A stretch of 64,000 nt of DNA, from contig JAPOVD010000001.1 in assembly GCA_026708305.1 (NCBI GenBank), forward strand, positions 62,001 to 126,000. The letters are read 5' to 3'. Below, piece after piece: positions 1 to 64,000 of this stretch. This stretch comes from Nitrososphaerota archaeon. GTDB taxonomy: Archaea > Thermoproteota > Nitrososphaeria > Nitrososphaerales > Nitrosopumilaceae. The notes beneath the pieces are model-generated. The model worked only from the letters and a program-made list of their open reading frames with translations. It did no database searches and was not told the origin of the DNA. The stretch's first letter is position 1. Every line of letters starts with the position of its first letter. A program made the position numbers and the translations under genes.

Positions 1-62
1 TTATTCAATCTAGTAATACTATTTATTGTAATATGCATATCATAAATCCAATACGAGCTGAA

Positions 63-1154
63 CTATGTAACTATTTTATCTAAATTATTATTCTTTAGAG
101 CATCCTTAATTTCCATTGCTATTCTTCTTCCTACACCAAAAGTTTTCCCGTATTGATATTTTGTATATGGACTAGTAGTAGAAATTATTGGACTTCCAGG
201 AACTCTCAATGAAACATCATACACAAATATTTCTAAATCTTTTGTTATTACGCTTTGTAATGAAAAAGGACCTATTATTCCAGGTGGATATATTTTTTTA
301 ACTACATCTACAAAGTCGTCGCCCATTGAAATAACTTTTTCTAATAGAGATTCTCTTATGGTTGCAGGAGTATGGCCAACTTCTATATTTTGTAGATCGA
401 TATTCATTGCTATTTGTTGTTTTGCAGGATAAGAATTATAGTCAAATAGATTAGTTTGTAACCGTCTTTCTATTCCTATGAAATCTACCTTTTTTGAAAT
501 TGGAGTACTAAAATAATTAAAGTTCATATACGTTCCAACTACTATTTCTTCAATACTTGCATTATCTAAATCTTCTTTTGCTATTGTATTATCGATGATT
601 TTATTTTGTGATTGTTTTTTGTAATCAGGGTAAGAATTCACCATGAAAAATGCACGTTCTAAGCTACGCTTTTTTTCTTGTACTTTTACTATCGATGGCC
701 GATCTATTTTTTTTGGTTCATTAAATATTTTTGGATGTTTAATGTTTGCTTTTTCTAACAAATAATATTGATTTTTTTTAATAGTCCTGTCTTCCGCCTT
801 AAATAACTTACGATTACCAAAAATTGGAATATAAATTTTATTTTCAATATTATCATAACCTAGATATGCAGTTAATGCTCTATGCGGTATTAATACTGCA
901 TTCATATCTAATAATTTTTTTTGTATTTGTTGCGTCAATATTTTTTCAAATTTATCTAATATTATCATTTTGTCTACAATTCTGCTAAATCTTTCGTATG
1001 TTTTTTCTCTTCCTTTTTTACAAATTACAATTGTTTTTAATTTTTCGTCTTTAGCACCGTCCATTATTTCTAGAGCTGAATGGCTTCCCAATACACATAT
1101 TTTTACATCATTATATTCGCTAATAATATTTTGAATTTTATTTTTTTCTATCAA
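63..1154 (-). CDS. PurP-like ATP-grasp ligase paralogue (divergent)
   Basis: This protein resembles formate-dependent FAICAR synthetase PurP along its whole length (about 363 residues). It has the N-terminal GSHSALEI motif, an IPIFGNRK segment, a VGTYMNFNYF segment, and the C-terminal RESLLEK, PPGIIGPFSLQS and GVGRRIAMEIK blocks. It departs from the family where it matters. The Gly-rich ATP loop (AAGGAGYF in the second copy at 28340-29362) is replaced by a charged, glycine-free stretch around residues 155-165. The RWESDR segment reads FKAEDR, and the EFSAR.VAGTN block reads DVSLRVPGSP. I therefore infer a paralogue with altered or lost ATP binding, and not the housekeeping enzyme. I chose the TTG at 1154 because it gives the family's usual spacing before GSHS; an upstream ATG at 1193 would add a hydrophobic, probably untranslated extension. 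The next gene is divergent. Confidence 0.8.
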   Translation of the reverse strand: MIEKNKIQNIISEYNDVKICVLGSHSALEIMDGAKDEKLKTIVICKKGREKTYERFSRIVDKMIILDKFEKILTQQIQKKLLDMNAVLIPHRALTAYLGYDNIENKIYIPIFGNRKLFKAEDRTIKKNQYYLLEKANIKHPKIFNEPKKIDRPSIVKVQEKKRSLERAFFMVNSYPDYKKQSQNKIIDNTIAKEDLDNASIEEIVVGTYMNFNYFSTPISKKVDFIGIERRLQTNLFDYNSYPAKQQIAMNIDLQNIEVGHTPATIRESLLEKVISMGDDFVDVVKKIYPPGIIGPFSLQSVITKDLEIFVYDVSLRVPGSPIISTTSPYTKYQYGKTFGVGRRIAMEIKDALKNNNLDKIVT

Positions 1155-1278
1155 TGATATGTAAAATATTATGTAAAATATAACTGAAATCATTTTTTTC
1201 TAACCTGTAATGCATAAATTGTAGTTTTAATTAGTGTAAATTAATTTATATGATTATGTTTATTTAGTATTGATTTAT

Positions 1279-1827
1279 TTGAAATTAATTATAGGTATTA
1301 CTGGAAGTACTGGAGTGATATATGGAATAAGACTTCTGGAAATATTGAAAAAATTAGAGATTGAAACTTATTTAATTATGACTAAGTGGGCACTAAAATG
1401 CGTTTTGTTGGAGACTAATTATGATGCAAAATATGTTCAATCTCTTTCGAGAATCTTTAATAATAATAATTTAGCCGCTAGTATATCTAGTGGGACTCAT
1501 AAAGTAAATGGAATGATCGTAGCACCTTGTACTATGAAAACCATGGCTAGCATTGCTAATGGCTACGATGATACATTGATTTCACGCGCAGCTACAGTAA
1601 CTATGAAAGAATCAAGAAAATTAATTTTAATGCCTAGGGAAGCTCCATTGACAGCAATTCATCTAGAAAACATGTTGAAATTATCAAGATTAGGAGTGGT
1701 TATCATTCCGCCTATGATGGAATTTTATACCAAACCAAAATCAATATCTGACATTATAGATCATGGCATCGGAAAATGTTTGGATCAATTTAACATAGAA
1801 CATAACCTATATGATAAATGGAATTGA
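1279..1827 (+). CDS. ubiX: UbiX-family flavin prenyltransferase
   Basis: About 182 residues, the usual UbiX size. The N-terminal GITGSTGVIYGIRLLE flavin-binding motif, the central APCTMKTMASIANG segment and the late MPREAPLTAIHLENM block are all diagnostic. The family attaches a dimethylallyl group to FMN to make prenyl-FMN, the cofactor of UbiD-type decarboxylases; no ubiD is in the window. A TTG at 1270 is also possible, but the TTG at 1279 gives MKLIIGITG, the common family start. The stop lies 2 bases before the ATG of the SRPBCC gene, so the two are probably co-translated. Confidence 0.88.
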   Translation: MKLIIGITGSTGVIYGIRLLEILKKLEIETYLIMTKWALKCVLLETNYDAKYVQSLSRIFNNNNLAASISSGTHKVNGMIVAPCTMKTMASIANGYDDTLISRAATVTMKESRKLILMPREAPLTAIHLENMLKLSRLGVVIIPPMMEFYTKPKSISDIIDHGIGKCLDQFNIEHNLYDKWN

Positions 1828-1829
1828 TA

Positions 1830-2273
1830 ATGAAATTTTGTATTGAAAAATTTATCCAATTGGATATAGATAAAATTTTTAGTGTTATTTCAAATCAACA
1901 AAACTTTAAAATTTTATTACCAGAGACATTTTCATCAATAAAATTAATGTCAAGTCGAAATAAAGTTTGTATTACTGAAGAACACATCAGAATTTTTGGT
2001 AATGAAAAAATTATCACTGCTAAATATATAATAGATTATCCATTATCACGAAAAATGTTTATACTTGGAGGAGATGGTAAAGGTAGTAGCATAATAGAGG
2101 AATACACAAAAGACAAAAATAGAACTAAATTGATTTTGTCAATTAACTTAAAATTTAATAAATTTAAATTTTTAAAATTTTTTCAAAAAAATAAAATTTA
2201 TAATGAAATTTTGTATACCGTTGAACGCTTAATCAAAGAATTAGAAAAACCTAAAACTACTTTTTATCTTTGA
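1830..2273 (+). CDS. SRPBCC / polyketide-cyclase-like protein
   Basis: About 147 residues with the helix-grip pattern of the START/SRPBCC superfamily: an N-terminal strand and helix (IEKFIQLDIDKIFSVIS), an NFKILLPETF segment, a run of beta strands, and a long C-terminal helix ending in IKELEKPKTT. Members bind hydrophobic ligands; no catalytic residues identify a specific role. It starts just after ubiX (an in-frame ATG at 1818 inside ubiX is an alternative), which suggests a shared job around a hydrophobic or flavin-linked substrate. Its last 17 bases overlap the convergent tatA gene. Confidence 0.65.
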   Translation: MKFCIEKFIQLDIDKIFSVISNQQNFKILLPETFSSIKLMSSRNKVCITEEHIRIFGNEKIITAKYIIDYPLSRKMFILGGDGKGSSIIEEYTKDKNRTKLILSINLKFNKFKFLKFFQKNKIYNEILYTVERLIKELEKPKTTFYL

Positions 2274-2421
2274 AATCATGTAATTCCTTTTCTCCTTCTA
2301 TCTTGCCTTTTTCATATTCGCCTTTAGCCTTTCCTAATGTTTTAGCTAATTCTGGAATTTTCTTGGCACCGAATATAAATATGACTACAATTAAGATTAT
2401 GAAAAGCCATTCTTGCCCCAT
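2257..2421 (-). CDS. tatA: Twin-arginine translocase subunit TatA
   Basis: A 54-residue protein with one N-terminal membrane helix (residues 4-20), the FGAKKIPELAKTLGKAKGEY amphipathic helix and a charged Lys/Glu tail, which is the TatA/E pattern. TatA oligomers form the passage for folded proteins carrying a twin-arginine signal. The ATG at 2421 (MGQEW) is preferred to one seven codons upstream, since TatA proteins begin immediately before the helix. It sits downstream of tatC on the same strand, so the two make a minimal TatAC system. Confidence 0.92.
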   Translation of the reverse strand: MGQEWLFIILIVVIFIFGAKKIPELAKTLGKAKGEYEKGKIEGEKELHDFKDKK

Positions 2422-2504
2422 TATAAAATTATAATTTAACACTATGTAATTGCAATTGTATTAAATTTAAATGTTTAATGATCTATTTCAAAATCATCTA
2501 CATG

Positions 2505-3269
2505 TTATTTTAATACTTTGATGCCTACAAAGTATAATACGATCATAGGTATGGATATTAACCACATTGTTATTCCGCTTCCATCAGGAGTGATTATGGC
2601 TCCAAATATCACTATTATAACCATAGTGTATCTTATGTTGTTTTTCCAAAATTTCTTATCCACCATTCCAATTTTGGTAGTAGTATACATTACTAACGGT
2701 AATTCAAAAGATATTCCAAACGCTAAAAGAAATTGTAAAACAAATGTTACAAAATCAGTTATACTCAGAAATGTTATAATTCCAGCGTATTCTCCATACC
2801 TATACAAAAATTCTAATAAATATGGTATAGTTACAAAGTATGCAAAACAGCAACCACTAAAAAATAAAATAATTGATGGTATAAATACTGATTTACCCAA
2901 TACAATCTCGTTTTTATGTAATGCTGGAGTTAGAAAATTGATCAATTCTTTTAATATTATTGGTATTGTAGCTATTGTAGCAACCAAAAATGAGATATAA
3001 ATCTGAGCAAAAAATGCTTGTCCTGGAGCTGTTTGTATGAGTTCAACATTATCAGGCACTAATTTAGATTTCAGATGATTAATAACCTGAATGGACACGT
3101 TGTTAAATGGTTCAATGGTAGGATATACTATTGGTATTCCGAAATAATTTATTATATCAATATGAAAAGTCAAAATAAAAATTGTGATTGCCATTATTGA
3201 TATCACAATTTTTAGTAGTCTACTACGTAGTTCAGATATATGATTTTTTATGTCATTGGCTTCTGACAA
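2505..3269 (-). CDS. tatC: Twin-arginine translocase subunit TatC
   Basis: A 254-residue polytopic membrane protein with several hydrophobic segments. The N-terminal NHISELRSRLLK motif and the ISFELPLVMYTTTKIG segment near residue 190 are TatC hallmarks. TatC recognises the twin-arginine signal and nucleates the TatA pore. It lies 15 bases downstream of an unknown gene and 83 bases upstream of tatA on the same strand. The N-terminal periplasmic-side loop is fairly long (about residues 40-85), which I note but do not interpret. Confidence 0.93.
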   Translation of the reverse strand: MSEANDIKNHISELRSRLLKIVISIMAITIFILTFHIDIINYFGIPIVYPTIEPFNNVSIQVINHLKSKLVPDNVELIQTAPGQAFFAQIYISFLVATIATIPIILKELINFLTPALHKNEIVLGKSVFIPSIILFFSGCCFAYFVTIPYLLEFLYRYGEYAGIITFLSITDFVTFVLQFLLAFGISFELPLVMYTTTKIGMVDKKFWKNNIRYTMVIIVIFGAIITPDGSGITMWLISIPMIVLYFVGIKVLK

Positions 3270-3284
3270 TTAAAACACAAACAT

Positions 3285-3752
3285 TCACTTATTTCCGGGA
3301 ATTGGAAACAATTTATTTTCAGGAAGACCCCAAGAAGATTTTTCGTTATCATTCATATCTTGAAATTCAATAGTGATAATGATAGCAGATTTGAATTTTT
3401 TTTTCAGTTTACGTGAAAGTTTAACAAGATCTTCAGCTGAATAAATCTCTTTAGAATTTTTAAGAAATACACGTGAACCATATTGTAATTCATCTCCTCC
3501 ATAATTATCCTTAAGCATTTTTGTAACATCATTTAAAATATTCTTTGTAATATTATTATGATAATATGTTATTCCATTTATTGATTCATAATTATAAGGT
3601 GTACCATTTCTATACATGAACACTCCTATAAATTTAGCATCGTTTTCAGGCTTTATAATGCATTTTATATCCCATGTAATTACTTTATTTGGATCATAAT
3701 GAGATTTCTCTAATTCTTCAATTGATAATTTCCAGTAACGATCTCTTGTCAT
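3285..3752 (-). CDS. Hypothetical protein upstream of tatC
   Basis: A 155-residue soluble protein I do not recognise. It has a Trp/Arg-rich start (MTRDRYWKLS), a central mixed strand/helix region, a conserved-looking GGDELQYGSRVFLKN segment, a helix with KLSRKLKKKFKSA and a Pro-containing tail. No signal peptide, membrane helix or cysteine cluster is visible. It is 15 bases from tatC and transcribed in the same direction, so it may share the tat transcript, but no export function can be read from the sequence. Confidence 0.7.
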   Translation of the reverse strand: MTRDRYWKLSIEELEKSHYDPNKVITWDIKCIIKPENDAKFIGVFMYRNGTPYNYESINGITYYHNNITKNILNDVTKMLKDNYGGDELQYGSRVFLKNSKEIYSAEDLVKLSRKLKKKFKSAIIITIEFQDMNDNEKSSWGLPENKLFPIPGNK

Positions 3753-3825
3753 TGGCTAAAAAAACACGTTATAATTTTTATACATTACGGGATTAATATT
3801 TATGTTTATTAATTAAATTATTTTT

Positions 3826-4080
3826 ATGAAAAAATATGAAGTTAGAGTAATCATTAGCACCAAACCAGAATTAGATGATCCAGAAGGCGAGACAATACTC
3901 AAAAATTTGGTATTAAAGAAAAATTCTACAGTGACAAAAATTAGAATATCTAAAATTTTAAGTTTTACAATACTAGAAAAAAACAAAGCAGCGGCAAAAC
4001 TTCAAATTCAAAAATTATGTAACGAATTAAGATTGTATAATAATTTGGTAAGCACAATCACAATTGACGTATTAAATTGA
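3826..4080 (+). CDS. purS: FGAM synthase subunit PurS
   Basis: 84 residues, the normal PurS length, with the family pattern: an N-terminal strand (YEVRVIISTKPELDDPEG), then ETILKNL, and a C-terminal CNELRLYNNLVSTITIDV. PurS bridges PurQ and PurL in the small-subunit form of phosphoribosylformylglycinamidine synthase, helping ammonia pass from glutaminase to synthetase. It precedes purQ, purL and purF but is separated from them by an oppositely oriented CBS gene whose end lies 2 bases from the purS stop. Confidence 0.88.
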   Translation: MKKYEVRVIISTKPELDDPEGETILKNLVLKKNSTVTKIRISKILSFTILEKNKAAAKLQIQKLCNELRLYNNLVSTITIDVLN

Positions 4081-4082
4081 TG

Positions 4083-4505
4083 TTATGTTTTACTTGAATC
4101 TATCTTTTTAATAGTACTATCGATCAAAAGCTTATTTCGTAGATAACTAGCTAATCCTGCTTGTGTTACTACTCCTATAATTTCATTATTTTCAAAAACA
4201 AGTAAACGCTTGATATTATTATTTAGCATTTTTTGTATAGCATTTTCAATTTCGGTAGACGGTTTTACTGAATGAATCTTATATGACATTATATCTTTGA
4301 GTGGGACTTCTAACGCAAGTTTATTTTTTGTTATTATTTTTTTCATATAATCATTTTCAGTTATAATTCCAATTGGTTTTTTATTTTGTAAAATTATTAC
4401 AAACCCTGAATTTTTTTCAATAATCAATTTGGCTGCATCAATTGCAGATTTATTATATTCTATAGTAGGAATAATCTTTTCCATAATATGTTTTACTACG
4501 GTCAT
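4083..4505 (-). CDS. Tandem CBS-domain protein
   Basis: About 140 residues made of two CBS domains: the first around KSAIDAAKLIIEKNSG...GIITENDYMKKI, the second around DIMSYKIHSVKPSTEIENAI...GVVTQAGLASYL. CBS pairs bind adenosyl nucleotides such as AMP, ATP or SAM and usually regulate a partner; no catalytic domain is attached here. I chose the ATG at 4505 because the first CBS motif (HIMEKIIPTIE) follows directly; GTG 4514 and TTG 4520 are also in frame. The gene sits inside the purine cluster in reverse orientation, divergent from purQ. Confidence 0.85.
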   Translation of the reverse strand: MTVVKHIMEKIIPTIEYNKSAIDAAKLIIEKNSGFVIILQNKKPIGIITENDYMKKIITKNKLALEVPLKDIMSYKIHSVKPSTEIENAIQKMLNNNIKRLLVFENNEIIGVVTQAGLASYLRNKLLIDSTIKKIDSSKT

Positions 4506-4579
4506 GATATTCACAATCAATTATTCAAATAAAAATTATACTGGATTTAACTTAATAATTGGTACTGTTTATATTATGT

Positions 4580-5260
4580 ATGAATGTTGGAATTACTGTT
4601 TTTCCAGGAAGTAATTGTGATCGTGATATTAAACGTGTTGTAGATCAAACTTTAAAAACATGTTCCAGATTTTATTGGCATAAAAAAAATTTACCATCTA
4701 ACGTTGACGTAGTCATAATACCTGGAGGATTTTCTTACGGTGATTACTTACGACCTGGAATAATAGCTTCGCATAGCCCAATAATAAAAAGTATCAAAAA
4801 ACTTGCAAAGAAAAAAACCCCAATTCTTGGAATTTGTAATGGTTTTCAAATACTACTTGAATCCAATTTACTGCCAGGTACATTATTAAAAAATACAACA
4901 CTTAGTTTTGTATGTAAATGGACAAATATAATAGTTCATAACGTTAATACACCATTTACAAATCAATTAAAATTGTATCAAAAAATACCTATATCTATTG
5001 CTAATGGAGAAGGCAGGTATTATGTTGATTCTGAAACATTAACATCTATGAAAAAAAATGATCAAATTGTTTTTAAATATGAGAATGACTCAAATAATTC
5101 TATTTATAATATAGCCGGTGTTTGTAATGAAGACATGAATGTAGTTGGCATGATGCCACATCCAGAACGTGCAGCAGAATATGAAATTAATCCAATTGAT
5201 AATAAACCATCATTATCTATATTTGCTTCTATATTAAACCAATTTAATATTGAGAATTGA
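4580..5260 (+). CDS. purQ: FGAM synthase glutaminase subunit PurQ
   Basis: 226 residues of class I glutamine amidotransferase. The start reads MNVGITVFPGSNCDRD, the catalytic Cys lies in GICNGFQ (about residue 86), and the His/Glu pair is in PHPERAAE near the C terminus. It releases ammonia from glutamine for PurL. An in-frame TTG at 4559 would add seven residues; the ATG at 4580 matches the conserved PurQ start. The stop overlaps the purL TTG start (TTGA), indicating coupled translation. Confidence 0.92.
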   Translation: MNVGITVFPGSNCDRDIKRVVDQTLKTCSRFYWHKKNLPSNVDVVIIPGGFSYGDYLRPGIIASHSPIIKSIKKLAKKKTPILGICNGFQILLESNLLPGTLLKNTTLSFVCKWTNIIVHNVNTPFTNQLKLYQKIPISIANGEGRYYVDSETLTSMKKNDQIVFKYENDSNNSIYNIAGVCNEDMNVVGMMPHPERAAEYEINPIDNKPSLSIFASILNQFNIEN

Positions 5261-7413
5261 CATTAACAAAAAACGAACTATCATATATTATAAATAGAAT
5301 TCATAGAGATATGACATCTACAGAATCTCATATATTAAATGCAGAATGGTCAGAGCACTGTTCGTATAAATCATCAAAACAACATTTGAAACCATTACAA
5401 ACTTATAATTTAACATCTATAGTTGGACATGATTCTGGAATAATAGAAGTAGGAGATGGTTATGTAATAACAGCTCATATTGAAAGCCATAATCATCCAT
5501 CATCAATAGAACCATTTGGAGGTGCATCTACTGGAATTGGAGGTGTAGTTCGTGATATTCTTTCATCAGGAACAAGACCAATAGCATTATTGGACGGATT
5601 GCGTTTTGGAAATGTAGAAAATGCTAATACCAAATGGATTTTTAAAAATGTAGTAAGTGGCATTAGTCATTATGGAAATTGTATAGGAGTGCCAACAATT
5701 GGAGGTGAATTAGAATTTGATGAATGTTATAATGATTATGCATTAGTAGATGTGATGTGCATAGGACTTGGAAAAAAAAAGTCGTTGATAAAAAATAGAG
5801 CAAAAAGTGGAGATCTTGTAATATTACTAGGCAACTTTACTGGAATGGATGGAATAGGCGGCTCGCAATTTGCTTCTGATTCCTTACGTTCACAAGATGA
5901 TACAACATCTGCTATTCAAATACCAAATCCATTTATTAAAAAATTGATTATTGAAGTGATCATGGAATTAGTAAATCATAATTACATTAAAGCAATGAAA
6001 GATTTAGGTGGCGGTGGACTTTCATGTGCAATATCAGAAATTGCAGAATCTTTATCTATTGGAATTACTGTGGATGTGGATAAAATCCACACTAAACAAA
6101 AGATGACGCCTGAAGAAATTATGACATCAGAATCTCAAGAAAGAATGTTATTGATAATAGATAAAAAAAAACTTCAAAAAATACACCAAATATGTAAAAA
6201 ATTTGATCTATTATATTCAATAATAGGCCATGTAACTTGGGAAAAAAAAATTATTGTAGCAAACAAATATCATGTTGTTGCAAATTTGCCTATTGATCTA
6301 GTTGTGCATCCTCCATTAATAGATAGAGAATCATCAATACCAAGATATATAATGAAATTAAAGAAAGAAAAAAAATATAGTTTTAGTTATTCTGATCTTA
6401 CAAAAATATTTGCAAAATTAATTGTTAGTCCAAATCTAGCTAATAAAAATTGGGTATATAATCAATATGACTATGAAGTTGGATTACGCACTGTTGTAAA
6501 ACCAGGTTATGATGCTGCTGTATTGAAATTAGATAACAAAAAATATTTATCAGTATCAATGGATGGAAATCCTAAACATTGTTATTTGGATCCATATTAT
6601 GGTACACTAGGTTGTTTTGACGAAGCTTGTAGAAATATAATTTGTTCTGGTTCTAAACTAATTGGGATGGTCAACCATTTACAATTTGGTAATCCTGAAA
6701 ACAAGGAAATATTTTGGTCGTTTTTAAAATCGTTATACGGATTAATAGATTATTCTAAAAATTTTCATATTCCTTGTATTGGTGGCAAAGTAAGCTTTTA
6801 TAATGAAACTGCTCATGGACAAATTAAACCTTCTCCTGTTATTAGCATGATTGGAATAAGCGATCATCCATTTAATACATTACAGATACAAAATAACGAT
6901 AATTTAGTTATAATAGGTGAAACCAAAGATGAATTAGGAGGATCCGAATATTTTTATCAAATTTTTGATTCTTATGCTGGAAAATGTCCTCAAGTGGATT
7001 TCAAAGCATCTAAATTGCATATGATGGTAGTAACAAAATTATTAAAAAATAGTTTAGTGAATTCTATAACTGACTGCTCAAAAGGAGGAATAGCTATGGC
7101 TATATCTAAATTATGTATGTTGAACAAAATTGGATGCATAGTCAATGTAGATCAAATACCATCAACACTAAAATTACAAATAGATAAAATACTTTTTTCA
7201 GAAAGTCATTCTAGATACATAATGGCAGTTCCTGATAATAAATTAACCAAAATTATTTCTATTTTACGTTCAAATAATGTAATATTTAATTTAATTGGGA
7301 AATTTAATACAGACAAATTAATTTTTAAACATAGTAATAACGAAATAATTAAAATAAATATACATACATTGTATAAAAAATGGATGAGCACGATAAATGA
7401 ATTGATGATATAA
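5257..7413 (+). CDS. purL: FGAM synthase subunit PurL
   Basis: 718 residues, the size of the archaeal and Gram-positive small PurL. Visible motifs are EHCSYKSSK near residue 32, the substrate-binding HIESHNHPSSIEPFGGA segment, DLGGGGLSCA around residue 250, a second ATP-site-like half with LGGSEYF and DCSKGGIAMA. The enzyme converts FGAR to FGAM with ATP and ammonia from PurQ, in complex with PurS. Translation starts at a TTG overlapping the purQ stop, and the stop is directly followed by the purF ATG, so purQLF are one translational unit. Confidence 0.93.
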   Translation: MTLTKNELSYIINRIHRDMTSTESHILNAEWSEHCSYKSSKQHLKPLQTYNLTSIVGHDSGIIEVGDGYVITAHIESHNHPSSIEPFGGASTGIGGVVRDILSSGTRPIALLDGLRFGNVENANTKWIFKNVVSGISHYGNCIGVPTIGGELEFDECYNDYALVDVMCIGLGKKKSLIKNRAKSGDLVILLGNFTGMDGIGGSQFASDSLRSQDDTTSAIQIPNPFIKKLIIEVIMELVNHNYIKAMKDLGGGGLSCAISEIAESLSIGITVDVDKIHTKQKMTPEEIMTSESQERMLLIIDKKKLQKIHQICKKFDLLYSIIGHVTWEKKIIVANKYHVVANLPIDLVVHPPLIDRESSIPRYIMKLKKEKKYSFSYSDLTKIFAKLIVSPNLANKNWVYNQYDYEVGLRTVVKPGYDAAVLKLDNKKYLSVSMDGNPKHCYLDPYYGTLGCFDEACRNIICSGSKLIGMVNHLQFGNPENKEIFWSFLKSLYGLIDYSKNFHIPCIGGKVSFYNETAHGQIKPSPVISMIGISDHPFNTLQIQNNDNLVIIGETKDELGGSEYFYQIFDSYAGKCPQVDFKASKLHMMVVTKLLKNSLVNSITDCSKGGIAMAISKLCMLNKIGCIVNVDQIPSTLKLQIDKILFSESHSRYIMAVPDNKLTKIISILRSNNVIFNLIGKFNTDKLIFKHSNNEIIKINIHTLYKKWMSTINELMI

Positions 7414-8835
7414 ATGGTAAATGAAAATTGTGGTGTTGTAGGAATTTACAGTATGAATGGTACCAACGTTATACCATTAATCATTGACTCTCTACGTGCT
7501 TTACAACATAGAGGACAAGAAGCATGGGGTATTGCAATACCTGGAAAAAAACCAATAAAAAAACTTGGATTAGTTTCTTCGTATTATTCAGAATTTGATA
7601 AAATTATAACGGAATATTCTTCTCATTTAGCAATTGGTCATGTTAGATATTCCACAATTGGAAAAAATAATATTGATAATGCACAACCACTTAAAATACG
7701 TGATTTATGTATTGCACATAATGGTACAATCTCTAATACCACTGAATTGTCAAATTTTGTTGGAGGTTGTACTTTCACACCTCAAAACACATCTGATACT
7801 TTACTTGCAGCTAAAAGATTATTGACATTAACCAAAAAAACTGGAAAACTTTCAGATGCATTGTCCATATTAAAAAATGAAATGATTGGATCTTATTGTT
7901 TTACATTTTTGGATGACACATCTATTTATGCTGCACGAGACCCACAGGGATTTAGACCACTAGTAGTAGGACATATAAATAAGAAAATATATGTAATTGT
8001 ATCTGAATCGTGCGCTTTATCTGTAATTGATGCTAAATTAATTAGAGATGTGCGACCTGGAGAATTTATCAAAGTTAATAATGAAGGATTAAAAACCGAA
8101 ATGTTTTCTACAGTCAAAAATAAATCTCATTGTTCATTTGAGTTTACATATTTTGCACATCCGTCTAGTAAAATGGAAGGAAATAACATATATCTGGCAA
8201 GGAAAAACATAGGGAAATTACTTGCTAGGAAATTCCCAATATATGATTCTGATTTAGTAATACCTGTACCTGATTCTGCTAGACCTGCAGCACTTGGTTA
8301 TGCGCAAGAACTGAATTTACAGTTTGATGAAGGCTTATTAAAAGATAGATATAGTAAAAAAGGTACATTAAGAAGTTTTATAGAACCACAAGAAGCTGAT
8401 AGAATAGATATAAATAAATGGATTATACCTATAAAAGAAATTATCCAGGGCAAACATATTGTTATAATTGATGATAGTTTGGTACGCGGTACCAGTGCAA
8501 AAGCAATTGTTAATGCGTTAAAAAAAGCTGGGGCAAGTAAAATTAGCATGCTGATTACTTATCCTCCTATAATATATCCTTGTTACGCTGGAATAGATTT
8601 CCCATCTCAAACTGAACTTGCAACGTTTGATGTAAACATAAAAAACGAAAAATACATTATAGAAAAAGTTAGGAAATATATAGGCGCCGACTTTTTAGGA
8701 TACAACGATTCTCAGAACCTTGCTAATGCTATTGGCATACCATTAAATTCAATGTGTTTTACTTGTTCTACTGGTAATTATGATTCGTTAGGAATAAAGC
8801 CAAAATTCAAAACAAGAATAGAAATGAAAGGATAA
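7414..8835 (+). CDS. purF: Amidophosphoribosyltransferase PurF
   Basis: 473 residues. The N-terminal nucleophile Cys6 follows a short propeptide (MVNEN-CGVVGIY), which should be removed on maturation. The glutaminase part includes GHVRYSTIG, and the phosphoribosyltransferase part has the PRPP loop VIIDDSLVRGTSAKA near residue 350. Cysteines in HCSFEF, PCYAGID and CFTC fit the iron-sulfur cluster ligands of the Bacillus-type enzyme. It makes phosphoribosylamine from PRPP and glutamine, the first committed purine step. No gap separates it from purL. Confidence 0.94.
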   Translation: MVNENCGVVGIYSMNGTNVIPLIIDSLRALQHRGQEAWGIAIPGKKPIKKLGLVSSYYSEFDKIITEYSSHLAIGHVRYSTIGKNNIDNAQPLKIRDLCIAHNGTISNTTELSNFVGGCTFTPQNTSDTLLAAKRLLTLTKKTGKLSDALSILKNEMIGSYCFTFLDDTSIYAARDPQGFRPLVVGHINKKIYVIVSESCALSVIDAKLIRDVRPGEFIKVNNEGLKTEMFSTVKNKSHCSFEFTYFAHPSSKMEGNNIYLARKNIGKLLARKFPIYDSDLVIPVPDSARPAALGYAQELNLQFDEGLLKDRYSKKGTLRSFIEPQEADRIDINKWIIPIKEIIQGKHIVIIDDSLVRGTSAKAIVNALKKAGASKISMLITYPPIIYPCYAGIDFPSQTELATFDVNIKNEKYIIEKVRKYIGADFLGYNDSQNLANAIGIPLNSMCFTCSTGNYDSLGIKPKFKTRIEMKG

Positions 8836-8892
8836 TATTGAAGTTTGCTAGTAATTAGATAATTTTTTATTTGTGAACTTGTTTTTTTTATA

Positions 8893-9762
8893 ATGAGCTA
8901 TTCTGATTTATATTTGGAGAAATTGCCGAATTCAAATACATGTAATCGTGCACGTAGTGATGCAATTTTGTTTGGTGTTCCTTTTGATTCTACTCATTCG
9001 TTTAGACCAGGCACTAGATTTGCTCCCAATACAATACGTGAGCTATTTTATAACATAGAAACAGTAATACCTGAATTTTCAATAGATATAGACCAAATGA
9101 TCATTGATGATCTTGGAAACATTAAACATACAGTAAATTCCAGTATGATGATCAAAATGGTAAATAAAATTACAGATGAATTAATTAAAGCAAATAAACC
9201 AATATTCATTTTGGGAGGAGAACATCTTATTACATTAGGATCATATACCGCATTTGAAAATAATATTGGCTATATTGTTTTTGATGCGCATTATGATCTA
9301 CGTAATGAATATGGTGACACAAAATTTAATCATGCTACGTATTTGCGAAGAATAATTGAAAAGAATAACACTTCTAAAAATATATTACACGTAGGTGCTA
9401 GAGCGTATTCTTCTGAAGAATTAGAATTTAAAACTAGACATAAAATTATGACAATAACTGATAAAGATATTAGAAACAATGATGGGCCAAAATTAATTAA
9501 AGACTTTTGCACAACTTTTAATAAAATTTATCTTAGTATTGACCTTGATATTCTTGATCCATCATATGCGCCGGGTGTAGGAAATCCTGAAGCGTTAGGG
9601 ATTACTTCGAGAGATTTATATGAAATGATCTTAGCTTTGCATAGCAATAAAATATTGTGTACAGACATAGTAGAATTATGTCCTATTTTTGATACTGGTT
9701 CGACAGCTGCAATAGCAGCAAAATTATTGTCATGCATATTGGCCATGAGTCAACATTCATAA
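8893..9762 (+). CDS. speB: Agmatinase-type ureohydrolase
   Basis: 289 residues of the arginase/agmatinase fold. The metal-binding motifs are all present: GGEHLITLG, FDAHYDLRNEYG and SIDLDILDPSYAPGVGNPE, followed by DIVELCP. These bind the two manganese ions. The family hydrolyses guanidino compounds to urea and an amine; archaeal members of this length are usually agmatinases in polyamine synthesis, but substrate cannot be fixed from sequence. It begins 57 bases after purF on the same strand and is followed by an inverted repeat at 9790-9818 that may end its transcript. Confidence 0.85.
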   Translation: MSYSDLYLEKLPNSNTCNRARSDAILFGVPFDSTHSFRPGTRFAPNTIRELFYNIETVIPEFSIDIDQMIIDDLGNIKHTVNSSMMIKMVNKITDELIKANKPIFILGGEHLITLGSYTAFENNIGYIVFDAHYDLRNEYGDTKFNHATYLRRIIEKNNTSKNILHVGARAYSSEELEFKTRHKIMTITDKDIRNNDGPKLIKDFCTTFNKIYLSIDLDILDPSYAPGVGNPEALGITSRDLYEMILALHSNKILCTDIVELCPIFDTGSTAAIAAKLLSCILAMSQHS

Positions 9763-9789
9763 TTAAATCTAAAATTGTTATTATTCTTA

Positions 9790-9818
9790 AATATCAAAAT
9801 GTTTAATTGTTTGATATT
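9790..9818 (+). terminator. 9-bp inverted repeat after speB
   Basis: A perfect 9-base inverted repeat (AATATCAAA / TTTGATATT) with an 11-base spacer begins 28 bases after the speB stop and ends 40 bases before the next start. Archaeal termination usually depends on T-runs and not on hairpins, so this could equally be an operator. Structure seen; function inferred. Confidence 0.3.
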
Positions 9819-9857
9819 ATCATTACCAAACATAAAAAAACATAGGTGTTATTTTAG

Positions 9858-10424
9858 TTGTTAAATAATTTTCGAAATTCGATACAACCAATATTAAAAC
9901 AATTGGGAAAAGCATTTTCAATAATTGGAATACATCCAAATGTTTGGACATACGTAAGTTTTATTTTTGCGATAATAGCAGGAATTATGTATGCAAAACA
10001 TGAATCGTATTCATTATTTTTAAGTAGTATCTTTGTCTTGTTTTCTGGTTTTTTTGACATTGTAGATGGACAAGTTGCTAGATTTTCCAAATTAATTTCT
10101 AAGAAAGGAGAATTTATGGATTCTGTATTAGATAGAATTAGTGAATCTGCAATATATTTTGGAATATTAATTGGTAATTATACGGATAATTATATAGTAG
10201 TTTTGGCTTTAGTATCATCATTTTTAGTAAGCTATCTTAGATCAAAATCTGAATCAATGCAAATAAAAATTCAAGGCATTGGTATTGGAGAACGTGCTGA
10301 AAGATTAGTTATAATAATTATTTTGGGAATAGCAGGATTTATTGAAATAGCACTTATTGTAATTATATTTATATCGATTATTACTATATTTCAACGTATG
10401 TATTCTGTACTAAGACACATATGA
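9858..10424 (+). CDS. CDP-alcohol phosphatidyltransferase (archaetidyl-type)
   Basis: 188 residues, hydrophobic, with the complete CDP-alcohol phosphatidyltransferase motif DG-x2-AR-x8-G-x3-D-x3-D beginning at D70 (DGQVARFSKL, then GEFMDSVLD). These residues bind the metal and CDP-activated lipid. In archaea such enzymes attach inositol phosphate, serine or glycerol phosphate to CDP-archaeol; the GEFMDSVLDR type is most like archaetidylinositol-phosphate synthases, but head-group choice is inference. The TTG at 9858 is the only reasonable start. Converges with S26e, 8 bases away. Confidence 0.85.
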   Translation: MLNNFRNSIQPILKQLGKAFSIIGIHPNVWTYVSFIFAIIAGIMYAKHESYSLFLSSIFVLFSGFFDIVDGQVARFSKLISKKGEFMDSVLDRISESAIYFGILIGNYTDNYIVVLALVSSFLVSYLRSKSESMQIKIQGIGIGERAERLVIIIILGIAGFIEIALIVIIFISIITIFQRMYSVLRHI

Positions 10425-10432
10425 TAACTAAT

Positions 10433-10717
10433 TTATAATCGTTGACGTTGTCTTCTGCTTGATTCAGATCTAATTTTAAGTATTCTGAAATGAATAGCAC
10501 ATGATATACAATACCATTTTAAAATTTTGGGCGTAGCAATATATGTACCCTGTGTTTTTAGCTCTTTTGCGAGTGCATGTTCAACTAAATTTAGCCTGGA
10601 TGTTATTTTTTTAGCTTTGTCTCTAGGTACTGTAGCACCACAATTCACACATTGAATTCTATCTGATGAGCCTTTGCCTCCTTTTCTACGTCCACGGCTA
10701 GCTCTTTTTAATGGCAT
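10433..10717 (-). CDS. rps26e: Ribosomal protein S26e
   Basis: 94 residues. The basic start MPLKRASRGRRKGGKG, a CVNC zinc-ribbon half (C23, C26), the PRDKAKK segment and the second WYCISCAIH half are those of eS26. In archaea this protein is known from Thaumarchaeota, Crenarchaeota and related lineages but not from Euryarchaeota, so it is a useful lineage marker. It is divergent from the PfkB-like kinase, with a palindrome at 10759-10778 between them. Confidence 0.95.
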   Translation of the reverse strand: MPLKRASRGRRKGGKGSSDRIQCVNCGATVPRDKAKKITSRLNLVEHALAKELKTQGTYIATPKILKWYCISCAIHFRILKIRSESSRRQRQRL

Positions 10718-10758
10718 AATTAATATTGTTGCCCCTTGTTTATATTCTTGTTCTTAAT

Positions 10759-10778
10759 TGTTAATTACATAATTAACA
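10759..10778. promoter_or_regulatory. 20-base palindrome between rps26e and kinase
   Basis: Two perfect 9-base arms (TGTTAATTA / TAATTAACA) with a 2-base centre, entirely AT-rich apart from the outer G and C. It lies 42 bases upstream of rps26e and about 31 bases upstream of the kinase start, i.e. near the expected TATA region of the kinase promoter. It could be an operator for a dimeric regulator or a chance symmetry in AT-rich promoter DNA. Confidence 0.3.
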
Positions 10779-10808
10779 TTTTAATTAAAATCAATCCACT
10801 TGTATTCA

Positions 10809-11672
10809 ATGAAAATTGGTATAATTTCACATTCTATTGTGTATTATTTTATAAATAAAAACGAAATTTGTGAACATTTTGGTGGATCTATTTATTATGG
10901 TGGAACAATAGCAAAAAATTTAAACTCAAAAGTATATCTTTATACTAAATTTGGATCAGATTTTATATTTAGAAATAAACTACTAAACTATAATTTTCAA
11001 TTGGAGAATTCCTTATCTGAAAAACCTACTACTAGATTAAAAATTAATTTATATGCACCATTCGAATTGTATCTACAAAATTTATGTGAACCTATAAATG
11101 AAATTAATTATGAATCAGATCTAATTATGATTAACCCTGTATTTCATGAATTTGATATGAAATCACTTTCAAAACCAATAAAGTCTATACTATTTTTAGA
11201 TCCATGCGGTTTCTTAAGATGTTTAAATAATAACAATCAAATTTTATTGAGTAAAATGGAATTAGACTTGAAAAATATTTCAATACTCAAGCTAACTGGT
11301 GATGAAGCATTTTGCCTAACTGGAAAAAAAGGCATATTAGCTTTACGTGACTTACAAAAATTTGATATTCGATATGTCATTTTGTTCCAAGGAAATGAAA
11401 TATTTGTACTAGATAAAAATAAATTGTACACAATAAGTGACAAATCATTTAAATTTCACAATCGATTTGGATTGATAGACATATTTAATTCTGCATTCTG
11501 TTGTACATATATTAATGAACATGACATACTTTGGGCTCTTTGTTTTGGAGGCGGTGCAATACAAGCAGCACAGGAAATAAACAATTTAAATATAAGTAAT
11601 ATTCCAAACAAAAAAATGATTGAAACAAATGCTGCATATCTTTATAATTTGCTAAAATTCACGCAGTTATGA
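10809..11672 (+). CDS. PfkB/ribokinase-like sugar kinase, degenerate active site
   Basis: About 287 residues with the ribokinase-fold layout: an N-terminal FGGSIYYGGTIAKNL segment, an FLDPCGFLR segment, the LTGDEAFCLTG block near residue 160 (TxxE-like nucleotide-adjacent motif) and a C-terminal FGGGAIQAAQEI helix. The catalytic GAGD motif is not intact: the matching segment reads GLIDIFNSAF, keeping the Asp but losing the Ala-Gly anion hole. It may be a weak kinase, a kinase of unusual substrate, or a binding protein. ATG 10809 chosen; TTG 10800 would add three residues. A 7-bp hairpin overlaps the stop. Confidence 0.72.
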   Translation: MKIGIISHSIVYYFINKNEICEHFGGSIYYGGTIAKNLNSKVYLYTKFGSDFIFRNKLLNYNFQLENSLSEKPTTRLKINLYAPFELYLQNLCEPINEINYESDLIMINPVFHEFDMKSLSKPIKSILFLDPCGFLRCLNNNNQILLSKMELDLKNISILKLTGDEAFCLTGKKGILALRDLQKFDIRYVILFQGNEIFVLDKNKLYTISDKSFKFHNRFGLIDIFNSAFCCTYINEHDILWALCFGGGAIQAAQEINNLNISNIPNKKMIETNAAYLYNLLKFTQL

Positions 11673-11684
11673 TTTTCTAACTGC
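11663..11684 (+). terminator. 7-bp hairpin spanning kinase stop codon
   Basis: A perfect 7-base stem (GCAGTTA / TAACTGC) with an 8-base loop spans the TGA of the kinase gene. It is one of the few GC-containing hairpins in the window and may mark the transcript end; no long T-run follows, so termination is inference. Confidence 0.3.
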
Positions 11685-11691
11685 ATCTTAA

Positions 11692-11708
11692 TTAATTCAG
11701 TGAATTAA
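11692..11708. promoter_or_regulatory. 17-base palindrome upstream of GT2 gene
   Basis: TTAATTCA-G-TGAATTAA is a perfect palindrome around one central base, 42 bases before the glycosyltransferase ATG. Position fits an operator just upstream of the promoter. No regulator in the window can be matched to it. Confidence 0.35.
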
Positions 11709-11749
11709 ATATAGAAACATGAATATTTGGTAATCTTGAAAATTAAAAA

Positions 11750-12493
11750 ATGAAAAATATTGATTTATCAATAATTTTACCAACTTACAATGAATCAGAA
11801 AATATTATTGAAATATTAAAAACTATTAAAACCTGTTTGCCTAAAAATATGAAATCCGAAGTTATTGTTGTGGACGATAATTCTCCAGATGGTACTGGAA
11901 TGTTAGTACAAAAATATGCTAACTTTATACGAAGTATGGATTATAAGGTCAATATTATTATTAGAAAAAACACAACTGGATTAAGTTCTGCAATATTAAA
12001 GGGTATAAAATCTTCATTAGGAAAAATAATAATTGTTATGGATAGTGATTTTTCTCATCCCCCACAACATATTTCTAAGTTAGTTAATATGTTAAATAAT
12101 TCTAATTCGGATATAGTAATAGCATCCAGATATATGAATGGAGGTAAAATAACAAATTGGCCAATGAATAGAAAATTAATGAGTCACATAGCTACCTTAA
12201 TGGCAAAAAAAAGTTTAAAAATTAAAGTGACGGATCCAATGTCTGGTTTTTTTGCATTTAAAAGAAAAATAATTTCAAATTTGATATTTGATGCAATTGG
12301 ATATAAATTATTATTGGAGATATTAGTAAAAGCAAAAAACATAGTTGTATCCGAATCTCCATACACTTTCACAGATCGTAAACTTGGACATAGCAAATTA
12401 AATTTTTTTACAATATTAAACTATATAAAAATGGTTTTGAAATTATATAAATACAAATTTATGAAAAATCATGAAATTTCAACAATTCTCTAA
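11750..12493 (+). CDS. GT2 glycosyltransferase, dolichol-phosphate mannose synthase-like
   Basis: 247 residues of GT-A fold. The start SIILPTYNESENI, the VVDDNSPDGTG nucleotide-binding motif, the DxD-type MDSDFSHPP motif near residue 100 and the conserved DPMSGFFAF segment match dolichol-phosphate mannose/glucose synthases. Such enzymes charge a polyprenyl phosphate with a sugar for glycosylation at the outer membrane face. The protein lacks the C-terminal membrane part that archaeal full-length enzymes often carry; that part is encoded by the next gene, which overlaps by 23 bases in another frame. Confidence 0.88.
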   Translation: MKNIDLSIILPTYNESENIIEILKTIKTCLPKNMKSEVIVVDDNSPDGTGMLVQKYANFIRSMDYKVNIIIRKNTTGLSSAILKGIKSSLGKIIIVMDSDFSHPPQHISKLVNMLNNSNSDIVIASRYMNGGKITNWPMNRKLMSHIATLMAKKSLKIKVTDPMSGFFAFKRKIISNLIFDAIGYKLLLEILVKAKNIVVSESPYTFTDRKLGHSKLNFFTILNYIKMVLKLYKYKFMKNHEISTIL

Positions 12494-12863
12494 ACTTAGT
12501 AAATTTTATTTGATTGGTGCTAGTGGGTTATTTTTTAATTATGTTGTGTCATTTTTATTGAAAGATTTAGGTATGTGGTATTTGTATTCTAACCTTGGTG
12601 GAATTATATTTTCAATGCACACAAATTTTTTGCTTAATAAAATTTGGACTTTCAAAGATCATAGGTTTTCTGTTAAAATAACTATCATCCAATATATAAA
12701 ATTCATTGGGTTTAGTTCTATAAGTGCTATGATTCAAGTGATTTTAGTTTATTTTTTTGTTGAATATCATAATGTATATTTTAGCATTTCATTACTAATA
12801 TCTGTATTATTATCAGGATTCATAAATTTTACTTTAAATAAAAAAATTACATTCAAAAATTAA
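12471..12863 (+). CDS. GtrA-family membrane protein
   Basis: 130 residues with four hydrophobic segments. The start KFYLIGASGLFFNYVVSFLL and the NFLLNKIWTFK and FTLNKKITFK repeats (NxxxNKxxTF type) are diagnostic of GtrA. The family anchors or flips polyprenyl-linked sugars. It overlaps the GT2 gene by 23 bases in the next frame. In some archaea the GT2 and GtrA domains form one protein, so this pair is either a naturally split enzyme or a frameshifted fusion. Confidence 0.85.
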   Translation: MKFQQFSKLSKFYLIGASGLFFNYVVSFLLKDLGMWYLYSNLGGIIFSMHTNFLLNKIWTFKDHRFSVKITIIQYIKFIGFSSISAMIQVILVYFFVEYHNVYFSISLLISVLLSGFINFTLNKKITFKN

Positions 12864-12914
12864 ATTAATTTGTTATATAATTTAGCTTTTATTATGTTAT
12901 GGATACTAATTATT

Positions 12915-13904
12915 ATGATGATAGGAATATATTGTTCAGATTATTCAATTCAATCACTAAAATTTTTAAGAAGAACATTGAATGATTATAATATTAAACA
13001 TTTAGTGAACAATGACCTTAATGATAAATCCATTGATTTTATATTAGTACTAGGTGGTGATAAAGCAGTACGAAACTATTTTCATAAATCAATTAATTCA
13101 GATATACCAGTATTAGGAATTAATGACTCTGAAGAAAGCGGCTTTTTATCACAAATAGAACTTAAAGAATTTATTTCATATATAGGTAGAATCAAAAAGA
13201 ATGATTATACTGTAGAAAATATTCCTAGAATTGGAGTCAAAATTGATCGTAAGAATCTTCAATCTGTTTTAAATGATGTGGCTGTATTTCCATCTAAATG
13301 TGCAGTATTAATGGAACATATACTCAGAATAAATAATGAAGAAGTTTGGCATGATAGTAGTGACGGCATTATTGTATCTACACCGTTAGGATCTTCAGCT
13401 TATTCAATGTCTGCAGGTGGCCCAATAATATTTCATGAATCGCCAGTTTTTGGCATAGTTTCTGTGAATTCTTTGAATATCACAAGACGTCCTTTAATAG
13501 TTTCTAATTCAAGCCATGTTTTAATAGATGATATATCTGCACGATTACATTGTGAAGTTATTTTAGATGGATTAACAAGGTATAAAGTAAAAAAAACAGT
13601 CGAATGCATAAAATATCTTCCATCTGCGCATATAATAAGAATGAAAAAAAACTCTACTACAATAACAGCATTAGAAAAAAAAGTCCATCTGGCCAAGGAT
13701 CTTCTTAAAATGCCACCTAGTTCAAAATTATTACTCAAAACCATGGAATATGAAGGCATGATTACGCAAAAAGAACTTGCACGTAAAACATTATTGCCGT
13801 TAAGGACCATCAGATTATCATTACGGCAACTTTTAGAAAAAGGATACATAAAAAAAAAGATTTCAACTAGGGATTCAAGACAAAAAACATATGAAATATC
13901 ATAG
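12915..13904 (+). CDS. nadK: NAD kinase with C-terminal winged-helix domain
   Basis: About 329 residues in two parts. The first 245 or so are an NAD kinase: LVLGGDKAVRNYF (the GGD motif with the catalytic Asp), LGINDSEESGFLS, the NAD-binding SDGIIVSTPLGSSAYSMSAGG and the RRPLIVSNSSHV segment. It phosphorylates NAD to NADP. After a KKVHLAKDLLKMPPSSK linker comes a winged helix of about 70 residues (ITQKELARKTLLPLRTIRLS, then LLEKGYIKKK), typical of DNA-binding regulators. The ATG at 12915 gives the usual MMIGIYCSD start; TTG 12870 would add a hydrophobic leader. Converges with pyrG 9 bases away. Confidence 0.88.
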   Translation: MMIGIYCSDYSIQSLKFLRRTLNDYNIKHLVNNDLNDKSIDFILVLGGDKAVRNYFHKSINSDIPVLGINDSEESGFLSQIELKEFISYIGRIKKNDYTVENIPRIGVKIDRKNLQSVLNDVAVFPSKCAVLMEHILRINNEEVWHDSSDGIIVSTPLGSSAYSMSAGGPIIFHESPVFGIVSVNSLNITRRPLIVSNSSHVLIDDISARLHCEVILDGLTRYKVKKTVECIKYLPSAHIIRMKKNSTTITALEKKVHLAKDLLKMPPSSKLLLKTMEYEGMITQKELARKTLLPLRTIRLSLRQLLEKGYIKKKISTRDSRQKTYEIS

Positions 13905-13913
13905 AGTTTATAA

Positions 13914-15503
13914 TCATATTGTTGAACTTACAAATGCATTAATTATATTCTCTGGAAAACCAGGTCTACTATCAAATTCAGGATGAAATTGAACTCCCAT
14001 GAAAAACTTCTTAGATGGTTCTTCTATTATTTCTATTCTTCTGTTATTATCGCTTTCACCAGAAAATATTAGACCATTTTTTTCATAGATCTCAAGATAA
14101 TCAGCATTGAATTCGTATCTATGTCTATGTCTTTTTGTAATTATTTTTTTATTGTAGATAGAATATGCAATTGTATTTTTTTTTATATTTATTTGATCTG
14201 CTCCTAACCTTAATGTTCCACCTAAATTATTTTTATCTTGATCTGGTAGTAAATCTATCACTGGATTTTCGGTAGAATTTATTTCTGTAGAATTTGCATT
14301 GTTTAATTTACAATTTTGTCTTCCAAATGCCACAATTGCTAATTGAAAACCAAAACATATTCCCAAATACGGAATATTTTTTTTGTATGCGTATTGCGCA
14401 GTTTTAATTATTCCTTCTGATCCGCGAGTGCCAAAACCACCTGGTACTAAAATTCCATCAAATTTAGATAATTTATTTGTATTGACATCTTCAGAATCCA
14501 ATAATTCTATGTATGTTGACCTTTTTAAATAAGCACCTGAATGCTTTAATGCATGTGTCACACTAACATAACTATCTAATAAACTAACGTATTTTCCTAT
14601 CATTGCTATTTTTATACTTTTATTATATTCTTGTAATGAGTTTACTATAGAATTCCATTTATTCCATCGTTTATTATAATTAATTTTTGGCTTGTTAAAC
14701 TTTTGAAATATTAATTGTGTTAGACCTTGGTTTGATAACATTTTTGGTATTGTAAAAATTGATTTTACATCGTGGCAAGAAATTACATCGTTTACATTAA
14801 CATTAGTAAATAATGCAATTTTTTTCTTAGTTTTTTCTAACAATGGTTGTTCACATCTACAAATGATCATGTCTGGTTGTATTCCTATTCGTCTTAGCTC
14901 TTGTACACTATGTTGAGTTGGTTTAGTTTTTTGTTCATTAACAACTTTTAATGATGGTACTAAAGTTACATGTATGAATAAAACTTCACTATTTCCAAAT
15001 TCTACCTTCATTTGTCTTAATGCCTCTAAAAATGGCAAGCTTTCTATGTCGCCAACAGTTCCTCCGCATTCTACTACTGTAATATCTAATTTTTCTTTAT
15101 ACGATATTAGTTTGATCCGATTTTTGATTTCATCTGTTATGTGCGGAATTATTTGTACGCAAGCTCCTAAATATTTTCCTTGTCTTTCTGATTCTATTAC
15201 ATGAGAATATATCTGCGCTGTTGTAATATTGTGAGATTTGAGAATGTCTTTATTAAGGAATCTTTCATAATTACCTACGTCCATATCGCATTCTCCTCCA
15301 TCCTTAGTAACAAATACTTCTCCATGTGCTATTGGATTCATGGTTCCTGCATCGTAATTTAAATATGGATCGATTTTGATGCATGATATATTTTGGTTTG
15401 ATAATTGTAATAATTTTGCAATCGATGCTGTGATTACACCTTTACCAAGACCGGACATGACCCCACCGGTAATAAAAATAAATTTAGGTTTCACATATTT
15501 CAC
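13914..15503 (-). CDS. pyrG: CTP synthase
   Basis: 529 residues. The N-terminal amidoligase domain starts FIFITGGVMSGLGKGVITAS (Walker-type P-loop) and contains IDPYLNYDAGTMNP and the ECGGTVGDIESLPF block. The C-terminal glutaminase has Cys in YLGICFGFQLA and the His/Glu pair in QFHPEFDSRPG. It makes CTP from UTP, ATP and glutamine. Its start overlaps the trpA stop by 4 bases, so pyrimidine and tryptophan synthesis are translationally linked here. Confidence 0.95.
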   Translation of the reverse strand: MKYVKPKFIFITGGVMSGLGKGVITASIAKLLQLSNQNISCIKIDPYLNYDAGTMNPIAHGEVFVTKDGGECDMDVGNYERFLNKDILKSHNITTAQIYSHVIESERQGKYLGACVQIIPHITDEIKNRIKLISYKEKLDITVVECGGTVGDIESLPFLEALRQMKVEFGNSEVLFIHVTLVPSLKVVNEQKTKPTQHSVQELRRIGIQPDMIICRCEQPLLEKTKKKIALFTNVNVNDVISCHDVKSIFTIPKMLSNQGLTQLIFQKFNKPKINYNKRWNKWNSIVNSLQEYNKSIKIAMIGKYVSLLDSYVSVTHALKHSGAYLKRSTYIELLDSEDVNTNKLSKFDGILVPGGFGTRGSEGIIKTAQYAYKKNIPYLGICFGFQLAIVAFGRQNCKLNNANSTEINSTENPVIDLLPDQDKNNLGGTLRLGADQINIKKNTIAYSIYNKKIITKRHRHRYEFNADYLEIYEKNGLIFSGESDNNRRIEIIEEPSKKFFMGVQFHPEFDSRPGFPENIINAFVSSTI

Positions 15504-16342
15504 ATATATCTATTTGTTTTTAATGCTTCGGAACTATATTTAGTAGCGAATTTTAAATCATGTACAAAATTAGATATGTTTATTTGAATTTGTTTATGAT
15601 CCAAATTATTTTCATTTATTATTTTTAATAATGCACTTCCAATTATTACTGCATCAACATTACATGAATTAATTTTCATCACATCGTTTGGAGTTGATAT
15701 TCCAAAGCCTATTCCTAATGGTATCGCATCTCCTATAGTCAATTTTATATTTTTAATTTGTGTTTTGAATTTATTATTAATATTAATTTTGGTGCCAGTT
15801 GTTCCATAAGATGATATTAGATATAAAAAACCAGTACATTTTTGGATTATTTTTTTTATTCTATCTAATGATGTGTTTGGTGCAACTAAAAATATAGTGT
15901 CTAAACCATAATGCCTTGCTCTTGTAGTATATTCAAATGCTTCTTCAATAGGCAAATCTGGAATGATTAGCCCGTCCACTCCGTTTTTTTTTGACTGCGA
16001 AATGAATTCTTCATAGCCATATTGGTATACTATATTTAAATATGTCATTATAATAAGTGGCATCTTTGTTTCTTTTCTTATATTTTTAATTAGGTTAAAA
16101 AGTTTGTTAATGTTCATATTGTTATCTAATGACATTTTACCTGCATTTTGAATGGTGATTCCATCTGCCAATGGATCTGAAAATGGGAAACCAATTTCTA
16201 ACATGTCTGCGCCACTATTTATTATTGTTTTTATTATCTTCTTGCAAAATTTTTCATTAGGGTAACCTGACATTATATATGGTATTAATGCTTTTTCATT
16301 TTGCATTTTTAATTTACGAAATGTGTTATTAATTCTTGACAT
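15500..16342 (-). CDS. trpA: Tryptophan synthase alpha subunit
   Basis: 280 residues of TIM-barrel. The catalytic Glu and Asp lie in [16 protein letters not shown] (about residues 45-60), and the phosphate-binding region includes the GIGFGISTP segment. TrpA splits indole-3-glycerol phosphate into indole and glyceraldehyde-3-phosphate and passes indole to TrpB. It overlaps trpB by 14 bases and pyrG by 4. Confidence 0.94.
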
Positions 16343-17513
16343 TTTTTAATTTTGATTTGATTATTTCAATATCTTTATCACCTCTCCCTGATATTGTTAT
16401 TACTATAGTCTCCGATTTTCTTCTTTCTTTTGCAATTTTAATTGCGTGTGCCACAGCATGAGCTGATTCTAATGCTGGTATTATACCTTCAGTTTTAGAC
16501 AATAATAAAAATGCATTAAACGCTTCATCATCATTTATGGTTTCATATTTTACTAATTTTTTAGTCATTAAATATGCATGTTCTGGACCTACTGCTGGAT
16601 AATCTAATCCTGCAGAAATACTATGTGTATTTTTTATTTGCCCTTCTTCATTTTGTAATACATATGTTAACATTCCATGTAATATTCCTTTTGATCCAAA
16701 ATTTAATGTTGCTGAATGTTTATCTGTATTTAATCCATATCCTCCAGCTTCTACACCTATCAACTCAATATTTTTGTTTAATAGTGGATAAAAACTACCT
16801 ATTGCATTAGATCCTCCTCCAACACAAGCAACAACAAAATCTGGGTTTTTTTTAATTTTTTCGTGCATTTGCATTTGAATTTCTTTACCGATTACAGATT
16901 GAAAATCACGTACCATAGTAGGATATGGATGTGGACCAACAGCAGATCCTATAAGATAATATGTATTTGTTACATTTTTCATCCAATCTCTAATCGCTTC
17001 ATTAATAGCAACTTTCAATGTTTGAGAGCCAGAATTAACTAAATGAATTTTTGAACCAAGCAATTCCATTTTTAATAAATTTGCTTTTTGTCTTATTGCA
17101 TCCTTATTACCCATATATATTTCTGACTTTAATCCTATTAATCTACACGCCATTGATGTTGCTATACCATGTTGTCCTGCACCTGTTTCTGCTATGACTC
17201 TATTTTTCTTCATTTTTTTAGCAAGTAGCACTTGTCCTAAGGTATTATTTATTTTATGAGCTCCTCCATGTAGTAAATCTTCTCTTTTTAAATAAATTTT
17301 TGCACCGCCGATTTTTCTGGTTAAATTCTTTGCATAGTATAATGGTGTTGGTCTCCCTGCATAGTCAATTAATAATTCAGTCAATTCATTTTGAAAATTT
17401 TTATCTTCACGTACTTTAAAATACTGATCTTCAAGCTCCTTGATTAATGGTAACAATGTCTCTGGAATGTATTTTCCACCAAATTCATCAAATTTTCCTT
17501 CGATTTTTTTCAT
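16329..17513 (-). CDS. trpB: Tryptophan synthase beta subunit
   Basis: 394 residues, a TrpB1-type length. The start [13 protein letters not shown], the PLP lysine in [19 protein letters not shown], the phosphate-binding VGGGSNAIG and the [16 protein letters not shown] block are all conserved. It condenses indole with serine. It overlaps trpC by 4 bases. Confidence 0.95.
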
Positions 17514-18280
17514 ATTGAATTCACAAATTTTTTAACACATTGTTGTATGTTATCATGTTTCATTATACTTGTGCCTATCAAAAATAAATCTGCTCCACAA
17601 CTTCGTAAAAACTGAATATCGTCTTGTTTATCAATACCACTTTCAGAAACAACTATTTTTGACTTGTTGTAGTTTTTTAATAGTTTTTTGGTAGTATGTA
17701 TATCTACTTTTAATGTATTCAAATTTCTATTGTTTATTCCAATTATATCAGCTTCAGTTTTTAATGAATCTATGAACTCTTTTTTTTTATGAGTCTCTAG
17801 TATTACTTTAATACCAAATTTATGGCTATATTCTATAATTTCATCTAATTCTTTCATATATCCTAAATCAAATAATGATTTTATTAATAATATATAATCA
17901 GCTCCAATTTTGTTAGCTGCATCTATTTGAATTTTGTCTATTATTATATCTTTCATTACCATTGGTATATCAAATTTTTTTCTTATCGACATAAATATTT
18001 GTGGTGATCCATTAAAAAAATATGGTTGTGTTAATACTGATAAACCTACAGCACCACCATTTATCATATATTGTGCTATTTCAGTTGGATCTAATCTCTT
18101 TCTTATTTTACCTTCTGAAGGTGATGAAAATTTTATTTCTGCAATTATTGAAGCATGTTTATTATTCTTAATTTTTTTATTTATATCGATTGTAGATTTT
18201 GCTAGATCGCATGAAATTTCATATGTGCCTAAACTAATAGAGCGTAATGAATTATTAACAAGTTTATTAAGAATATTCAT
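17510..18280 (-). CDS. trpC: Indole-3-glycerol-phosphate synthase
   Basis: 256 residues. The [15 protein letters not shown] segment (catalytic Lys and Glu region), [10 protein letters not shown] and VSESGI are family motifs. It closes the indole ring from CdRP. The protein ends where a normal single-domain TrpC ends, so there is no fused TrpF domain, although no separate trpF is in the operon. It overlaps trpD by 14 bases. Confidence 0.93.
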
Positions 18281-19313
18281 TTTTTATATTTTCTATATTT
18301 TCTAATTTTTTTATATCTCCATATTCTGTAATGAATTTTTTAAATAAATAATATGGTTTTTTTTCATAGATAGAATTTAATGCCATTTTAACACCTTCTC
18401 TGAAATCGCTTGCCAAATTAGAAATGATTAGTCCAGCAGCTGCATTGACAGCAATAATATTAATTAATGATTTTTTTGCTGTATTGTCTAGTATGGAAAT
18501 AAATGAAACTAATGCGTCTACATTAGAAGAAATTTGTATATCTGATAATTTTGTTTTTGGTAATCCAACATCTACTGTATTTAAAATAAATGACTTAATT
18601 TTTCCATTTTGAAGAATGCAAATATGATTATTTGATGTAGTAGAAATTTCATCTAAACCATCTTCAGATCTTACTGTCATTATATTTGTGCTGCCATTTT
18701 CTTTAAGAATTTTTGGTAATCTTTCTACCAGCTTGTCATCATAAACTCCTATTAACTGATTTTTAACACCAGCGGGATTTGAAATTGGACTTACTATATT
18801 AAATATAGTAGGACCATTTATCATTTTTCTTGCATTGTGAATATTATGTAATGCAGGATGAAATTTTTGTGCAAACATAAAACAAATATTGTATTTTTGT
18901 AACATCTTAATTATTTGATTAGGAGATTTATTTAGATCATATCCAAAATATTCAAAGATATCTGCACTTCCAATTAAACCAGAAGATGAACGATTTCCAT
19001 GTTTGGCTACTACGCCATTTAATGATGCAATTACAAATGCTGCTGCTGTGGATACATTTATTGTATTTTTTTTATCACCACCTGTACCACATACATCAAT
19101 AGCATTATCATTTTCTATTGGTACATGTATAGCAAATTTTTGCAAATTTTTTAACACTAATAACAATTCTTCATCAGATTCACCATGATTTGATAGTTTA
19201 GATAAAAATAAGGCAATTTTTTGATCAGATATCTCGCCATTTAGAATACTATTAATTGTTTTGTTAAATTTAGAACATCCTTGGTTATTTAATTTGTAAA
19301 CATCTCCAGTCAT
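18267..19313 (-). CDS. trpD: Anthranilate phosphoribosyltransferase
   Basis: 348 residues. The PRPP-binding CGTGGDKKNTINVSTAAAF, the VAKHGNRSSSG segment and the MINGPTIFNIVSPISNPAG block define the family. It joins anthranilate to PRPP. It overlaps trpG by 4 bases, consistent with a single polycistronic message. Confidence 0.94.
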   Translation of the reverse strand: MTGDVYKLNNQGCSKFNKTINSILNGEISDQKIALFLSKLSNHGESDEELLLVLKNLQKFAIHVPIENDNAIDVCGTGGDKKNTINVSTAAAFVIASLNGVVAKHGNRSSSGLIGSADIFEYFGYDLNKSPNQIIKMLQKYNICFMFAQKFHPALHNIHNARKMINGPTIFNIVSPISNPAGVKNQLIGVYDDKLVERLPKILKENGSTNIMTVRSEDGLDEISTTSNNHICILQNGKIKSFILNTVDVGLPKTKLSDIQISSNVDALVSFISILDNTAKKSLINIIAVNAAAGLIISNLASDFREGVKMALNSIYEKKPYYLFKKFITEYGDIKKLENIENIKNEYS

Positions 19314-19897
19314 TTTTTTACTAATTTCAAGAAATTTTTCAATATTTTTTTACCTTCTTGCGTCATAATTGATTCTGGATGAAATTGTAATCCTTTAATT
19401 AGAAATTTTTTATGCGTTACTCCCATGATTTCTTTATCATCTTGTGATATAGCTATTACCTTTAATGTGTTTGGTATGATGTTTTTATTACCAATTAATG
19501 AATGATATCTAGTACCACAAAATGGATTTTTCACATTATAAAATATGGGATCATCAGAATGTTCTATAATACTTGTTTTTCCATGTAGTATATTATGAGC
19601 AATGTCTATTTTGCCACCAAAGCATTTGATTATTCCTTGATGGCCTAAACATATGCCTAATATTGGAATCGATTTTCCAAAATTTGTAATAACTTTATTA
19701 CAAATTCCAAAATCTTTTTCATTTTCTACTGTTCCTGGACCTGGAGAAATTATTATGGCATCATAATTTGATGATTTTATTTTATTTAATGTAATTTCAT
19801 TATTTCTAATAACATCAACGTGTGCATGTAATTCGCCAAAAATTTGTGCTAAATTGTATACAAACGAATCATAATTGTCTAATATTAAAAAATTCAT
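19310..19897 (-). CDS. trpG: Anthranilate synthase glutaminase component
   Basis: 195 residues of class I amidotransferase. The start NFLILDNYDSFVYNLAQ, the IISPGPGTVEN oxyanion region, the nucleophile in LGICLGHQ and the QFHPESI triad segment are all there. It supplies ammonia to TrpE. It overlaps trpE by 4 bases. Confidence 0.94.
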   Translation of the reverse strand: MNFLILDNYDSFVYNLAQIFGELHAHVDVIRNNEITLNKIKSSNYDAIIISPGPGTVENEKDFGICNKVITNFGKSIPILGICLGHQGIIKCFGGKIDIAHNILHGKTSIIEHSDDPIFYNVKNPFCGTRYHSLIGNKNIIPNTLKVIAISQDDKEIMGVTHKKFLIKGLQFHPESIMTQEGKKILKNFLKLVKK

Positions 19898-21246
19898 CGT
19901 GATGCTAGTTTTAATGCTGTTAGCATAGCTGCAGCTTTGTAGTTTAACTCCTTAAATTCGTTTTGAAATTTTGAGTCTAGTAGAATTCCAGCTCCTGTTT
20001 GTATGAATCCTTTATTGTTATTTATAAAAATACTTCTGATCGAGATTGCAAAATCGCAATTACCATTACTGGAAAAATATCCTACAGCTCCTGCATATGG
20101 TCCTCTCTTATTTTTCTCTAATTTATCAATTATTTGTATGGCTCTAATTTTTGGAGCGCCTGAAACAGTTCCAGCAGGAAATACAGATTGAAATGCATCA
20201 AACATGTCGTATTCTTTTTTTAATTTTCCAATTATGTGTGTTATCATATGTTGAACATGACTATATTGTTTTATTTTCATAAAATCGTTAACTTTGATTG
20301 TTCCATATTTGCATATTTTTCCCAAATCGTTTCTACCTAAATCTACTAACATCGTATGTTCTGCTACCTCTTTTTCATTTTTTTGTAATTCATTTTTTAA
20401 TTTATCATTTTTGGATTTGTTTTTGCTTATTTTTCTAGTACCAGCAATTGGAAATGTTTCAATTACGTTATTTGTAATACGTAATAGCATTTCAGGACTA
20501 CTACCAATAATTATTTTATTCTTCATTTTTAGATAATATAAATATGGAGACGGATTTATTTTTCTTAATTCGTCATAAATCTTTAATGCATCGCCCTCCA
20601 CATCAAAATTAATTCTTCTAGACAACACAATTTGAAAAATATCGCCTATTGCAATGTGTTGCTTGGCTACTGTTAATATTTTGTTAAAATTTTTTGCATT
20701 GATATTAGTTTTTAATTTAGATATTTTACATTTGTTAAAATGATGTTTTTCTAGATTTTTTAATTTTTCAAATCGATTATTTTTCAAGTAGAAATAATTT
20801 AATTTTTTATTTTTTTTATCATAGATAATACCATCTTCATATATGCCAAATTCCATTAAAATGTTTTTATTTTTATTTTTCAAGCTTTTTTCCCATATTC
20901 CAATTGCATCGTAGTTGATTATTCCTACTGCGCCTCCAAAATATCTATATGTTTTTTTTGTAGATTTGGGTATTAAATTCTTGATCACAATAAAAGGCTT
21001 ATCAGTTAATATGATTTTATTTTTTTTATCTTTATAATTTAATACAATCTTATTTGAATATACCTTTATCATTTTTGATGGATCAAACCCAATTATTGAT
21101 GACTCGACTAATTCTTTGGGACCTGACATCGACTCTAATAAAAAAGTGTAATCATATGATAAGCTTAATTTTTTATAAAGTTCATAAGGTGTAATATCAA
21201 ATTTTATACCTAACATCTTAGAATTAATATTACCAAATATATCCAC
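19894..21246 (-). CDS. trpE: Anthranilate synthase component I
   Basis: 450 residues of chorismate-utilising enzyme. C-terminal motifs are FQIVLSRR, the LVDLGRNDLGKI segment, the VFPAGTVSGAPKIRA block and GPYAGAVGYF. It converts chorismate to anthranilate with TrpG. The feedback site (an LLES motif, seen here as TFLLESMSGP) is present, so tryptophan inhibition is likely. It is the first gene of trpEGDCBA-pyrG, 52 bases after ilvD on the same strand. Confidence 0.94.
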   Translation of the reverse strand: MDIFGNINSKMLGIKFDITPYELYKKLSLSYDYTFLLESMSGPKELVESSIIGFDPSKMIKVYSNKIVLNYKDKKNKIILTDKPFIVIKNLIPKSTKKTYRYFGGAVGIINYDAIGIWEKSLKNKNKNILMEFGIYEDGIIYDKKNKKLNYFYLKNNRFEKLKNLEKHHFNKCKISKLKTNINAKNFNKILTVAKQHIAIGDIFQIVLSRRINFDVEGDALKIYDELRKINPSPYLYYLKMKNKIIIGSSPEMLLRITNNVIETFPIAGTRKISKNKSKNDKLKNELQKNEKEVAEHTMLVDLGRNDLGKICKYGTIKVNDFMKIKQYSHVQHMITHIIGKLKKEYDMFDAFQSVFPAGTVSGAPKIRAIQIIDKLEKNKRGPYAGAVGYFSSNGNCDFAISIRSIFINNNKGFIQTGAGILLDSKFQNEFKELNYKAAAMLTALKLASR

Positions 21247-21298
21247 CCATACACATTCTTCTTTTTAACATTATTTAAAATTAGTTATTAGCCTTTTT

Positions 21299-22975
21299 CT
21301 AAATAGGATTAGTTACTGCTCCTCTAGATGCAGATCCTACTAATAATAAGTATTTTAGTAAAACAGGAGATGTAGAATTTATTTTGGGTCTGTTCCATTC
21401 TTCTTTTCTTTTATTTAATTTTTCTTTTGAAATCAATAAATTTAGTTTGTTTTTATTAATATCTATTTCAATTTTGTCGTTATCCTTTACATATGCAATG
21501 TTGCCTCCTACAAATGCTTCTGGTGCTACATGTCCTACCATTAAGCCTCGTGTTGCACCTGAAAATCGTCCATCTGTTACTAATGCTACTGTATCACTTA
21601 ACCCAGATCCTACTAACGCAGCTGTTACTGATAACATTTCCCTCATTCCGGGACCGCCTTTTGGACCTTCATATCTTATCACTACTACGTCTCCACTTGA
21701 TATTTTATTATCTAATACTGCACTAAATGCATCTTCTTCATTATCAAATACTTTTGCATGTCCTATGAATCTGTTCTTTGTAGTACCTGATATTTTAATA
21801 ACAGCACCTTCTGTAGCAAGAGAACCTTTGAGAATAACTGCAGTGCCTGATTTGTGTATTGGTGCATCTAAAGATCTTAAAACATTATTTTTTTCATAAC
21901 TTAAAGTTTTTATTGAATCCAAGTCTTGCTTTAATGTATTTCCAGTTATAGTCAAAACATTTTCATTGATTAATTTCTTATTTTGCAATTTTTTTAATAG
22001 ATTTGGTACGCCTCCAATTTTATCTAAGTCTAGCATCAAATAATTACCACCAGGCTTCATATCTGCAATATGTGGTGTTTTTTTCCTAATCGTTTCGAAA
22101 TCGTCATAATTTAATTTTATTCTGGATTCATTTGCAATTGCTAATAAGTGTAAAATGGCATTTGTTGATCCACCTATAGCATTTAAAACAGTAATTGCAT
22201 TTTCAAAAGCTTCGAATGTTAAAATATCGCGTGGTTTTATATCGTTCTCTAATGATTTTTTAATTATTTTTCCACTATGATAACAAATTTCTTTTCGTCT
22301 TTCATCTTCTGCAGGTGGACTTGCACTACCTGGTAATGCTAAACCTAAAGTTTCACTTATTACTGCCATCGTATTAGCTGTAAACATACCTCCGCATGAA
22401 CCTGCACTAGGACATGCATAATTTTCTATATTTTTTAATTCATCCATCGTAATTTTTTTATTGTTATAAGATCCTACTGCTTCATATACATCTTGAATAG
22501 TTATTTGTTTGCCATTATAAATACCTGGCATTATCGTACCTCCGTATATAAAAATAGATGGAATATTTAATCTAGCCATAGCCATCATTGTCCCTGGTAA
22601 ACTTTTATCACATCCTGCTATCCCTATTAAACTATCATATTGATGTGCTCTAATCATCAATTCTATTGAATCTGCTATGATCTCTCTGCTTACTAATGAA
22701 GCTTTCATACCTTGATGCCCCATGGCAATTCCATCACTTACTGCTATCGTACTAAATTGACGTGGTGTTAAACCAGATTCAGTGACTCCTTTTTTTACAT
22801 GAAGTGCTAGTTCACCAAGATGAATATTACATGGTGTTGCTTCGTTTCCAGTATGACATATTCCAACAAATGGTTTTTCCAAATCAATATCACTTAATCC
22901 CATTGCTTTGTACATAGCTCTTTGTGGAGATCTAGTAATACCTTCTACAACATTTCGACTAGATATTCTCAACAC
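21299..22975 (-). CDS. ilvD: Dihydroxy-acid dehydratase
   Basis: 558 residues. Iron-sulfur ligands appear in [19 protein letters not shown] and [16 protein letters not shown], and the conserved [19 protein letters not shown] block lies near residue 470. It makes the keto acids of valine and isoleucine synthesis, working with the threonine ammonia-lyase at 40326-41528. It lies directly upstream of trpE on the same strand and may share regulation. Confidence 0.95.
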
Positions 22976-23013
22976 AATGAAAATATACTAATCTAATTTA
23001 GAGCTTTTTACAA

Positions 23014-23583
23014 TTAGTTGATTATAGCTTGTGATTCTAACTCTATTAATTGTTCTTGTATTTGAGATTCATTTTCATTTCCATATGAGATCAATATTCT
23101 GTCGTTTTCATTTATGACGTAATTGGTTATGGAATCTATTTTCTTTTGATTTATATAAAATTTTAAAGAATATTTTTCATTTGTACAAAATTCCCTCTGA
23201 TCTGGAAATATATAACAATTTTCTGTTATTGTTATACCTAATGATTCAAATAAATATCCTAATTTTACTCCTGTAGAATGCATGTGAATTGTTGAACCAT
23301 CACGTGCTTCGAAATGTATCCAACTGTTTTTTATTTGATACGCAGGAAGTGAAAAATCAAATTTATCTCCAAATATACGTACTAAAATAGATGCATGGAT
23401 ATGTTCATCCCCCAATTTTCCAGCACCATCAGGAGTATTATCATTATTGTATTCAATATTTGTAAAGTTATAGACTGATATTCCAATAATTACAGCAATA
23501 GCTATTAGAACAGATGTAGTTATTAATTTCTTTTTAAGTTTCTCATTAGAACTCCGTGCAACAAAATTTCTACGATCATTCAT
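23014..23583 (-). CDS. Membrane-anchored His-rich extracytoplasmic protein
   Basis: 189 residues. A single N-terminal membrane helix (about residues 20-42) follows a basic cytoplasmic stretch, so the rest should face outward. The outer domain has a dense histidine pattern, DEHIHA, WIHFEARDG and STIHMHSTG, then a pair of cysteines near NCYIFPDQREFCTN, and ends with NDRILISYGNE. Similar proteins are found in Nitrosopumilales, sometimes loosely labelled disulfide isomerases; there is no CxxC motif here. The histidines suggest metal (perhaps copper) binding, an inference. Upstream of ilvD on the same strand. Confidence 0.7.
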   Translation of the reverse strand: MNDRRNFVARSSNEKLKKKLITTSVLIAIAVIIGISVYNFTNIEYNNDNTPDGAGKLGDEHIHASILVRIFGDKFDFSLPAYQIKNSWIHFEARDGSTIHMHSTGVKLGYLFESLGITITENCYIFPDQREFCTNEKYSLKFYINQKKIDSITNYVINENDRILISYGNENESQIQEQLIELESQAIIN

Positions 23584-23648
23584 ACTTTTAACTCCTATTA
23601 ACCTAAATTTAACTTATTATATAAGTAACTAATAATATATATTTATTT

Positions 23649-24056
23649 ATGGCTTGCATATTTTGTGATATAGTAAATAAAAAATTAGATAGCCATCTAA
23701 TCTATGAAGACAGCGAGCATATTGCATTCCTAGATAAATATCCTATTGATATTGGACATAGTCTAGTTATACCTCGCAAACATTATGAAAAGATAATAGA
23801 TATGAATGAAAGCGAAGTTGGAGATCTTTTCTCCAAAGTACCTAAAATAGCAAAAGCTATACTCAATATAACTTCTGCTAATGCATTTAGTTTAGGACAA
23901 AACAATGGAAAAGCAGCCAAACAAGTTGTTCCGCATGTACACGTACATATTATTCCTAGATATAATGAAAAAGGTACAGTTTGGACTAATAGGAAAATTG
24001 GAAATGAACATGAATTGAATATGCTGGCACAAAAAATCAGGCAAAAATTCTTTTAA
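23649..24056 (+). CDS. HIT-family nucleotide hydrolase/transferase
   Basis: 135 residues with the defining histidine triad HVHVHIIPR near residue 98 and the zinc-like start CIFCDIVNKK. HIT proteins split nucleotide phosphoramidates or dinucleoside polyphosphates. The LDKYPIDIGHSLVIPRKHYE segment is the usual HINT/HIT substrate strand. It is divergent from the His-rich protein and its stop lies 3 bases from the convergent aRF1 gene. Confidence 0.9.
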   Translation: MACIFCDIVNKKLDSHLIYEDSEHIAFLDKYPIDIGHSLVIPRKHYEKIIDMNESEVGDLFSKVPKIAKAILNITSANAFSLGQNNGKAAKQVVPHVHVHIIPRYNEKGTVWTNRKIGNEHELNMLAQKIRQKFF

Positions 24057-24059
24057 TTA

Positions 24060-25331
24060 TTATTTTAATACTTTGTAACGTAAAACAGCAGCTATTTTAC
24101 CCAAACTATTAAGCATGGCTCCATGTTCTGTTTTACTAGATATGATCTCAACTTTTGTATTTATGTTAGATGCAATTAAAACGATATAATCCACTATATC
24201 CTGTGTTGATGAAGTTAAATCCACGCTTTTACAATTTGAACATGGTATGGAAAGCAAACTAGTTTTCCTTGATATGGCTTCTACATTATTTACAATTTCT
24301 TCGTATGTATTTGCGCATCTTTTACATTTTATTCCTATTATTGATTTATTTATGTCACTACTTATCAGTATTTTATCTATGATTCTATTTTTTAACAGAT
24401 TTACAACATCTTTTAAACCATAAACAACAAGTCCAGATTTTGAATTTATATGTTTGAATAATGTTTCTACCATTATTTTTTCTTTCATCAATCTAAAATT
24501 AGATAATATTGATTCAGACTTAGAAAAAGCTTCTCTTATGCCCTCTGCTCCAGAATATGAAGCATCTATTGTTGCAATTATCATTTTTTGTAAACGATAT
24601 TCTAAATAATTATTTTTAATGAAATTTTCTTTTGTTGGGCCTGGGCCAGAAATAATCAATCCTTTGATTGGATATATATCTATAAAATATTCTTTCGTTA
24701 TTTCTGCTACTCTATTAAAAAAATAAGTTAATTCCATTTCCCTTAATTTTTGAAAACGTTTTGCTGATTGCCCTCCTTGTCTGTGCTTTCCAGATACACC
24801 AGATCCAGTTTCTTTTAGAACTTCTAATCTATCTCCATGTAACAAACCCCAACCAACATCTTTTGAATCAATAGCTAAAAAACCTATTAAAACATCATTT
24901 TTTAACATATTTTTTAAAATATCTGTGTGAAAATGATCATCGCACCTATAAAGAAAAATTTTTAAATCTTTGGGAGGATCAATTTCGTATAATTTGATAC
25001 TCTCATCACCTAAAGGTCTACCTCCTTCTGGTGATAAAGCTCCGCAAAATACTATTAAGCCTCTATCTGGGGTTTTTTTATATAGTTTCAATCTTTGTAT
25101 TACTCGTGATAAAGAATCTAATACGTGAGTACGTGTAAGATCTGATTTTATATTACTTGCTGTTCCTTGCTCTTCTCGTAAGTTATTGATAACTTCATGT
25201 AATTGTTTATTTTTTGGGATGTATACGCTAATTAATTCAGTTCCATGTCCTTGCATGTTAGATAATTCGTTCAGCATTTTTCGTATTTTGTAATTTTTTA
25301 CAGAATTTTCTTTTTCTACGGTAATGTTCAT
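24060..25331 (-). CDS. prf1: Peptide chain release factor aRF1
   Basis: 423 residues, colinear with archaeal RF1. The NIKS stop-codon motif lies in ASNIKSDLTRT (about residue 62), the catalytic GGQ in KHRQGGQSAKRF (about residue 185), and a C-terminal domain has two cysteine pairs (CKRC and CSNC) for zinc. It reads all three stop codons and triggers peptide release. Single gene, convergent with the HIT gene. Confidence 0.95.
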   Translation of the reverse strand: MNITVEKENSVKNYKIRKMLNELSNMQGHGTELISVYIPKNKQLHEVINNLREEQGTASNIKSDLTRTHVLDSLSRVIQRLKLYKKTPDRGLIVFCGALSPEGGRPLGDESIKLYEIDPPKDLKIFLYRCDDHFHTDILKNMLKNDVLIGFLAIDSKDVGWGLLHGDRLEVLKETGSGVSGKHRQGGQSAKRFQKLREMELTYFFNRVAEITKEYFIDIYPIKGLIISGPGPTKENFIKNNYLEYRLQKMIIATIDASYSGAEGIREAFSKSESILSNFRLMKEKIMVETLFKHINSKSGLVVYGLKDVVNLLKNRIIDKILISSDINKSIIGIKCKRCANTYEEIVNNVEAISRKTSLLSIPCSNCKSVDLTSSTQDIVDYIVLIASNINTKVEIISSKTEHGAMLNSLGKIAAVLRYKVLK

Positions 25332-25418
25332 ATGGCCAAATTAAATTTTCTAATTATTAAGTTTAATAAAAGTAGTAACCATCTCGTTTAAATAATTAAT
25401 TAGTTGTTTATTCTATAA

Positions 25419-25748
25419 TTGAATAAAAAATTAACAATAACCCAAAAAAAAAAATTTGATATTACCCAAAGAATAATTGAAGCTTTAACAGATATTCAAT
25501 CTCGTACTATAATATTTTCCATTATAAAGAAAGGTAAAACTGCTACAGAATTATCAGATAAATATAAAATACCGCTAAGTTCAGTTTATAAAAAATTAAC
25601 AGATTTAGAAGAACTTTCACTTATTCGTGTAGAACAATTGTTAATTTCTGACAGCGGACGTAAATTTAAGATATTTAAAAGTAGGATCAGTAAAGCAAAT
25701 ATAATTATAAAAACATCTGAACCGATACTTACTTTGATACCAAACTAA
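25419..25748 (+). CDS. ArsR-like winged-helix regulator
   Basis: 109 residues with one winged helix: a KGKTATELSDKYKIPLSSVY helix-turn-helix, then KLTDLEELSLI and an IRVEQLLISDSGRKFKIFKS wing. No cysteine metal site is present. The TTG start at 25419 is the only good one. It lies 82 bases upstream of phnD in the same direction, with a 9-bp inverted repeat between them, so local control of the transporter is plausible. Confidence 0.8.
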   Translation: MNKKLTITQKKKFDITQRIIEALTDIQSRTIIFSIIKKGKTATELSDKYKIPLSSVYKKLTDLEELSLIRVEQLLISDSGRKFKIFKSRISKANIIIKTSEPILTLIPN

Positions 25749-25750
25749 TA

Positions 25751-25776
25751 ATATATTCTAAATTTTAAGAATATAT
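25751..25776. promoter_or_regulatory. 9-bp inverted repeat between regulator and phnDCE
   Basis: Perfect arms ATATATTCT / AGAATATAT separated by 8 bases, beginning 3 bases after the regulator stop and ending 54 bases before the phnD ATG. The size and AT content fit a binding site for a small winged-helix dimer such as the upstream gene product; a transcription end for the regulator is the alternative. Confidence 0.4.
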
Positions 25777-25830
25777 GTTTAGAATTATTGACTCATTTAA
25801 ATAAAGTAAGTTGGTTCTATAATTACTATA

Positions 25831-26754
25831 ATGAAAAAATTATTTTATATGATAATTGTTTTGTTTTTTATCCAAATATTTCCTGTTAGTGGCATGCAAA
25901 TTTCTGAAATGCAAAATATAACTATTGGTTTTATACCTGTAGAAAACGCAGCTCAATTACAATCTTCAGCTCAAACATTTGAAAATTATCTTGAACAATA
26001 TTTAAATGGTATAGATGTGAAAATAGTAGTACCTACAAGCTATGAGATGTTAATAGAGGGATTAAGATTTGGACACATAGACGCTTCATTCATGGATGCT
26101 GGCTCCAGTTGGATTGCACACAAAAAAACAGGAGCGGAAGTAATTTTTGCGGAAGTAGTGAATGGTAAAGTAAATTATAATGCAACATTATATACTAAAT
26201 ATGAAGATGACACAATACAAAATATCGAAGATACAATTGGAAAGAAGGTAGCATTTACGAGTATAACTGGTTCATCTGGATTCATTGTTCCAATGGGAAA
26301 ATTACTAAAATCTAATATAATTAATGATACTCCAAATGATTTTGTATCGTTAGAAGCTTCATTATCAAATATATTTGCTAACTATACATTTGCTGGTGGA
26401 TATAAAGCAGCTTTAAAACTATTAGTGAACGGAAATGTAGACGCAGCATTTTCATCAGACACTGCACCACAAAATTTTTTGACAATTGAGGAACAAAATA
26501 AGATAAAAGTAACAGAAATTATAGGATCGGTACCGTCTCATACATTTATGGTGAGTTCTAATTTACCAAATAACATAGTCCAAAAACTTTCTAATGCGCT
26601 AATCAGTTTAAACTATGAAGCAAATAATAATATTCTCAACAATATTTATGGTGCTGATGCACTGGTCCCAACTACAACCAAAATGCATATATCTGAATTT
26701 GGTGAATACATAGACACATTAGTAGGGATAGAAGACGAAATACTAAATCGCTAA
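25831..26754 (+). CDS. phnD: Phosphonate/phosphite-type ABC substrate-binding protein
   Basis: 307 residues. A signal peptide is visible (MKKLFYMIIVLFFIQIFPVSG). The mature part has the PhnD pattern: NITIGFIPVENA, VPTSYEMLIEGLRFGHIDA, KKVAFTSITGSSGFIVP and the AGGYKAALKLLVNGNVDAAF block. It captures the ligand outside the membrane for PhnCE. Ligand (phosphonate, phosphite or another oxyanion) cannot be told from sequence; no phosphonate-degrading gene is in the window. Confidence 0.88.
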   Translation: MKKLFYMIIVLFFIQIFPVSGMQISEMQNITIGFIPVENAAQLQSSAQTFENYLEQYLNGIDVKIVVPTSYEMLIEGLRFGHIDASFMDAGSSWIAHKKTGAEVIFAEVVNGKVNYNATLYTKYEDDTIQNIEDTIGKKVAFTSITGSSGFIVPMGKLLKSNIINDTPNDFVSLEASLSNIFANYTFAGGYKAALKLLVNGNVDAAFSSDTAPQNFLTIEEQNKIKVTEIIGSVPSHTFMVSSNLPNNIVQKLSNALISLNYEANNNILNNIYGADALVPTTTKMHISEFGEYIDTLVGIEDEILNR

Positions 26755-26767
26755 AATCATTAACTTC

Positions 26768-27541
26768 ATGTTGTCCAATTTAACAAAAAATAATCTTGCA
26801 ATAGATATGAATAATGTTTGGTTATCTTATGACAATATTAATTATGTTTTAAATGGAATTACATTATCTATAAAAAAATCTATAAATTATACAATTATCG
26901 GACATTCTGGATCTGGAAAATCAACACTATTAAAAATAATCAATGGTTTGTTGACTCCGTCTAAAGGAACAATAAAAGTATTTGGAATTATACCAGATCA
27001 TCAAAATAGAAAATTTAAAAATCTCATGAAAAACATTGGTTATATACCTCAAAGTTTGGGTTTGGTAAAAAATATCACAGTGTTAGATAATGTATTAATT
27101 GGTGCATTGACAAGGATTAACAAAATTAAATCATTTTTCAAAATTGTACCTGATGTTGAAATAGATAACGCACAAAATGCAATAAAAATGGTTGGTCTAG
27201 AAGATAAAACAGAAAAAAAAGTATTTACACTTAGTGGTGGTGAGAAAAGACGTGTAGCTATTGCACGAGCATTAGTACAAAAACCTATACTTTTATTAGC
27301 AGACGAAATTGTCTCTGAATTAGATCATGTTACATCAAAAGAAATAATGAATTTAATAATAGAAACACAACATAAACTAAACCTAACATCTGTAATGATT
27401 CACCATGACATTAAATTGGCTTTGGATTATGCTGACATGATCTCAGTATTACAAAAAGGACAAAAAATACTAGAAATTGGTGTAGATGGAAACACTATAA
27501 CAGAATTTGATGTAACAAAGAATCAACTTGCTAAATTATAA
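26768..27541 (+). CDS. phnC: PhnC-type ABC transporter ATPase
   Basis: 257 residues. Walker A GHSGSGKST near residue 48, Q-loop YIPQSLGLVKNITVLDNVL, signature LSGGEKRRVAIARAL, Walker B ILLLADEI and a switch His in MIHHDIKLAL are complete. It powers PhnE. The gene follows phnD by 13 bases and overlaps phnE by 14. Confidence 0.9.
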   Translation: MLSNLTKNNLAIDMNNVWLSYDNINYVLNGITLSIKKSINYTIIGHSGSGKSTLLKIINGLLTPSKGTIKVFGIIPDHQNRKFKNLMKNIGYIPQSLGLVKNITVLDNVLIGALTRINKIKSFFKIVPDVEIDNAQNAIKMVGLEDKTEKKVFTLSGGEKRRVAIARALVQKPILLLADEIVSELDHVTSKEIMNLIIETQHKLNLTSVMIHHDIKLALDYADMISVLQKGQKILEIGVDGNTITEFDVTKNQLAKL

Positions 27542-28304
27542 GATCAACTTAATAATAGGACTATTAATAACAGCAATAATCTATTCGTACTTAAATCTAA
27601 ACATAGAACCTCTAAAATTTATAAGTGGTATTTCAAATCTATTAATAATTTTTCAAGAAATCAAAAATATTGAATATTCGTTGTTATTAATTGCATTGAC
27701 ATCTATGATGGAAACTATCCAGATGGCATTTTTAGGAACGATTTTTGGCTCAGTAATTGCGTTCCCTTTAAGTATTTTTGCATCTAGAAATTTAACTAAC
27801 AAATATCTATATTTGACAACAAGATGTTTTTTAGCAGTCGTTAGAACATTTCCATCTATATTATGGGCTATATTATTTGTGATTGTAGTAGGTTTAGGAC
27901 CATTTGCTGGTGTGTTATCTATAACATTATATACAATAGGTTTTATAACAAAACTACAATACGAATCAATAGAAGCAATAGATTTTGAAATAATAAACAA
28001 CATAAGGTCAATTGGTATTTCTAAATTACAATTAATAAGATATGTTATTATTCCAGAATCGGCTCCACATTTATTAAGTCAACTTTTGTATACTTTTGAT
28101 TATAATGTACGACACACTAGCATAATGGGATTAGTAGGAGCTGGTGGAATTGGATTCTATATAATTAATTATATAAAATTTTTTGAATATGAAAAAGCAC
28201 TTATTTTTATGTTGGTAGTACTAGTAACAGTTATTATTATTGATCTTTTGAGTGTCAAAATTAGAGATAATTATATTATCAAAATTATTAAATCAAAAAA
28301 ATAA
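27528..28304 (+). CDS. phnE: PhnE-type ABC transporter permease
   Basis: 258 residues with about six membrane helices. The EAA-loop segment SIGISKLQLIRYVIIPESAP contacts the ATPase, and VRHTSIMGLVGAGGIGFYI is the conserved PhnE signature. The TTG start overlaps the phnC end by 14 bases. It completes a three-gene importer with phnD and phnC. Confidence 0.9.
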   Translation: MLNYKINLIIGLLITAIIYSYLNLNIEPLKFISGISNLLIIFQEIKNIEYSLLLIALTSMMETIQMAFLGTIFGSVIAFPLSIFASRNLTNKYLYLTTRCFLAVVRTFPSILWAILFVIVVGLGPFAGVLSITLYTIGFITKLQYESIEAIDFEIINNIRSIGISKLQLIRYVIIPESAPHLLSQLLYTFDYNVRHTSIMGLVGAGGIGFYIINYIKFFEYEKALIFMLVVLVTVIIIDLLSVKIRDNYIIKIIKSKK

Positions 28305-28339
28305 CTGGTAAATTATAAAAATAATCAAAAATAACCTCA

Positions 28340-29362
28340 CTATGAAATAATTTTACTTAAATTGTCATTACTTATACTTTCTCGTATTTCTTTTGCAATG
28401 CGTCTACCCATACTCATATTTTCGTTATATAATAATGCAGAATATGGAGACCCATTTATATATACATTAGTTCCAGCTACAATTCGTGCCGAAAATTCAA
28501 ATGCTGTAAAATTAGCATTACTATCGTATACGCCTTCTATACAAAAAGGACCAATAATTCCAGGATTAACCAACTTTTTTGATGCTTCAATAAAGCGTTC
28601 TCCTATTGAATATACTTCATCCAACAAAGATTCACGTAGCACCATTGGACTATTTCCTATCACATTAAATGTCAATTCTTTATTAATTTTATTTTGGTTT
28701 GATGCAGGGATTCTTGATAATCCATCTATATTTGATTCATGTCTTTGATCTATCCCAAGAAATTCCAACTCATTTTTGGTTGGTGAATAAAAATATTGTA
28801 AATACACTAAAACACCTGAAATGTATTCTTGAATATACAATTTATCATTTTTATTGATTGTTTTTTTATTGATTAAATTAGACAATTTTTTTTTATATTC
28901 CATTTCATTAGATGCCAAAAAATAACCAGCTCCTCCTGCAGCACCATCTCTTTTTATTATTGATAATTTACAAATCTGAGATGGAGTAAGTATTCTTTTT
29001 GGAGTTGGAATGTTTGCTTTCTTTAACAATTTTTCTTTTTTAATTCTATCTGATTCCCAACGTAAAATCCATTTATTTCCAAATATTGGAATATTTATAG
29101 ATTCAATCTCATTTGAGCTTAACTGTGAAATTAATGTACCGTGTGGAATAAGTATAGAATTATCAAGTTTTTTTGAATATTCTTTTTTTAATATTTCGTT
29201 AAATGAATCAACTAATATTATCTTATCTATAAAATTAAACCGTTTATACAATCTTTCACGTCTTTTCTCACATATTAAAATTGTATTTAACTTCTCATCA
29301 TTAGCTCCTTTAAGTAATTGTAATGCGCAATGCGAGCCAAGTGTAGCTACGCTTTTCATCAT
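28340..29362 (-). CDS. purP: FAICAR synthetase PurP (canonical copy)
   Basis: 340 residues with intact ATP-grasp features: IPIFGNKWILRWESDR, the Gly-rich GAAGGAGYFLAS loop near residue 145, GIDQRHESNIDGLSR and the AFEFSARIVAGTNVY metal-site block. The enzyme makes FAICAR from AICAR, formate and ATP, replacing PurH transformylase in archaea. The frame opens at ATG 29362, only eight residues before GSHC, about 15 fewer than usual. The plus-one frame just upstream (from about 29396, with an ATG at 29369) reads like the missing N-terminal helix and ends KYDEK, so a one-base error or mutation in the A-run at 29353-29356 may have cut the gene. Confidence 0.9.
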   Translation of the reverse strand: MMKSVATLGSHCALQLLKGANDEKLNTILICEKRRERLYKRFNFIDKIILVDSFNEILKKEYSKKLDNSILIPHGTLISQLSSNEIESINIPIFGNKWILRWESDRIKKEKLLKKANIPTPKRILTPSQICKLSIIKRDGAAGGAGYFLASNEMEYKKKLSNLINKKTINKNDKLYIQEYISGVLVYLQYFYSPTKNELEFLGIDQRHESNIDGLSRIPASNQNKINKELTFNVIGNSPMVLRESLLDEVYSIGERFIEASKKLVNPGIIGPFCIEGVYDSNANFTAFEFSARIVAGTNVYINGSPYSALLYNENMSMGRRIAKEIRESISNDNLSKIIS

Positions 29363-29449
29363 ATTTCATTCTTTTTTTTACTATTTTAAAATTATGCTAT
29401 TTTTATTTTTATAAGTAAATTTATTACGTAAGTTATTGTGTTATAGCTA

Positions 29450-30760
29450 ATGAACAATAATAATATGAGCCATACTGATAACTGTATAAAAAGAGATCAT
29501 TATTCTAAAGAATTAAAAAATACAAATGTTGAATTAGTAACAGTAACAGGTTGGATTTCAAGTATACGCAGTCATAAAAACATTAGATTTGTTACAATTC
29601 AAGATCGGTTTGGGGAAATACAAATTGTAGCTAAACGTGGCACATGTAATAATGACATTTTTGATATGATTCCAAAACTAAAAGAACATTCATCAATATC
29701 AGTCAATGGTAAACTACAATCGTCTGAAAAGTCACCTAACGGTGTAGAAATAATACCATTCCAAATAAACATCATTTCTAAAGCTGAAAAAATATCTCCT
29801 TTTAACAATAATGCAAAAACACTAGAAAGCATTGATACGCGATTAGATTTACGTGCAATAGATCTAAGGAGAAAATCATTACGAGATTTATTTTTAATAC
29901 GAAATGAAATATTAAAATCAATTCGTAAATATTTTTATCAGAATTACTTCGTTGAAGTTAATACACCGAAAATAATTTCGACTTCTACTGAAGGTGGATC
30001 GTCTCTATTCCCAGTTTTTTATTATAATAAAGAAGCTTTTTTAGCTCAAAGTCCACAATTATATAAAGAACAACTAACAATGAGTTTTGAAAAAGTTTTT
30101 GAAATATCGTCCATTTTTAGAGCTGAAGCGTCTAGAACTAATAGACATTTATCAGAAGCGATTTCGATAGACTTCGAAGAAGCTTTTGTAAATTATTTTG
30201 ACATTATGGTTCGTCTTGAACATATAATAAAAACTTCGTTGGAAACGTTAAATAGATTTATTAAATGTCAAAATATTGTTATCGATATTCCAAAAACTCA
30301 AGATGTAATTCCCAAATATACTTATGATGATTTAATTAATGAAATACAAAAAACAGGATATGATGTAGAATGGGGAGACGATATTAGTCCTAAACATTTA
30401 AAAAAATTAGGGCTAAATGATTTTTATTTTATAATTGATTGGCCTAATTCAACAAAGCCATTTTATGTTAAAGATAAATCTAAAACAATATCAGAATCAT
30501 TTGATTTAATGTATGGAGATCTTGAAATATCATCTGGTAGTACCAGAATTTCAAATAAAATTGAAATAAAAAACAAGATGCAAAACAAAAGCATGCATAC
30601 AAATTTATTTGATTATCACTTACGTGTTTTTGATTATGGTATGCCACCACATTCTGGATGTGGTATAGGTTTGGAACGATTTTTAATGGTGCTCACTAAT
30701 ACTACTAATATACGCGATGTTTCATTTTATCCACGTGATGTGGATAGATTAATTCCATAA
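29450..30760 (+). CDS. aspS: Aspartyl-tRNA synthetase
   Basis: 436 residues, the archaeal type. An N-terminal OB-fold (VTVTGWISSIRSHKNIRFV) binds the anticodon; class II motif 2 is FRAEASRTNRHLSE and motif 3 is HSGCGIGLERFLMVL. It heads an operon with gatC, gatA and gatB. This linkage suggests a non-discriminating enzyme that also charges tRNA-Asn for amidation, an inference from context. ATG 29465 is an alternative start. Confidence 0.94.
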   Translation: MNNNNMSHTDNCIKRDHYSKELKNTNVELVTVTGWISSIRSHKNIRFVTIQDRFGEIQIVAKRGTCNNDIFDMIPKLKEHSSISVNGKLQSSEKSPNGVEIIPFQINIISKAEKISPFNNNAKTLESIDTRLDLRAIDLRRKSLRDLFLIRNEILKSIRKYFYQNYFVEVNTPKIISTSTEGGSSLFPVFYYNKEAFLAQSPQLYKEQLTMSFEKVFEISSIFRAEASRTNRHLSEAISIDFEEAFVNYFDIMVRLEHIIKTSLETLNRFIKCQNIVIDIPKTQDVIPKYTYDDLINEIQKTGYDVEWGDDISPKHLKKLGLNDFYFIIDWPNSTKPFYVKDKSKTISESFDLMYGDLEISSGSTRISNKIEIKNKMQNKSMHTNLFDYHLRVFDYGMPPHSGCGIGLERFLMVLTNTTNIRDVSFYPRDVDRLIP

Positions 30761-30761
30761 A

Positions 30762-31037
30762 GTGTATCTGTCTTTGATTACAAAATTAGATATCGACAAT
30801 ATTGCTAAGGCTATGAGGATCGAAATAAATAGCACAGATCAATATATTGATGACATTCAAACTGTTATTCAATATTTCACTATGTTGGATAATGTTGACG
30901 TGAATTCAATTCAAATTGAATTACCCGAAACTAACCTCAAAAATTTGCGTAATGATGAGCATATAGAATATGACAATAAATTAATTTATGCATTCAAAAG
31001 TTACAAAAATTTTATACGTTCACCAAAATTGATATAA
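30762..31037 (+). CDS. gatC: GatCAB amidotransferase subunit C
   Basis: 91 residues with the two-helix GatC pattern: IDNIAKAMRIEIN at the start, FTMLDNVDVNSIQ in the middle, and LPETNLKNLRNDE. GatC wraps around GatA and GatB and stabilises them. GTG start one base after the aspS stop; one base separates its stop from gatA. Confidence 0.85.
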   Translation: MYLSLITKLDIDNIAKAMRIEINSTDQYIDDIQTVIQYFTMLDNVDVNSIQIELPETNLKNLRNDEHIEYDNKLIYAFKSYKNFIRSPKLI

Positions 31038-31038
31038 A

Positions 31039-32490
31039 ATGAATTCCAAAATTACTATATCGCAATATGTTGAAAGCGTTAAAAATGGTGATTTTACAGT
31101 TGAAGAATTCTCATTACAAATATTAGAAAACATAAATAAATTTGAAAAAAAATTACATTCGTATATTTCAATTAATGATGATATAATAAAACAAGCAAAA
31201 ATGATAGATTTAAAAATAAAATCACAAGAGAAACTTGGTCAATGTATGGGCGTACCAATATCTATCAAAGACAATATTTGTATCCATGGCATTAAAACTA
31301 CATGTGGTTCAAAATTACTAAAAAATTTTATTGCCCCATATGATGCAACAGTCATTTCGAAATTAAAAAAAGAAGATGCAATATTTGTGGGAAAAACGAA
31401 TATGGATGAGTTTGCAATGGGATCTACTACTGAATTCAGTGCATATGGACTTAGCCGGAATCCATGGAATGTTGATTATGTACCTGGTGGTTCATCTGGT
31501 GGTAGTGCTGTATCTGTTAGTTCTTCAGAAAGCCTTTGTTCTTTAGGCTCAGATACTGGAGGGTCCATACGAAATCCAGCAAGTTTTTGTTCTGTAGTTG
31601 GGCTAAAACCAACATATGGATTAATTAGCAGATTTGGATTAATTTCTTATGCTAATAGTATGGAACAAATTGGACCTATGACAAAAACAGTAAAGGACGC
31701 AGCATTTTTATTGAATATTATTGCAGGGATAGATTCCAAAGATAATACTACAGTTTATAATAACAACGAAAATTATCTTTCGAACTTGGATATAGATCTA
31801 AAAAATAAGAAAATTGGGATTATATCTGAAATGATGGGAAAAGATGCAGATAAGAAGGTATTGAATGCTACTTATGAAGCAATATCAAAATTTGAAGAGT
31901 TAGGAGCCAAATGTGATTTTATATCTTTCAATACTGTTAATTATGCATTAGCGGCTTATTATATAATAACATCTGCAGAAGCTGGAAGTAATTTAGCTAG
32001 ATTTGATAATGTAATTTATGGAGGGTTTAAGTTAGATGCTAATGGATATGATTTTAATACATATATATCAAAAATTAGAAAAAATTTTGGTAAAGAAGTT
32101 ATTAGAAGAATGATAATTGGAGGATTTATTCCATCATCTGGATATGTAGGAAGATATTTTATTAAAGCTTTGAAAATAAAAAGTAAACTTATCATGGAAT
32201 TAAATAAAATATTAAATAATTTTGATGTTGTATTGTCTCCTACTGTTCCAGTAATGCCATTTAAATTTGGAGAAAAACAAGATTCATTATCCATGTATTT
32301 AATTGATTTGAATACTGTCTTGTCTAATCTGACAGGTACTCCTGCTATTTCGATTCCATTTAAATTTGATAATGGATTGCCTATAGGAATGCAATTAATG
32401 ACTAAAGCAATGCAGGAAAAACTCTTATTACAATTCGCATATGCATTAGAAAAAATTACGAATATTAATAATATACCAAGTATAAATTGA
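31039..32490 (+). CDS. gatA: Glutamyl/aspartyl-tRNA amidotransferase subunit A
   Basis: 483 residues of amidase-signature enzyme. The Lys of the Ser-cis-Ser-Lys triad is in VPISIKDNIC (about residue 74), the cis-Ser in GSDTGGSIRNPAS and the nucleophile region in VPGGSSGGSAV. It frees ammonia from glutamine or asparagine for GatB. Its stop overlaps the gatB TTG start. Confidence 0.95.
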   Translation: MNSKITISQYVESVKNGDFTVEEFSLQILENINKFEKKLHSYISINDDIIKQAKMIDLKIKSQEKLGQCMGVPISIKDNICIHGIKTTCGSKLLKNFIAPYDATVISKLKKEDAIFVGKTNMDEFAMGSTTEFSAYGLSRNPWNVDYVPGGSSGGSAVSVSSSESLCSLGSDTGGSIRNPASFCSVVGLKPTYGLISRFGLISYANSMEQIGPMTKTVKDAAFLLNIIAGIDSKDNTTVYNNNENYLSNLDIDLKNKKIGIISEMMGKDADKKVLNATYEAISKFEELGAKCDFISFNTVNYALAAYYIITSAEAGSNLARFDNVIYGGFKLDANGYDFNTYISKIRKNFGKEVIRRMIIGGFIPSSGYVGRYFIKALKIKSKLIMELNKILNNFDVVLSPTVPVMPFKFGEKQDSLSMYLIDLNTVLSNLTGTPAISIPFKFDNGLPIGMQLMTKAMQEKLLLQFAYALEKITNINNIPSIN

Positions 32491-33902
32491 TAAAGATAGG
32501 ATTAGAAATTCATTGTCAATTAACAACAATTAAGAGCAAATTATTTTGTTCATGCGACTCTAATCATCGAAAATACAAACCAAATCTAAACACATGTCCT
32601 ATTTGTCTTGGTATTCCAGGCACGCTTCCGCTAATAAATAAAAATGCTATTAAAAAATCATTATTATTAGCATTAGCTTTGAACTGTAAAATACCAGAAA
32701 AAACATTGTTTTGTAGAAAAAATTATTTTTATCCAGATCTACCAAAAAATTTCCAAATAACACAATTCAACATGGAGGATAAACATTCAAGTATAGGTTA
32801 TGAAGGGCATGTTGCAATTGAAAACAAAATTATTAATATAAATAGAATTCAATTAGAAGAGGATCCAGGAAGAATAAACTATGTTAAAATTTCAGACAAA
32901 TCAAAATTAACCTTAATTGATTATAATCGTTCTGGAGTTTCACTTGTTGAAATTGTTACGCAGCCTGATTTTTCAAACAATGTAGAAATTAAAGAGTTTT
33001 TAAGCTATTTATCTAATTTATTAATTCAGTTGGATATATCAGATCCAACTTTACCTGGTGCAATGAGAACCGATGTCAATATATCTATAGATGATCACAA
33101 CAAGATAGAACTTAAAAATATTAATTCAATACATGATTTAGAAAAAGCAGTTGATTTTGAAATTGTTAGACAAAGTAATTTCATAACTCGTAACCTACAA
33201 ATTCAACAAGAGACTAGGCATTGGGATGAAAAAAGAAAAATTACAACTTTAGCTAGGCGTAAAGAAGATGAACAAGATTATAGGTACATCATAGAACAAG
33301 ATATACCATCGATAACAATTTCACCATATCTGATATCAAAATTAAAAAATAAAATTCCTGAAAATATAAAATCTAAAAAATCTCATTATATGAAATTTGG
33401 TATATCAAATCAGGTTTTAGACACAATTCTTTCTGATCTATATTATACAAGATTATTTGAATCTGCATTTGATGGACAAAATGCTAAGAACATTGCAAAT
33501 ATCATAGCTACTGATTTAATAAGATATTTGAATACAGATGAGAAAAAATCCAAATCTAAACTAACAGCAACACATTTAATAAGATTATCAGAATTAATAG
33601 ACACAAACAAAATTAAACGTGATTTGATCAAAAATATATTGCGGCAAGCTATTGTTACCGGTAATTCAATTGATGTTATCTTGAATGAACTGAAATTACA
33701 TAAAACACTAGATGAAGATAAACTATCAATAATTATTGATAATGTAATAGAGTCAGAACATGATTTGATAAAAAAAATTAATATTAATCCAAATGTTATT
33801 AATTATCTAATAGGAAAAATAATGAAAAAAGCAGGTAATGTACAACCAAAAACAATAATCAATTTACTTAATACTAAAATTAAACTGAATGTTAAAAAAT
33901 AA
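32487..33902 (+). CDS. gatB: Glutamyl/aspartyl-tRNA amidotransferase subunit B
   Basis: 471 residues. The start IGLEIHCQL, a four-cysteine zinc site (FCSCD and CPICLG), the RIQLEEDPGRIN segment and the NRSGVSLVEIVTQPD block are conserved; the C-terminal YqeY-like tail ends in the NVQPKTIINLL helix. It phosphorylates and amidates the mischarged tRNA. TTG start inside the gatA stop (TTGA). Confidence 0.95.
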   Translation: MIKIGLEIHCQLTTIKSKLFCSCDSNHRKYKPNLNTCPICLGIPGTLPLINKNAIKKSLLLALALNCKIPEKTLFCRKNYFYPDLPKNFQITQFNMEDKHSSIGYEGHVAIENKIININRIQLEEDPGRINYVKISDKSKLTLIDYNRSGVSLVEIVTQPDFSNNVEIKEFLSYLSNLLIQLDISDPTLPGAMRTDVNISIDDHNKIELKNINSIHDLEKAVDFEIVRQSNFITRNLQIQQETRHWDEKRKITTLARRKEDEQDYRYIIEQDIPSITISPYLISKLKNKIPENIKSKKSHYMKFGISNQVLDTILSDLYYTRLFESAFDGQNAKNIANIIATDLIRYLNTDEKKSKSKLTATHLIRLSELIDTNKIKRDLIKNILRQAIVTGNSIDVILNELKLHKTLDEDKLSIIIDNVIESEHDLIKKININPNVINYLIGKIMKKAGNVQPKTIINLLNTKIKLNVKK

Positions 33903-35180
33903 TTAACTTTTTTTTTTGTTAGAATTAATTATTTTTTTAATTTCATTTGTTACTTGTGGTAAGAATACACCTACGTCTGACACTATTCCTAATGCTTGCC
34001 ATGTTCCTCGATCTATTATCTTGGTTACAGTGGTTTGGTTTATATCTATTGCAATAACCTTAACTTTAGCTGGTAACATGTTGCCTGTAGCTATTGAGTG
34101 TAACATGGTAGATGCCATAATCACAAGATCTGCATTTTCCAATTGTTTTTTGTATTTTTCTTGCGCTTCCATTATATCAGTTATTACATCTGGTATTGGT
34201 CCATCATCTCTTATAGATCCAGCTAAAACAAATGGAATATTGTTTTTTATACATTCAAACATGATACCTTTTTTTAATTTACCTGTTTTTACCATATTTT
34301 TAATAGAACCAGATTGAAAAACAGAATTTATTGCATACATGTGATTTCTATTTCCATGTAATGCTAATGTACCATCATGAATATTCATGCCAAGAGAGGT
34401 TCCAAGAATTGAATTTTCTATGTCGTGAACAGCTAATGCATTTCCTGCTAGGATGCTATCTATTAAACCTAATTTAATTAATACAGATACTGATTCTGAT
34501 GCTCCGGTATGAATAATTGCGGGACCAGCTACTAAAATGATTTTACCATTTGAATTTTTTATTTTCATTATATCTGAAGCTACTTTTTTTACCATATGAT
34601 TTGTAGGCCTTTCGCTTGAATTATTACTAGTCATAAAATTAAAGACATTATTTTTATCACGCGGACGTTCAATAGGAAAAATCTTTATTCCTGAATCTCC
34701 AACAACTATTTTGTCTCCTTTTTTTATTTCTCTAATAGGTATACATTGTGCAATACTTTTTTTAATTATTATGCATTTGTCCATCATTATGTTCTTAACA
34801 TTTATCCATTTGTTATGATAGAAAACTTTTGTCTCATTATTGGTAGTGCTATAAAAATTATTTGGCATGATCATGTTTCCTGGAGCTGTTTCTATCTTAA
34901 TTTCTTCTTGTTTTGTGTTTATGGCTCCAAGACTATGAGTGAGATCTAAAATTTTATCTAGTTGATTTTGAGTTTTACCCTCAACAATTAGTTTTACATA
35001 GCTTTCATCATTTTTTTTTTTACCAATGGAAATTTCTAATATCTGAAATTCACCATCTAAATCCATTATACCAGAAAAAACTTTAGTTAAAATTAATGAA
35101 TCTATTAGGTGGCCTTGCATTTCTATTTCACGTGAAAACTTGTTGGATTTGTTATATTGAGTATGATTTAATGAAGACAT
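33903..35180 (-). CDS. TIGR00300 LOR/SDH-family protein (ornithine cyclodeaminase-like)
   Basis: 425 residues. An N-terminal LOR/SDH-type region (residues 15-110, with EMQGHLIDSLILTKV and ETAPGNMIMPNNFY) is followed by a Rossmann-like part: VAGPAIIHTGASESV, IDSILAGNALAVHDIE, SLGMNIHDGTLALHGNRNHM and AIDINQTTVTKI. Archaeal members of this family include an ornithine cyclodeaminase that makes proline from ornithine; homologous domains occur in arginine dihydrolase. Which reaction applies here is not decided by sequence. Directly convergent with gatB (no gap). Confidence 0.82.
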   Translation of the reverse strand: MSSLNHTQYNKSNKFSREIEMQGHLIDSLILTKVFSGIMDLDGEFQILEISIGKKKNDESYVKLIVEGKTQNQLDKILDLTHSLGAINTKQEEIKIETAPGNMIMPNNFYSTTNNETKVFYHNKWINVKNIMMDKCIIIKKSIAQCIPIREIKKGDKIVVGDSGIKIFPIERPRDKNNVFNFMTSNNSSERPTNHMVKKVASDIMKIKNSNGKIILVAGPAIIHTGASESVSVLIKLGLIDSILAGNALAVHDIENSILGTSLGMNIHDGTLALHGNRNHMYAINSVFQSGSIKNMVKTGKLKKGIMFECIKNNIPFVLAGSIRDDGPIPDVITDIMEAQEKYKKQLENADLVIMASTMLHSIATGNMLPAKVKVIAIDINQTTVTKIIDRGTWQALGIVSDVGVFLPQVTNEIKKIINSNKKKS

Positions 35181-35182
35181 AG

Positions 35183-35530
35183 TTAAACTGGTAATTTCAC
35201 TTTTCCATGATATTTTGGAATTTTATCTTTTGTTAACATGTTTATGCATTCATTTTTTAGTTGATCATTAACTCCTTGTATTAGTGATTTTGAAATCCCA
35301 TCTTCATCACAAATTGTTATTAGGCATCCATTAGAATTAGATAATACATATCCGCTAAATTTATCTATAATCGCATAAAAATTTTTTTCTCCTACTGGTT
35401 CCCATGAATCAAATTTTTCTTTTATGGCCAAAGCTGGTAATGCCAAATTTGAATCCAGAATTTCATTTAAATACTTTCTAGCTGATTCCACTCTTTTTTG
35501 CCCAATTCTTAATGCATTAAAATATTGCAT
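35183..35530 (-). CDS. Hypothetical protein
   Basis: 115 residues, soluble, not recognised. It starts with a basic helix (ALRIGQKRVESARKYLNEIL), has an FDSWEPVGEKNFYAIIDKFS segment and ends in KIPKYHGKVKLPV. It is 2 bases upstream of the LOR/SDH gene on the same strand, so the two are likely co-translated; this is the only clue to role. Confidence 0.68.
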   Translation of the reverse strand: MQYFNALRIGQKRVESARKYLNEILDSNLALPALAIKEKFDSWEPVGEKNFYAIIDKFSGYVLSNSNGCLITICDEDGISKSLIQGVNDQLKNECINMLTKDKIPKYHGKVKLPV

Positions 35531-35684
35531 TAATACAATTTTGACACATCATAATATATAAAACTAAAGTTGTTACTAGAATGTTTTAAAAATAATCTTA
35601 TAATTTTTAAATTCTTATTTTATTGTTGGTTTTTTTAGCATTCTATTTTATATATTAACTAATAATTATTGATATTGTAACTAA

Positions 35685-36186
35685 TTATTTTGTAGATTTT
35701 AATTTTTTATGAAATCTAATAATTTTTTTTAATTGTCTATTTTTAATTTTATTTCCTACATAATCTAAAAATAAGTTTAATAGTTTATTGTTTTGAGTAT
35801 ATATTCTTGCTTGATATGCTAATTCTAGCTTGTCTACTTCATGTACTAAATTAGCTTCTTTTGTCTTGTTTAAACTATATTCTTCATAGTTCATTATATG
35901 TATTGTGATGTTTTCTGGTAATTTTTGTAAAATTTTTCTTATTGTTGTATTTTCTATAATTACATCATGCTTAGACTTATACTCAAGTATAAGATTGTTT
36001 GTGATGGACTTTGCAAGATCATATAAAATAGACATTTGCGATATTTTTTCTGTATTTAATTTTTCTAGATCTGAAATAATCATTGATATGCATCCTATAC
36101 AATAACTATGAGCTGCAACTGATTTTGATTGTAGAATTCTTAGTTTGTTAATCCATCCATTTTGTTTTATAGTTAAATTTCATCAT
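35685..36186 (-). pseudogene. HD-domain phosphohydrolase, frameshifted and catalytically decayed
   Basis: An intact frame of 132 residues (35685-36083) ends with the LVHEVDKLELAYQARIYTQ block of YfbR/HDDC2-like HD hydrolases. The same frame stays open upstream without a normal start and encodes GWINKL and SVAAHSYCIG, the first His motif of the family. The usual N terminus (MMKFNYKTK) is in the neighbouring frame from ATG 36186. The two join if one A is dropped from the four-A run at 36160-36163, giving about 167 residues, the family size. The HD doublet reads YD (SILYDLAKS) and the following Glu and Gly-Asp are Lys and Asn-Asn, so the active site looks lost. If the frameshift is not real, a 132-residue protein from ATG 36083 remains. 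Confidence 0.65.
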
Positions 36187-36307
36187 TATATCTAAAAACT
36201 CAAAATTTTTTACATTCTAAATATGTTAACATGATAATTTAGTTGTATAATTAATAAAATTTTATGAATATTAAATAATGTTAATAATGTTATAATTATG
36301 GTTTGAT

Positions 36308-36844
36308 ATGAAGATATACACAAAATCCGGAGATGCAGGATTCACTAGTATTCAAAATAATGTACGTATTTTAAAATCTAACATCCGTATCAAAGCTTAT
36401 GGGACTATAGATGAAGTAAATTCCTCGTTAGGAATAATATTATCATATGATTTAGATAATGATATTCGCGAATTATTAATTAAAATACAAAACTTGCTTT
36501 TTATTGTAGGGGCAGATTTATCTAATCGTAATACAAAAAATACAAATACTGTAACTCCTGACATGGTAGATTATTTAGAAAACAACATAGATTTATTTGA
36601 AAATGAGCTGCCAACATTACAAAATTTTATAATTCCAGGAGGAAATGTCATATCGTCTCATATACATTTATCAAGATCTATAATCAGAAGATCTGAAACA
36701 TATGTAGTTGAACTTGCACAAATGGAATATGTTAATAAATTTGTTGTTAAATTTCTTAACCGTTTATCTGATTTATTTTTTGTTATTGCAAGATTAATCA
36801 ATAAAAGACATAATATTCCAGATATAATTTGGAGTCCTACATAG
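36308..36844 (+). CDS. Cob(I)alamin adenosyltransferase, PduO type
   Basis: 178 residues. The start MKIYTKSGDAGFTSI is the ATP-binding motif, RRSETYVVEL near residue 122 carries the conserved Arg-Glu pair, and FLNRLSDLFFVIAR is the C-terminal signature. It converts cob(I)alamin to adenosylcobalamin, needed for example by methylmalonyl-CoA mutase. It stands alone, upstream of tRNA-Phe. Confidence 0.92.
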   Translation: MKIYTKSGDAGFTSIQNNVRILKSNIRIKAYGTIDEVNSSLGIILSYDLDNDIRELLIKIQNLLFIVGADLSNRNTKNTNTVTPDMVDYLENNIDLFENELPTLQNFIIPGGNVISSHIHLSRSIIRRSETYVVELAQMEYVNKFVVKFLNRLSDLFFVIARLINKRHNIPDIIWSPT

Positions 36845-36880
36845 AAACATTAAATTCGTATATGAATTAAATTTTGCTAT

Positions 36881-36954
36881 GCCACGGTAGCTCAGCATGG
36901 GAGAGCACTCGGCTGAAGACCGAGCTGTCGCGCGTTCAAATCACGCCCGTGGCA
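36881..36954 (+). tRNA. tRNA-Phe (GAA)
   Basis: A full cloverleaf: acceptor GCCACGG / CCGTGGC with discriminator A, D arm GCTC...GAGC, anticodon arm CTCGG-CTGAAGA-CCGAG with anticodon GAA, and a GTTCAAATC T loop. No intron and no encoded CCA. The T stem has one C-A mismatch (position 52-62) next to the closing G-C pair. A TATATG box lies at 36859-36864, a plausible promoter element. Confidence 0.95.
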
Positions 36955-37016
36955 TGAAAATATAGTAACATAAAGCATAATGTTTTAATATATTGCATTC
37001 TTTTTTTCCGATCATA

Positions 37017-37214
37017 ATGGTAAAAAAATTCGAAAATAAAAAACAAAAAAAAAACAAAATGAAACCAAAAAACAAAAATCAAATTGCTGATGAAATAATT
37101 GAAGATTCTGGAATAATTGTGATAGATGACAACTTTAAAACAGATAAAAATGCTGAACTTGAAGAAAGAAAAGCATATCTTGAAGAAGCTAAATCTCAAG
37201 ACGCATTTGATTAA
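37017..37214 (+). CDS. Small bipolar charged protein
   Basis: About 65 residues: a Lys/Asn-rich first third (MVKKFENKKQKKNKMKPKNK) followed by an acidic half (DEIIEDSGIIVIDDN, then ELEERKAYLEEAKSQ). No known family recognised. The charge split suggests nucleic-acid or ribosome contact, which is only inference. The ATG at 37017 is used; an upstream TTG at 36993 is unlikely. An opposite-strand frame of similar length is Phe-rich and looks like an antisense shadow. Confidence 0.5.
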   Translation: MVKKFENKKQKKNKMKPKNKNQIADEIIEDSGIIVIDDNFKTDKNAELEERKAYLEEAKSQDAFD

Positions 37215-37284
37215 TTTTGGTCTATTTTTTTATTTGTTTTTATATAATACGAATGTTTATCAATGCTATTAATCATTGACTTAT

Positions 37285-37524
37285 ATGCGTGCTTTATGTT
37301 TAGTAAACACTAAACCAAATACAGTTGATGTTGTAATTCAATACATAAAGAAAAAAAACAAAATAGTAAAGGAAATTATCTCTGTTACAGGGCGAGCTGA
37401 TATAGGAATCATTTATCAAGGCACAATCAACGAAATAAACAATGCAGTTATTGATTTAAAAAAAATAAAAGAAATTGTATCTACTGAGACAATGATAGAA
37501 GTAGAGGTTAATTTAGGTTGGTAA
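37285..37524 (+). CDS. Stand-alone Lrp/AsnC effector (RAM) domain, copy 1
   Basis: About 79 residues forming a single RAM-type alpha/beta domain (MRALCLVNTKPNTVDVVIQY, then ISVTGRADIGIIYQG, ending TETMIEVEV), the ligand-binding half of Lrp/AsnC regulators, without the DNA-binding part. Such proteins oligomerise with Lrp regulators or sense amino acids. ATG 37285 chosen over TTG 37276. It overlaps copy 2 by 7 bases. Confidence 0.78.
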   Translation: MRALCLVNTKPNTVDVVIQYIKKKNKIVKEIISVTGRADIGIIYQGTINEINNAVIDLKKIKEIVSTETMIEVEVNLGW

Positions 37525-37745
37525 AAGCAATCATATTAGTTAGATCACCAAAAAAATTGATAGCAGCTAGACTGTTAAAAATAGATCGAGTTTATGAATC
37601 ATTTCCAGTTAGTGGTCAATTTGATGCTGTTGCATTGATAAATGTTAAAAGTTTCAATGAAATTAAAAAAGTTACAACAAATATTCAACATATTTCAGGA
37701 GTAGAAAGAACTGAAACTATGGTTGAAATAGAAGAAAAGGTTTAA
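37518..37745 (+). CDS. Stand-alone Lrp/AsnC effector (RAM) domain, copy 2
   Basis: 75 residues, a second RAM-type domain (KAIILVRSPKKLIAARLLKI, then FPVSGQFDAVALINVKS, ending ERTETMVEIEEKV). It starts at a TTG within the end of copy 1. The pair is adjacent, similar in size and clearly related, but diverged enough to suggest a hetero-oligomer and not a recent duplication. Confidence 0.78.
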   Translation: MVKAIILVRSPKKLIAARLLKIDRVYESFPVSGQFDAVALINVKSFNEIKKVTTNIQHISGVERTETMVEIEEKV

Positions 37746-37770
37746 TGATGGTACATACTAATTAAAATAT

Positions 37771-38181
37771 ATGAATATAAAAAGAGTAGGCAATGTAATA
37801 TTAGCAGTTAAAGATTTAGACAAATCTGTTGATTTTTATAATAAAATTATTGGCTTGCCAATAAAACAACAACGTAGAACATGGGTAGATCTAGGATCAC
37901 ATGGTACTCTACTTAGCTTGCATCCTACATCTATAACATCTAACGTTGGAATATCTATAGACAACGGTGTAGCAATAGGATTTATAGTAGGAGATATAAT
38001 TTCTGCAATCAATGAATTAAGAAACGTAGGAGTGAAAATTTATAGAGACATAATGAAAAGAGAAGCAGGTAAAAACGCATTAATTTTAGATCCAGACGAT
38101 TATATTTTATCATTATTTGAACCTTTATTTAAAGACAAAGAACAACAAACAACAGGTTATCAAGGATTCACACCACAATAA
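37771..38181 (+). CDS. VOC (glyoxalase/bleomycin-resistance) family protein
   Basis: 136 residues with the paired beta-alpha-beta-beta-beta modules of the VOC fold: NVILAVKDLDKSVDFYNKII at the start and ILDPDDYILSLFEPL near the end. The metal-ligand positions appear only partly conserved (Glu of LFEP present, first His replaced by Asn in RVGNVI), so activity is uncertain. It follows the RAM pair by 25 bases in the same direction. Confidence 0.8.
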   Translation: MNIKRVGNVILAVKDLDKSVDFYNKIIGLPIKQQRRTWVDLGSHGTLLSLHPTSITSNVGISIDNGVAIGFIVGDIISAINELRNVGVKIYRDIMKREAGKNALILDPDDYILSLFEPLFKDKEQQTTGYQGFTPQ

Positions 38182-38233
38182 TAATACCTTTCTGAAACAT
38201 CAGATTTATAACTAGTATTTTAAATTAAATAAT

Positions 38234-38593
38234 ATGCATTTATTTTTCAATAAATCAAATACAGATTATCTCATAGATTATCCTGAGAATTACTTTGTAG
38301 ATCAATTAAACAATAATGAATTTAGATCATTTCAACTTAAATTTATGTTAGATTTTTTAAAAATGAAACCTAATAATCAAAATATTAAAAATACACAAGC
38401 TGATAAATTAAACTTAAATCAATTTTACATAAAATACAAAAAAATGTTACATGGTTTATACCCTGTTTCTATCATGAAAAAACATCCTATATTTTCTAGC
38501 TTGGTTTCTATTGTAGATTTACAAATTCAAATAGAAGAACTACAAAAAGAAAATATTGAATTAAAAAAACAATTGGTTAACTTAAAAAAATAA
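38234..38593 (+). CDS. Hypothetical protein with C-terminal coiled coil
   Basis: 119 residues, not recognised. The first half is Asn- and Phe-rich; the last 30 residues (VDLQIQIEELQKENIELKKQ) are a clear coiled coil suited to dimerisation. It converges with the nucleotide cyclase 9 bases away. No membrane or signal sequence. Confidence 0.62.
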   Translation: MHLFFNKSNTDYLIDYPENYFVDQLNNNEFRSFQLKFMLDFLKMKPNNQNIKNTQADKLNLNQFYIKYKKMLHGLYPVSIMKKHPIFSSLVSIVDLQIQIEELQKENIELKKQLVNLKK

Positions 38594-38602
38594 TCATTCA
38601 TG

Positions 38603-39367
38603 TTACTTGATATATTCATATAATTGATAAATTTTACCAGTTGTTTTAGAATGATAATTCCATTTATTATCGCGTTTGATTTTACGTAATTTTTTTTGAA
38701 TGATTGGATGTAATTTATCATATACATCGCAGCCAATTAATATCTGATTTGGTTTTGCGTGGTTTTGTATTTTTGATGCTATGTTCATAGATGGCCCTAA
38801 TAAATCTACATGTGGTTCATCTTTATTTGATCCATATCGCACAATTGTATTTTGACCAAAATCAATCCCTATTTTTACCATTAGATCTGGATATCCATAT
38901 TGGTTTAATATTGGATTTATTCCCTCATTGATTACATCGATCATAGAATTAGCACAATTAACAGCATTGTCAGCAACTAATAGTTTATTATTTGCAACAA
39001 AATATCCTATTACCGCATCACCAACAAATTTTAATATATTGCCATCATATTGCATTATCACGGATCCCATTTCCTGGGCAAATGAACTTATTATTATTGC
39101 AAGTTTATCTATTGGTAGTTCAAGAGTCATTGTAGTAGAACCAACTAGATCGACATATAATACAACCATGTTTATTCTCGAAAACACATTAGCCCGCAGA
39201 AATTGTTCAGATTTAACTATCCCTATATCATATTCATACCCATTTTTTAATGCACGCCATACTCTTTTTTGTGTTTCTTGTATCAAAGAATCTCTATAAA
39301 TAGTTTTTATTTTACTTCTACTTAGCATCATGTCTATTACAGAATTAGTATTTTCATTTTTAGTCAA
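38603..39367 (-). CDS. Class III nucleotide cyclase
   Basis: 254 residues. A helical N-terminal part of about 65 residues precedes one cyclase homology domain with both metal Asp residues: MVVLYVDLVGSTT (about residue 73) and LKFVGDAVIGYF (about residue 118), plus VKIGIDFGQNTIVRYG and the LLGPSMNIASKIQ segment. A dimer would make cAMP or cGMP. No sensor or membrane domain is attached, and no cAMP-binding protein is in the window, so the signal pathway is unknown. Confidence 0.85.
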   Translation of the reverse strand: MTKNENTNSVIDMMLSRSKIKTIYRDSLIQETQKRVWRALKNGYEYDIGIVKSEQFLRANVFSRINMVVLYVDLVGSTTMTLELPIDKLAIIISSFAQEMGSVIMQYDGNILKFVGDAVIGYFVANNKLLVADNAVNCANSMIDVINEGINPILNQYGYPDLMVKIGIDFGQNTIVRYGSNKDEPHVDLLGPSMNIASKIQNHAKPNQILIGCDVYDKLHPIIQKKLRKIKRDNKWNYHSKTTGKIYQLYEYIK

Positions 39368-39457
39368 AGTGTTATTATTTCACATTATTTATATATATTA
39401 ATTATTTATACCAACATAAATACACATTTTCTAAATTACAAAAATTACTTAAATTTC

Positions 39458-40303
39458 ATGAACCATAATTATTTGTTAATGCAATTAGGTTTAAATTCAA
39501 ATAGCAAATTTACACATCAATTCAATATAAAATATAATGAATTTTGTAAGCTACTAATCTCTCAAATTAAAACACTTGCTAGAACCTCTCCTAATTTAGT
39601 CATGTTATCAGATAAAACTATTCGTAAACAAAATTCATTTGATCCTGAGAAAATTTATAATTTTTTTAAGATTTTTGAATCTAAATTAATAAATTTTATT
39701 GTGGAATCTACATCTACTTCAATTACTGAAGACAAAAGAAGAATTTTTTTAAAATTTAATACCAATAAAAATAATTATATTCTTTCTGCTAACATTTCTT
39801 TTCAATATCATGTTTTATTATATTATAAACCTAATAATATAGTATCTAAATATCAAAATGAATTACTTACACTATCAAATAATGCTACACATGCTAAAAA
39901 TAATTTGAATGTGAAAGGAAATAATATTATAATATCTATATTTAATAAATTAGGTTATCAAAATTTAAATGAATTAGAATTATTTAAAATATTTTTTAAT
40001 AACCAATCATTAGTTGATGAAATACAAAATAAAATAAGAAAAGAAGAAGAAGAACATGCCAAATTTGTAAAACAAGAAAAAAGAATACTAAAAAAACTTG
40101 ATGATTTGTTGGTTGAAATATATTCTACTAAATCTATTTTATTAGATGAAAAAAAATTAATGGAAGGTGAAGATGGTTGCTCTTGCAGTTTTTACTTGAA
40201 ACATAAAACAAAAATTAATGTTGAAAAAATCCCATATATTGTACAAAAAGAGTTTTTGTTACGACTAGATGAATTGATTAACATTATGAAAAATAAAATA
40301 TAA
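39458..40303 (+). CDS. Hypothetical protein, charged and helical
   Basis: 281 residues, not recognised, divergent from the cyclase. The first two thirds are Asn/Lys-rich and mixed; residues about 190-230 are a strongly charged helix (IRKEEEEHAKFVKQEKRILK) likely to coil; a GCSCSFYLKHKT segment with a CxC pair follows, and the protein ends in another helix. No signal or membrane segment. The Asn/Ile/Lys richness suggests rapid drift toward AT-rich codons. Confidence 0.65.
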   Translation: MNHNYLLMQLGLNSNSKFTHQFNIKYNEFCKLLISQIKTLARTSPNLVMLSDKTIRKQNSFDPEKIYNFFKIFESKLINFIVESTSTSITEDKRRIFLKFNTNKNNYILSANISFQYHVLLYYKPNNIVSKYQNELLTLSNNATHAKNNLNVKGNNIIISIFNKLGYQNLNELELFKIFFNNQSLVDEIQNKIRKEEEEHAKFVKQEKRILKKLDDLLVEIYSTKSILLDEKKLMEGEDGCSCSFYLKHKTKINVEKIPYIVQKEFLLRLDELINIMKNKI

Positions 40304-40325
40304 CCAATTAACAAGAAAATCATAA

Positions 40326-41528
40326 ATGAAACCGACTTTAGATGATGTAATAAAAGCACAATCATTGCAATGTAAACAGATAATTAAAACTCCGCTGGCT
40401 TATTCTCAAACGTTTAGTAAATTAATAGGTTCTGAAGTATATTTAAAACAAGAATTTTTACAAAAAACTGGCTCGTTTAAAATTCGCGGGGCTTATTTTA
40501 AAATAAAATCGTTAACAAAAGATGAAAAAAAACACGGAGTAGTAGCAGCGTCTGCTGGTAACCACGCTCAAGGAGTTGCTTTTGCATCATCTTTAGAAAA
40601 TATTAAATGCACCATTGTTATGCCAAAAAATGCATCTCCAGCCAAAGTTGCAGCGACCAGAAGTTATGGTGCAAATGTTGTATTGTCTGGCATAAATTAT
40701 GATGAATCATTCTTAAAAGCTGTTGAAATAAGAAATCAAACTCAGGCTAACATCATTCATGCATTTGACGATCCACATATAATTGCAGCACAAGGAGTCA
40801 TTGGATTAGAAATTTTGGAAAAATTACCAAATGTTGATGAAATTTATGTACCTATTGGCGGAGGCGGGTTGGTAGCTGGAATACTGATTGCAATAAAAAC
40901 TAAACATCCTGAAATTAAAATAGTGGGAGTTCAATCAAAATCTTATCCATCTATGAAACATTCTTTAGAATGTGGAAAGGTTACTTCCATAATTGGAAAA
41001 CAAACAATTGCAGATGGTATATCTGTAAGCAAACCTGGAAAGTTAACATTTAACATAATTAATAAATTAATTGATAATATTGTATTAGTTAATGATTCTC
41101 AAATAATTAAAACTATGTTTTTATTAATGGAAAGAACAAAAATGATTGTTGAACCTGCTGGCGTAGTAGGATTGGCACATCTACTAGATGTTAAACCAAA
41201 AAATAAAAAGATTGTTTCTATTTTAGGAGGAGGCAATGTAGATATGTATTTACTTGGACAAATAGTTTCAAAAGGATTATCACAAATGGGGAGATTAATA
41301 AAAATATTTGTTTTACTTCCTGATAAACCAGGAACTTTACAAACATTAGTTAATGAAATAACGTCATTAAGCATTAACATAGTAGAAGTTTTACATGATA
41401 GATTAAGTTCTTACATAGATGCTGGAACAGTAGGAGTGATATTAAGTTTAGAAACAGAAAATAAAAATAAAGCATACAAATTATTAGAAAATTTAAAAGA
41501 TAAAAAAATTAATTTCCGTTTAATGTAG
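40326..41528 (+). CDS. ilvA: Threonine ammonia-lyase
   Basis: 400 residues. The PLP lysine is in KTGSFKIRGAYF (about residue 56), the phosphate loop is PIGGGGLVAG, and a second glycine block is ILGGGNVDMY. A C-terminal ACT-type domain (IFVLLPDKPGTLQTLVNEI) gives allosteric control by isoleucine or a related amino acid. It provides 2-oxobutanoate for isoleucine, alongside ilvD. Its last 9 bases overlap the convergent purE. Confidence 0.92.
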   Translation: MKPTLDDVIKAQSLQCKQIIKTPLAYSQTFSKLIGSEVYLKQEFLQKTGSFKIRGAYFKIKSLTKDEKKHGVVAASAGNHAQGVAFASSLENIKCTIVMPKNASPAKVAATRSYGANVVLSGINYDESFLKAVEIRNQTQANIIHAFDDPHIIAAQGVIGLEILEKLPNVDEIYVPIGGGGLVAGILIAIKTKHPEIKIVGVQSKSYPSMKHSLECGKVTSIIGKQTIADGISVSKPGKLTFNIINKLIDNIVLVNDSQIIKTMFLLMERTKMIVEPAGVVGLAHLLDVKPKNKKIVSILGGGNVDMYLLGQIVSKGLSQMGRLIKIFVLLPDKPGTLQTLVNEITSLSINIVEVLHDRLSSYIDAGTVGVILSLETENKNKAYKLLENLKDKKINFRLM

Positions 41529-42086
41529 TTTATTTTCATAAAAGTTCTTTAATCCAATTTTTTTCATGATGTTTGATTCTTTCATAACTATTTTATGTTG
41601 TTTATTTTTATAAGCTATTAATTTTTTTTTCAACGTTTCATCTTCGTTAGCAAGTATCTTTATGGCATATAACGCAGCGTTTATTGACTTGTTAATACCT
41701 ACGCTTGCTATAGATGTTCCATTGGGCATCTCTGATATAGACAACAATGAATCTAATCCTCCAAACGAAGATGATTTCAAGTTTAGTTTTGTGTTTTGTG
41801 AGTGTATGTATGCCATTATTGGTACTCCTATTACAGGTATGGTAGTAAAAGATGAAATCATTCCAGGTAGATGTGCAGCTCCGCCAGCACCAGCTATTAT
41901 GACTTTAAAATTTTGTTTTTCAGCATATTTTGCATAAATTTCTAATTGATCAGGAGTACGATGTGCCGAGATAATTTGGTCTTCGTGTTTTATATAGAAA
42001 TCATCTAATATTTTTGCAGCATTAATCATAATGTTGCTATCTGAATTAGATCCCATTATGATGCCAACAAGTATTTTGACTTTCAT
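41520..42086 (-). CDS. purE: N5-CAIR mutase PurE
   Basis: 188 residues. GIIMGSNSDSNIM, the catalytic ISAHRTPDQLEIYA and AGAGGAAHLPGMIS segments are intact. The class I enzyme moves the carboxylate made by PurK to C4 of AIR. The C-terminal tail (residues about 160-188) is longer and more basic than usual. It is divergent from purK with 81 bases between the starts, so both could share a control region. Confidence 0.93.
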   Translation of the reverse strand: MKVKILVGIIMGSNSDSNIMINAAKILDDFYIKHEDQIISAHRTPDQLEIYAKYAEKQNFKVIIAGAGGAAHLPGMISSFTTIPVIGVPIMAYIHSQNTKLNLKSSSFGGLDSLLSISEMPNGTSIASVGINKSINAALYAIKILANEDETLKKKLIAYKNKQHKIVMKESNIMKKIGLKNFYENKLH

Positions 42087-42167
42087 GTTTTTTAATGTAC
42101 TATTTTTACATCTAATTATTCTTTTAATATATATTTAGATAGTTAGAATATATTTCATTACAAATAC

Positions 42168-43322
42168 GTGGTTATTTTGTCTAGAAATAAAAAAATCATC
42201 GGTATAATAGGAGGAGGACAATTAGGAATGATGATCACTGAAGCTTCAAAAAATCTTTCTAGATACATATCTGATATAATTGTAGTAGATCCCACTCCAC
42301 AGTGTCCAGCTTCTAAAGTGGGTGCAAAACAAATAATTGGTGATTATTATGACGAAAATGCAATAACAAAATTAGCAGAAGAATCAGATATCATTACATA
42401 TGAAATAGAATTTGGAAATGTACGTATACTGAAAAAACTTGACAAATTAGTTGAGATTAACCCATCTCCAAAATCACTTGGAATCATACAAGATAAACTT
42501 AAACAAAAAAAATTTTTGTTTAAAAACAAATTACCAGTGCCAATATTTGATAAAATACAAACCGTATCTGATTTTATAGAAAAATCAAATAAATTTGATT
42601 TACCTCTTATGATGAAAGCTCGTAAAGGTGGTTATGACGGACATGGTAATATTTTGATTAATTCTTTGTCAGATATTCATAATTATCATACAAAATTACA
42701 CAACGGATTTTTCATAGAAAAAATAATAGATTTTAAAATGGAAATCTCAGTGATAATTGTAAGAAACACAGCTGGAGATGTATCTATGTATCCAATATCT
42801 GAAAACATACACAATGAAAGTATCTTACGTATGGCAATAGTACCTGCTAGAATAAAAGCAAATATTGAAAAAAAAGCAAAAGAAATAGCAAAAAATGCTA
42901 TTAAATGTTTTAATGGAGCTGGTGTTTTTTGTGTCGAAATGTTTCTTACACAAGATGACGATATACTAATAAATGAAATAGCACCAAGAGTTCATAATTC
43001 TGGTCATCATACATTACAATCATCTGCCACTTCTCAATTTGAACAACATTTAAGAGCGATTTTAGGTTTAAAATTAGGCAGTACTAAATTATTACATTCT
43101 ACTATCACATATAATATACTCGGACCAAAAAATTTTCATGGTAAATTTAAACCAATAAATGTAAATAAATCAAATGTATTTATTAAAATGTATCATAAAC
43201 CTATATCAAAACCATTAAGAAAATTAGGGCATGTAAATATAATATCAAATGATAATAACATAGATACAATGTTAAAAACTTTACATGACATTAAAAAATC
43301 GATAACAGTCACACCAGTATAA
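42168..43322 (+). CDS. purK: N5-CAIR synthetase PurK
   Basis: 384 residues of ATP-grasp enzyme. IIGGGQLGMMITEA at the start, KARKGGYDGHGN (the Gly-rich ATP loop, about residue 150), NEIAPRVHNSGHHT and QFEQHLRAI are family hallmarks. It makes N5-carboxy-AIR from AIR, bicarbonate and ATP. The GTG at 42168 is used; TTG 42177 would also fit. Confidence 0.94.
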   Translation: MVILSRNKKIIGIIGGGQLGMMITEASKNLSRYISDIIVVDPTPQCPASKVGAKQIIGDYYDENAITKLAEESDIITYEIEFGNVRILKKLDKLVEINPSPKSLGIIQDKLKQKKFLFKNKLPVPIFDKIQTVSDFIEKSNKFDLPLMMKARKGGYDGHGNILINSLSDIHNYHTKLHNGFFIEKIIDFKMEISVIIVRNTAGDVSMYPISENIHNESILRMAIVPARIKANIEKKAKEIAKNAIKCFNGAGVFCVEMFLTQDDDILINEIAPRVHNSGHHTLQSSATSQFEQHLRAILGLKLGSTKLLHSTITYNILGPKNFHGKFKPINVNKSNVFIKMYHKPISKPLRKLGHVNIISNDNNIDTMLKTLHDIKKSITVTPV

Positions 43323-43380
43323 AATCAAAATAAATTTTCAAATGAAAAGACTATATTATCGTTACAAGATACCATGATTA

Positions 43381-43752
43381 ATGAAAGAATTGATTGCAAT
43401 AACAATGACAATTTTTGCAATTGGTTTATTGACCATATATGGATTAGATGTAATTTTTTCTAATATTTCACAAGGTTTTTTACCATTTAATCACATGGTA
43501 CGTGGATTAGGACTTGGAGTACCTGCACTAGTTCTTCCATTATTATCTTTTTTCATTACTAAAAATTTAATAAATACAAAATTAGGCATCTTGATTATTA
43601 TAAATGGAGTTTTAATAATAATAGGTGGCATAGCTGTAATTGTGCCTGACTCAACCAAAACAATGAAAATAAATACATATGTAGAATCTATGTTTTTAAT
43701 TGCAATAGGATGTTTAACAATATTTGCTGGAACTAAAAAAATTCGTAATTAA
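43381..43752 (+). CDS. Small polytopic membrane protein
   Basis: 123 residues with four predicted membrane helices: about residues 4-22, 43-62, 68-88 and 100-118. Charged residues lie mainly at the ends and in the FITKNLINTK loop. No family recognised. It is followed 33 bases later by the DedA gene in the same direction, so a shared role at the membrane is possible. Confidence 0.68.
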   Translation: MKELIAITMTIFAIGLLTIYGLDVIFSNISQGFLPFNHMVRGLGLGVPALVLPLLSFFITKNLINTKLGILIIINGVLIIIGGIAVIVPDSTKTMKINTYVESMFLIAIGCLTIFAGTKKIRN

Positions 43753-43785
43753 GATTTTAATACGTTATTTATAAAGCTAACATAA

Positions 43786-44319
43786 TTGTTAACAATTGCT
43801 TCTATCATAGATTGGTTATCGTATATAATATCCGAATACATATATGTTGGAGTATTTATTGCTGCTTTATCTGAAACTGTATTCACACCAATACCCACAA
43901 TAATGATATTTCCTTTTGTTGGTTACATTGCATTCCAAAACGAATTTAGCTTAGTAGAATTAGTATTATTAGGCATAATTGGAGGATTAGGTTCTACAAT
44001 TGGATCATTAATTTTATATTTTTTTGCATTAAAACTAGGAACAAAAACTAGACTTTTAAAATATTTAGCAATTTCAGAAAAAAAATTAAATTTGGTATCA
44101 AAATGGATTGATAAATATGGATCTATAATTGTTTTCATTTGTAGACTCATACCAATTTTAAGGGAAGCCGTTTCTATTTTTGCAGGAATATTCAAAATGA
44201 AGAAAATAATCTTTTTTGTTTATACTTTTTTAGGATCAAGTATTTTAAACATAATATTGTTGTTTATAGGGTATTATTTCAATGGAAACTTCCAAAGTTT
44301 TATAAAAACTTATTTTTAA
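43786..44319 (+). CDS. DedA / SNARE-associated family membrane protein
   Basis: 177 residues. The FTPIPTIMIFPFVGYIA segment (VPxPxxx-type re-entrant loop), IIGGLGSTIGSLILYF and the RLIPILREAVSIFAGIFKMK block (RxxPxxR motif) are the DedA signature. The family includes lipid scramblase-like and undecaprenyl-phosphate flippase proteins. The TTG start lies within a perfect 14-base palindrome (AATTGTTAACAATT, 43784-43797), which could mask or regulate translation or be chance. Confidence 0.85.
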   Translation: MLTIASIIDWLSYIISEYIYVGVFIAALSETVFTPIPTIMIFPFVGYIAFQNEFSLVELVLLGIIGGLGSTIGSLILYFFALKLGTKTRLLKYLAISEKKLNLVSKWIDKYGSIIVFICRLIPILREAVSIFAGIFKMKKIIFFVYTFLGSSILNIILLFIGYYFNGNFQSFIKTYF

Positions 44320-44329
44320 AAATCTAGTT

Positions 44330-44995
44330 ATGATTGTTATAATACTAGCAGGTGGACGTGGTGAAAGATTAAATTCAATCACAGAATATGTCCCAAAATC
44401 ATTGATCCCAATAAACAATGTTCCAATAATAGAAAGACAGATAAAATATCTACAAAAATTTAATATAACTAAATTTGTGATTGCATTAGGTTATTTATCT
44501 CAACAAGTAATAAATTACATACGACATAAAAATTATTTCTATGCAGATATAGAATTTTCTATTGAAAAAACTCTATTAGGTACAGGAGGTGCAATAAAAA
44601 ACATCATCGATGATAAAAATGAAAATTCATACATCATAATGAATGGCGATATAATTACAAATATGGATATATCATTACTTCAATCACAAATTGATAGTGT
44701 TGCAATTATACCATTAATAACAAAGTTTGGAGTAGTTTGTATTAATGATAACAGAATAACGCAGTTCGATGAAAAAAAAATAGTTAGTAATGAATGGATG
44801 AATTCTGGTTTATATCATTTATCTAAAAAATTGTTAAATAAATTACCAACAAATGGCAACATAGAACAAACATTATTTCCTATGTGTGCAAAACAGAACT
44901 TACTGTATGCTCTTAAATATCAAAATATAATGTGGCATTCTATTGATTCTTATAAAGATATTAATGAATGTGAAATTAAATTAAGTAGTATATAA
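44330..44995 (+). CDS. Sugar-phosphate nucleotidyltransferase-like protein
   Basis: 221 residues with the NTP-transferase core: IILAGGRGERLNSITEYVPK (GGxGxR and the PK lysine), then NVPIIERQI, LLGTGGAIKNII and NGDIITNMD (metal Asp). It probably makes an NDP-sugar; the nucleotide and sugar cannot be named. No C-terminal beta-helix is present, so it is the short, nucleotidyl-only form. It follows the DedA gene by 10 bases. Confidence 0.85.
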   Translation: MIVIILAGGRGERLNSITEYVPKSLIPINNVPIIERQIKYLQKFNITKFVIALGYLSQQVINYIRHKNYFYADIEFSIEKTLLGTGGAIKNIIDDKNENSYIIMNGDIITNMDISLLQSQIDSVAIIPLITKFGVVCINDNRITQFDEKKIVSNEWMNSGLYHLSKKLLNKLPTNGNIEQTLFPMCAKQNLLYALKYQNIMWHSIDSYKDINECEIKLSSI

Positions 44996-45050
44996 CGTTT
45001 GTAATATATTTGTCGATATTTTTAATTTATATTGATTTTATATTTTAGTT

Positions 45051-46022
45051 ATGAAAATTTCATATAATTTAGGATCATTGTTAACAATAAACCAAATATT
45101 AGACTGCATTAGAATTATTAAAAAAAACCGGATTTCAAACATGGTTTGGATTCCTGAAACATGGGGAATGGAAACTTTTTCAATGTTAGGTGCAATATCT
45201 TCTATGATCCCAAATGTAGAAATTGGAACATCTATAATCAATGTTTATTCTAGAAGTCCTTCTTTAATAGCAATGGCTGCTGCTACATTAGATACATTGT
45301 CAAATGGCAAATTTGTTTTGGGTCTAGGTGTAAGTACTGATCAAATAATAAAAAATTTTCATGGATACAAGTATGAATCTCAATTATTACGCATACAAGA
45401 ATACGTAGAAATAATTAGACTTACTTTAACTCAAAACAAAGTATTTTATAACGGTAAATTGTTCAAATTAAAAAATTTCACATTGTTAATAAGGCCTAAA
45501 CGAACAAAAATACCAATTTATTTGGCAGCTGTAAATAAAAATATGATTAAGTTAGCTGAACAAATAGCTGATGGCGTTATATTTTACTTACGACCAATTG
45601 AAAATATGAAAAATATCATACGTAAAACTAGAAGTAAACAATTTAAGTACAATTGTCAATTTATAACTTGTATGTCTTACGATGTTGATGATGCAATATG
45701 TAGAGTACAAAAAACATTAGCATTTTATATTTCAGTAAGTAAATTATACAGGAATTTTTTAGCACAATGTGGTTTTAATAATGAAGTTAACAATATTTAT
45801 AATGAATTTTTGTCTACTGGTTTTAAATACAATCACAAACTGATTTCTAAGCGCATGTTAGATTCACTTACTATTTATGGAAGTCCTGAAGATTGCATTA
45901 AACAATTATTAAAAATTAAAAAAACTGGATTAGATTTAGCAATACTTCAGTTTAATCCATATGATCAAAATGAAGTAAACAAATCTTTTAATTTACTAGT
46001 TGACAAAATTTCTAGTATATAA
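45051..46022 (+). CDS. LLM-class flavin/F420-dependent oxidoreductase
   Basis: 323 residues of luciferase-like TIM barrel: VWIPETWGMETFSMLGAI, then EIGTSIINVYSRSPSLIAM, GKFVLGLGVSTDQI and IPIYLAAVNKNMIKLAEQIA. In archaea this class usually uses F420. It is 2 bases upstream of a thiolase gene and in line with a DUF35 gene, which suggests an acyl-CoA or lipid substrate; substrate is inference. Confidence 0.85.
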   Translation: MKISYNLGSLLTINQILDCIRIIKKNRISNMVWIPETWGMETFSMLGAISSMIPNVEIGTSIINVYSRSPSLIAMAAATLDTLSNGKFVLGLGVSTDQIIKNFHGYKYESQLLRIQEYVEIIRLTLTQNKVFYNGKLFKLKNFTLLIRPKRTKIPIYLAAVNKNMIKLAEQIADGVIFYLRPIENMKNIIRKTRSKQFKYNCQFITCMSYDVDDAICRVQKTLAFYISVSKLYRNFLAQCGFNNEVNNIYNEFLSTGFKYNHKLISKRMLDSLTIYGSPEDCIKQLLKIKKTGLDLAILQFNPYDQNEVNKSFNLLVDKISSI

Positions 46023-46024
46023 AA

Positions 46025-47128
46025 TTGAATGTATTTGTAACAGATTATAGCTCAACACACTTCACTCTACAAAACATTGAAATAAGATCAATATTATTAT
46101 CATCAGTACAAAAATTATTGATCCAATCTAAAATAGATAAAAAATTAATTGATGGAATACTGATATCAACAACATCAAATTCTAAGTATTTGGCAGCTCA
46201 AATATCAGAATTTCTTGGAATTAAATCTAAGTTTGCATTTACAATTGAAAATCTTTGTAGCTCTGGTACAAATGCAATCGTTTCAGCATTTGCATACATA
46301 TCTTCAGGATTAGCTAATGCTATAATAGTTGTAGGTGCCGATTTATACAATCCGCCAGGTAAAATATTTGAATGCGATGAGTCAAGAGGAAGTTATAAAC
46401 ATCCAATTTTTTGGGCATCGTTATTTACTAAAGCATATAAAAGAAAATACGGTATCAATGAATACGATTTAGCAAGGATATCTTCAAAAAACTATAATCA
46501 TGCATTACATAACCCATATGCATTTAATAAAAAAACATACACTGTGGAAAATATTATAGACTCAAAAAAAATAACAGATGATCTTAATATCCTTCATTGT
46601 TCAAAACTTTGTACTGGAAGCTCAGCAATTTTAATGATGTCTGAAAATTATGCCAAAAAATTTTCAACAGATCCTGTACGTATAATAGGAATCGGACAAT
46701 TTACTGACTCCACATTTTTCACTAAAAATGATTTAACATCAATGCCATCCACTAAAATTGCTTCGCAAAATGCGTTTTCAATGTGTAAACTCACTCCAAA
46801 CCAAATTGATGTTGCTGAAGTACATGATGCATTTTCTATCTGTGAAATTATGGCAATTGAAGATATAGGTTTTACAAAAAAAGGGCACGGTGCAGATCTT
46901 TCTAATGAATTATACCAAACGAAGAATAATAAAATTAATCCGCGTGGAGGTTTATTGGGTTCAGGACATCCAATTGGAGCTACAGGAATATCACAAACTA
47001 TGGAAATAGTACAACAACTTCAAAACAAAGCTGGCAAAAGACAAATATCTAGAGCCAACATTGGATTAATACATAACATGTCTGCTGCAGCTACATCGTC
47101 AACAATTTTAATTTTAACATCGTCATAA
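46025..47128 (+). CDS. Thiolase-family acyl-CoA enzyme
   Basis: 367 residues. The nucleophile is Cys78 in ENLCSSGTNAIVSA; VAEVHDAFSICE and LLGSGHPIGATGISQ carry the conserved His residues. The C-terminal segment reads HNMSAAATSS where related archaeal thiolases have a Gly-rich HNxGGxG motif, so the active-site edge differs. It may condense or cleave acetoacetyl-CoA-type substrates. The next gene is its likely DUF35 partner. TTG start 2 bases after the LLM gene. Confidence 0.85.
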   Translation: MNVFVTDYSSTHFTLQNIEIRSILLSSVQKLLIQSKIDKKLIDGILISTTSNSKYLAAQISEFLGIKSKFAFTIENLCSSGTNAIVSAFAYISSGLANAIIVVGADLYNPPGKIFECDESRGSYKHPIFWASLFTKAYKRKYGINEYDLARISSKNYNHALHNPYAFNKKTYTVENIIDSKKITDDLNILHCSKLCTGSSAILMMSENYAKKFSTDPVRIIGIGQFTDSTFFTKNDLTSMPSTKIASQNAFSMCKLTPNQIDVAEVHDAFSICEIMAIEDIGFTKKGHGADLSNELYQTKNNKINPRGGLLGSGHPIGATGISQTMEIVQQLQNKAGKRQISRANIGLIHNMSAAATSSTILILTSS

Positions 47129-47135
47129 TAATAAA

Positions 47136-47423
47136 TTGATTATAACAGAATGTAAAAAATGCAATAAATTAGTCTGGCCTAATTGTAAATTTTGTAGTAT
47201 TTGTTTAGAAAAAACAAGAAAACGTGATATCAATAATATTGGTAAAATAATAGAATTTTCAAAAAAAGATAAAACAATTTTTTGTATAGGAGAATTTGAA
47301 CAGATAAGAATTATTGGAACTCTTCAAACCAATTCAAACGATATTCTACCAAATTCTAGAATTAAATTGCATACTAAAAACTTACATGAACAGCTTACTT
47401 ATTTTTTCACATTAATCGACTAA
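47136..47423 (+). CDS. DUF35-type OB-fold/zinc-ribbon partner of thiolase
   Basis: 95 residues. A zinc ribbon (CKKC at residues 6-9; C17, C20 and C23 in CKFCSIC) is followed by a short OB-like beta region. In archaea DUF35 proteins bridge acetoacetyl-CoA thiolase and HMG-CoA synthase. Here it sits beside a thiolase while the HMG-CoA synthase is 5.5 kb away. TTG start. Its stop is one base from the convergent small zinc-finger gene. Confidence 0.78.
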   Translation: MIITECKKCNKLVWPNCKFCSICLEKTRKRDINNIGKIIEFSKKDKTIFCIGEFEQIRIIGTLQTNSNDILPNSRIKLHTKNLHEQLTYFFTLID

Positions 47424-47424
47424 A

Positions 47425-47547
47425 TTAGTTTTCGTGATTATCACGTATGTGTATTGCTAGTTCTATTGGATCATTACCGAATTTTTTACCACAATATATG
47501 CACATAAATTCATCTAAATCATACACATCTAAATTGATCAAGTTCAA
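47425..47547 (-). CDS. 40-residue C2H2 zinc-finger microprotein
   Basis: A short frame starting at TTG 47547 encodes MNLINLDVYDLDEF then a single C2H2 finger: C16-x2-C19-x13-H33-x4-H38 (CIYCGKKFGNDPIELAIHIR). The finger spacing is regular and the protein ends two residues after the last His. Small C2H2 proteins are common in archaea, often of unknown role in DNA or RNA binding. Alternative TTG start at 47541. It is divergent from hjc. Confidence 0.6.
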   Translation of the reverse strand: MNLINLDVYDLDEFMCIYCGKKFGNDPIELAIHIRDNHEN

Positions 47548-47620
47548 AATATTAGTTTTACGTAATTTTGTAACAAAAATTTCATAAATATTAATTTAGA
47601 AAAGAAAATATGAAATAATT

Positions 47621-48106
47621 ATGGATAATAAAAAAATATCAAAATTACGTAGAAGTAGAGGCTATAGTTGGGAAGACAAACTGGTAAAAAGATTTAATTC
47701 TTCACCAAACTGGAAATCGTTTCGTTTAGGTTCTCCTAGTATTGCATTACCTGATATCGTAGCAATAAATAACATAAAAAGAACTATTTATGTAATGGAA
47801 GCAAAATCTGGAACTGGTACTACATTATATGTTCCAGCAGATCAAATTATAAGATGTTTTCATTGGATGTATAATTTTGAAATATATGATATTAAACTTG
47901 TAATTTTAGCATTTAAATTTTTATCTAAAAAAAGACTAAAACATGGTCAATATGCAAAACGAAAATTAAAAGAATATTATAAAATATGTGACGAAAGTAA
48001 TATTGTTAGTTGTACTTGTGATTATAATGGAGAATTATATTATACTATTGATGGAAATAGACATGCATTAAGTTTAAAAGAAATTAAAATGCCATTTTTT
48101 AAATAA
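47621..48106 (+). CDS. hjc: Holliday junction resolvase Hjc-like
   Basis: 161 residues. The RSRGYSWEDKLVKRF start with catalytic Glu, the FRLGSPSIALPDIVA metal Asp and the YVMEAKSGTG Glu-x-Lys form the PD-(D/E)xK site of archaeal Hjc. It cuts four-way junctions in recombination and repair. It is longer than classical Hjc (about 120-140 residues), with an extra C-terminal part. Three unknown small genes follow in the same direction. Confidence 0.88.
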   Translation: MDNKKISKLRRSRGYSWEDKLVKRFNSSPNWKSFRLGSPSIALPDIVAINNIKRTIYVMEAKSGTGTTLYVPADQIIRCFHWMYNFEIYDIKLVILAFKFLSKKRLKHGQYAKRKLKEYYKICDESNIVSCTCDYNGELYYTIDGNRHALSLKEIKMPFFK

Positions 48107-48139
48107 TAATTCTTAAGTAGCAATATATAAATCTAAATT

Positions 48140-48499
48140 ATGAGCTTTGATGATTTTGTAGATGAACGCTTACTTATAAGCCATGATATATTTGGAAAAA
48201 AAGAAATGAAAATAAAAGTTCTTGAAATCTCTGACGAACAACCTCCATCACAATGGAAATTTGGTAATCGAGTCAAGGTAAATAAAATTTTAATTACCAT
48301 ACGGCACTTAGATACTCAAGAATTAGAAGAAGGCGAATTCAATATTGAATCTATTGAAAACGAATTAGTATCTAAAAGGCATTATACATCTACAAATAGA
48401 TGGGTGCCATCAAGTGATATAAAAAATGGATATGTAATTAATTCTAGACATACCTCATTAATAAGCGACGCAGTAGCTTTGGATTACATTGTGTTTTAA
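48140..48499 (+). CDS. Hypothetical protein downstream of hjc
   Basis: 119 residues, mostly beta by appearance, not recognised. Segments of note are MKIKVLEISDEQPPSQWKFG, VNKILITIRHLDTQELEEGE and HYTSTNRWVPSSDIKNG. No membrane, cysteine or nucleotide motif. It starts 33 bases after hjc. Confidence 0.65.
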   Translation: MSFDDFVDERLLISHDIFGKKEMKIKVLEISDEQPPSQWKFGNRVKVNKILITIRHLDTQELEEGEFNIESIENELVSKRHYTSTNRWVPSSDIKNGYVINSRHTSLISDAVALDYIVF

Positions 48500-48546
48500 T
48501 TTATTAAATACAATACACCTATAAACACTAACAATTAATTGGAATT

Positions 48547-48876
48547 GTGATTACAAAACAATTTACCATTAATAATAAAATTTTTATAGTTGCAATTACC
48601 GAACAAATAATAGAATATATTAATAGTTTAAAATCATTATATAATGTGTCTTATGAAGACACAGAAAGCTTTGATCAAACCAGCTCTGAAATTTCCAACA
48701 TTGTTAAAAATATATCTGAAATGATAACACCAATACCTGCAGACAACGACTTAGATGGTCTAATTCAAGAATTAATAACATCTGTTGATGCTAAAACAGC
48801 TGAATTAAACGAATTACAAACAGAATACAACAAAACCAAAACTAAACGTAAGAGAACAAAAAAACAAAAAAAGTGA
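48547..48876 (+). CDS. Hypothetical protein with basic tail
   Basis: 109 residues from a GTG start. A helical, acidic body (DTESFDQTSSEISNIVKNIS) leads into a coiled coil (VDAKTAELNELQTEYNKTK) and a very basic tail (RKRTKKQKK). The tail suggests nucleic-acid contact. It lies 47 bases after the preceding gene and 34 bases before a Cys-rich microprotein. Confidence 0.62.
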   Translation: MITKQFTINNKIFIVAITEQIIEYINSLKSLYNVSYEDTESFDQTSSEISNIVKNISEMITPIPADNDLDGLIQELITSVDAKTAELNELQTEYNKTKTKRKRTKKQKK

Positions 48877-48910
48877 ATCTATCTATATACCATGTAAAAA
48901 ATATCGAATT

Positions 48911-49033
48911 ATGAAGCAAAGTTGTGAATGTGGTATTTGTTCTCATCATAATGAAAATGAATGCATAGTTAATGAATGTGTATGTTGTACAAATTTTCAT
49001 ATTCGATCTGGTCCTAAAGCACAAGCTAATTAA
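48911..49033 (+). CDS. 40-residue Cys-rich metal-binding microprotein
   Basis: A 40-residue frame with an ATG start encodes seven cysteines and two histidines in its first 26 residues: SCECGICSHHNENEC then NECVCC. The CxCxxC, HH and CxCC spacing resembles metallothionein-like or zinc/copper-binding peptides. It ends with a basic, Gly/Pro tail (IRSGPKAQAN). It is the last gene of the hjc-led run. A longer antisense frame covering it lacks any family signal. Confidence 0.6.
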   Translation: MKQSCECGICSHHNENECIVNECVCCTNFHIRSGPKAQAN

Positions 49034-49126
49034 CCTAATAAATATCGCATTAAATTGATTAAATTACACGTTAGCTAATAACTAAATCCAAATTAATTTA
49101 AATTACTATACATACTAAATTCAGTA

Positions 49127-50479
49127 TTGAAGGAAACAGCATATCTAAAATGTATTAATCCCTACTGCGGTTTAGAATACGATATAAAAAATACTAATAT
49201 CACATGTGAAAAAAATCATTTTTTAGATGTGCAATATGACAATATTCCATCTATTGAACTTAAAGAATTATTTTATAGGAGGAGAAATTATAGAGACAAC
49301 ATATTTAATGAAAGTGGAGTATGGCGATTTAGAGAACTATTAAATTTTTGTCAAATAAATACAAGTGATATAAAAAGCTGCTCAAAATATTTAGTTTCTT
49401 TAGACGGTATAGAAGGAAAACAGTCTAAACCATATCGTATGTCCAAAGTAGCTGATTTTATAGGTTTGCGACATAACAAGTTGCTATTACAACTTGAGGG
49501 CTATAATCCTAGTGGATCTTTTAAGGATAATGGAATGTCTTCTGCAATAACTCATGCTAAACTTGTAGGTGCGACTAAAATAATTTGTGCATCTACAGGA
49601 AATACATCTGCATCAGCAGGTATGTATACGGCTAACGAAAACATGGAATGTTATGTATACATACCCAATGAACAAATCGCTTCTGGTAAATTAAGCCAAG
49701 CTTATCAGTTTGGGACAAAAGTAATTAAAGTCAGTGGTAATTTCGATGACGCCTTTTTAAAATCATTAGATGATGCAAAAAAAATCAATGCGTATACTGT
49801 AAATTCAGTAAATCCATTTCGAATAGAAGGACAAAAAACAATCATTTATAGATTGTTAGAATATCTAAATTGGGATGTTCCAGATTGGATAGTTTATCCT
49901 GGAGGTGCACTAGGAAATGCATCTAGTTGTGGAAAATGTTTAATGGAATTATACAAATGGCAATGGATAAAAAAAATTCCAAGACTAGTAATAGTTAATG
50001 CAGAAGGAGCTAAGACACTATATGATTTGTACAACGGTGAATTTGATAATACAAAACTTAGATGGAATGATGGTAAACCAAATTTAGAGTTGCTTGATCG
50101 ATATTACAAGTATTTAAATGAAAACCAAATCAAACCTAATACCACAGCCACAGCAATTCAAATTAATAAGCCAGCAAATATTTTAAAATGTATACGTGCT
50201 TTAGAATTTACAGATGGGATAGTAACTAAGGTTTCAGATTCAGAGATGTTAGATGGTATGGCGATAGTTGGATTAAATGGATTTGATTGTGAGCTTGCCT
50301 CTGGCGCAGTTCCTGCTGGAATAAAGAAGTTAGTAGATGCGGAAATAATTAAAAATGATGATCTTGTTTCTGGCATTCTAACAGGAAGACAAAAAGATCC
50401 ATCGTTATTTGTGGAATATCATAGTAATCGTAAAAATAGATTCGCAGTAACTCCAATAGATTATACAAGTTTAGAATAA
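49127..50479 (+). CDS. thrC: Threonine synthase
   Basis: 450 residues. The PLP lysine is in YNPSGSFKDNGMSSA (about residue 135), with a CASTGNTSASAGMY segment and the phosphate-loop YPGGALGNASS block. It makes threonine from O-phosphohomoserine, feeding isoleucine through ilvA. A cysteine-bearing N-terminal region (LKCINPYCGLEY, CEKNHF) may bind zinc. TTG start. Confidence 0.93.
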   Translation: MKETAYLKCINPYCGLEYDIKNTNITCEKNHFLDVQYDNIPSIELKELFYRRRNYRDNIFNESGVWRFRELLNFCQINTSDIKSCSKYLVSLDGIEGKQSKPYRMSKVADFIGLRHNKLLLQLEGYNPSGSFKDNGMSSAITHAKLVGATKIICASTGNTSASAGMYTANENMECYVYIPNEQIASGKLSQAYQFGTKVIKVSGNFDDAFLKSLDDAKKINAYTVNSVNPFRIEGQKTIIYRLLEYLNWDVPDWIVYPGGALGNASSCGKCLMELYKWQWIKKIPRLVIVNAEGAKTLYDLYNGEFDNTKLRWNDGKPNLELLDRYYKYLNENQIKPNTTATAIQINKPANILKCIRALEFTDGIVTKVSDSEMLDGMAIVGLNGFDCELASGAVPAGIKKLVDAEIIKNDDLVSGILTGRQKDPSLFVEYHSNRKNRFAVTPIDYTSLE

Positions 50480-50483
50480 TCAT

Positions 50484-50518
50484 AAGAAAATACATATAAT
50501 TTATATATGATTTTTCTT
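50484..50518 (+). terminator. Imperfect 15-bp hairpin after thrC
   Basis: A stem of 15 positions with 13 pairs (outer AAGAAAA / TTTTCTT, inner CATATA / TATATG) and a 5-base loop begins 5 bases after the thrC stop. The right arm contains a T5 run. It may end the thrC transcript; the T-run fits archaeal termination better than the stem does. Confidence 0.35.
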
Positions 50519-50579
50519 CCTTATAGATAAAATTTAAAAATGAATAAAAGATGCAGCTACAATCATAAGTGGAGAACAG

Positions 50580-51833
50580 ATGGAACAACTTCCTTGGTTT
50601 GAGATAATTTTATTATCATTATCGATAGGATTATCAGCATTTTTTAGTGGATTAGAAGTAGCTCTAGTAGGTATTAGAAAATCCAATGTATTGAGGTTAG
50701 TGAAAGAAGAAGTAAAAGGCTCTAACGCATTACACAAATTAAAGTCGAATCCAAGTAGAATGATGTCCAGTGTTAATTTAGGAAATAATTTAGTAAACGT
50801 GGCTGCCACTGCATTAGCCACTGATATATCAATTAAAATATTTGGAAATGAGGGAATAAGTATAGCAATTGGAACAATGACTTTTTTATTGTTAGTTTTT
50901 GGAGAAATTACACCGAAAACTTATTGTAATGCAAATGCTACAAAAATTGCGCTTTTATTTAGTCCAATTTTATTATATTTTGGTTATGTTTTATTTCCTA
51001 TTGTAAAATTTTTTGAGATAATCACAAAAACAATGGTTAAATTGACAGGTAGTAGCTATATCCCACCTCCATTAACAGAAGACGAAATCAAAGGTGTCAT
51101 AGATCAAGGATTAGAAGATCATGCTATTAAAAAACATGAAAGTGAATTAATACACGGTGTATTAAATTTTGATGATATAACCATTAGAACAGTTATGACA
51201 TCAAAAACAAAAATGTTTACTCTTAATGCAAAAATGATGTTGTTTGAAGCATTACCATTAATTACAAAGATAGGCTATTCAAGAATACCTATATATGATG
51301 ATAACAATAAAGATGAGATCATAGGAGTTATACACGTACGAGATATTTTAAAATATTTGGAAGAAGATAAAAAAATGGTAGCGCTTATTAAAATTGCACG
51401 AAAACCAATATTTGCATCAAGAGAAAAAAAAGTCAGTAGTTTATTAAATGAAATGCAAGAAACACAAACGCATATGGCGATAGTTTTGGATGAATTTGGA
51501 GGGGTAGAGGGATGTGTAACCCTAGAAGATTTAGTAGAAGAATTAGTTGGTGAAATTCGTGACGAAAAAGACGTTGATAAAGCAATTTATCGCAAAACAG
51601 ACAAAAACACAATCATTACAAGTGGAGATATAGAAATTGATAAAATAAACGAAATTTTTAATACCGATATTCCTAATGGAGATGATTATTCTTCTTTAAA
51701 TGGATTACTTCATGAAAAACTAGGCGATATACCAAAAGAAGGAGATAAATTAAAAATATCGTCATTATCTATGAATGTTGAAAAAGTCCTAAAAAATAAA
51801 GCAGAAAAAATAATAATTAAAAAACATATTTAG
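50580..51833 (+). CDS. CNNM/CorC-type membrane protein with CBS pair
   Basis: 417 residues in three parts: a CNNM (DUF21) membrane region (residues 1-160, with GLSAFFSGLEVALVGI and GEITPKTYCN), a CBS pair (TIRTVMTSKTKMFTLNAKMM to IGVIHVRDILKYLEED) and a C-terminal CorC/HlyC domain (GVEGCVTLEDLVEELVGEI). The family acts in magnesium or other divalent-cation efflux, with adenine nucleotides sensed by the CBS part. Confidence 0.92.
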   Translation: MEQLPWFEIILLSLSIGLSAFFSGLEVALVGIRKSNVLRLVKEEVKGSNALHKLKSNPSRMMSSVNLGNNLVNVAATALATDISIKIFGNEGISIAIGTMTFLLLVFGEITPKTYCNANATKIALLFSPILLYFGYVLFPIVKFFEIITKTMVKLTGSSYIPPPLTEDEIKGVIDQGLEDHAIKKHESELIHGVLNFDDITIRTVMTSKTKMFTLNAKMMLFEALPLITKIGYSRIPIYDDNNKDEIIGVIHVRDILKYLEEDKKMVALIKIARKPIFASREKKVSSLLNEMQETQTHMAIVLDEFGGVEGCVTLEDLVEELVGEIRDEKDVDKAIYRKTDKNTIITSGDIEIDKINEIFNTDIPNGDDYSSLNGLLHEKLGDIPKEGDKLKISSLSMNVEKVLKNKAEKIIIKKHI

Positions 51834-51839
51834 AATGTT

Positions 51840-52892
51840 TTATGTATAATTAGCAAAATGCATTTCAAGTAATTTTTTCTTTTGTTCCATATGAAATATT
51901 TTTTCTGTATGTTGTATTGCATCATCATAATTTCTTTTAAATAACATAGCTTGCAATAAGAGGTGGTTTTCTGGTATTACAATTCCAGTTTGATCGTCTG
52001 AATAACATATTTTAATAGTGTCCTCCGTCTTTTCTACAAACATTGAATATATATGAATCATGTTTGTATCTTTAAAATTGAATTTTGTAGATTGTGCAAA
52101 ATCTCTTATCTCTTTTGTGTTTTTTGCAGTTTCTAATATTGCTATTCCGTATTTATTTTTAAATAATGACAGGATTTCAGATATATCTGGTACCTTGTGA
52201 TGAAATCTAACATCCAAAAAATGTACGTGCATTTGTCTAGTTGGAACTTTTATGGCTCGAACAAAAATTGGTATTTTTTTACCCAAATAACTAATTACAT
52301 CGTTTGCATGATGAGGATTATTTACTAATTCAATAGAATCTTTTACAATTGTTTTATCATCTTCAAGATCTGCCCATCTACGAATCAATGTTAGATCAAA
52401 CCTAAGTAAATCTTTACCATATTTAATTATTAATGGATTTAAAATTCTGCCCATCCCAGTTACATTACAACTACCTTGAATTACATGTTTCTTATCCTTT
52501 ACCTGATCATAGTTCACAGTGGAATTAAATATTAAATCTGATATAGCATTATTCCCAAAAATTGTTTCTCCTCCTTGGTATATGACCATAACATTTTTTT
52601 TATCATATATATTTTTTTTATTGTAAAAACCACAACCGCTTGGAGATGCATCTATAACTAAGTCACATTCTTCTATTGCATTTTCTATACTACCAGATAT
52701 TTTGTAATCTTTAAATTTGTCTAATTTTTTTTGCAACACATAAATTTTCAATCCTTTAGACAAGATTTTATTTATAGTATTGTCAGGAGTATGTTTTCCA
52801 ATACCGATTAATTGTAATTCAGGATCATCAAGTATAAATTTTGCAATCCTTTTTCCTATTGATCCGTACCCATTTATGAAAACTTTTTTCAT
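51840..52892 (-). CDS. gap: Archaeal-type (type II) glyceraldehyde-3-phosphate dehydrogenase
   Basis: 350 residues. The start VFINGYGSIGKRIA is the nucleotide-binding motif; the catalytic Cys lies in QGSCNVTGMGRIL (about residue 142), and RRWADLEDD and HVHFLDVRFHHKVP follow the archaeal enzyme. It interconverts glyceraldehyde-3-phosphate and 1,3-bisphosphoglycerate, probably in gluconeogenesis here (inference). Convergent with the CNNM gene, divergent from HMG-CoA synthase. Confidence 0.92.
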   Translation of the reverse strand: MKKVFINGYGSIGKRIAKFILDDPELQLIGIGKHTPDNTINKILSKGLKIYVLQKKLDKFKDYKISGSIENAIEECDLVIDASPSGCGFYNKKNIYDKKNVMVIYQGGETIFGNNAISDLIFNSTVNYDQVKDKKHVIQGSCNVTGMGRILNPLIIKYGKDLLRFDLTLIRRWADLEDDKTIVKDSIELVNNPHHANDVISYLGKKIPIFVRAIKVPTRQMHVHFLDVRFHHKVPDISEILSLFKNKYGIAILETAKNTKEIRDFAQSTKFNFKDTNMIHIYSMFVEKTEDTIKICYSDDQTGIVIPENHLLLQAMLFKRNYDDAIQHTEKIFHMEQKKKLLEMHFANYT

Positions 52893-52973
52893 AGCATATG
52901 TACGAATTAGTTTTATTTAGATTAATTGCTAATATGGGAAATCCTTTATATTGATAATAAACAAATTAAGATT

Positions 52974-54368
52974 ATGACAGCTGGGATAGATGATATATCT
53001 ATTTACATACCAAGACTATTTATTTCTGCTTCTGATTTTGCTCTTGCTCGTGGTCTTGACATTAAGAAGCTTGAAAATGGATTAGGGATATCAAAAATGG
53101 CTATTGTGGATGCCAATCAAGACCCTGCTTGTTTAGCTGCTAATGCATGTTTAAAAATCATGCAAAAAAATAATTTATCGCCAAATGATATAGGTAGATT
53201 GTACATTGCAACAGAATCTTCATTTGATGAGTCAAAAGCTATGAATTCGTATGTAATTGGCATGTTGGAACAAATTTATGGAAATGGTTCATTTGAACAT
53301 TGTGGAGGAATAGAATGTAAATTTGCATGTGTAAGTGGATCTTATGCATTATATGATAATTTAAATTGGATAAGAGCTGGAGAAGCAGAAGGAAAACATG
53401 CGTTAGTAGTAGTTTCAGATATAGCAAAATATGATTTGGGTTCTAGTGGAGAAGTAACTCAAGGCGCTGGAGCAATAGCTATACTTCTTAATAACAATCC
53501 TAGATTATTAAAATTTGATCCTAAAGTAACTTCAACTTCAATCAAAAATGAATATGATTTTTATAGACCGTTTGGAAAAGAAACACCAATAGTAAATGGA
53601 AAATATTCTAATTTATTATATCTGATACAAGTCAAAAAAGCTTTATCTACATATAAGAAAAAAGCTTTTTCTACAGGTTTAATTAAATTAAAAAATGACG
53701 AAACCATATTGGATTATATTGATTATCTAAATATGCATTTACCATATAGTAATATGGGCAAAAAGGCATTAGCATATTTATTAAGACATGAATGGCGAAA
53801 CCTATCTAGATGGAATAATATAATTTCAAAAATTGGAATGTCAGAGCCAACACCAAAAAATGTGAGAGGAACTATAGAATCTGTTTTAGCAGACTCTAAT
53901 TTCATGCAAAATGATCATAAGTTTACACAATTATTTGTCAACACAAAAGAATTTCAAGATGTATATGAATCTAAGCTGGCTAGCTCATTAATAGCATCAA
54001 AAATTATTGGAAATTTATATACAGCATCATTATACTTAGGTTTCAGAAGTAGTTTAGAATTTGAATTCCAAAAAGGAGTAGATTTAGATGGAAAACGAGT
54101 TGGTTTTGGATCTTATGGTAGTGGAAGTAGTGCTATGATATTTAGTGGACTCATTCAACCAAGATATAAAGAGATAGTAAAAGATATGAACCTAGAAATC
54201 GAAATTGGTAAACGTAAAAAACTTAGTTTGGAAGAATATGAAGAAATACATGAAAATAAGCGTCATGTTGATGAAAATATACTAGATAGTAAAAAAGAGT
54301 TTATTTTGATAGATATAAAAAATAAAAACAAAAACAATGGAAAACGTACATACAAATTCAATGAATAA
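52974..54368 (+). CDS. Hydroxymethylglutaryl-CoA synthase (long form)
   Basis: 464 residues. The start GIDDISIYIPRLF, the catalytic Cys119 in ECKFACVSGSYAL and the VGFGSYGSGSSAMIF block define HMG-CoA synthase. It makes HMG-CoA from acetoacetyl-CoA and acetyl-CoA, the entry to the mevalonate route for archaeal lipids. At this length it follows the bacterial/eukaryotic form and not the short form of about 350 residues used with DUF35 in many archaea. The ATG at 52974 is preferred to TTG 52926. Its stop overlaps the next gene. Confidence 0.9.
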   Translation: MTAGIDDISIYIPRLFISASDFALARGLDIKKLENGLGISKMAIVDANQDPACLAANACLKIMQKNNLSPNDIGRLYIATESSFDESKAMNSYVIGMLEQIYGNGSFEHCGGIECKFACVSGSYALYDNLNWIRAGEAEGKHALVVVSDIAKYDLGSSGEVTQGAGAIAILLNNNPRLLKFDPKVTSTSIKNEYDFYRPFGKETPIVNGKYSNLLYLIQVKKALSTYKKKAFSTGLIKLKNDETILDYIDYLNMHLPYSNMGKKALAYLLRHEWRNLSRWNNIISKIGMSEPTPKNVRGTIESVLADSNFMQNDHKFTQLFVNTKEFQDVYESKLASSLIASKIIGNLYTASLYLGFRSSLEFEFQKGVDLDGKRVGFGSYGSGSSAMIFSGLIQPRYKEIVKDMNLEIEIGKRKKLSLEEYEEIHENKRHVDENILDSKKEFILIDIKNKNKNNGKRTYKFNE

Positions 54369-54933
54369 AATAAATAAAGACGTAGATTCTCCTATTAAAA
54401 AAATTTTATACGAATACATAAATAAAAATGAATCTTATCTGAAAAAACTGATTGTAAAAAACAATGAATTCATAGTTACAAAAATCATAAATCATTGTTA
54501 TGACAGTATAATAAATATTAATGAAAATACATGTGAAAATGTAGGTAACTTTATTGAAAGCATGTTACATTATTTGTTTACAATGTATGCAATACCTACG
54601 CAACGAAAAATAACATCAAGAGACATATATATTGACATAGTAATTCCCAATATACAAGAGTTAATAAACAACCCTAAAAATTCATTGTTAATATACATAC
54701 CAAAAACTAAGTCTATTAATGAAATAAAAAATAATCTTAGAAGTCTTAATAAGTTACAACTTATGAGTTCTAACATTTGGCTCATATCTGATGAGATATT
54801 CCATCATGATTTTACTCAATATAGTATAAAAATTAACAATAGCTTCATAAATCCAATTATACACCTACTAAAAAATGTACAAAAGTTTATTAAAAATCAA
54901 AATTATAATACATTTAAGATTATTAATAGTTAA
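54361..54933 (+). CDS. Hypothetical protein coupled to HMG-CoA synthase
   Basis: About 190 residues, not recognised. Helical first half, then a strand-rich centre with a KITSRDIYIDIVIPNIQEL segment and LLIYIPKTKSINEIKNNLRS. The D-x-V-IP ... IYIPKTK spacing is faintly like a PD-(D/E)xK nuclease core, too weak to call. The ATG at 54361 overlaps the HMG-CoA synthase stop by 8 bases; ATG 54337 is also open. Confidence 0.62.
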   Translation: MNKINKDVDSPIKKILYEYINKNESYLKKLIVKNNEFIVTKIINHCYDSIININENTCENVGNFIESMLHYLFTMYAIPTQRKITSRDIYIDIVIPNIQELINNPKNSLLIYIPKTKSINEIKNNLRSLNKLQLMSSNIWLISDEIFHHDFTQYSIKINNSFINPIIHLLKNVQKFIKNQNYNTFKIINS

Positions 54934-54938
54934 AATTG

Positions 54939-55610
54939 TCAAATTTCAAAAACTGATTTTAGATCTAAATTTTTTAATATAAAACCATTTGACAAATTTA
55001 ATTTTTCATTTGGGAATATAGACATAACTGGAATATTTGTTAATTCTTCTAGATTTGATTTAAGTTCGTCACTATTATAATTATTTAATGTGAGATTATT
55101 AATTATCACGCCTTTAATTTTCACATCATATTTTTTACATAATTCACATGTCATGATGGTATGATTTAAAGTTCCTAACTTCGTATCAGTAACAATCAAT
55201 GCTTCTAGATCTAAATCATGGATCAAATTTACAATAAAATAGTTTTTAAAGATGGGCGTCATCAAACCACCAATTCCTTCAACCAACATAACATCATGTT
55301 TACTAGATAATTTTGCAAATGATTTGAATATTATGTCTAAATCAATAGAAATATTATAATTTTTGATGAATGAATATGGTGATGCGTTCACAGGGAAAAA
55401 AAACGGGTTGATTAATTTCTTATGATCATTTATTTTTGCTGCTGTAGAAAGTATATCAATATCTGATTTTGTATTGCTTTTTATACCTGCGGCAAAAGGT
55501 TTCATTATACCAACATTAATTTTTAATTTAATTAATGATGACGCGATTTTAGAAGTCACATAAGTTTTTCCAACATTAGTATCAGTACCAGTGACAAAAT
55601 ATGATTTCAA
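54939..55610 (-). CDS. bioD: Dethiobiotin synthetase
   Basis: 223 residues. The P-loop is FVTGTDTNVGKTYVTS at the start, with KPFAAGIKS, the VEGIGGLMTP switch-like loop and VTDTKLGTLNHT. It closes the ureido ring of dethiobiotin with CO2 and ATP. It is divergent from bioA with 61 bases between starts, a likely shared promoter region. Confidence 0.93.
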   Translation of the reverse strand: MKSYFVTGTDTNVGKTYVTSKIASSLIKLKINVGIMKPFAAGIKSNTKSDIDILSTAAKINDHKKLINPFFFPVNASPYSFIKNYNISIDLDIIFKSFAKLSSKHDVMLVEGIGGLMTPIFKNYFIVNLIHDLDLEALIVTDTKLGTLNHTIMTCELCKKYDVKIKGVIINNLTLNNYNSDELKSNLEELTNIPVMSIFPNEKLNLSNGFILKNLDLKSVFEI

Positions 55611-55671
55611 TGTTTATTTATAGATACAATGATAGATAACTTTTCATATCATATATTATGTAAATCATTAA

Positions 55672-56985
55672 ATGCAAAAGCAATACATATGGCATCCAAA
55701 TACGCAAATGAAAGAATGGAGTAACTTTCGCATAATCAAAAGCGGAAATGGTATGTGGTTAATAGATTCAAATGGCAATAAACTACTAGATGGTGTAGCA
55801 AGTATGTGGTGTAATGTATGGGGTCATTCAAAAAAAGAATTAATAAATACAATTATAAAACAATCAAAGGATCTACAGCATTCTTCATTGTTTAATTTAA
55901 CTCATGAGCCTGCAGAAAAATTAGCAAAAAAACTAGCACAGATTTCACCTCACATGTATAAAGTATTTTATTCTGACAATGGATCAACGTCTATTGAAGT
56001 TGCTTTAAAAATAGCATTACAATATTGGCAAAATGTTGGAAAGAGTAAAAATAAATTTATTTCTCTAGAAAATGGGTATCATGGAGATACGTTTGGATCT
56101 ATGTCTGTGGGTTATATGGATGAATTTTTTTCTAAATTCAAAACAAACTTGTTCTCCGTCATACAAATTCCAGTGCCAATAAAATCAAAATTACCTACAA
56201 AATATACATTTGATGAATATCAAAAACATTGTCTAAATATGTTAGAAAGTAAATTAGCTAATGATAAAAAAATTGCTGCTATGATAATGGAAAGCGGAGC
56301 TCAAATAGCTGGAGGAGTAAACATATATCCAGATAAATTTCAACAAAAAATAAGTAAGCTGTGTAGAAAATACGAAGTGCTACTAATCGTAGATGAAGTT
56401 GCTACTGGGTTTGGAAGATTAGGATCGTTAGTAGAATATCAGTCACAAAAATCTAAACCAGACATAGTTTGTTATGGAAAGATGTTAACTGGAGGATATA
56501 TGACATTAGCTGCTACTTTAACCACAAAAAAAATTTATGATTCATTTAATGAGAAATTTTACAATATGAAACATTTTTTTCATGGACATACATTTACAGG
56601 AAATCCTATTGCAACGTCTGTAGCATATAAAAACTTGGAATTATATGGCAAATATAATCTGATTAAAAAAATAGAAAACAAATCGAAGTTATTAAAAAAA
56701 AGATATGATGAAATAACCTCATTAGACATGGTTAAGGATGTTAGAACAAAAGGTTTAGTAATGGGCATTGAATTACAAATTGATCGAACTAAAAAATCAC
56801 TAAATAAAATAATATTTGAAGAGGCAGCTAACAACAATATTTATCTACGTACATTAGGAAATGTAGTTATGCTAGTTCCACCATTAGCAATTTCTAAAAA
56901 TGAACTGACTTTTTTGATAGACAAGACAATAAAAACAATCCAAAACGTATCAAAAAATTTAAAACATAATCATAACAAATTTTAA
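55672..56985 (+). CDS. bioA: DAPA aminotransferase
   Basis: 437 residues. The start WHPNTQMKEW, WCNVWGHSKKE, the NGYHGDTFGSMSVG segment, VDEVATGFGRLG, the PLP lysine in CYGKMLTGGYM, and FFHGHTFTGNP are BioA motifs. It transaminates KAPA to DAPA, using SAM in the classical enzyme. It leads bioB and bioF on the plus strand. Confidence 0.94.
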   Translation: MQKQYIWHPNTQMKEWSNFRIIKSGNGMWLIDSNGNKLLDGVASMWCNVWGHSKKELINTIIKQSKDLQHSSLFNLTHEPAEKLAKKLAQISPHMYKVFYSDNGSTSIEVALKIALQYWQNVGKSKNKFISLENGYHGDTFGSMSVGYMDEFFSKFKTNLFSVIQIPVPIKSKLPTKYTFDEYQKHCLNMLESKLANDKKIAAMIMESGAQIAGGVNIYPDKFQQKISKLCRKYEVLLIVDEVATGFGRLGSLVEYQSQKSKPDIVCYGKMLTGGYMTLAATLTTKKIYDSFNEKFYNMKHFFHGHTFTGNPIATSVAYKNLELYGKYNLIKKIENKSKLLKKRYDEITSLDMVKDVRTKGLVMGIELQIDRTKKSLNKIIFEEAANNNIYLRTLGNVVMLVPPLAISKNELTFLIDKTIKTIQNVSKNLKHNHNKF

Positions 56986-57009
56986 TACATTTATTATTTA
57001 ATTAATTGT

Positions 57010-57984
57010 ATGAATAATGAGTTTATTCTGTCATGTCAAAATAAAATTCTAGCTGGTGGGAATATAAACAAAGACGAAGCTTCTAAGCTGATCAATATTC
57101 CTAACTACCTATTACATAACTTATCTAAATCAGCTAATAAAATAACTAGAGAAATTCATGGTAAAAAGATAGATGTAGAACAATTGACAAATATCAAAAA
57201 AAATAAATGTAGTGAAGATTGTTCATTTTGTAGTCAGTCTGCTTTTTTTGATACTGATGTTAACAGCTATGATTTTTTATCAGAAAACGAAATTATGAGG
57301 CAAGCAAAAAAAGCTTTTGATGAAGGTGCAGAATCATATTGTTTGGTAGCAGCATGGAAACAACCTTCCAGTAATAATTTTACTAAAATATGCGACATTA
57401 TCTCTAAGATTAAACAAAAATATCCAATAGACATAGAATGCAGCTTGGGATTTTTGACTTTAGAACAAGCAAAAAAACTTAAACAAATTGGAGTGAAAAG
57501 GTATAATCATAATTTAGAAACATCAAGAACAAAATTTCCAGAAATTTGTACAACTCATACATATGAGGATAGAATAAAAACTATCAAAATAGTAAAATTA
57601 GCTGGTTTGGAATTATGTACAGGAGGAATTTTAGGTTTGGGAGAAACTAGAACACAAAGACTAGAATTAATTTTGGATGTAGCATTTTTTGTTCCTGAAG
57701 AAGTAACAATTAATTTGTTAGTTCCAATATCAGGTACTCCGTTAGAATACCAGTCTCAATTATCAATAGATGAAGTATTAAGAGTGTTTGCAGTAACTAG
57801 ATTTTTGTTACCAAATTCAATTATCAAAATTTCTGGGGGTCGTGAATTTAATTTATTTGATGATGGTGAAAAATTATTATTAAGCGGTGCAAACGGTATA
57901 ATTAGTTCAGGTTATTTAACATTAGAAGGTAATGACACAAATAAAGATGTAAAAATGATTAAAAAAATAGGGCTTGAAACATAA
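57010..57984 (+). CDS. bioB: Biotin synthase
   Basis: 324 residues of radical-SAM enzyme with the C-x3-C-x2-C cluster in KCSEDCSFCSQSAFF (about residue 66), YNHNLETSR and CTGGILGLGETRTQR. The second iron-sulfur ligands (Cys in ECSLGF and CTTHTY) are also present. It inserts sulfur into dethiobiotin. Overlaps bioF by 11 bases. Confidence 0.95.
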   Translation: MNNEFILSCQNKILAGGNINKDEASKLINIPNYLLHNLSKSANKITREIHGKKIDVEQLTNIKKNKCSEDCSFCSQSAFFDTDVNSYDFLSENEIMRQAKKAFDEGAESYCLVAAWKQPSSNNFTKICDIISKIKQKYPIDIECSLGFLTLEQAKKLKQIGVKRYNHNLETSRTKFPEICTTHTYEDRIKTIKIVKLAGLELCTGGILGLGETRTQRLELILDVAFFVPEEVTINLLVPISGTPLEYQSQLSIDEVLRVFAVTRFLLPNSIIKISGGREFNLFDDGEKLLLSGANGIISSGYLTLEGNDTNKDVKMIKKIGLET

Positions 57985-59110
57985 ATTACTGTTCATAAAT
58001 GAAATACTAAAAAGAATAAAATTTGATAACACATATCGAAAATTAAAATTTGGTAGTAAGATAGGCACGCATATTAATATTAATAATCAAAAATTATTAA
58101 ATTTATGTTCTAATGATTATCTGTCAATTTCTAATTATGCGCATGAATTTTTGGGACAAATTGAATGTTGTTCTCGATCTATAATTAGCGATCAAATATT
58201 TAAATCGCTAGAAACAAAACTAGCAAAACATAAAATGCAAGAAAGTTCTTTAATTTATCCAACAGGTTATATGGCAAATTTAGGTACAATACCAACAATA
58301 ATTCAAAATAAAAATGATATAATTTTAAGTGACGAGTTTAATCATGCAAGTATAATTGATTCATGTAAACTAACTAACAAAAAAATCATAATTTATAAAC
58401 ATAATAACATGGAAGATTTAGAATCTAAAACAAAATCAAAAAAAAATCGCATATTCATAATTACTGAAGGTGTTTTTAGTATGGATGGAGATTTTGCAAA
58501 TTTAAAACGAATAGTGGAAATTGCAGAGAAAAAAAATGCAGTAATTATATTAGATGATGCACATGGTGATTTTGTATTAGGTGAAGATGGAAAAGGCACT
58601 GCTAATTACTTTCAAATGGATAAAAAAATAGATGTATACATAAGTAGTTTAAGTAAAGGATTAGGCTCATTTGGAGGGTATATTTCTTCTCAACACAACT
58701 TGATTAAATTATGTATCAATAGATCAAAATCTTTCATATACACTTCGGCATTACCATCACAATTAGTTCAATTTACATTAAAGAAATTTAATTCAAATAG
58801 AGAAAAACAACGTAAAAAATTATGGTATAATGTTAACAAACTAAAACAAGGATTAGAAAAATCAGGATATATGATTAAATCTAATTCTCACATTATTCCA
58901 ATAATTATAGGAAGTGAAAAAACAACTATATTATTCAGCAAATACTTACTCAAAAATGGAATCTATGCAATGCCAATACGTTATCCTACAGTCTCAAAAA
59001 ATAAAGCGCGAATTAGAATTTCAGTCACAGCTGGATTATCAGATCAGCAAATAGAAAAAACTATCAGCATATTTGATCGAGCCATTTCAAAATTTCAATT
59101 GGATCAATAA
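57974..59110 (+). CDS. bioF: 8-amino-7-oxononanoate synthase
   Basis: 378 residues. LLNLCSNDYLSIS at the start, ALSDEFNHASIID-type segment (LSDEFNHASIIDSCK), LDDAHGDFVLGEDGKG and the PLP lysine in ISSLSKGLGSFGGY match the alpha-oxoamine synthases. It joins pimeloyl-CoA or pimeloyl-ACP with alanine. No gene for making the pimeloyl group is nearby. TTG start within bioB. Confidence 0.9.
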   Translation: MKHKLLFINEILKRIKFDNTYRKLKFGSKIGTHININNQKLLNLCSNDYLSISNYAHEFLGQIECCSRSIISDQIFKSLETKLAKHKMQESSLIYPTGYMANLGTIPTIIQNKNDIILSDEFNHASIIDSCKLTNKKIIIYKHNNMEDLESKTKSKKNRIFIITEGVFSMDGDFANLKRIVEIAEKKNAVIILDDAHGDFVLGEDGKGTANYFQMDKKIDVYISSLSKGLGSFGGYISSQHNLIKLCINRSKSFIYTSALPSQLVQFTLKKFNSNREKQRKKLWYNVNKLKQGLEKSGYMIKSNSHIIPIIIGSEKTTILFSKYLLKNGIYAMPIRYPTVSKNKARIRISVTAGLSDQQIEKTISIFDRAISKFQLDQ

Positions 59111-59208
59111 CTCATATCTATACCATAAAACATTGGCGAACCCATGAAAAATGCTATTGTAATAATACTCGCCAAGATTATTCCTACAATAACGAACCTT
59201 TTATTCAT
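59104..59208 (-). CDS. 34-residue single-helix membrane microprotein
   Basis: From ATG 59208 the product is a basic start (MNKR), one membrane helix (FVIVGIILASIITIAFF) and a short MGSPMFYGIDMSY tail. A longer in-frame version from 59286 is unlikely. It overlaps the bioF end by 7 bases in opposite orientation. No function recognised; the tail looks like a conserved outer segment. Confidence 0.5.
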   Translation of the reverse strand: MNKRFVIVGIILASIITIAFFMGSPMFYGIDMSY

Positions 59209-59344
59209 TAATGTTGTATATGATAAGAAATTAATAACTATTACAAAATAAAGTTGTATCTTTATTAAGTTTAACTGTAGTGACATCTATCATGGTGACA
59301 AATTTCTTAAATTGAATTTAATAAATTAAACGTAGTAAATTAAA

Positions 59345-59992
59345 TTGGTATTAAATAATTGGAATAAATCAAATGGTAATTCAAGTTTATCACAAAAAAT
59401 GTTAGATAAAGTCAAACACACCATCCCAATAAAAAATAAACTCGATATTGCACAAAAGAAATTACAATTTCAAGTTTCTAAATTAGACTACATTCATGAA
59501 AAATTACAAAAAAAAAGCGAATACATATTTAAAAAAATTATCAATGCACAAAAAATCAATAATAAAACTTATGCAAAAGCATATGCAATAGAATTAACTG
59601 AGATTAGAAAAATGAAAACAATGGTAAATAATGCAAAGTTAGCAATGGAGCAAATCCAAATAAGATTAAATACTATATCAGAATTAGGAGATATAGTAGT
59701 CACTTTAAGTCCATGTATGTCTATAATAAAAGGATTAGGTAACACATTAAACGAAGTAGTTCCTGAAACTAATTATTCTATTCAGGATCTATCTAAGACG
59801 TTAAATGATGTATTATCTAGCTCATCATTATCAAGTCATGATGATGTAATTAATAATACGAATGACAAAGACACTTTAGCCATATTAGAAGAAGCGCAAT
59901 CAATAATAGAGAAAAAAGCAAAAGACAATATTCCTGAACTCCCAAATTCATTGAAGTTTAATAAATACGCATCTAAAAGTCAAAAAATATAA
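59345..59992 (+). CDS. cdvB: ESCRT-III-like cell-division protein CdvB family
   Basis: 215 residues with the Snf7/ESCRT-III layout: a long basic first helix (IPIKNKLDIAQKKLQFQVSK), a hairpin helix (TEIRKMKTMVNNAKLAMEQI), a shorter set of helices, and a C-terminal tail ending in AQSIIEKKAKDNIPELPNS. The IPELP part resembles the proline-type MIT-interacting motif that binds the Vps4-like ATPase CdvC. It forms membrane-remodelling filaments. Thaumarchaeota keep several CdvB paralogues; which one this is cannot be told. TTG start behind an AT-rich promoter. Confidence 0.85.
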   Translation: MVLNNWNKSNGNSSLSQKMLDKVKHTIPIKNKLDIAQKKLQFQVSKLDYIHEKLQKKSEYIFKKIINAQKINNKTYAKAYAIELTEIRKMKTMVNNAKLAMEQIQIRLNTISELGDIVVTLSPCMSIIKGLGNTLNEVVPETNYSIQDLSKTLNDVLSSSSLSSHDDVINNTNDKDTLAILEEAQSIIEKKAKDNIPELPNSLKFNKYASKSQKI

Positions 59993-60003
59993 TAAACTAT
60001 GTT

Positions 60004-60387
60004 TTATAGTGTACAGATCATATTCAATGTTTTTTTTATTCTATGAATGGTGGTATTACTGTATCCTAATTTTTGATAATTTTTAATCATCACGTTCCAA
60101 TTTTTTAATCTCCATTGTGCTTGTTCGATAGTTATAGAATGAGTTTCTTTTCTAACAATACTTTTTCTGCCAACTTTTAATGTACCAGCATCATTTGCTA
60201 TCCATCTATTATGAGCAAATTTCAAACCAATAATTATTTCATTCATAGGTAATTGTAAAAAATATTGTTTTAACAGATCTAATTGCATTCGAGTAGGTTT
60301 ATTTATTGCACACAAATGTATTTTATGCGTCATCTCCATCGCATCATAATGTTCATCATATTTATTAAAATGATTACCTATAAACAA
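60004..60387 (-). CDS. Hypothetical protein
   Basis: 127 residues, not recognised. It has His-rich N-terminal segments (NHFNKYDEHYDAMEMTHKIH), a central GLKFAHNRWIANDAG block and a C-terminal helix-turn-helix-like part (LKNWNVMIKNYQKLGYSNTT). DNA binding is possible but not shown. Convergent with cdvB 11 bases away. Confidence 0.62.
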   Translation of the reverse strand: MFIGNHFNKYDEHYDAMEMTHKIHLCAINKPTRMQLDLLKQYFLQLPMNEIIIGLKFAHNRWIANDAGTLKVGRKSIVRKETHSITIEQAQWRLKNWNVMIKNYQKLGYSNTTIHRIKKTLNMICTL

Positions 60388-60402
60388 ATTATTGAAAATT
60401 TA

Positions 60403-60525
60403 CTAACAACTAATAAATTCTAATAAAGAATTTTTACAAATTGTGTTATAAATTGCAAAGCCAAAAATAATTACTGCGAATATGGACAAAGGAATAACAA
60501 TCAAAAATTTTTCTTTGTAGCCCAT
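60403..60525 (-). CDS. 40-residue single-helix membrane microprotein
   Basis: From ATG 60525 the frame encodes MGYKEKF, then one membrane helix (LIVIPLSIFAVIIFGFAIY) and a short NTICKNSLLEFISC tail with two cysteines. Stop TAG at 60403. Basic start and single helix give an in-to-out topology. It precedes the hypothetical gene at 60004-60387 by 15 bases on the same strand. No family recognised. Confidence 0.5.
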   Translation of the reverse strand: MGYKEKFLIVIPLSIFAVIIFGFAIYNTICKNSLLEFISC

Positions 60526-60574
60526 ATTTTAGAAAAACTATATAAAGATATTAAACGTTGATTTTTAGACAAAA

Positions 60575-60991
60575 TTATTCGACTGAAATTATGAATTTAC
60601 CTCGTGTAGTAGGGTTTTGTAAAGATTTAATCATTATTCTAGGTATCGAAAGTGAAGCTTTATTACAATTTATGGCCAACGTACGAGGGCATACATAATT
60701 ACTTTTTCGTAATACTATATCATTTTTATCTGTAAATGATAAACTTTGGTTTCCACTACCTACAATATGAAAAGAAATATTATTTACAATTATTGTAACT
60801 GTAATTATAGAAAAAGAATTACGCAGTTTATTTTTCAACGATATTGGAAGATCATTACAACTATAATTCGCATTAACACCTATTATGCAATCTCCATTTG
60901 TGGTAAGATGTTCATCTTTGGTTATTTCGATAGTGTTTTTATGAGTAGATCGTATATTTTTATGTCCAAAAAATTCTATTTCAAATTTCAT
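60575..60991 (-). CDS. DUF371 family protein
   Basis: 138 residues. The start KFEIEFFGHKNIRSTHKNTI, followed by EITKDEHLTTNGDCIIGVNA, is the DUF371 signature, an archaeal family of unknown function. The DLPISLKNKLRN segment and the C-terminal ALxC-type segment (TLAINCNKASLSIPR) fit the family length. The ATG at 60991 is used; an upstream start would add residues outside the domain. Divergent from psmA with about 50 bases between. Confidence 0.85.
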   Translation of the reverse strand: MKFEIEFFGHKNIRSTHKNTIEITKDEHLTTNGDCIIGVNANYSCNDLPISLKNKLRNSFSIITVTIIVNNISFHIVGSGNQSLSFTDKNDIVLRKSNYVCPRTLAINCNKASLSIPRIMIKSLQNPTTRGKFIISVE

Positions 60992-61040
60992 GTTACCAAC
61001 ATAATAATTTAAATTAAACATTAAAATCAATCTATGTGAT

Positions 61041-61775
61041 TTGTTACCAGCACAACAAGGTTATGATAGAGCCATCACAGTATTTTCTCCAGACGGTAGA
61101 TTATATCAAGTCGAATATGCAATAGAAACAGTCAGAAGAGGGACAATTGCCATAGGAATAAAATGCAAAGATGGAATCATAATTGCAGTAGAAGAAAAAC
61201 CACGTAAACTTCAAATTTCCCAGAATTCTCAAAAAATATTTCAAATTGATGATCATATTGGTGTTGCAGCAGCTGGGTATATTCCAGATGCTCGTAATCA
61301 AGTTGACAGTGCGCGTTTTTTTGCACAAAGCAACAAATTAATTTATAACGAACCTGTAGATGCAGAATCAGTAGCAAAACATTTGGCAGATCAATGCCAG
61401 CAATTTACACAATATGCAGGAGTACGTCCATTTGGAGTGGCATTGATAATAGGAGGGGTAATAGAAAACAAGTGTTCTCTATATTTAACAGATCCAAGCG
61501 GCACATACATACCATATGATGCTGTTGCAATAGGTTCTGGTTCTGAAAAAGTTACAGAATTTTTTGAAAAAAAATACAAGAAAGAATTAACTTTAGACGA
61601 TGCATGCATTTTAGCCATATCTGCCATCTACATTGCAAGTGAAGATAAAGAAAATGCAAAATACATCAAAATGTCTAAGCTTAGTTTGGACACTAAAATT
61701 TTTGAAAATATTTCAGATGTGCAAATTAATGAATTCTCAAAACGAGCTAAGGATCATAATGATTATAAATCATAA
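61041..61775 (+). CDS. psmA: Proteasome alpha subunit
   Basis: 244 residues. The N-terminal gate and H0 helix (GYDRAITVFSPDGRLYQVEY), the IAIGIKCKDGIIIAVEEKP strand pair and the GVAAAGYIPDAR and VRPFGVALIIGG segments are classic alpha-type. Rings of seven cap the 20S core and control entry. TTG start. Its stop TAA overlaps the ATG of the SPOUT gene by one base. Confidence 0.95.
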   Translation: MLPAQQGYDRAITVFSPDGRLYQVEYAIETVRRGTIAIGIKCKDGIIIAVEEKPRKLQISQNSQKIFQIDDHIGVAAAGYIPDARNQVDSARFFAQSNKLIYNEPVDAESVAKHLADQCQQFTQYAGVRPFGVALIIGGVIENKCSLYLTDPSGTYIPYDAVAIGSGSEKVTEFFEKKYKKELTLDDACILAISAIYIASEDKENAKYIKMSKLSLDTKIFENISDVQINEFSKRAKDHNDYKS

Positions 61776-62587
61776 TGAATTTTTTTATTGCTATTCCAAA
61801 TACTTCTTTAGCAGATGAAATTCATCAATTAAACAAAACAAAAAAAATATCTCAAATTGCACGTGCATGTGCAACATTTAGAGTTGATACTATATTTATT
61901 TATGATGAAGATTATAATTTTAAAAGAGATCGAAAGCTCTTGATCGAAGTTTTAAGATATATGGATACTCCACAATTTTTACGTAAAAAAATATTTCCAA
62001 AAACTAATGAGCTAAAGTATTCTGGAATTACATCGCCGTTGAAGATACCTAGTCATAATACAGTAAACAAAGTTACAAAAATAAAATCTGGAGATATTAA
62101 AGATGGCGTCATCGTTTCTATAAACAAAAAAATGTTTATAGACATTGGATTTGATTTTCGTTTACTGTATTTTGGAAAAAAAATGATTGGAAATCGAATA
62201 CAAATAAAATTTCAAAACGGTTATCCTAATTTAAACTTCAAGGAAATAAAACGTGAAGAAATAAACGATTATTGGGGTTATAAAATAAAAACGAAGAGAA
62301 ATTTGTTAAATTTTTTGTTATCTTGGAATGGCGATATAATTTTGACGTCCAGAAAAGGAATTGTGACGTCAGTAAATAATTTACGACAGTATACTGGCAA
62401 AAAAAACATGTTGGTTGTTTTTGGCACACCAAATAGAGGATTACATGATATTTTAGGCAATAAAATTAACATAATTCCGCACTCCAAAATTCTTAATTTT
62501 TTTCCTAATCAGAAAACTATGACAATAAGATTAGAGGAAGCTATTAACGGTGTATTATCCATTTTAAATTTATTTCAACATCATTAA
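61775..62587 (+). CDS. SPOUT-class RNA methyltransferase
   Basis: 270 residues of the archaeal relatives of human SPOUT1. A first part with IARACATFRVDTIFIYDED, an inserted OB-like domain (KSGDIKDGVIVSINKKMFID), and the knot-forming C terminus LVVFGTPNRGLHDIL and FFPNQKTMTIRLEEAI are visible. It probably methylates rRNA, SAM-dependent. It lies between psmA and the uL3 gene, which fits a ribosome role. Confidence 0.85.
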   Translation: MNFFIAIPNTSLADEIHQLNKTKKISQIARACATFRVDTIFIYDEDYNFKRDRKLLIEVLRYMDTPQFLRKKIFPKTNELKYSGITSPLKIPSHNTVNKVTKIKSGDIKDGVIVSINKKMFIDIGFDFRLLYFGKKMIGNRIQIKFQNGYPNLNFKEIKREEINDYWGYKIKTKRNLLNFLLSWNGDIILTSRKGIVTSVNNLRQYTGKKNMLVVFGTPNRGLHDILGNKINIIPHSKILNFFPNQKTMTIRLEEAINGVLSILNLFQHH

Positions 62588-62634
62588 TAAATTTCAGAAT
62601 AGATATATAGCTGCGTCTATCATTTCGATTGGTA

Positions 62635-63612
62635 ATGGGACATAGGAAACATAGCCAACCTAGGAGAGGTAGTCTTGCATATTTGCCACATGGAAGAGCT
62701 AGGAGTATGGAAGCTAGAATACGTACGTGGATAAATAATGATATCAGTAACGCGCCAAAAATTCTGGGCCATGCTGGATTTAAGGTTGGTTGCTTGCAAA
62801 TTGCAAGTGTGGATGATAAAGAAAAAACTCCAAACGCGGGTAAGCAGATTATAGATATTGGTACAATCTTAGCCACACCGCCAGCTGTTGTTGTTGCTGC
62901 TAGAGGATATTCTGACGAGAATAAAATATACGATGTGTTTGCATCAAACTTGCCAAAAGAGATAATAAAATATGTCAAACCAAAAAAAAATGGCATCAAA
63001 ATATTGGAAAATAAACTAAGTAAAATTAAAAGATTATTTGTCATATTAGCTGTAATACCTAGTAATGTAGGTTTATCTCAGAAAAAACCATATATTTTTG
63101 AAGTCGGTATAAATGGGAATGATATGAAAGAACAATTAGAATTCATAAAAAAAAATTTAGGCAAATCATTAAAAATTTCAGATATTTTTGAAGCTGGTAC
63201 TAAAATAGATGTTGCAGCCATAACAAAAGGTAAAGGATGGGAGGGTCCAATTACTAGATGGGGAGTTAAAAGAAAACAACATAAATCAAGAAAAAGTGTA
63301 AGAGAAGTAGGATCTTTAGGTCCTATATCCCCTCAAAATGTTATGTATACTGTTCCTCGTGCTGGACAAAGAGGATTTCATCAGAGGATAGAATATAATA
63401 AGAGAATTATGGTTGTTAGCAATACTACAAAAAACGAATTTAAAATCAATCCAAAAGGTGGATTTAAACATTTTGGATTTATAGATGGAGATTACATAAT
63501 AATCAGAGGATCTGTACCAGGATCAATAAAACGTCTAATTAAACTACGGACATCAATACGATCTCCACAAAAAAAGTTAATCAAACCAAATGTAATTAGT
63601 ATAATAAGATGA
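62635..63612 (+). CDS. rpl3: Ribosomal protein uL3
   Basis: 325 residues. The start GHRKHSQPRRGSLAYLPHGR, the ILGHAGFKVGCLQI segment, VDVAAITKGKGWEGPITRWG (the family signature) and VPRAGQRGFHQRIEYNKR are unmistakable. It binds near the peptidyl-transferase centre. The ATG at 62635 is used; TTG 62629 is two codons earlier. Its TGA overlaps the uL4 ATG (ATGA). Confidence 0.95.
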   Translation: MGHRKHSQPRRGSLAYLPHGRARSMEARIRTWINNDISNAPKILGHAGFKVGCLQIASVDDKEKTPNAGKQIIDIGTILATPPAVVVAARGYSDENKIYDVFASNLPKEIIKYVKPKKNGIKILENKLSKIKRLFVILAVIPSNVGLSQKKPYIFEVGINGNDMKEQLEFIKKNLGKSLKISDIFEAGTKIDVAAITKGKGWEGPITRWGVKRKQHKSRKSVREVGSLGPISPQNVMYTVPRAGQRGFHQRIEYNKRIMVVSNTTKNEFKINPKGGFKHFGFIDGDYIIIRGSVPGSIKRLIKLRTSIRSPQKKLIKPNVISIIR

Positions 63613-64000
63613 AAACCACAATATTATCAGCAACTGGAGAAGTAGAAAACGAAATAGAATTACCAAAAATTTTTTCAATAGTAGTAAATCATAAATTAAT
63701 TCACAAAGTTTTTACAAATATTAGTTCTCATCAATTTCAAAAGCAAGGGCGTCATGCTACAGCAGGAATGGATGTATCTGCAAGCACTTTAAACCCACCT
63801 ACTGGTCATGGACAATCAAGAGTAGCTAGAATACATAGTGGAGGAGGAGGCAGGCAAGGACAGGCCGGAGGCATTGCCTCAGTGAGAGGAGGTAGACAAG
63901 CACATCCGCCAATTAGTAAAAAAATAATTTATAAAAAACTGAATAAAAAAGAAATAAAATATGCATTGGGATCTGCAATAGCAGCAACAACATCAAGATT
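63609..64000 (+). CDS. rpl4: Ribosomal protein uL4, truncated by window edge
   Basis: The first 130 or so residues of uL4: MKTTILSATGEVENEIELP, then GRHATAGMDVSASTLNPPTG, RIHSGGGGRQGQAGGIASVR and KKLNKKEIKYALGSAIAATT. It lines the exit tunnel. The remainder lies beyond base 64000. Overlaps uL3 by 4 bases, as in the standard archaeal S10-type operon start. Confidence 0.93.
   Translation, partial: MKTTILSATGEVENEIELPKIFSIVVNHKLIHKVFTNISSHQFQKQGRHATAGMDVSASTLNPPTGHGQSRVARIHSGGGGRQGQAGGIASVRGGRQAHPPISKKIIYKKLNKKEIKYALGSAIAATTSR

Follow-up and report, generated by a model that had tools for sequence, protein, structure and literature searches.

The closest described systems to the gene studied here are the YfbR/HDDC2-like 5'-deoxynucleotidases, which include E. 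coli YfbR, yeast YGK1, human HDDC2 and the archaeal proteins 1XX7 and 2CQZ. Glu72 of YfbR is needed for catalysis. The YfbR mutant crystallized with bound dAMP carries the substitution E72A (PDB 2pau). In the E. coli enzyme, the metal ligands are H33, H68, D69 and D137, and YfbR is inactivated by substituting the metal ligands, R18, W19 or D77 (PMC8177086).

The window, by which we mean the whole 64,000-nucleotide stretch of DNA that was analysed, carries on its minus strand the single HD_3 copy of a genome of 836,782 bases (9 contigs, 95.5% complete). We put the probability at about 0.8 that this gene is a recently inactivated copy of a YfbR/HDDC2-like 5'-deoxynucleotidase gene, that is, a pseudogene in a reduced Nitrosopumilaceae genome. 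The original prediction had listed a pseudogene among several readings, and it is now the best supported of them, given two N-terminal defects, an active-site loss that no relative shares, and outlying divergence. We infer that no active product is made.

A single HD_3 gene in a conserved neighbourhood

The main remnant (35685..36173, minus strand) runs from TIKQNGWINKL to KSTK, is open down to its TAA, and reads (TIKQ)NGWINKLRILQSKSVAAHSYCIGCISMIISDLEKL...ILYDLAKSITNNL...LVHEVDKLELAYQ...KSTK before the stop. This frame matches the HD_3 profile (PF13023) at 8e-16, with 58.8 bits against a curated cut-off of 22.5; the N-terminal frame is so short that it scores against the profile only when joined to the rest. 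Its solved relatives by sequence are human HDDC2, the Pyrococcus proteins 2CQZ and 1XX7, and yeast YGL101W.

The neighbouring genes are intact. A cobalamin adenosyltransferase (PF01923; 36308..36844, plus strand) is the divergent neighbour, as it also is in G004, a genome of the same genus, and downstream lie a conserved 115-aa protein without a Pfam match (35183..35530, minus strand) and an LOR/SDH ArgZ-like enzyme (33903..35180, minus strand). This arrangement, HD gene included, recurs across relatives. Judged by synteny and its single copy, the broken gene is the orthologue of the YfbR/HDDC2-like HD_3 gene. The only tRNA found in the window, a tRNA-Phe (GAA), occupies 36880-36955, and the antisense ORF over it looks gene-like and is not a gene.

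The HD gene is nearly universal in the family, being present in 137 of the 151 Nitrosopumilaceae genomes searched and in 94 of the 96 good ones. A search of genome contigs led by the window protein gave no matches, and an alignment led by the G004 protein gave 80 named loci. In two genomes (G006 and G142, 97% and 99% complete) there is no match to the HD protein, and there the gene is dispensable or replaced. Because two otherwise good family genomes go without it, the gene can be dispensed with, and dispensability fits a pseudogene. The same-genus copy in G004 is intact, 182 aa long, and has all active-site residues (ADHSY, LLHDLAES, GDFTPE). G026, a third genome of the genus, is uninformative: its contig stops just short of the locus, and the search for the HD gene there gave nothing.

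A deletion and a probable second lesion at the N terminus

The HD gene had been predicted to be broken by an extra A in a four-A run. The break in the frame holds; its place does not. In the DNA alignment with G004 the AAAA run (36160..36163, minus strand) is ungapped, and a gap of two falls at aaattt--aactataaaac, within 36171..36180 (minus strand), its exact place ambiguous by a few bases, so the extra A is not the lesion. The spacing in relatives agrees with a deletion of two: from GAG 36201 to GGA 36158 there are 43 nt in the window against 45 in relatives, and the codon count from the N-terminal helix to Gly-Trp is identical in 29 of 29 aligned relatives, G004 included. Dropping one A from 36160-36163, against this fixed spacing, gives a protein one residue shorter than all relatives, and that repair was rejected. 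With the deletion reading, the codons before Gly-Trp are T-I-K-Q-N in the window, N-I-K-R-S in G004 and K-I-P-R-Q in most relatives, and this reading therefore puts a Gln (CAA, 36162..36164, minus strand) at the Arg of R-x-G-W, which is invariant in relatives. The case shows that what looks like one base too many in a homopolymer may in truth be a deletion nearby, a few bases off.

Beyond the deletion zone, the N-terminal remnant continues in the first frame as NVKNFEFLDIMMKF (36175..36216, minus strand), which TAG 36219-36217 closes upstream. ATG 36186 was earlier taken to mark the expected N terminus, and this proved not to be so. The frame that it opens has 12 codons (MMKFNYKTKWMD and then a stop, minus strand), homology continues for at least 5 codons upstream of it (EFLDIMMKF in the window, EFFSIIMNL in G004), and relatives start earlier. 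In fact, the start codon lies exactly 18 codons before Gly-Trp in 27 of the 29 aligned relatives, a position about 8 codons upstream of 36186; the other two are L005, which gave no start call, and G004, an exception with an ATG at 26 or a TTG at 16 codons before Gly-Trp as candidates. TTG is apparently the start at this fixed distance in most relatives' HD genes (L002-L030). The window has AAA at position 18 and TTT at position 16, and no ATG, GTG or TTG occurs in the N-terminal frame between ATG 36186 and the TAG just upstream. ATG 36186 and ATG 36183 fall at internal positions 10 and 9, and G004 also has Met at 9. The loss of the start is probably a second lesion, separate from the deletion; its direction is suggested by one same-genus comparison, that with G004.

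The HD frame likewise has no canonical start (ATG, GTG, TTG) before ATG 36083. Frame reading bears out that SVAAHSY lies in frame upstream of this codon without a start of its own. The 132-aa ORF from the internal ATG (35685..36083, minus strand) comes without helix 1 and the first His. Close relatives that begin at 36083 and have no N-terminal HD region were looked for, as had been proposed, and none turned up, so that this check did not refute the prediction: the region with the N-terminal His is present in the same-genus copy and in every full-length relative.

Active site, fold and divergence

Of the metal ligands H...HD...D, three are retained. The first His (36108..36110) and the last Asp (35832..35834, in VHEVDKLE) are kept, and the HD doublet is YD (TAT GAT, 36018..36023), with the His lost and the Asp kept. 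Lys stands for the Glu equivalent to E72 of E. coli YfbR (36009..36011), and Asn-Asn for the Gly-Asp that contains D77 (35994..35999; all on the minus strand). These changes are as the original prediction described them, and the Gln for the Arg of R-x-G-W was found in addition. By alignment, then, the gene lacks the equivalents of H68 (Tyr) and D77 (Asn), and probably of R18 (Gln), which is mapped to the R-x-G-W Arg by position only. Among 139 distinct relatives, the His, Asp, Glu and second Asp are each covered by 135-138, all of which keep these residues. The window has lost 8 of the 27 outgroup-invariant sites, and G004 has lost 2.

The expectation that the fold is kept is consistent with an AlphaFold model of the HD frame alone (pLDDT 82.6, pTM 0.79), which was guided by the relatives' alignment and is partly inherited from them. 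The top Foldseek matches are human HDDC2 chains (TM 0.81), among them the mutant H77A, in which the substituted residue is the His that the window's gene has lost, and the best PDB matches by fold, as by sequence, are HDDC2 and archaeal homologues. An HD-domain fold would be retained if the protein were made.

The HD gene is the least similar of the 53 genes shared with G004 (48%, against a median of 72%), has nearly the weakest codon-position constraint among them, and is the only one with a broken frame. Coding constraint is still visible in its differences from G004 at the three codon positions (0.35, 0.26, 0.42). Compared with its neighbours, the window-G004 identity of the HD gene is 0.25 below that of the adjacent cobalamin gene, where other pairs average 0.06 below (sd 0.04, largest 0.18), and the deficit relative to the 115-aa neighbour, 0.28, is no larger than some other pairs show (mean 0.15, largest 0.32). 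Branch lengths are 1.19 for the window, 0.96 for G004 and at most 0.63 for other tips. Since the G004 branch is also long, any relaxation would have begun before the two lineages split, or in both. The window holds other fast-evolving genes that are intact, at 39458-40303 and 54319-54828 (55% and 51% identity to G004). Separately, nothing in the fetched part of G004, which is itself incomplete and partly masked, closely matches a region of about 17 kb (11930-29600) that carries CTP synthase, IlvD, anthranilate synthase, aRF1 and a phosphonate-type ABC transporter.

A look for other degenerate relatives among 40 further fetched loci turned up as oddities only G052 (broken by a short tandem repeat), G021 (cut by a run of N), and contig-end pieces or upstream-frame fusions. 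In the G052 gene (L104:800-1160) the break comes from a direct repeat of about 44 bases that spans the HD motif; the motifs are intact, and this is perhaps an assembly artefact.

A dying gene or a retained protein?

So, is the gene dead? Against intact orthologues both its frame and its start are broken, as in a pseudogene. On a loss of purifying selection the evidence points two ways, with strong divergence at invariant sites on one side and a remnant free of stops on the other. The main rival holds that catalysis went first and that the HD protein stayed on in a non-enzymatic role, its translation now beginning at an internal codon (ATG 36083, for instance) or at a non-standard one. The state of the remaining frame speaks in its favour: the 158 codons of the remnant contain no stop (the other five frames contain 7-21), codon structure persists, and the fold is predicted to persist and to resemble human HDDC2. 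In a neutral simulation that starts from G004 codons under an assumed mutation bias, and whose figures are therefore rough, the probability of no stop is 0.05 at 85% identity to the start sequence and 0.0007 (0.07%) at 65%. However, the 30 residues upstream of ATG 36083 are 13/30 identical to G004, about as much as the whole protein, so 36083 is not the long-standing start. A product from it would come without helix 1 and the first His, nothing points to a working start, and none of the relatives combines a kept gene with a dead site. We consider a retained non-enzymatic protein possible but less likely than a pseudogene, and on balance unlikely. Against the pseudogene count this same absence of stops, the remaining codon constraint and the well-predicted fold. 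On that reading the absence of stops and the simulation indicate that the frame was kept until recently and that the decay is young; most of the divergence must predate the break, at a time when the frame was still under constraint, and the break itself must be a late event.

It is improbable that assembly or sequencing introduced the frame break into a gene that is full-length but catalytically dead. One mistake of 2 nt is conceivable where the sequence is so rich in A, but no frameshift interrupts any of the 52 other genes that G004 shares (38 kb), although they hold 1,077 A/T runs of 4 to 11 bases; the few stops in the alignments of these genes fall either before the true start or in the antisense frame over the tRNA. 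An error at the lesion is unlikely because these genes are clean and because it would have hit the one gene without a start and active site; the lack of a start and the replaced active-site residues are, in any case, defects of their own. The candidate was set aside on the clean record of these genes.

Restoration of the full protein by programmed frameshifting or transcriptional slippage at the AAAA run, an idea encouraged by two adjacent frames that hold two parts of one gene, is highly improbable and finds no support, given that the AAAA run is not the lesion, the 2-nt deletion being about ten bases off, that a shift of +1 or -2 would be required to connect the frames, that no relative is split at this place, where the A run is not the junction, and that the upstream frame has no normal start anyway.

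A pseudogene would have arisen as follows. The HD_3 gene probably evolved unusually fast in this genus, with the catalytic residues lost in the window's lineage, and the 2-base deletion and the loss of the start codon would now block synthesis of the full-length protein. Such decay may have been allowed by a lost need for dNMP hydrolysis in a shrinking genome. The locus would be a clear picture of gene death in a reduced Nitrosopumilaceae genome: a nearly universal gene of nucleotide metabolism has its active site gone and its frame broken, with the rest stop-free.

The gene resembles the YfbR/HDDC2-like enzymes in its HD_3 match, its predicted fold, and the kept first His, HD Asp and last Asp, and differs from them in the lost second metal His, Glu72, Asp77 and R-x-G-W Arg and in a frame and start that are no longer intact. 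With pseudogenes of genome reduction it has in common a reduced genome (837 kb), apparently relaxed evolution, a frame-breaking deletion, a lost start and intact neighbours, and the only difference is the continued absence of stops from the remaining frame.
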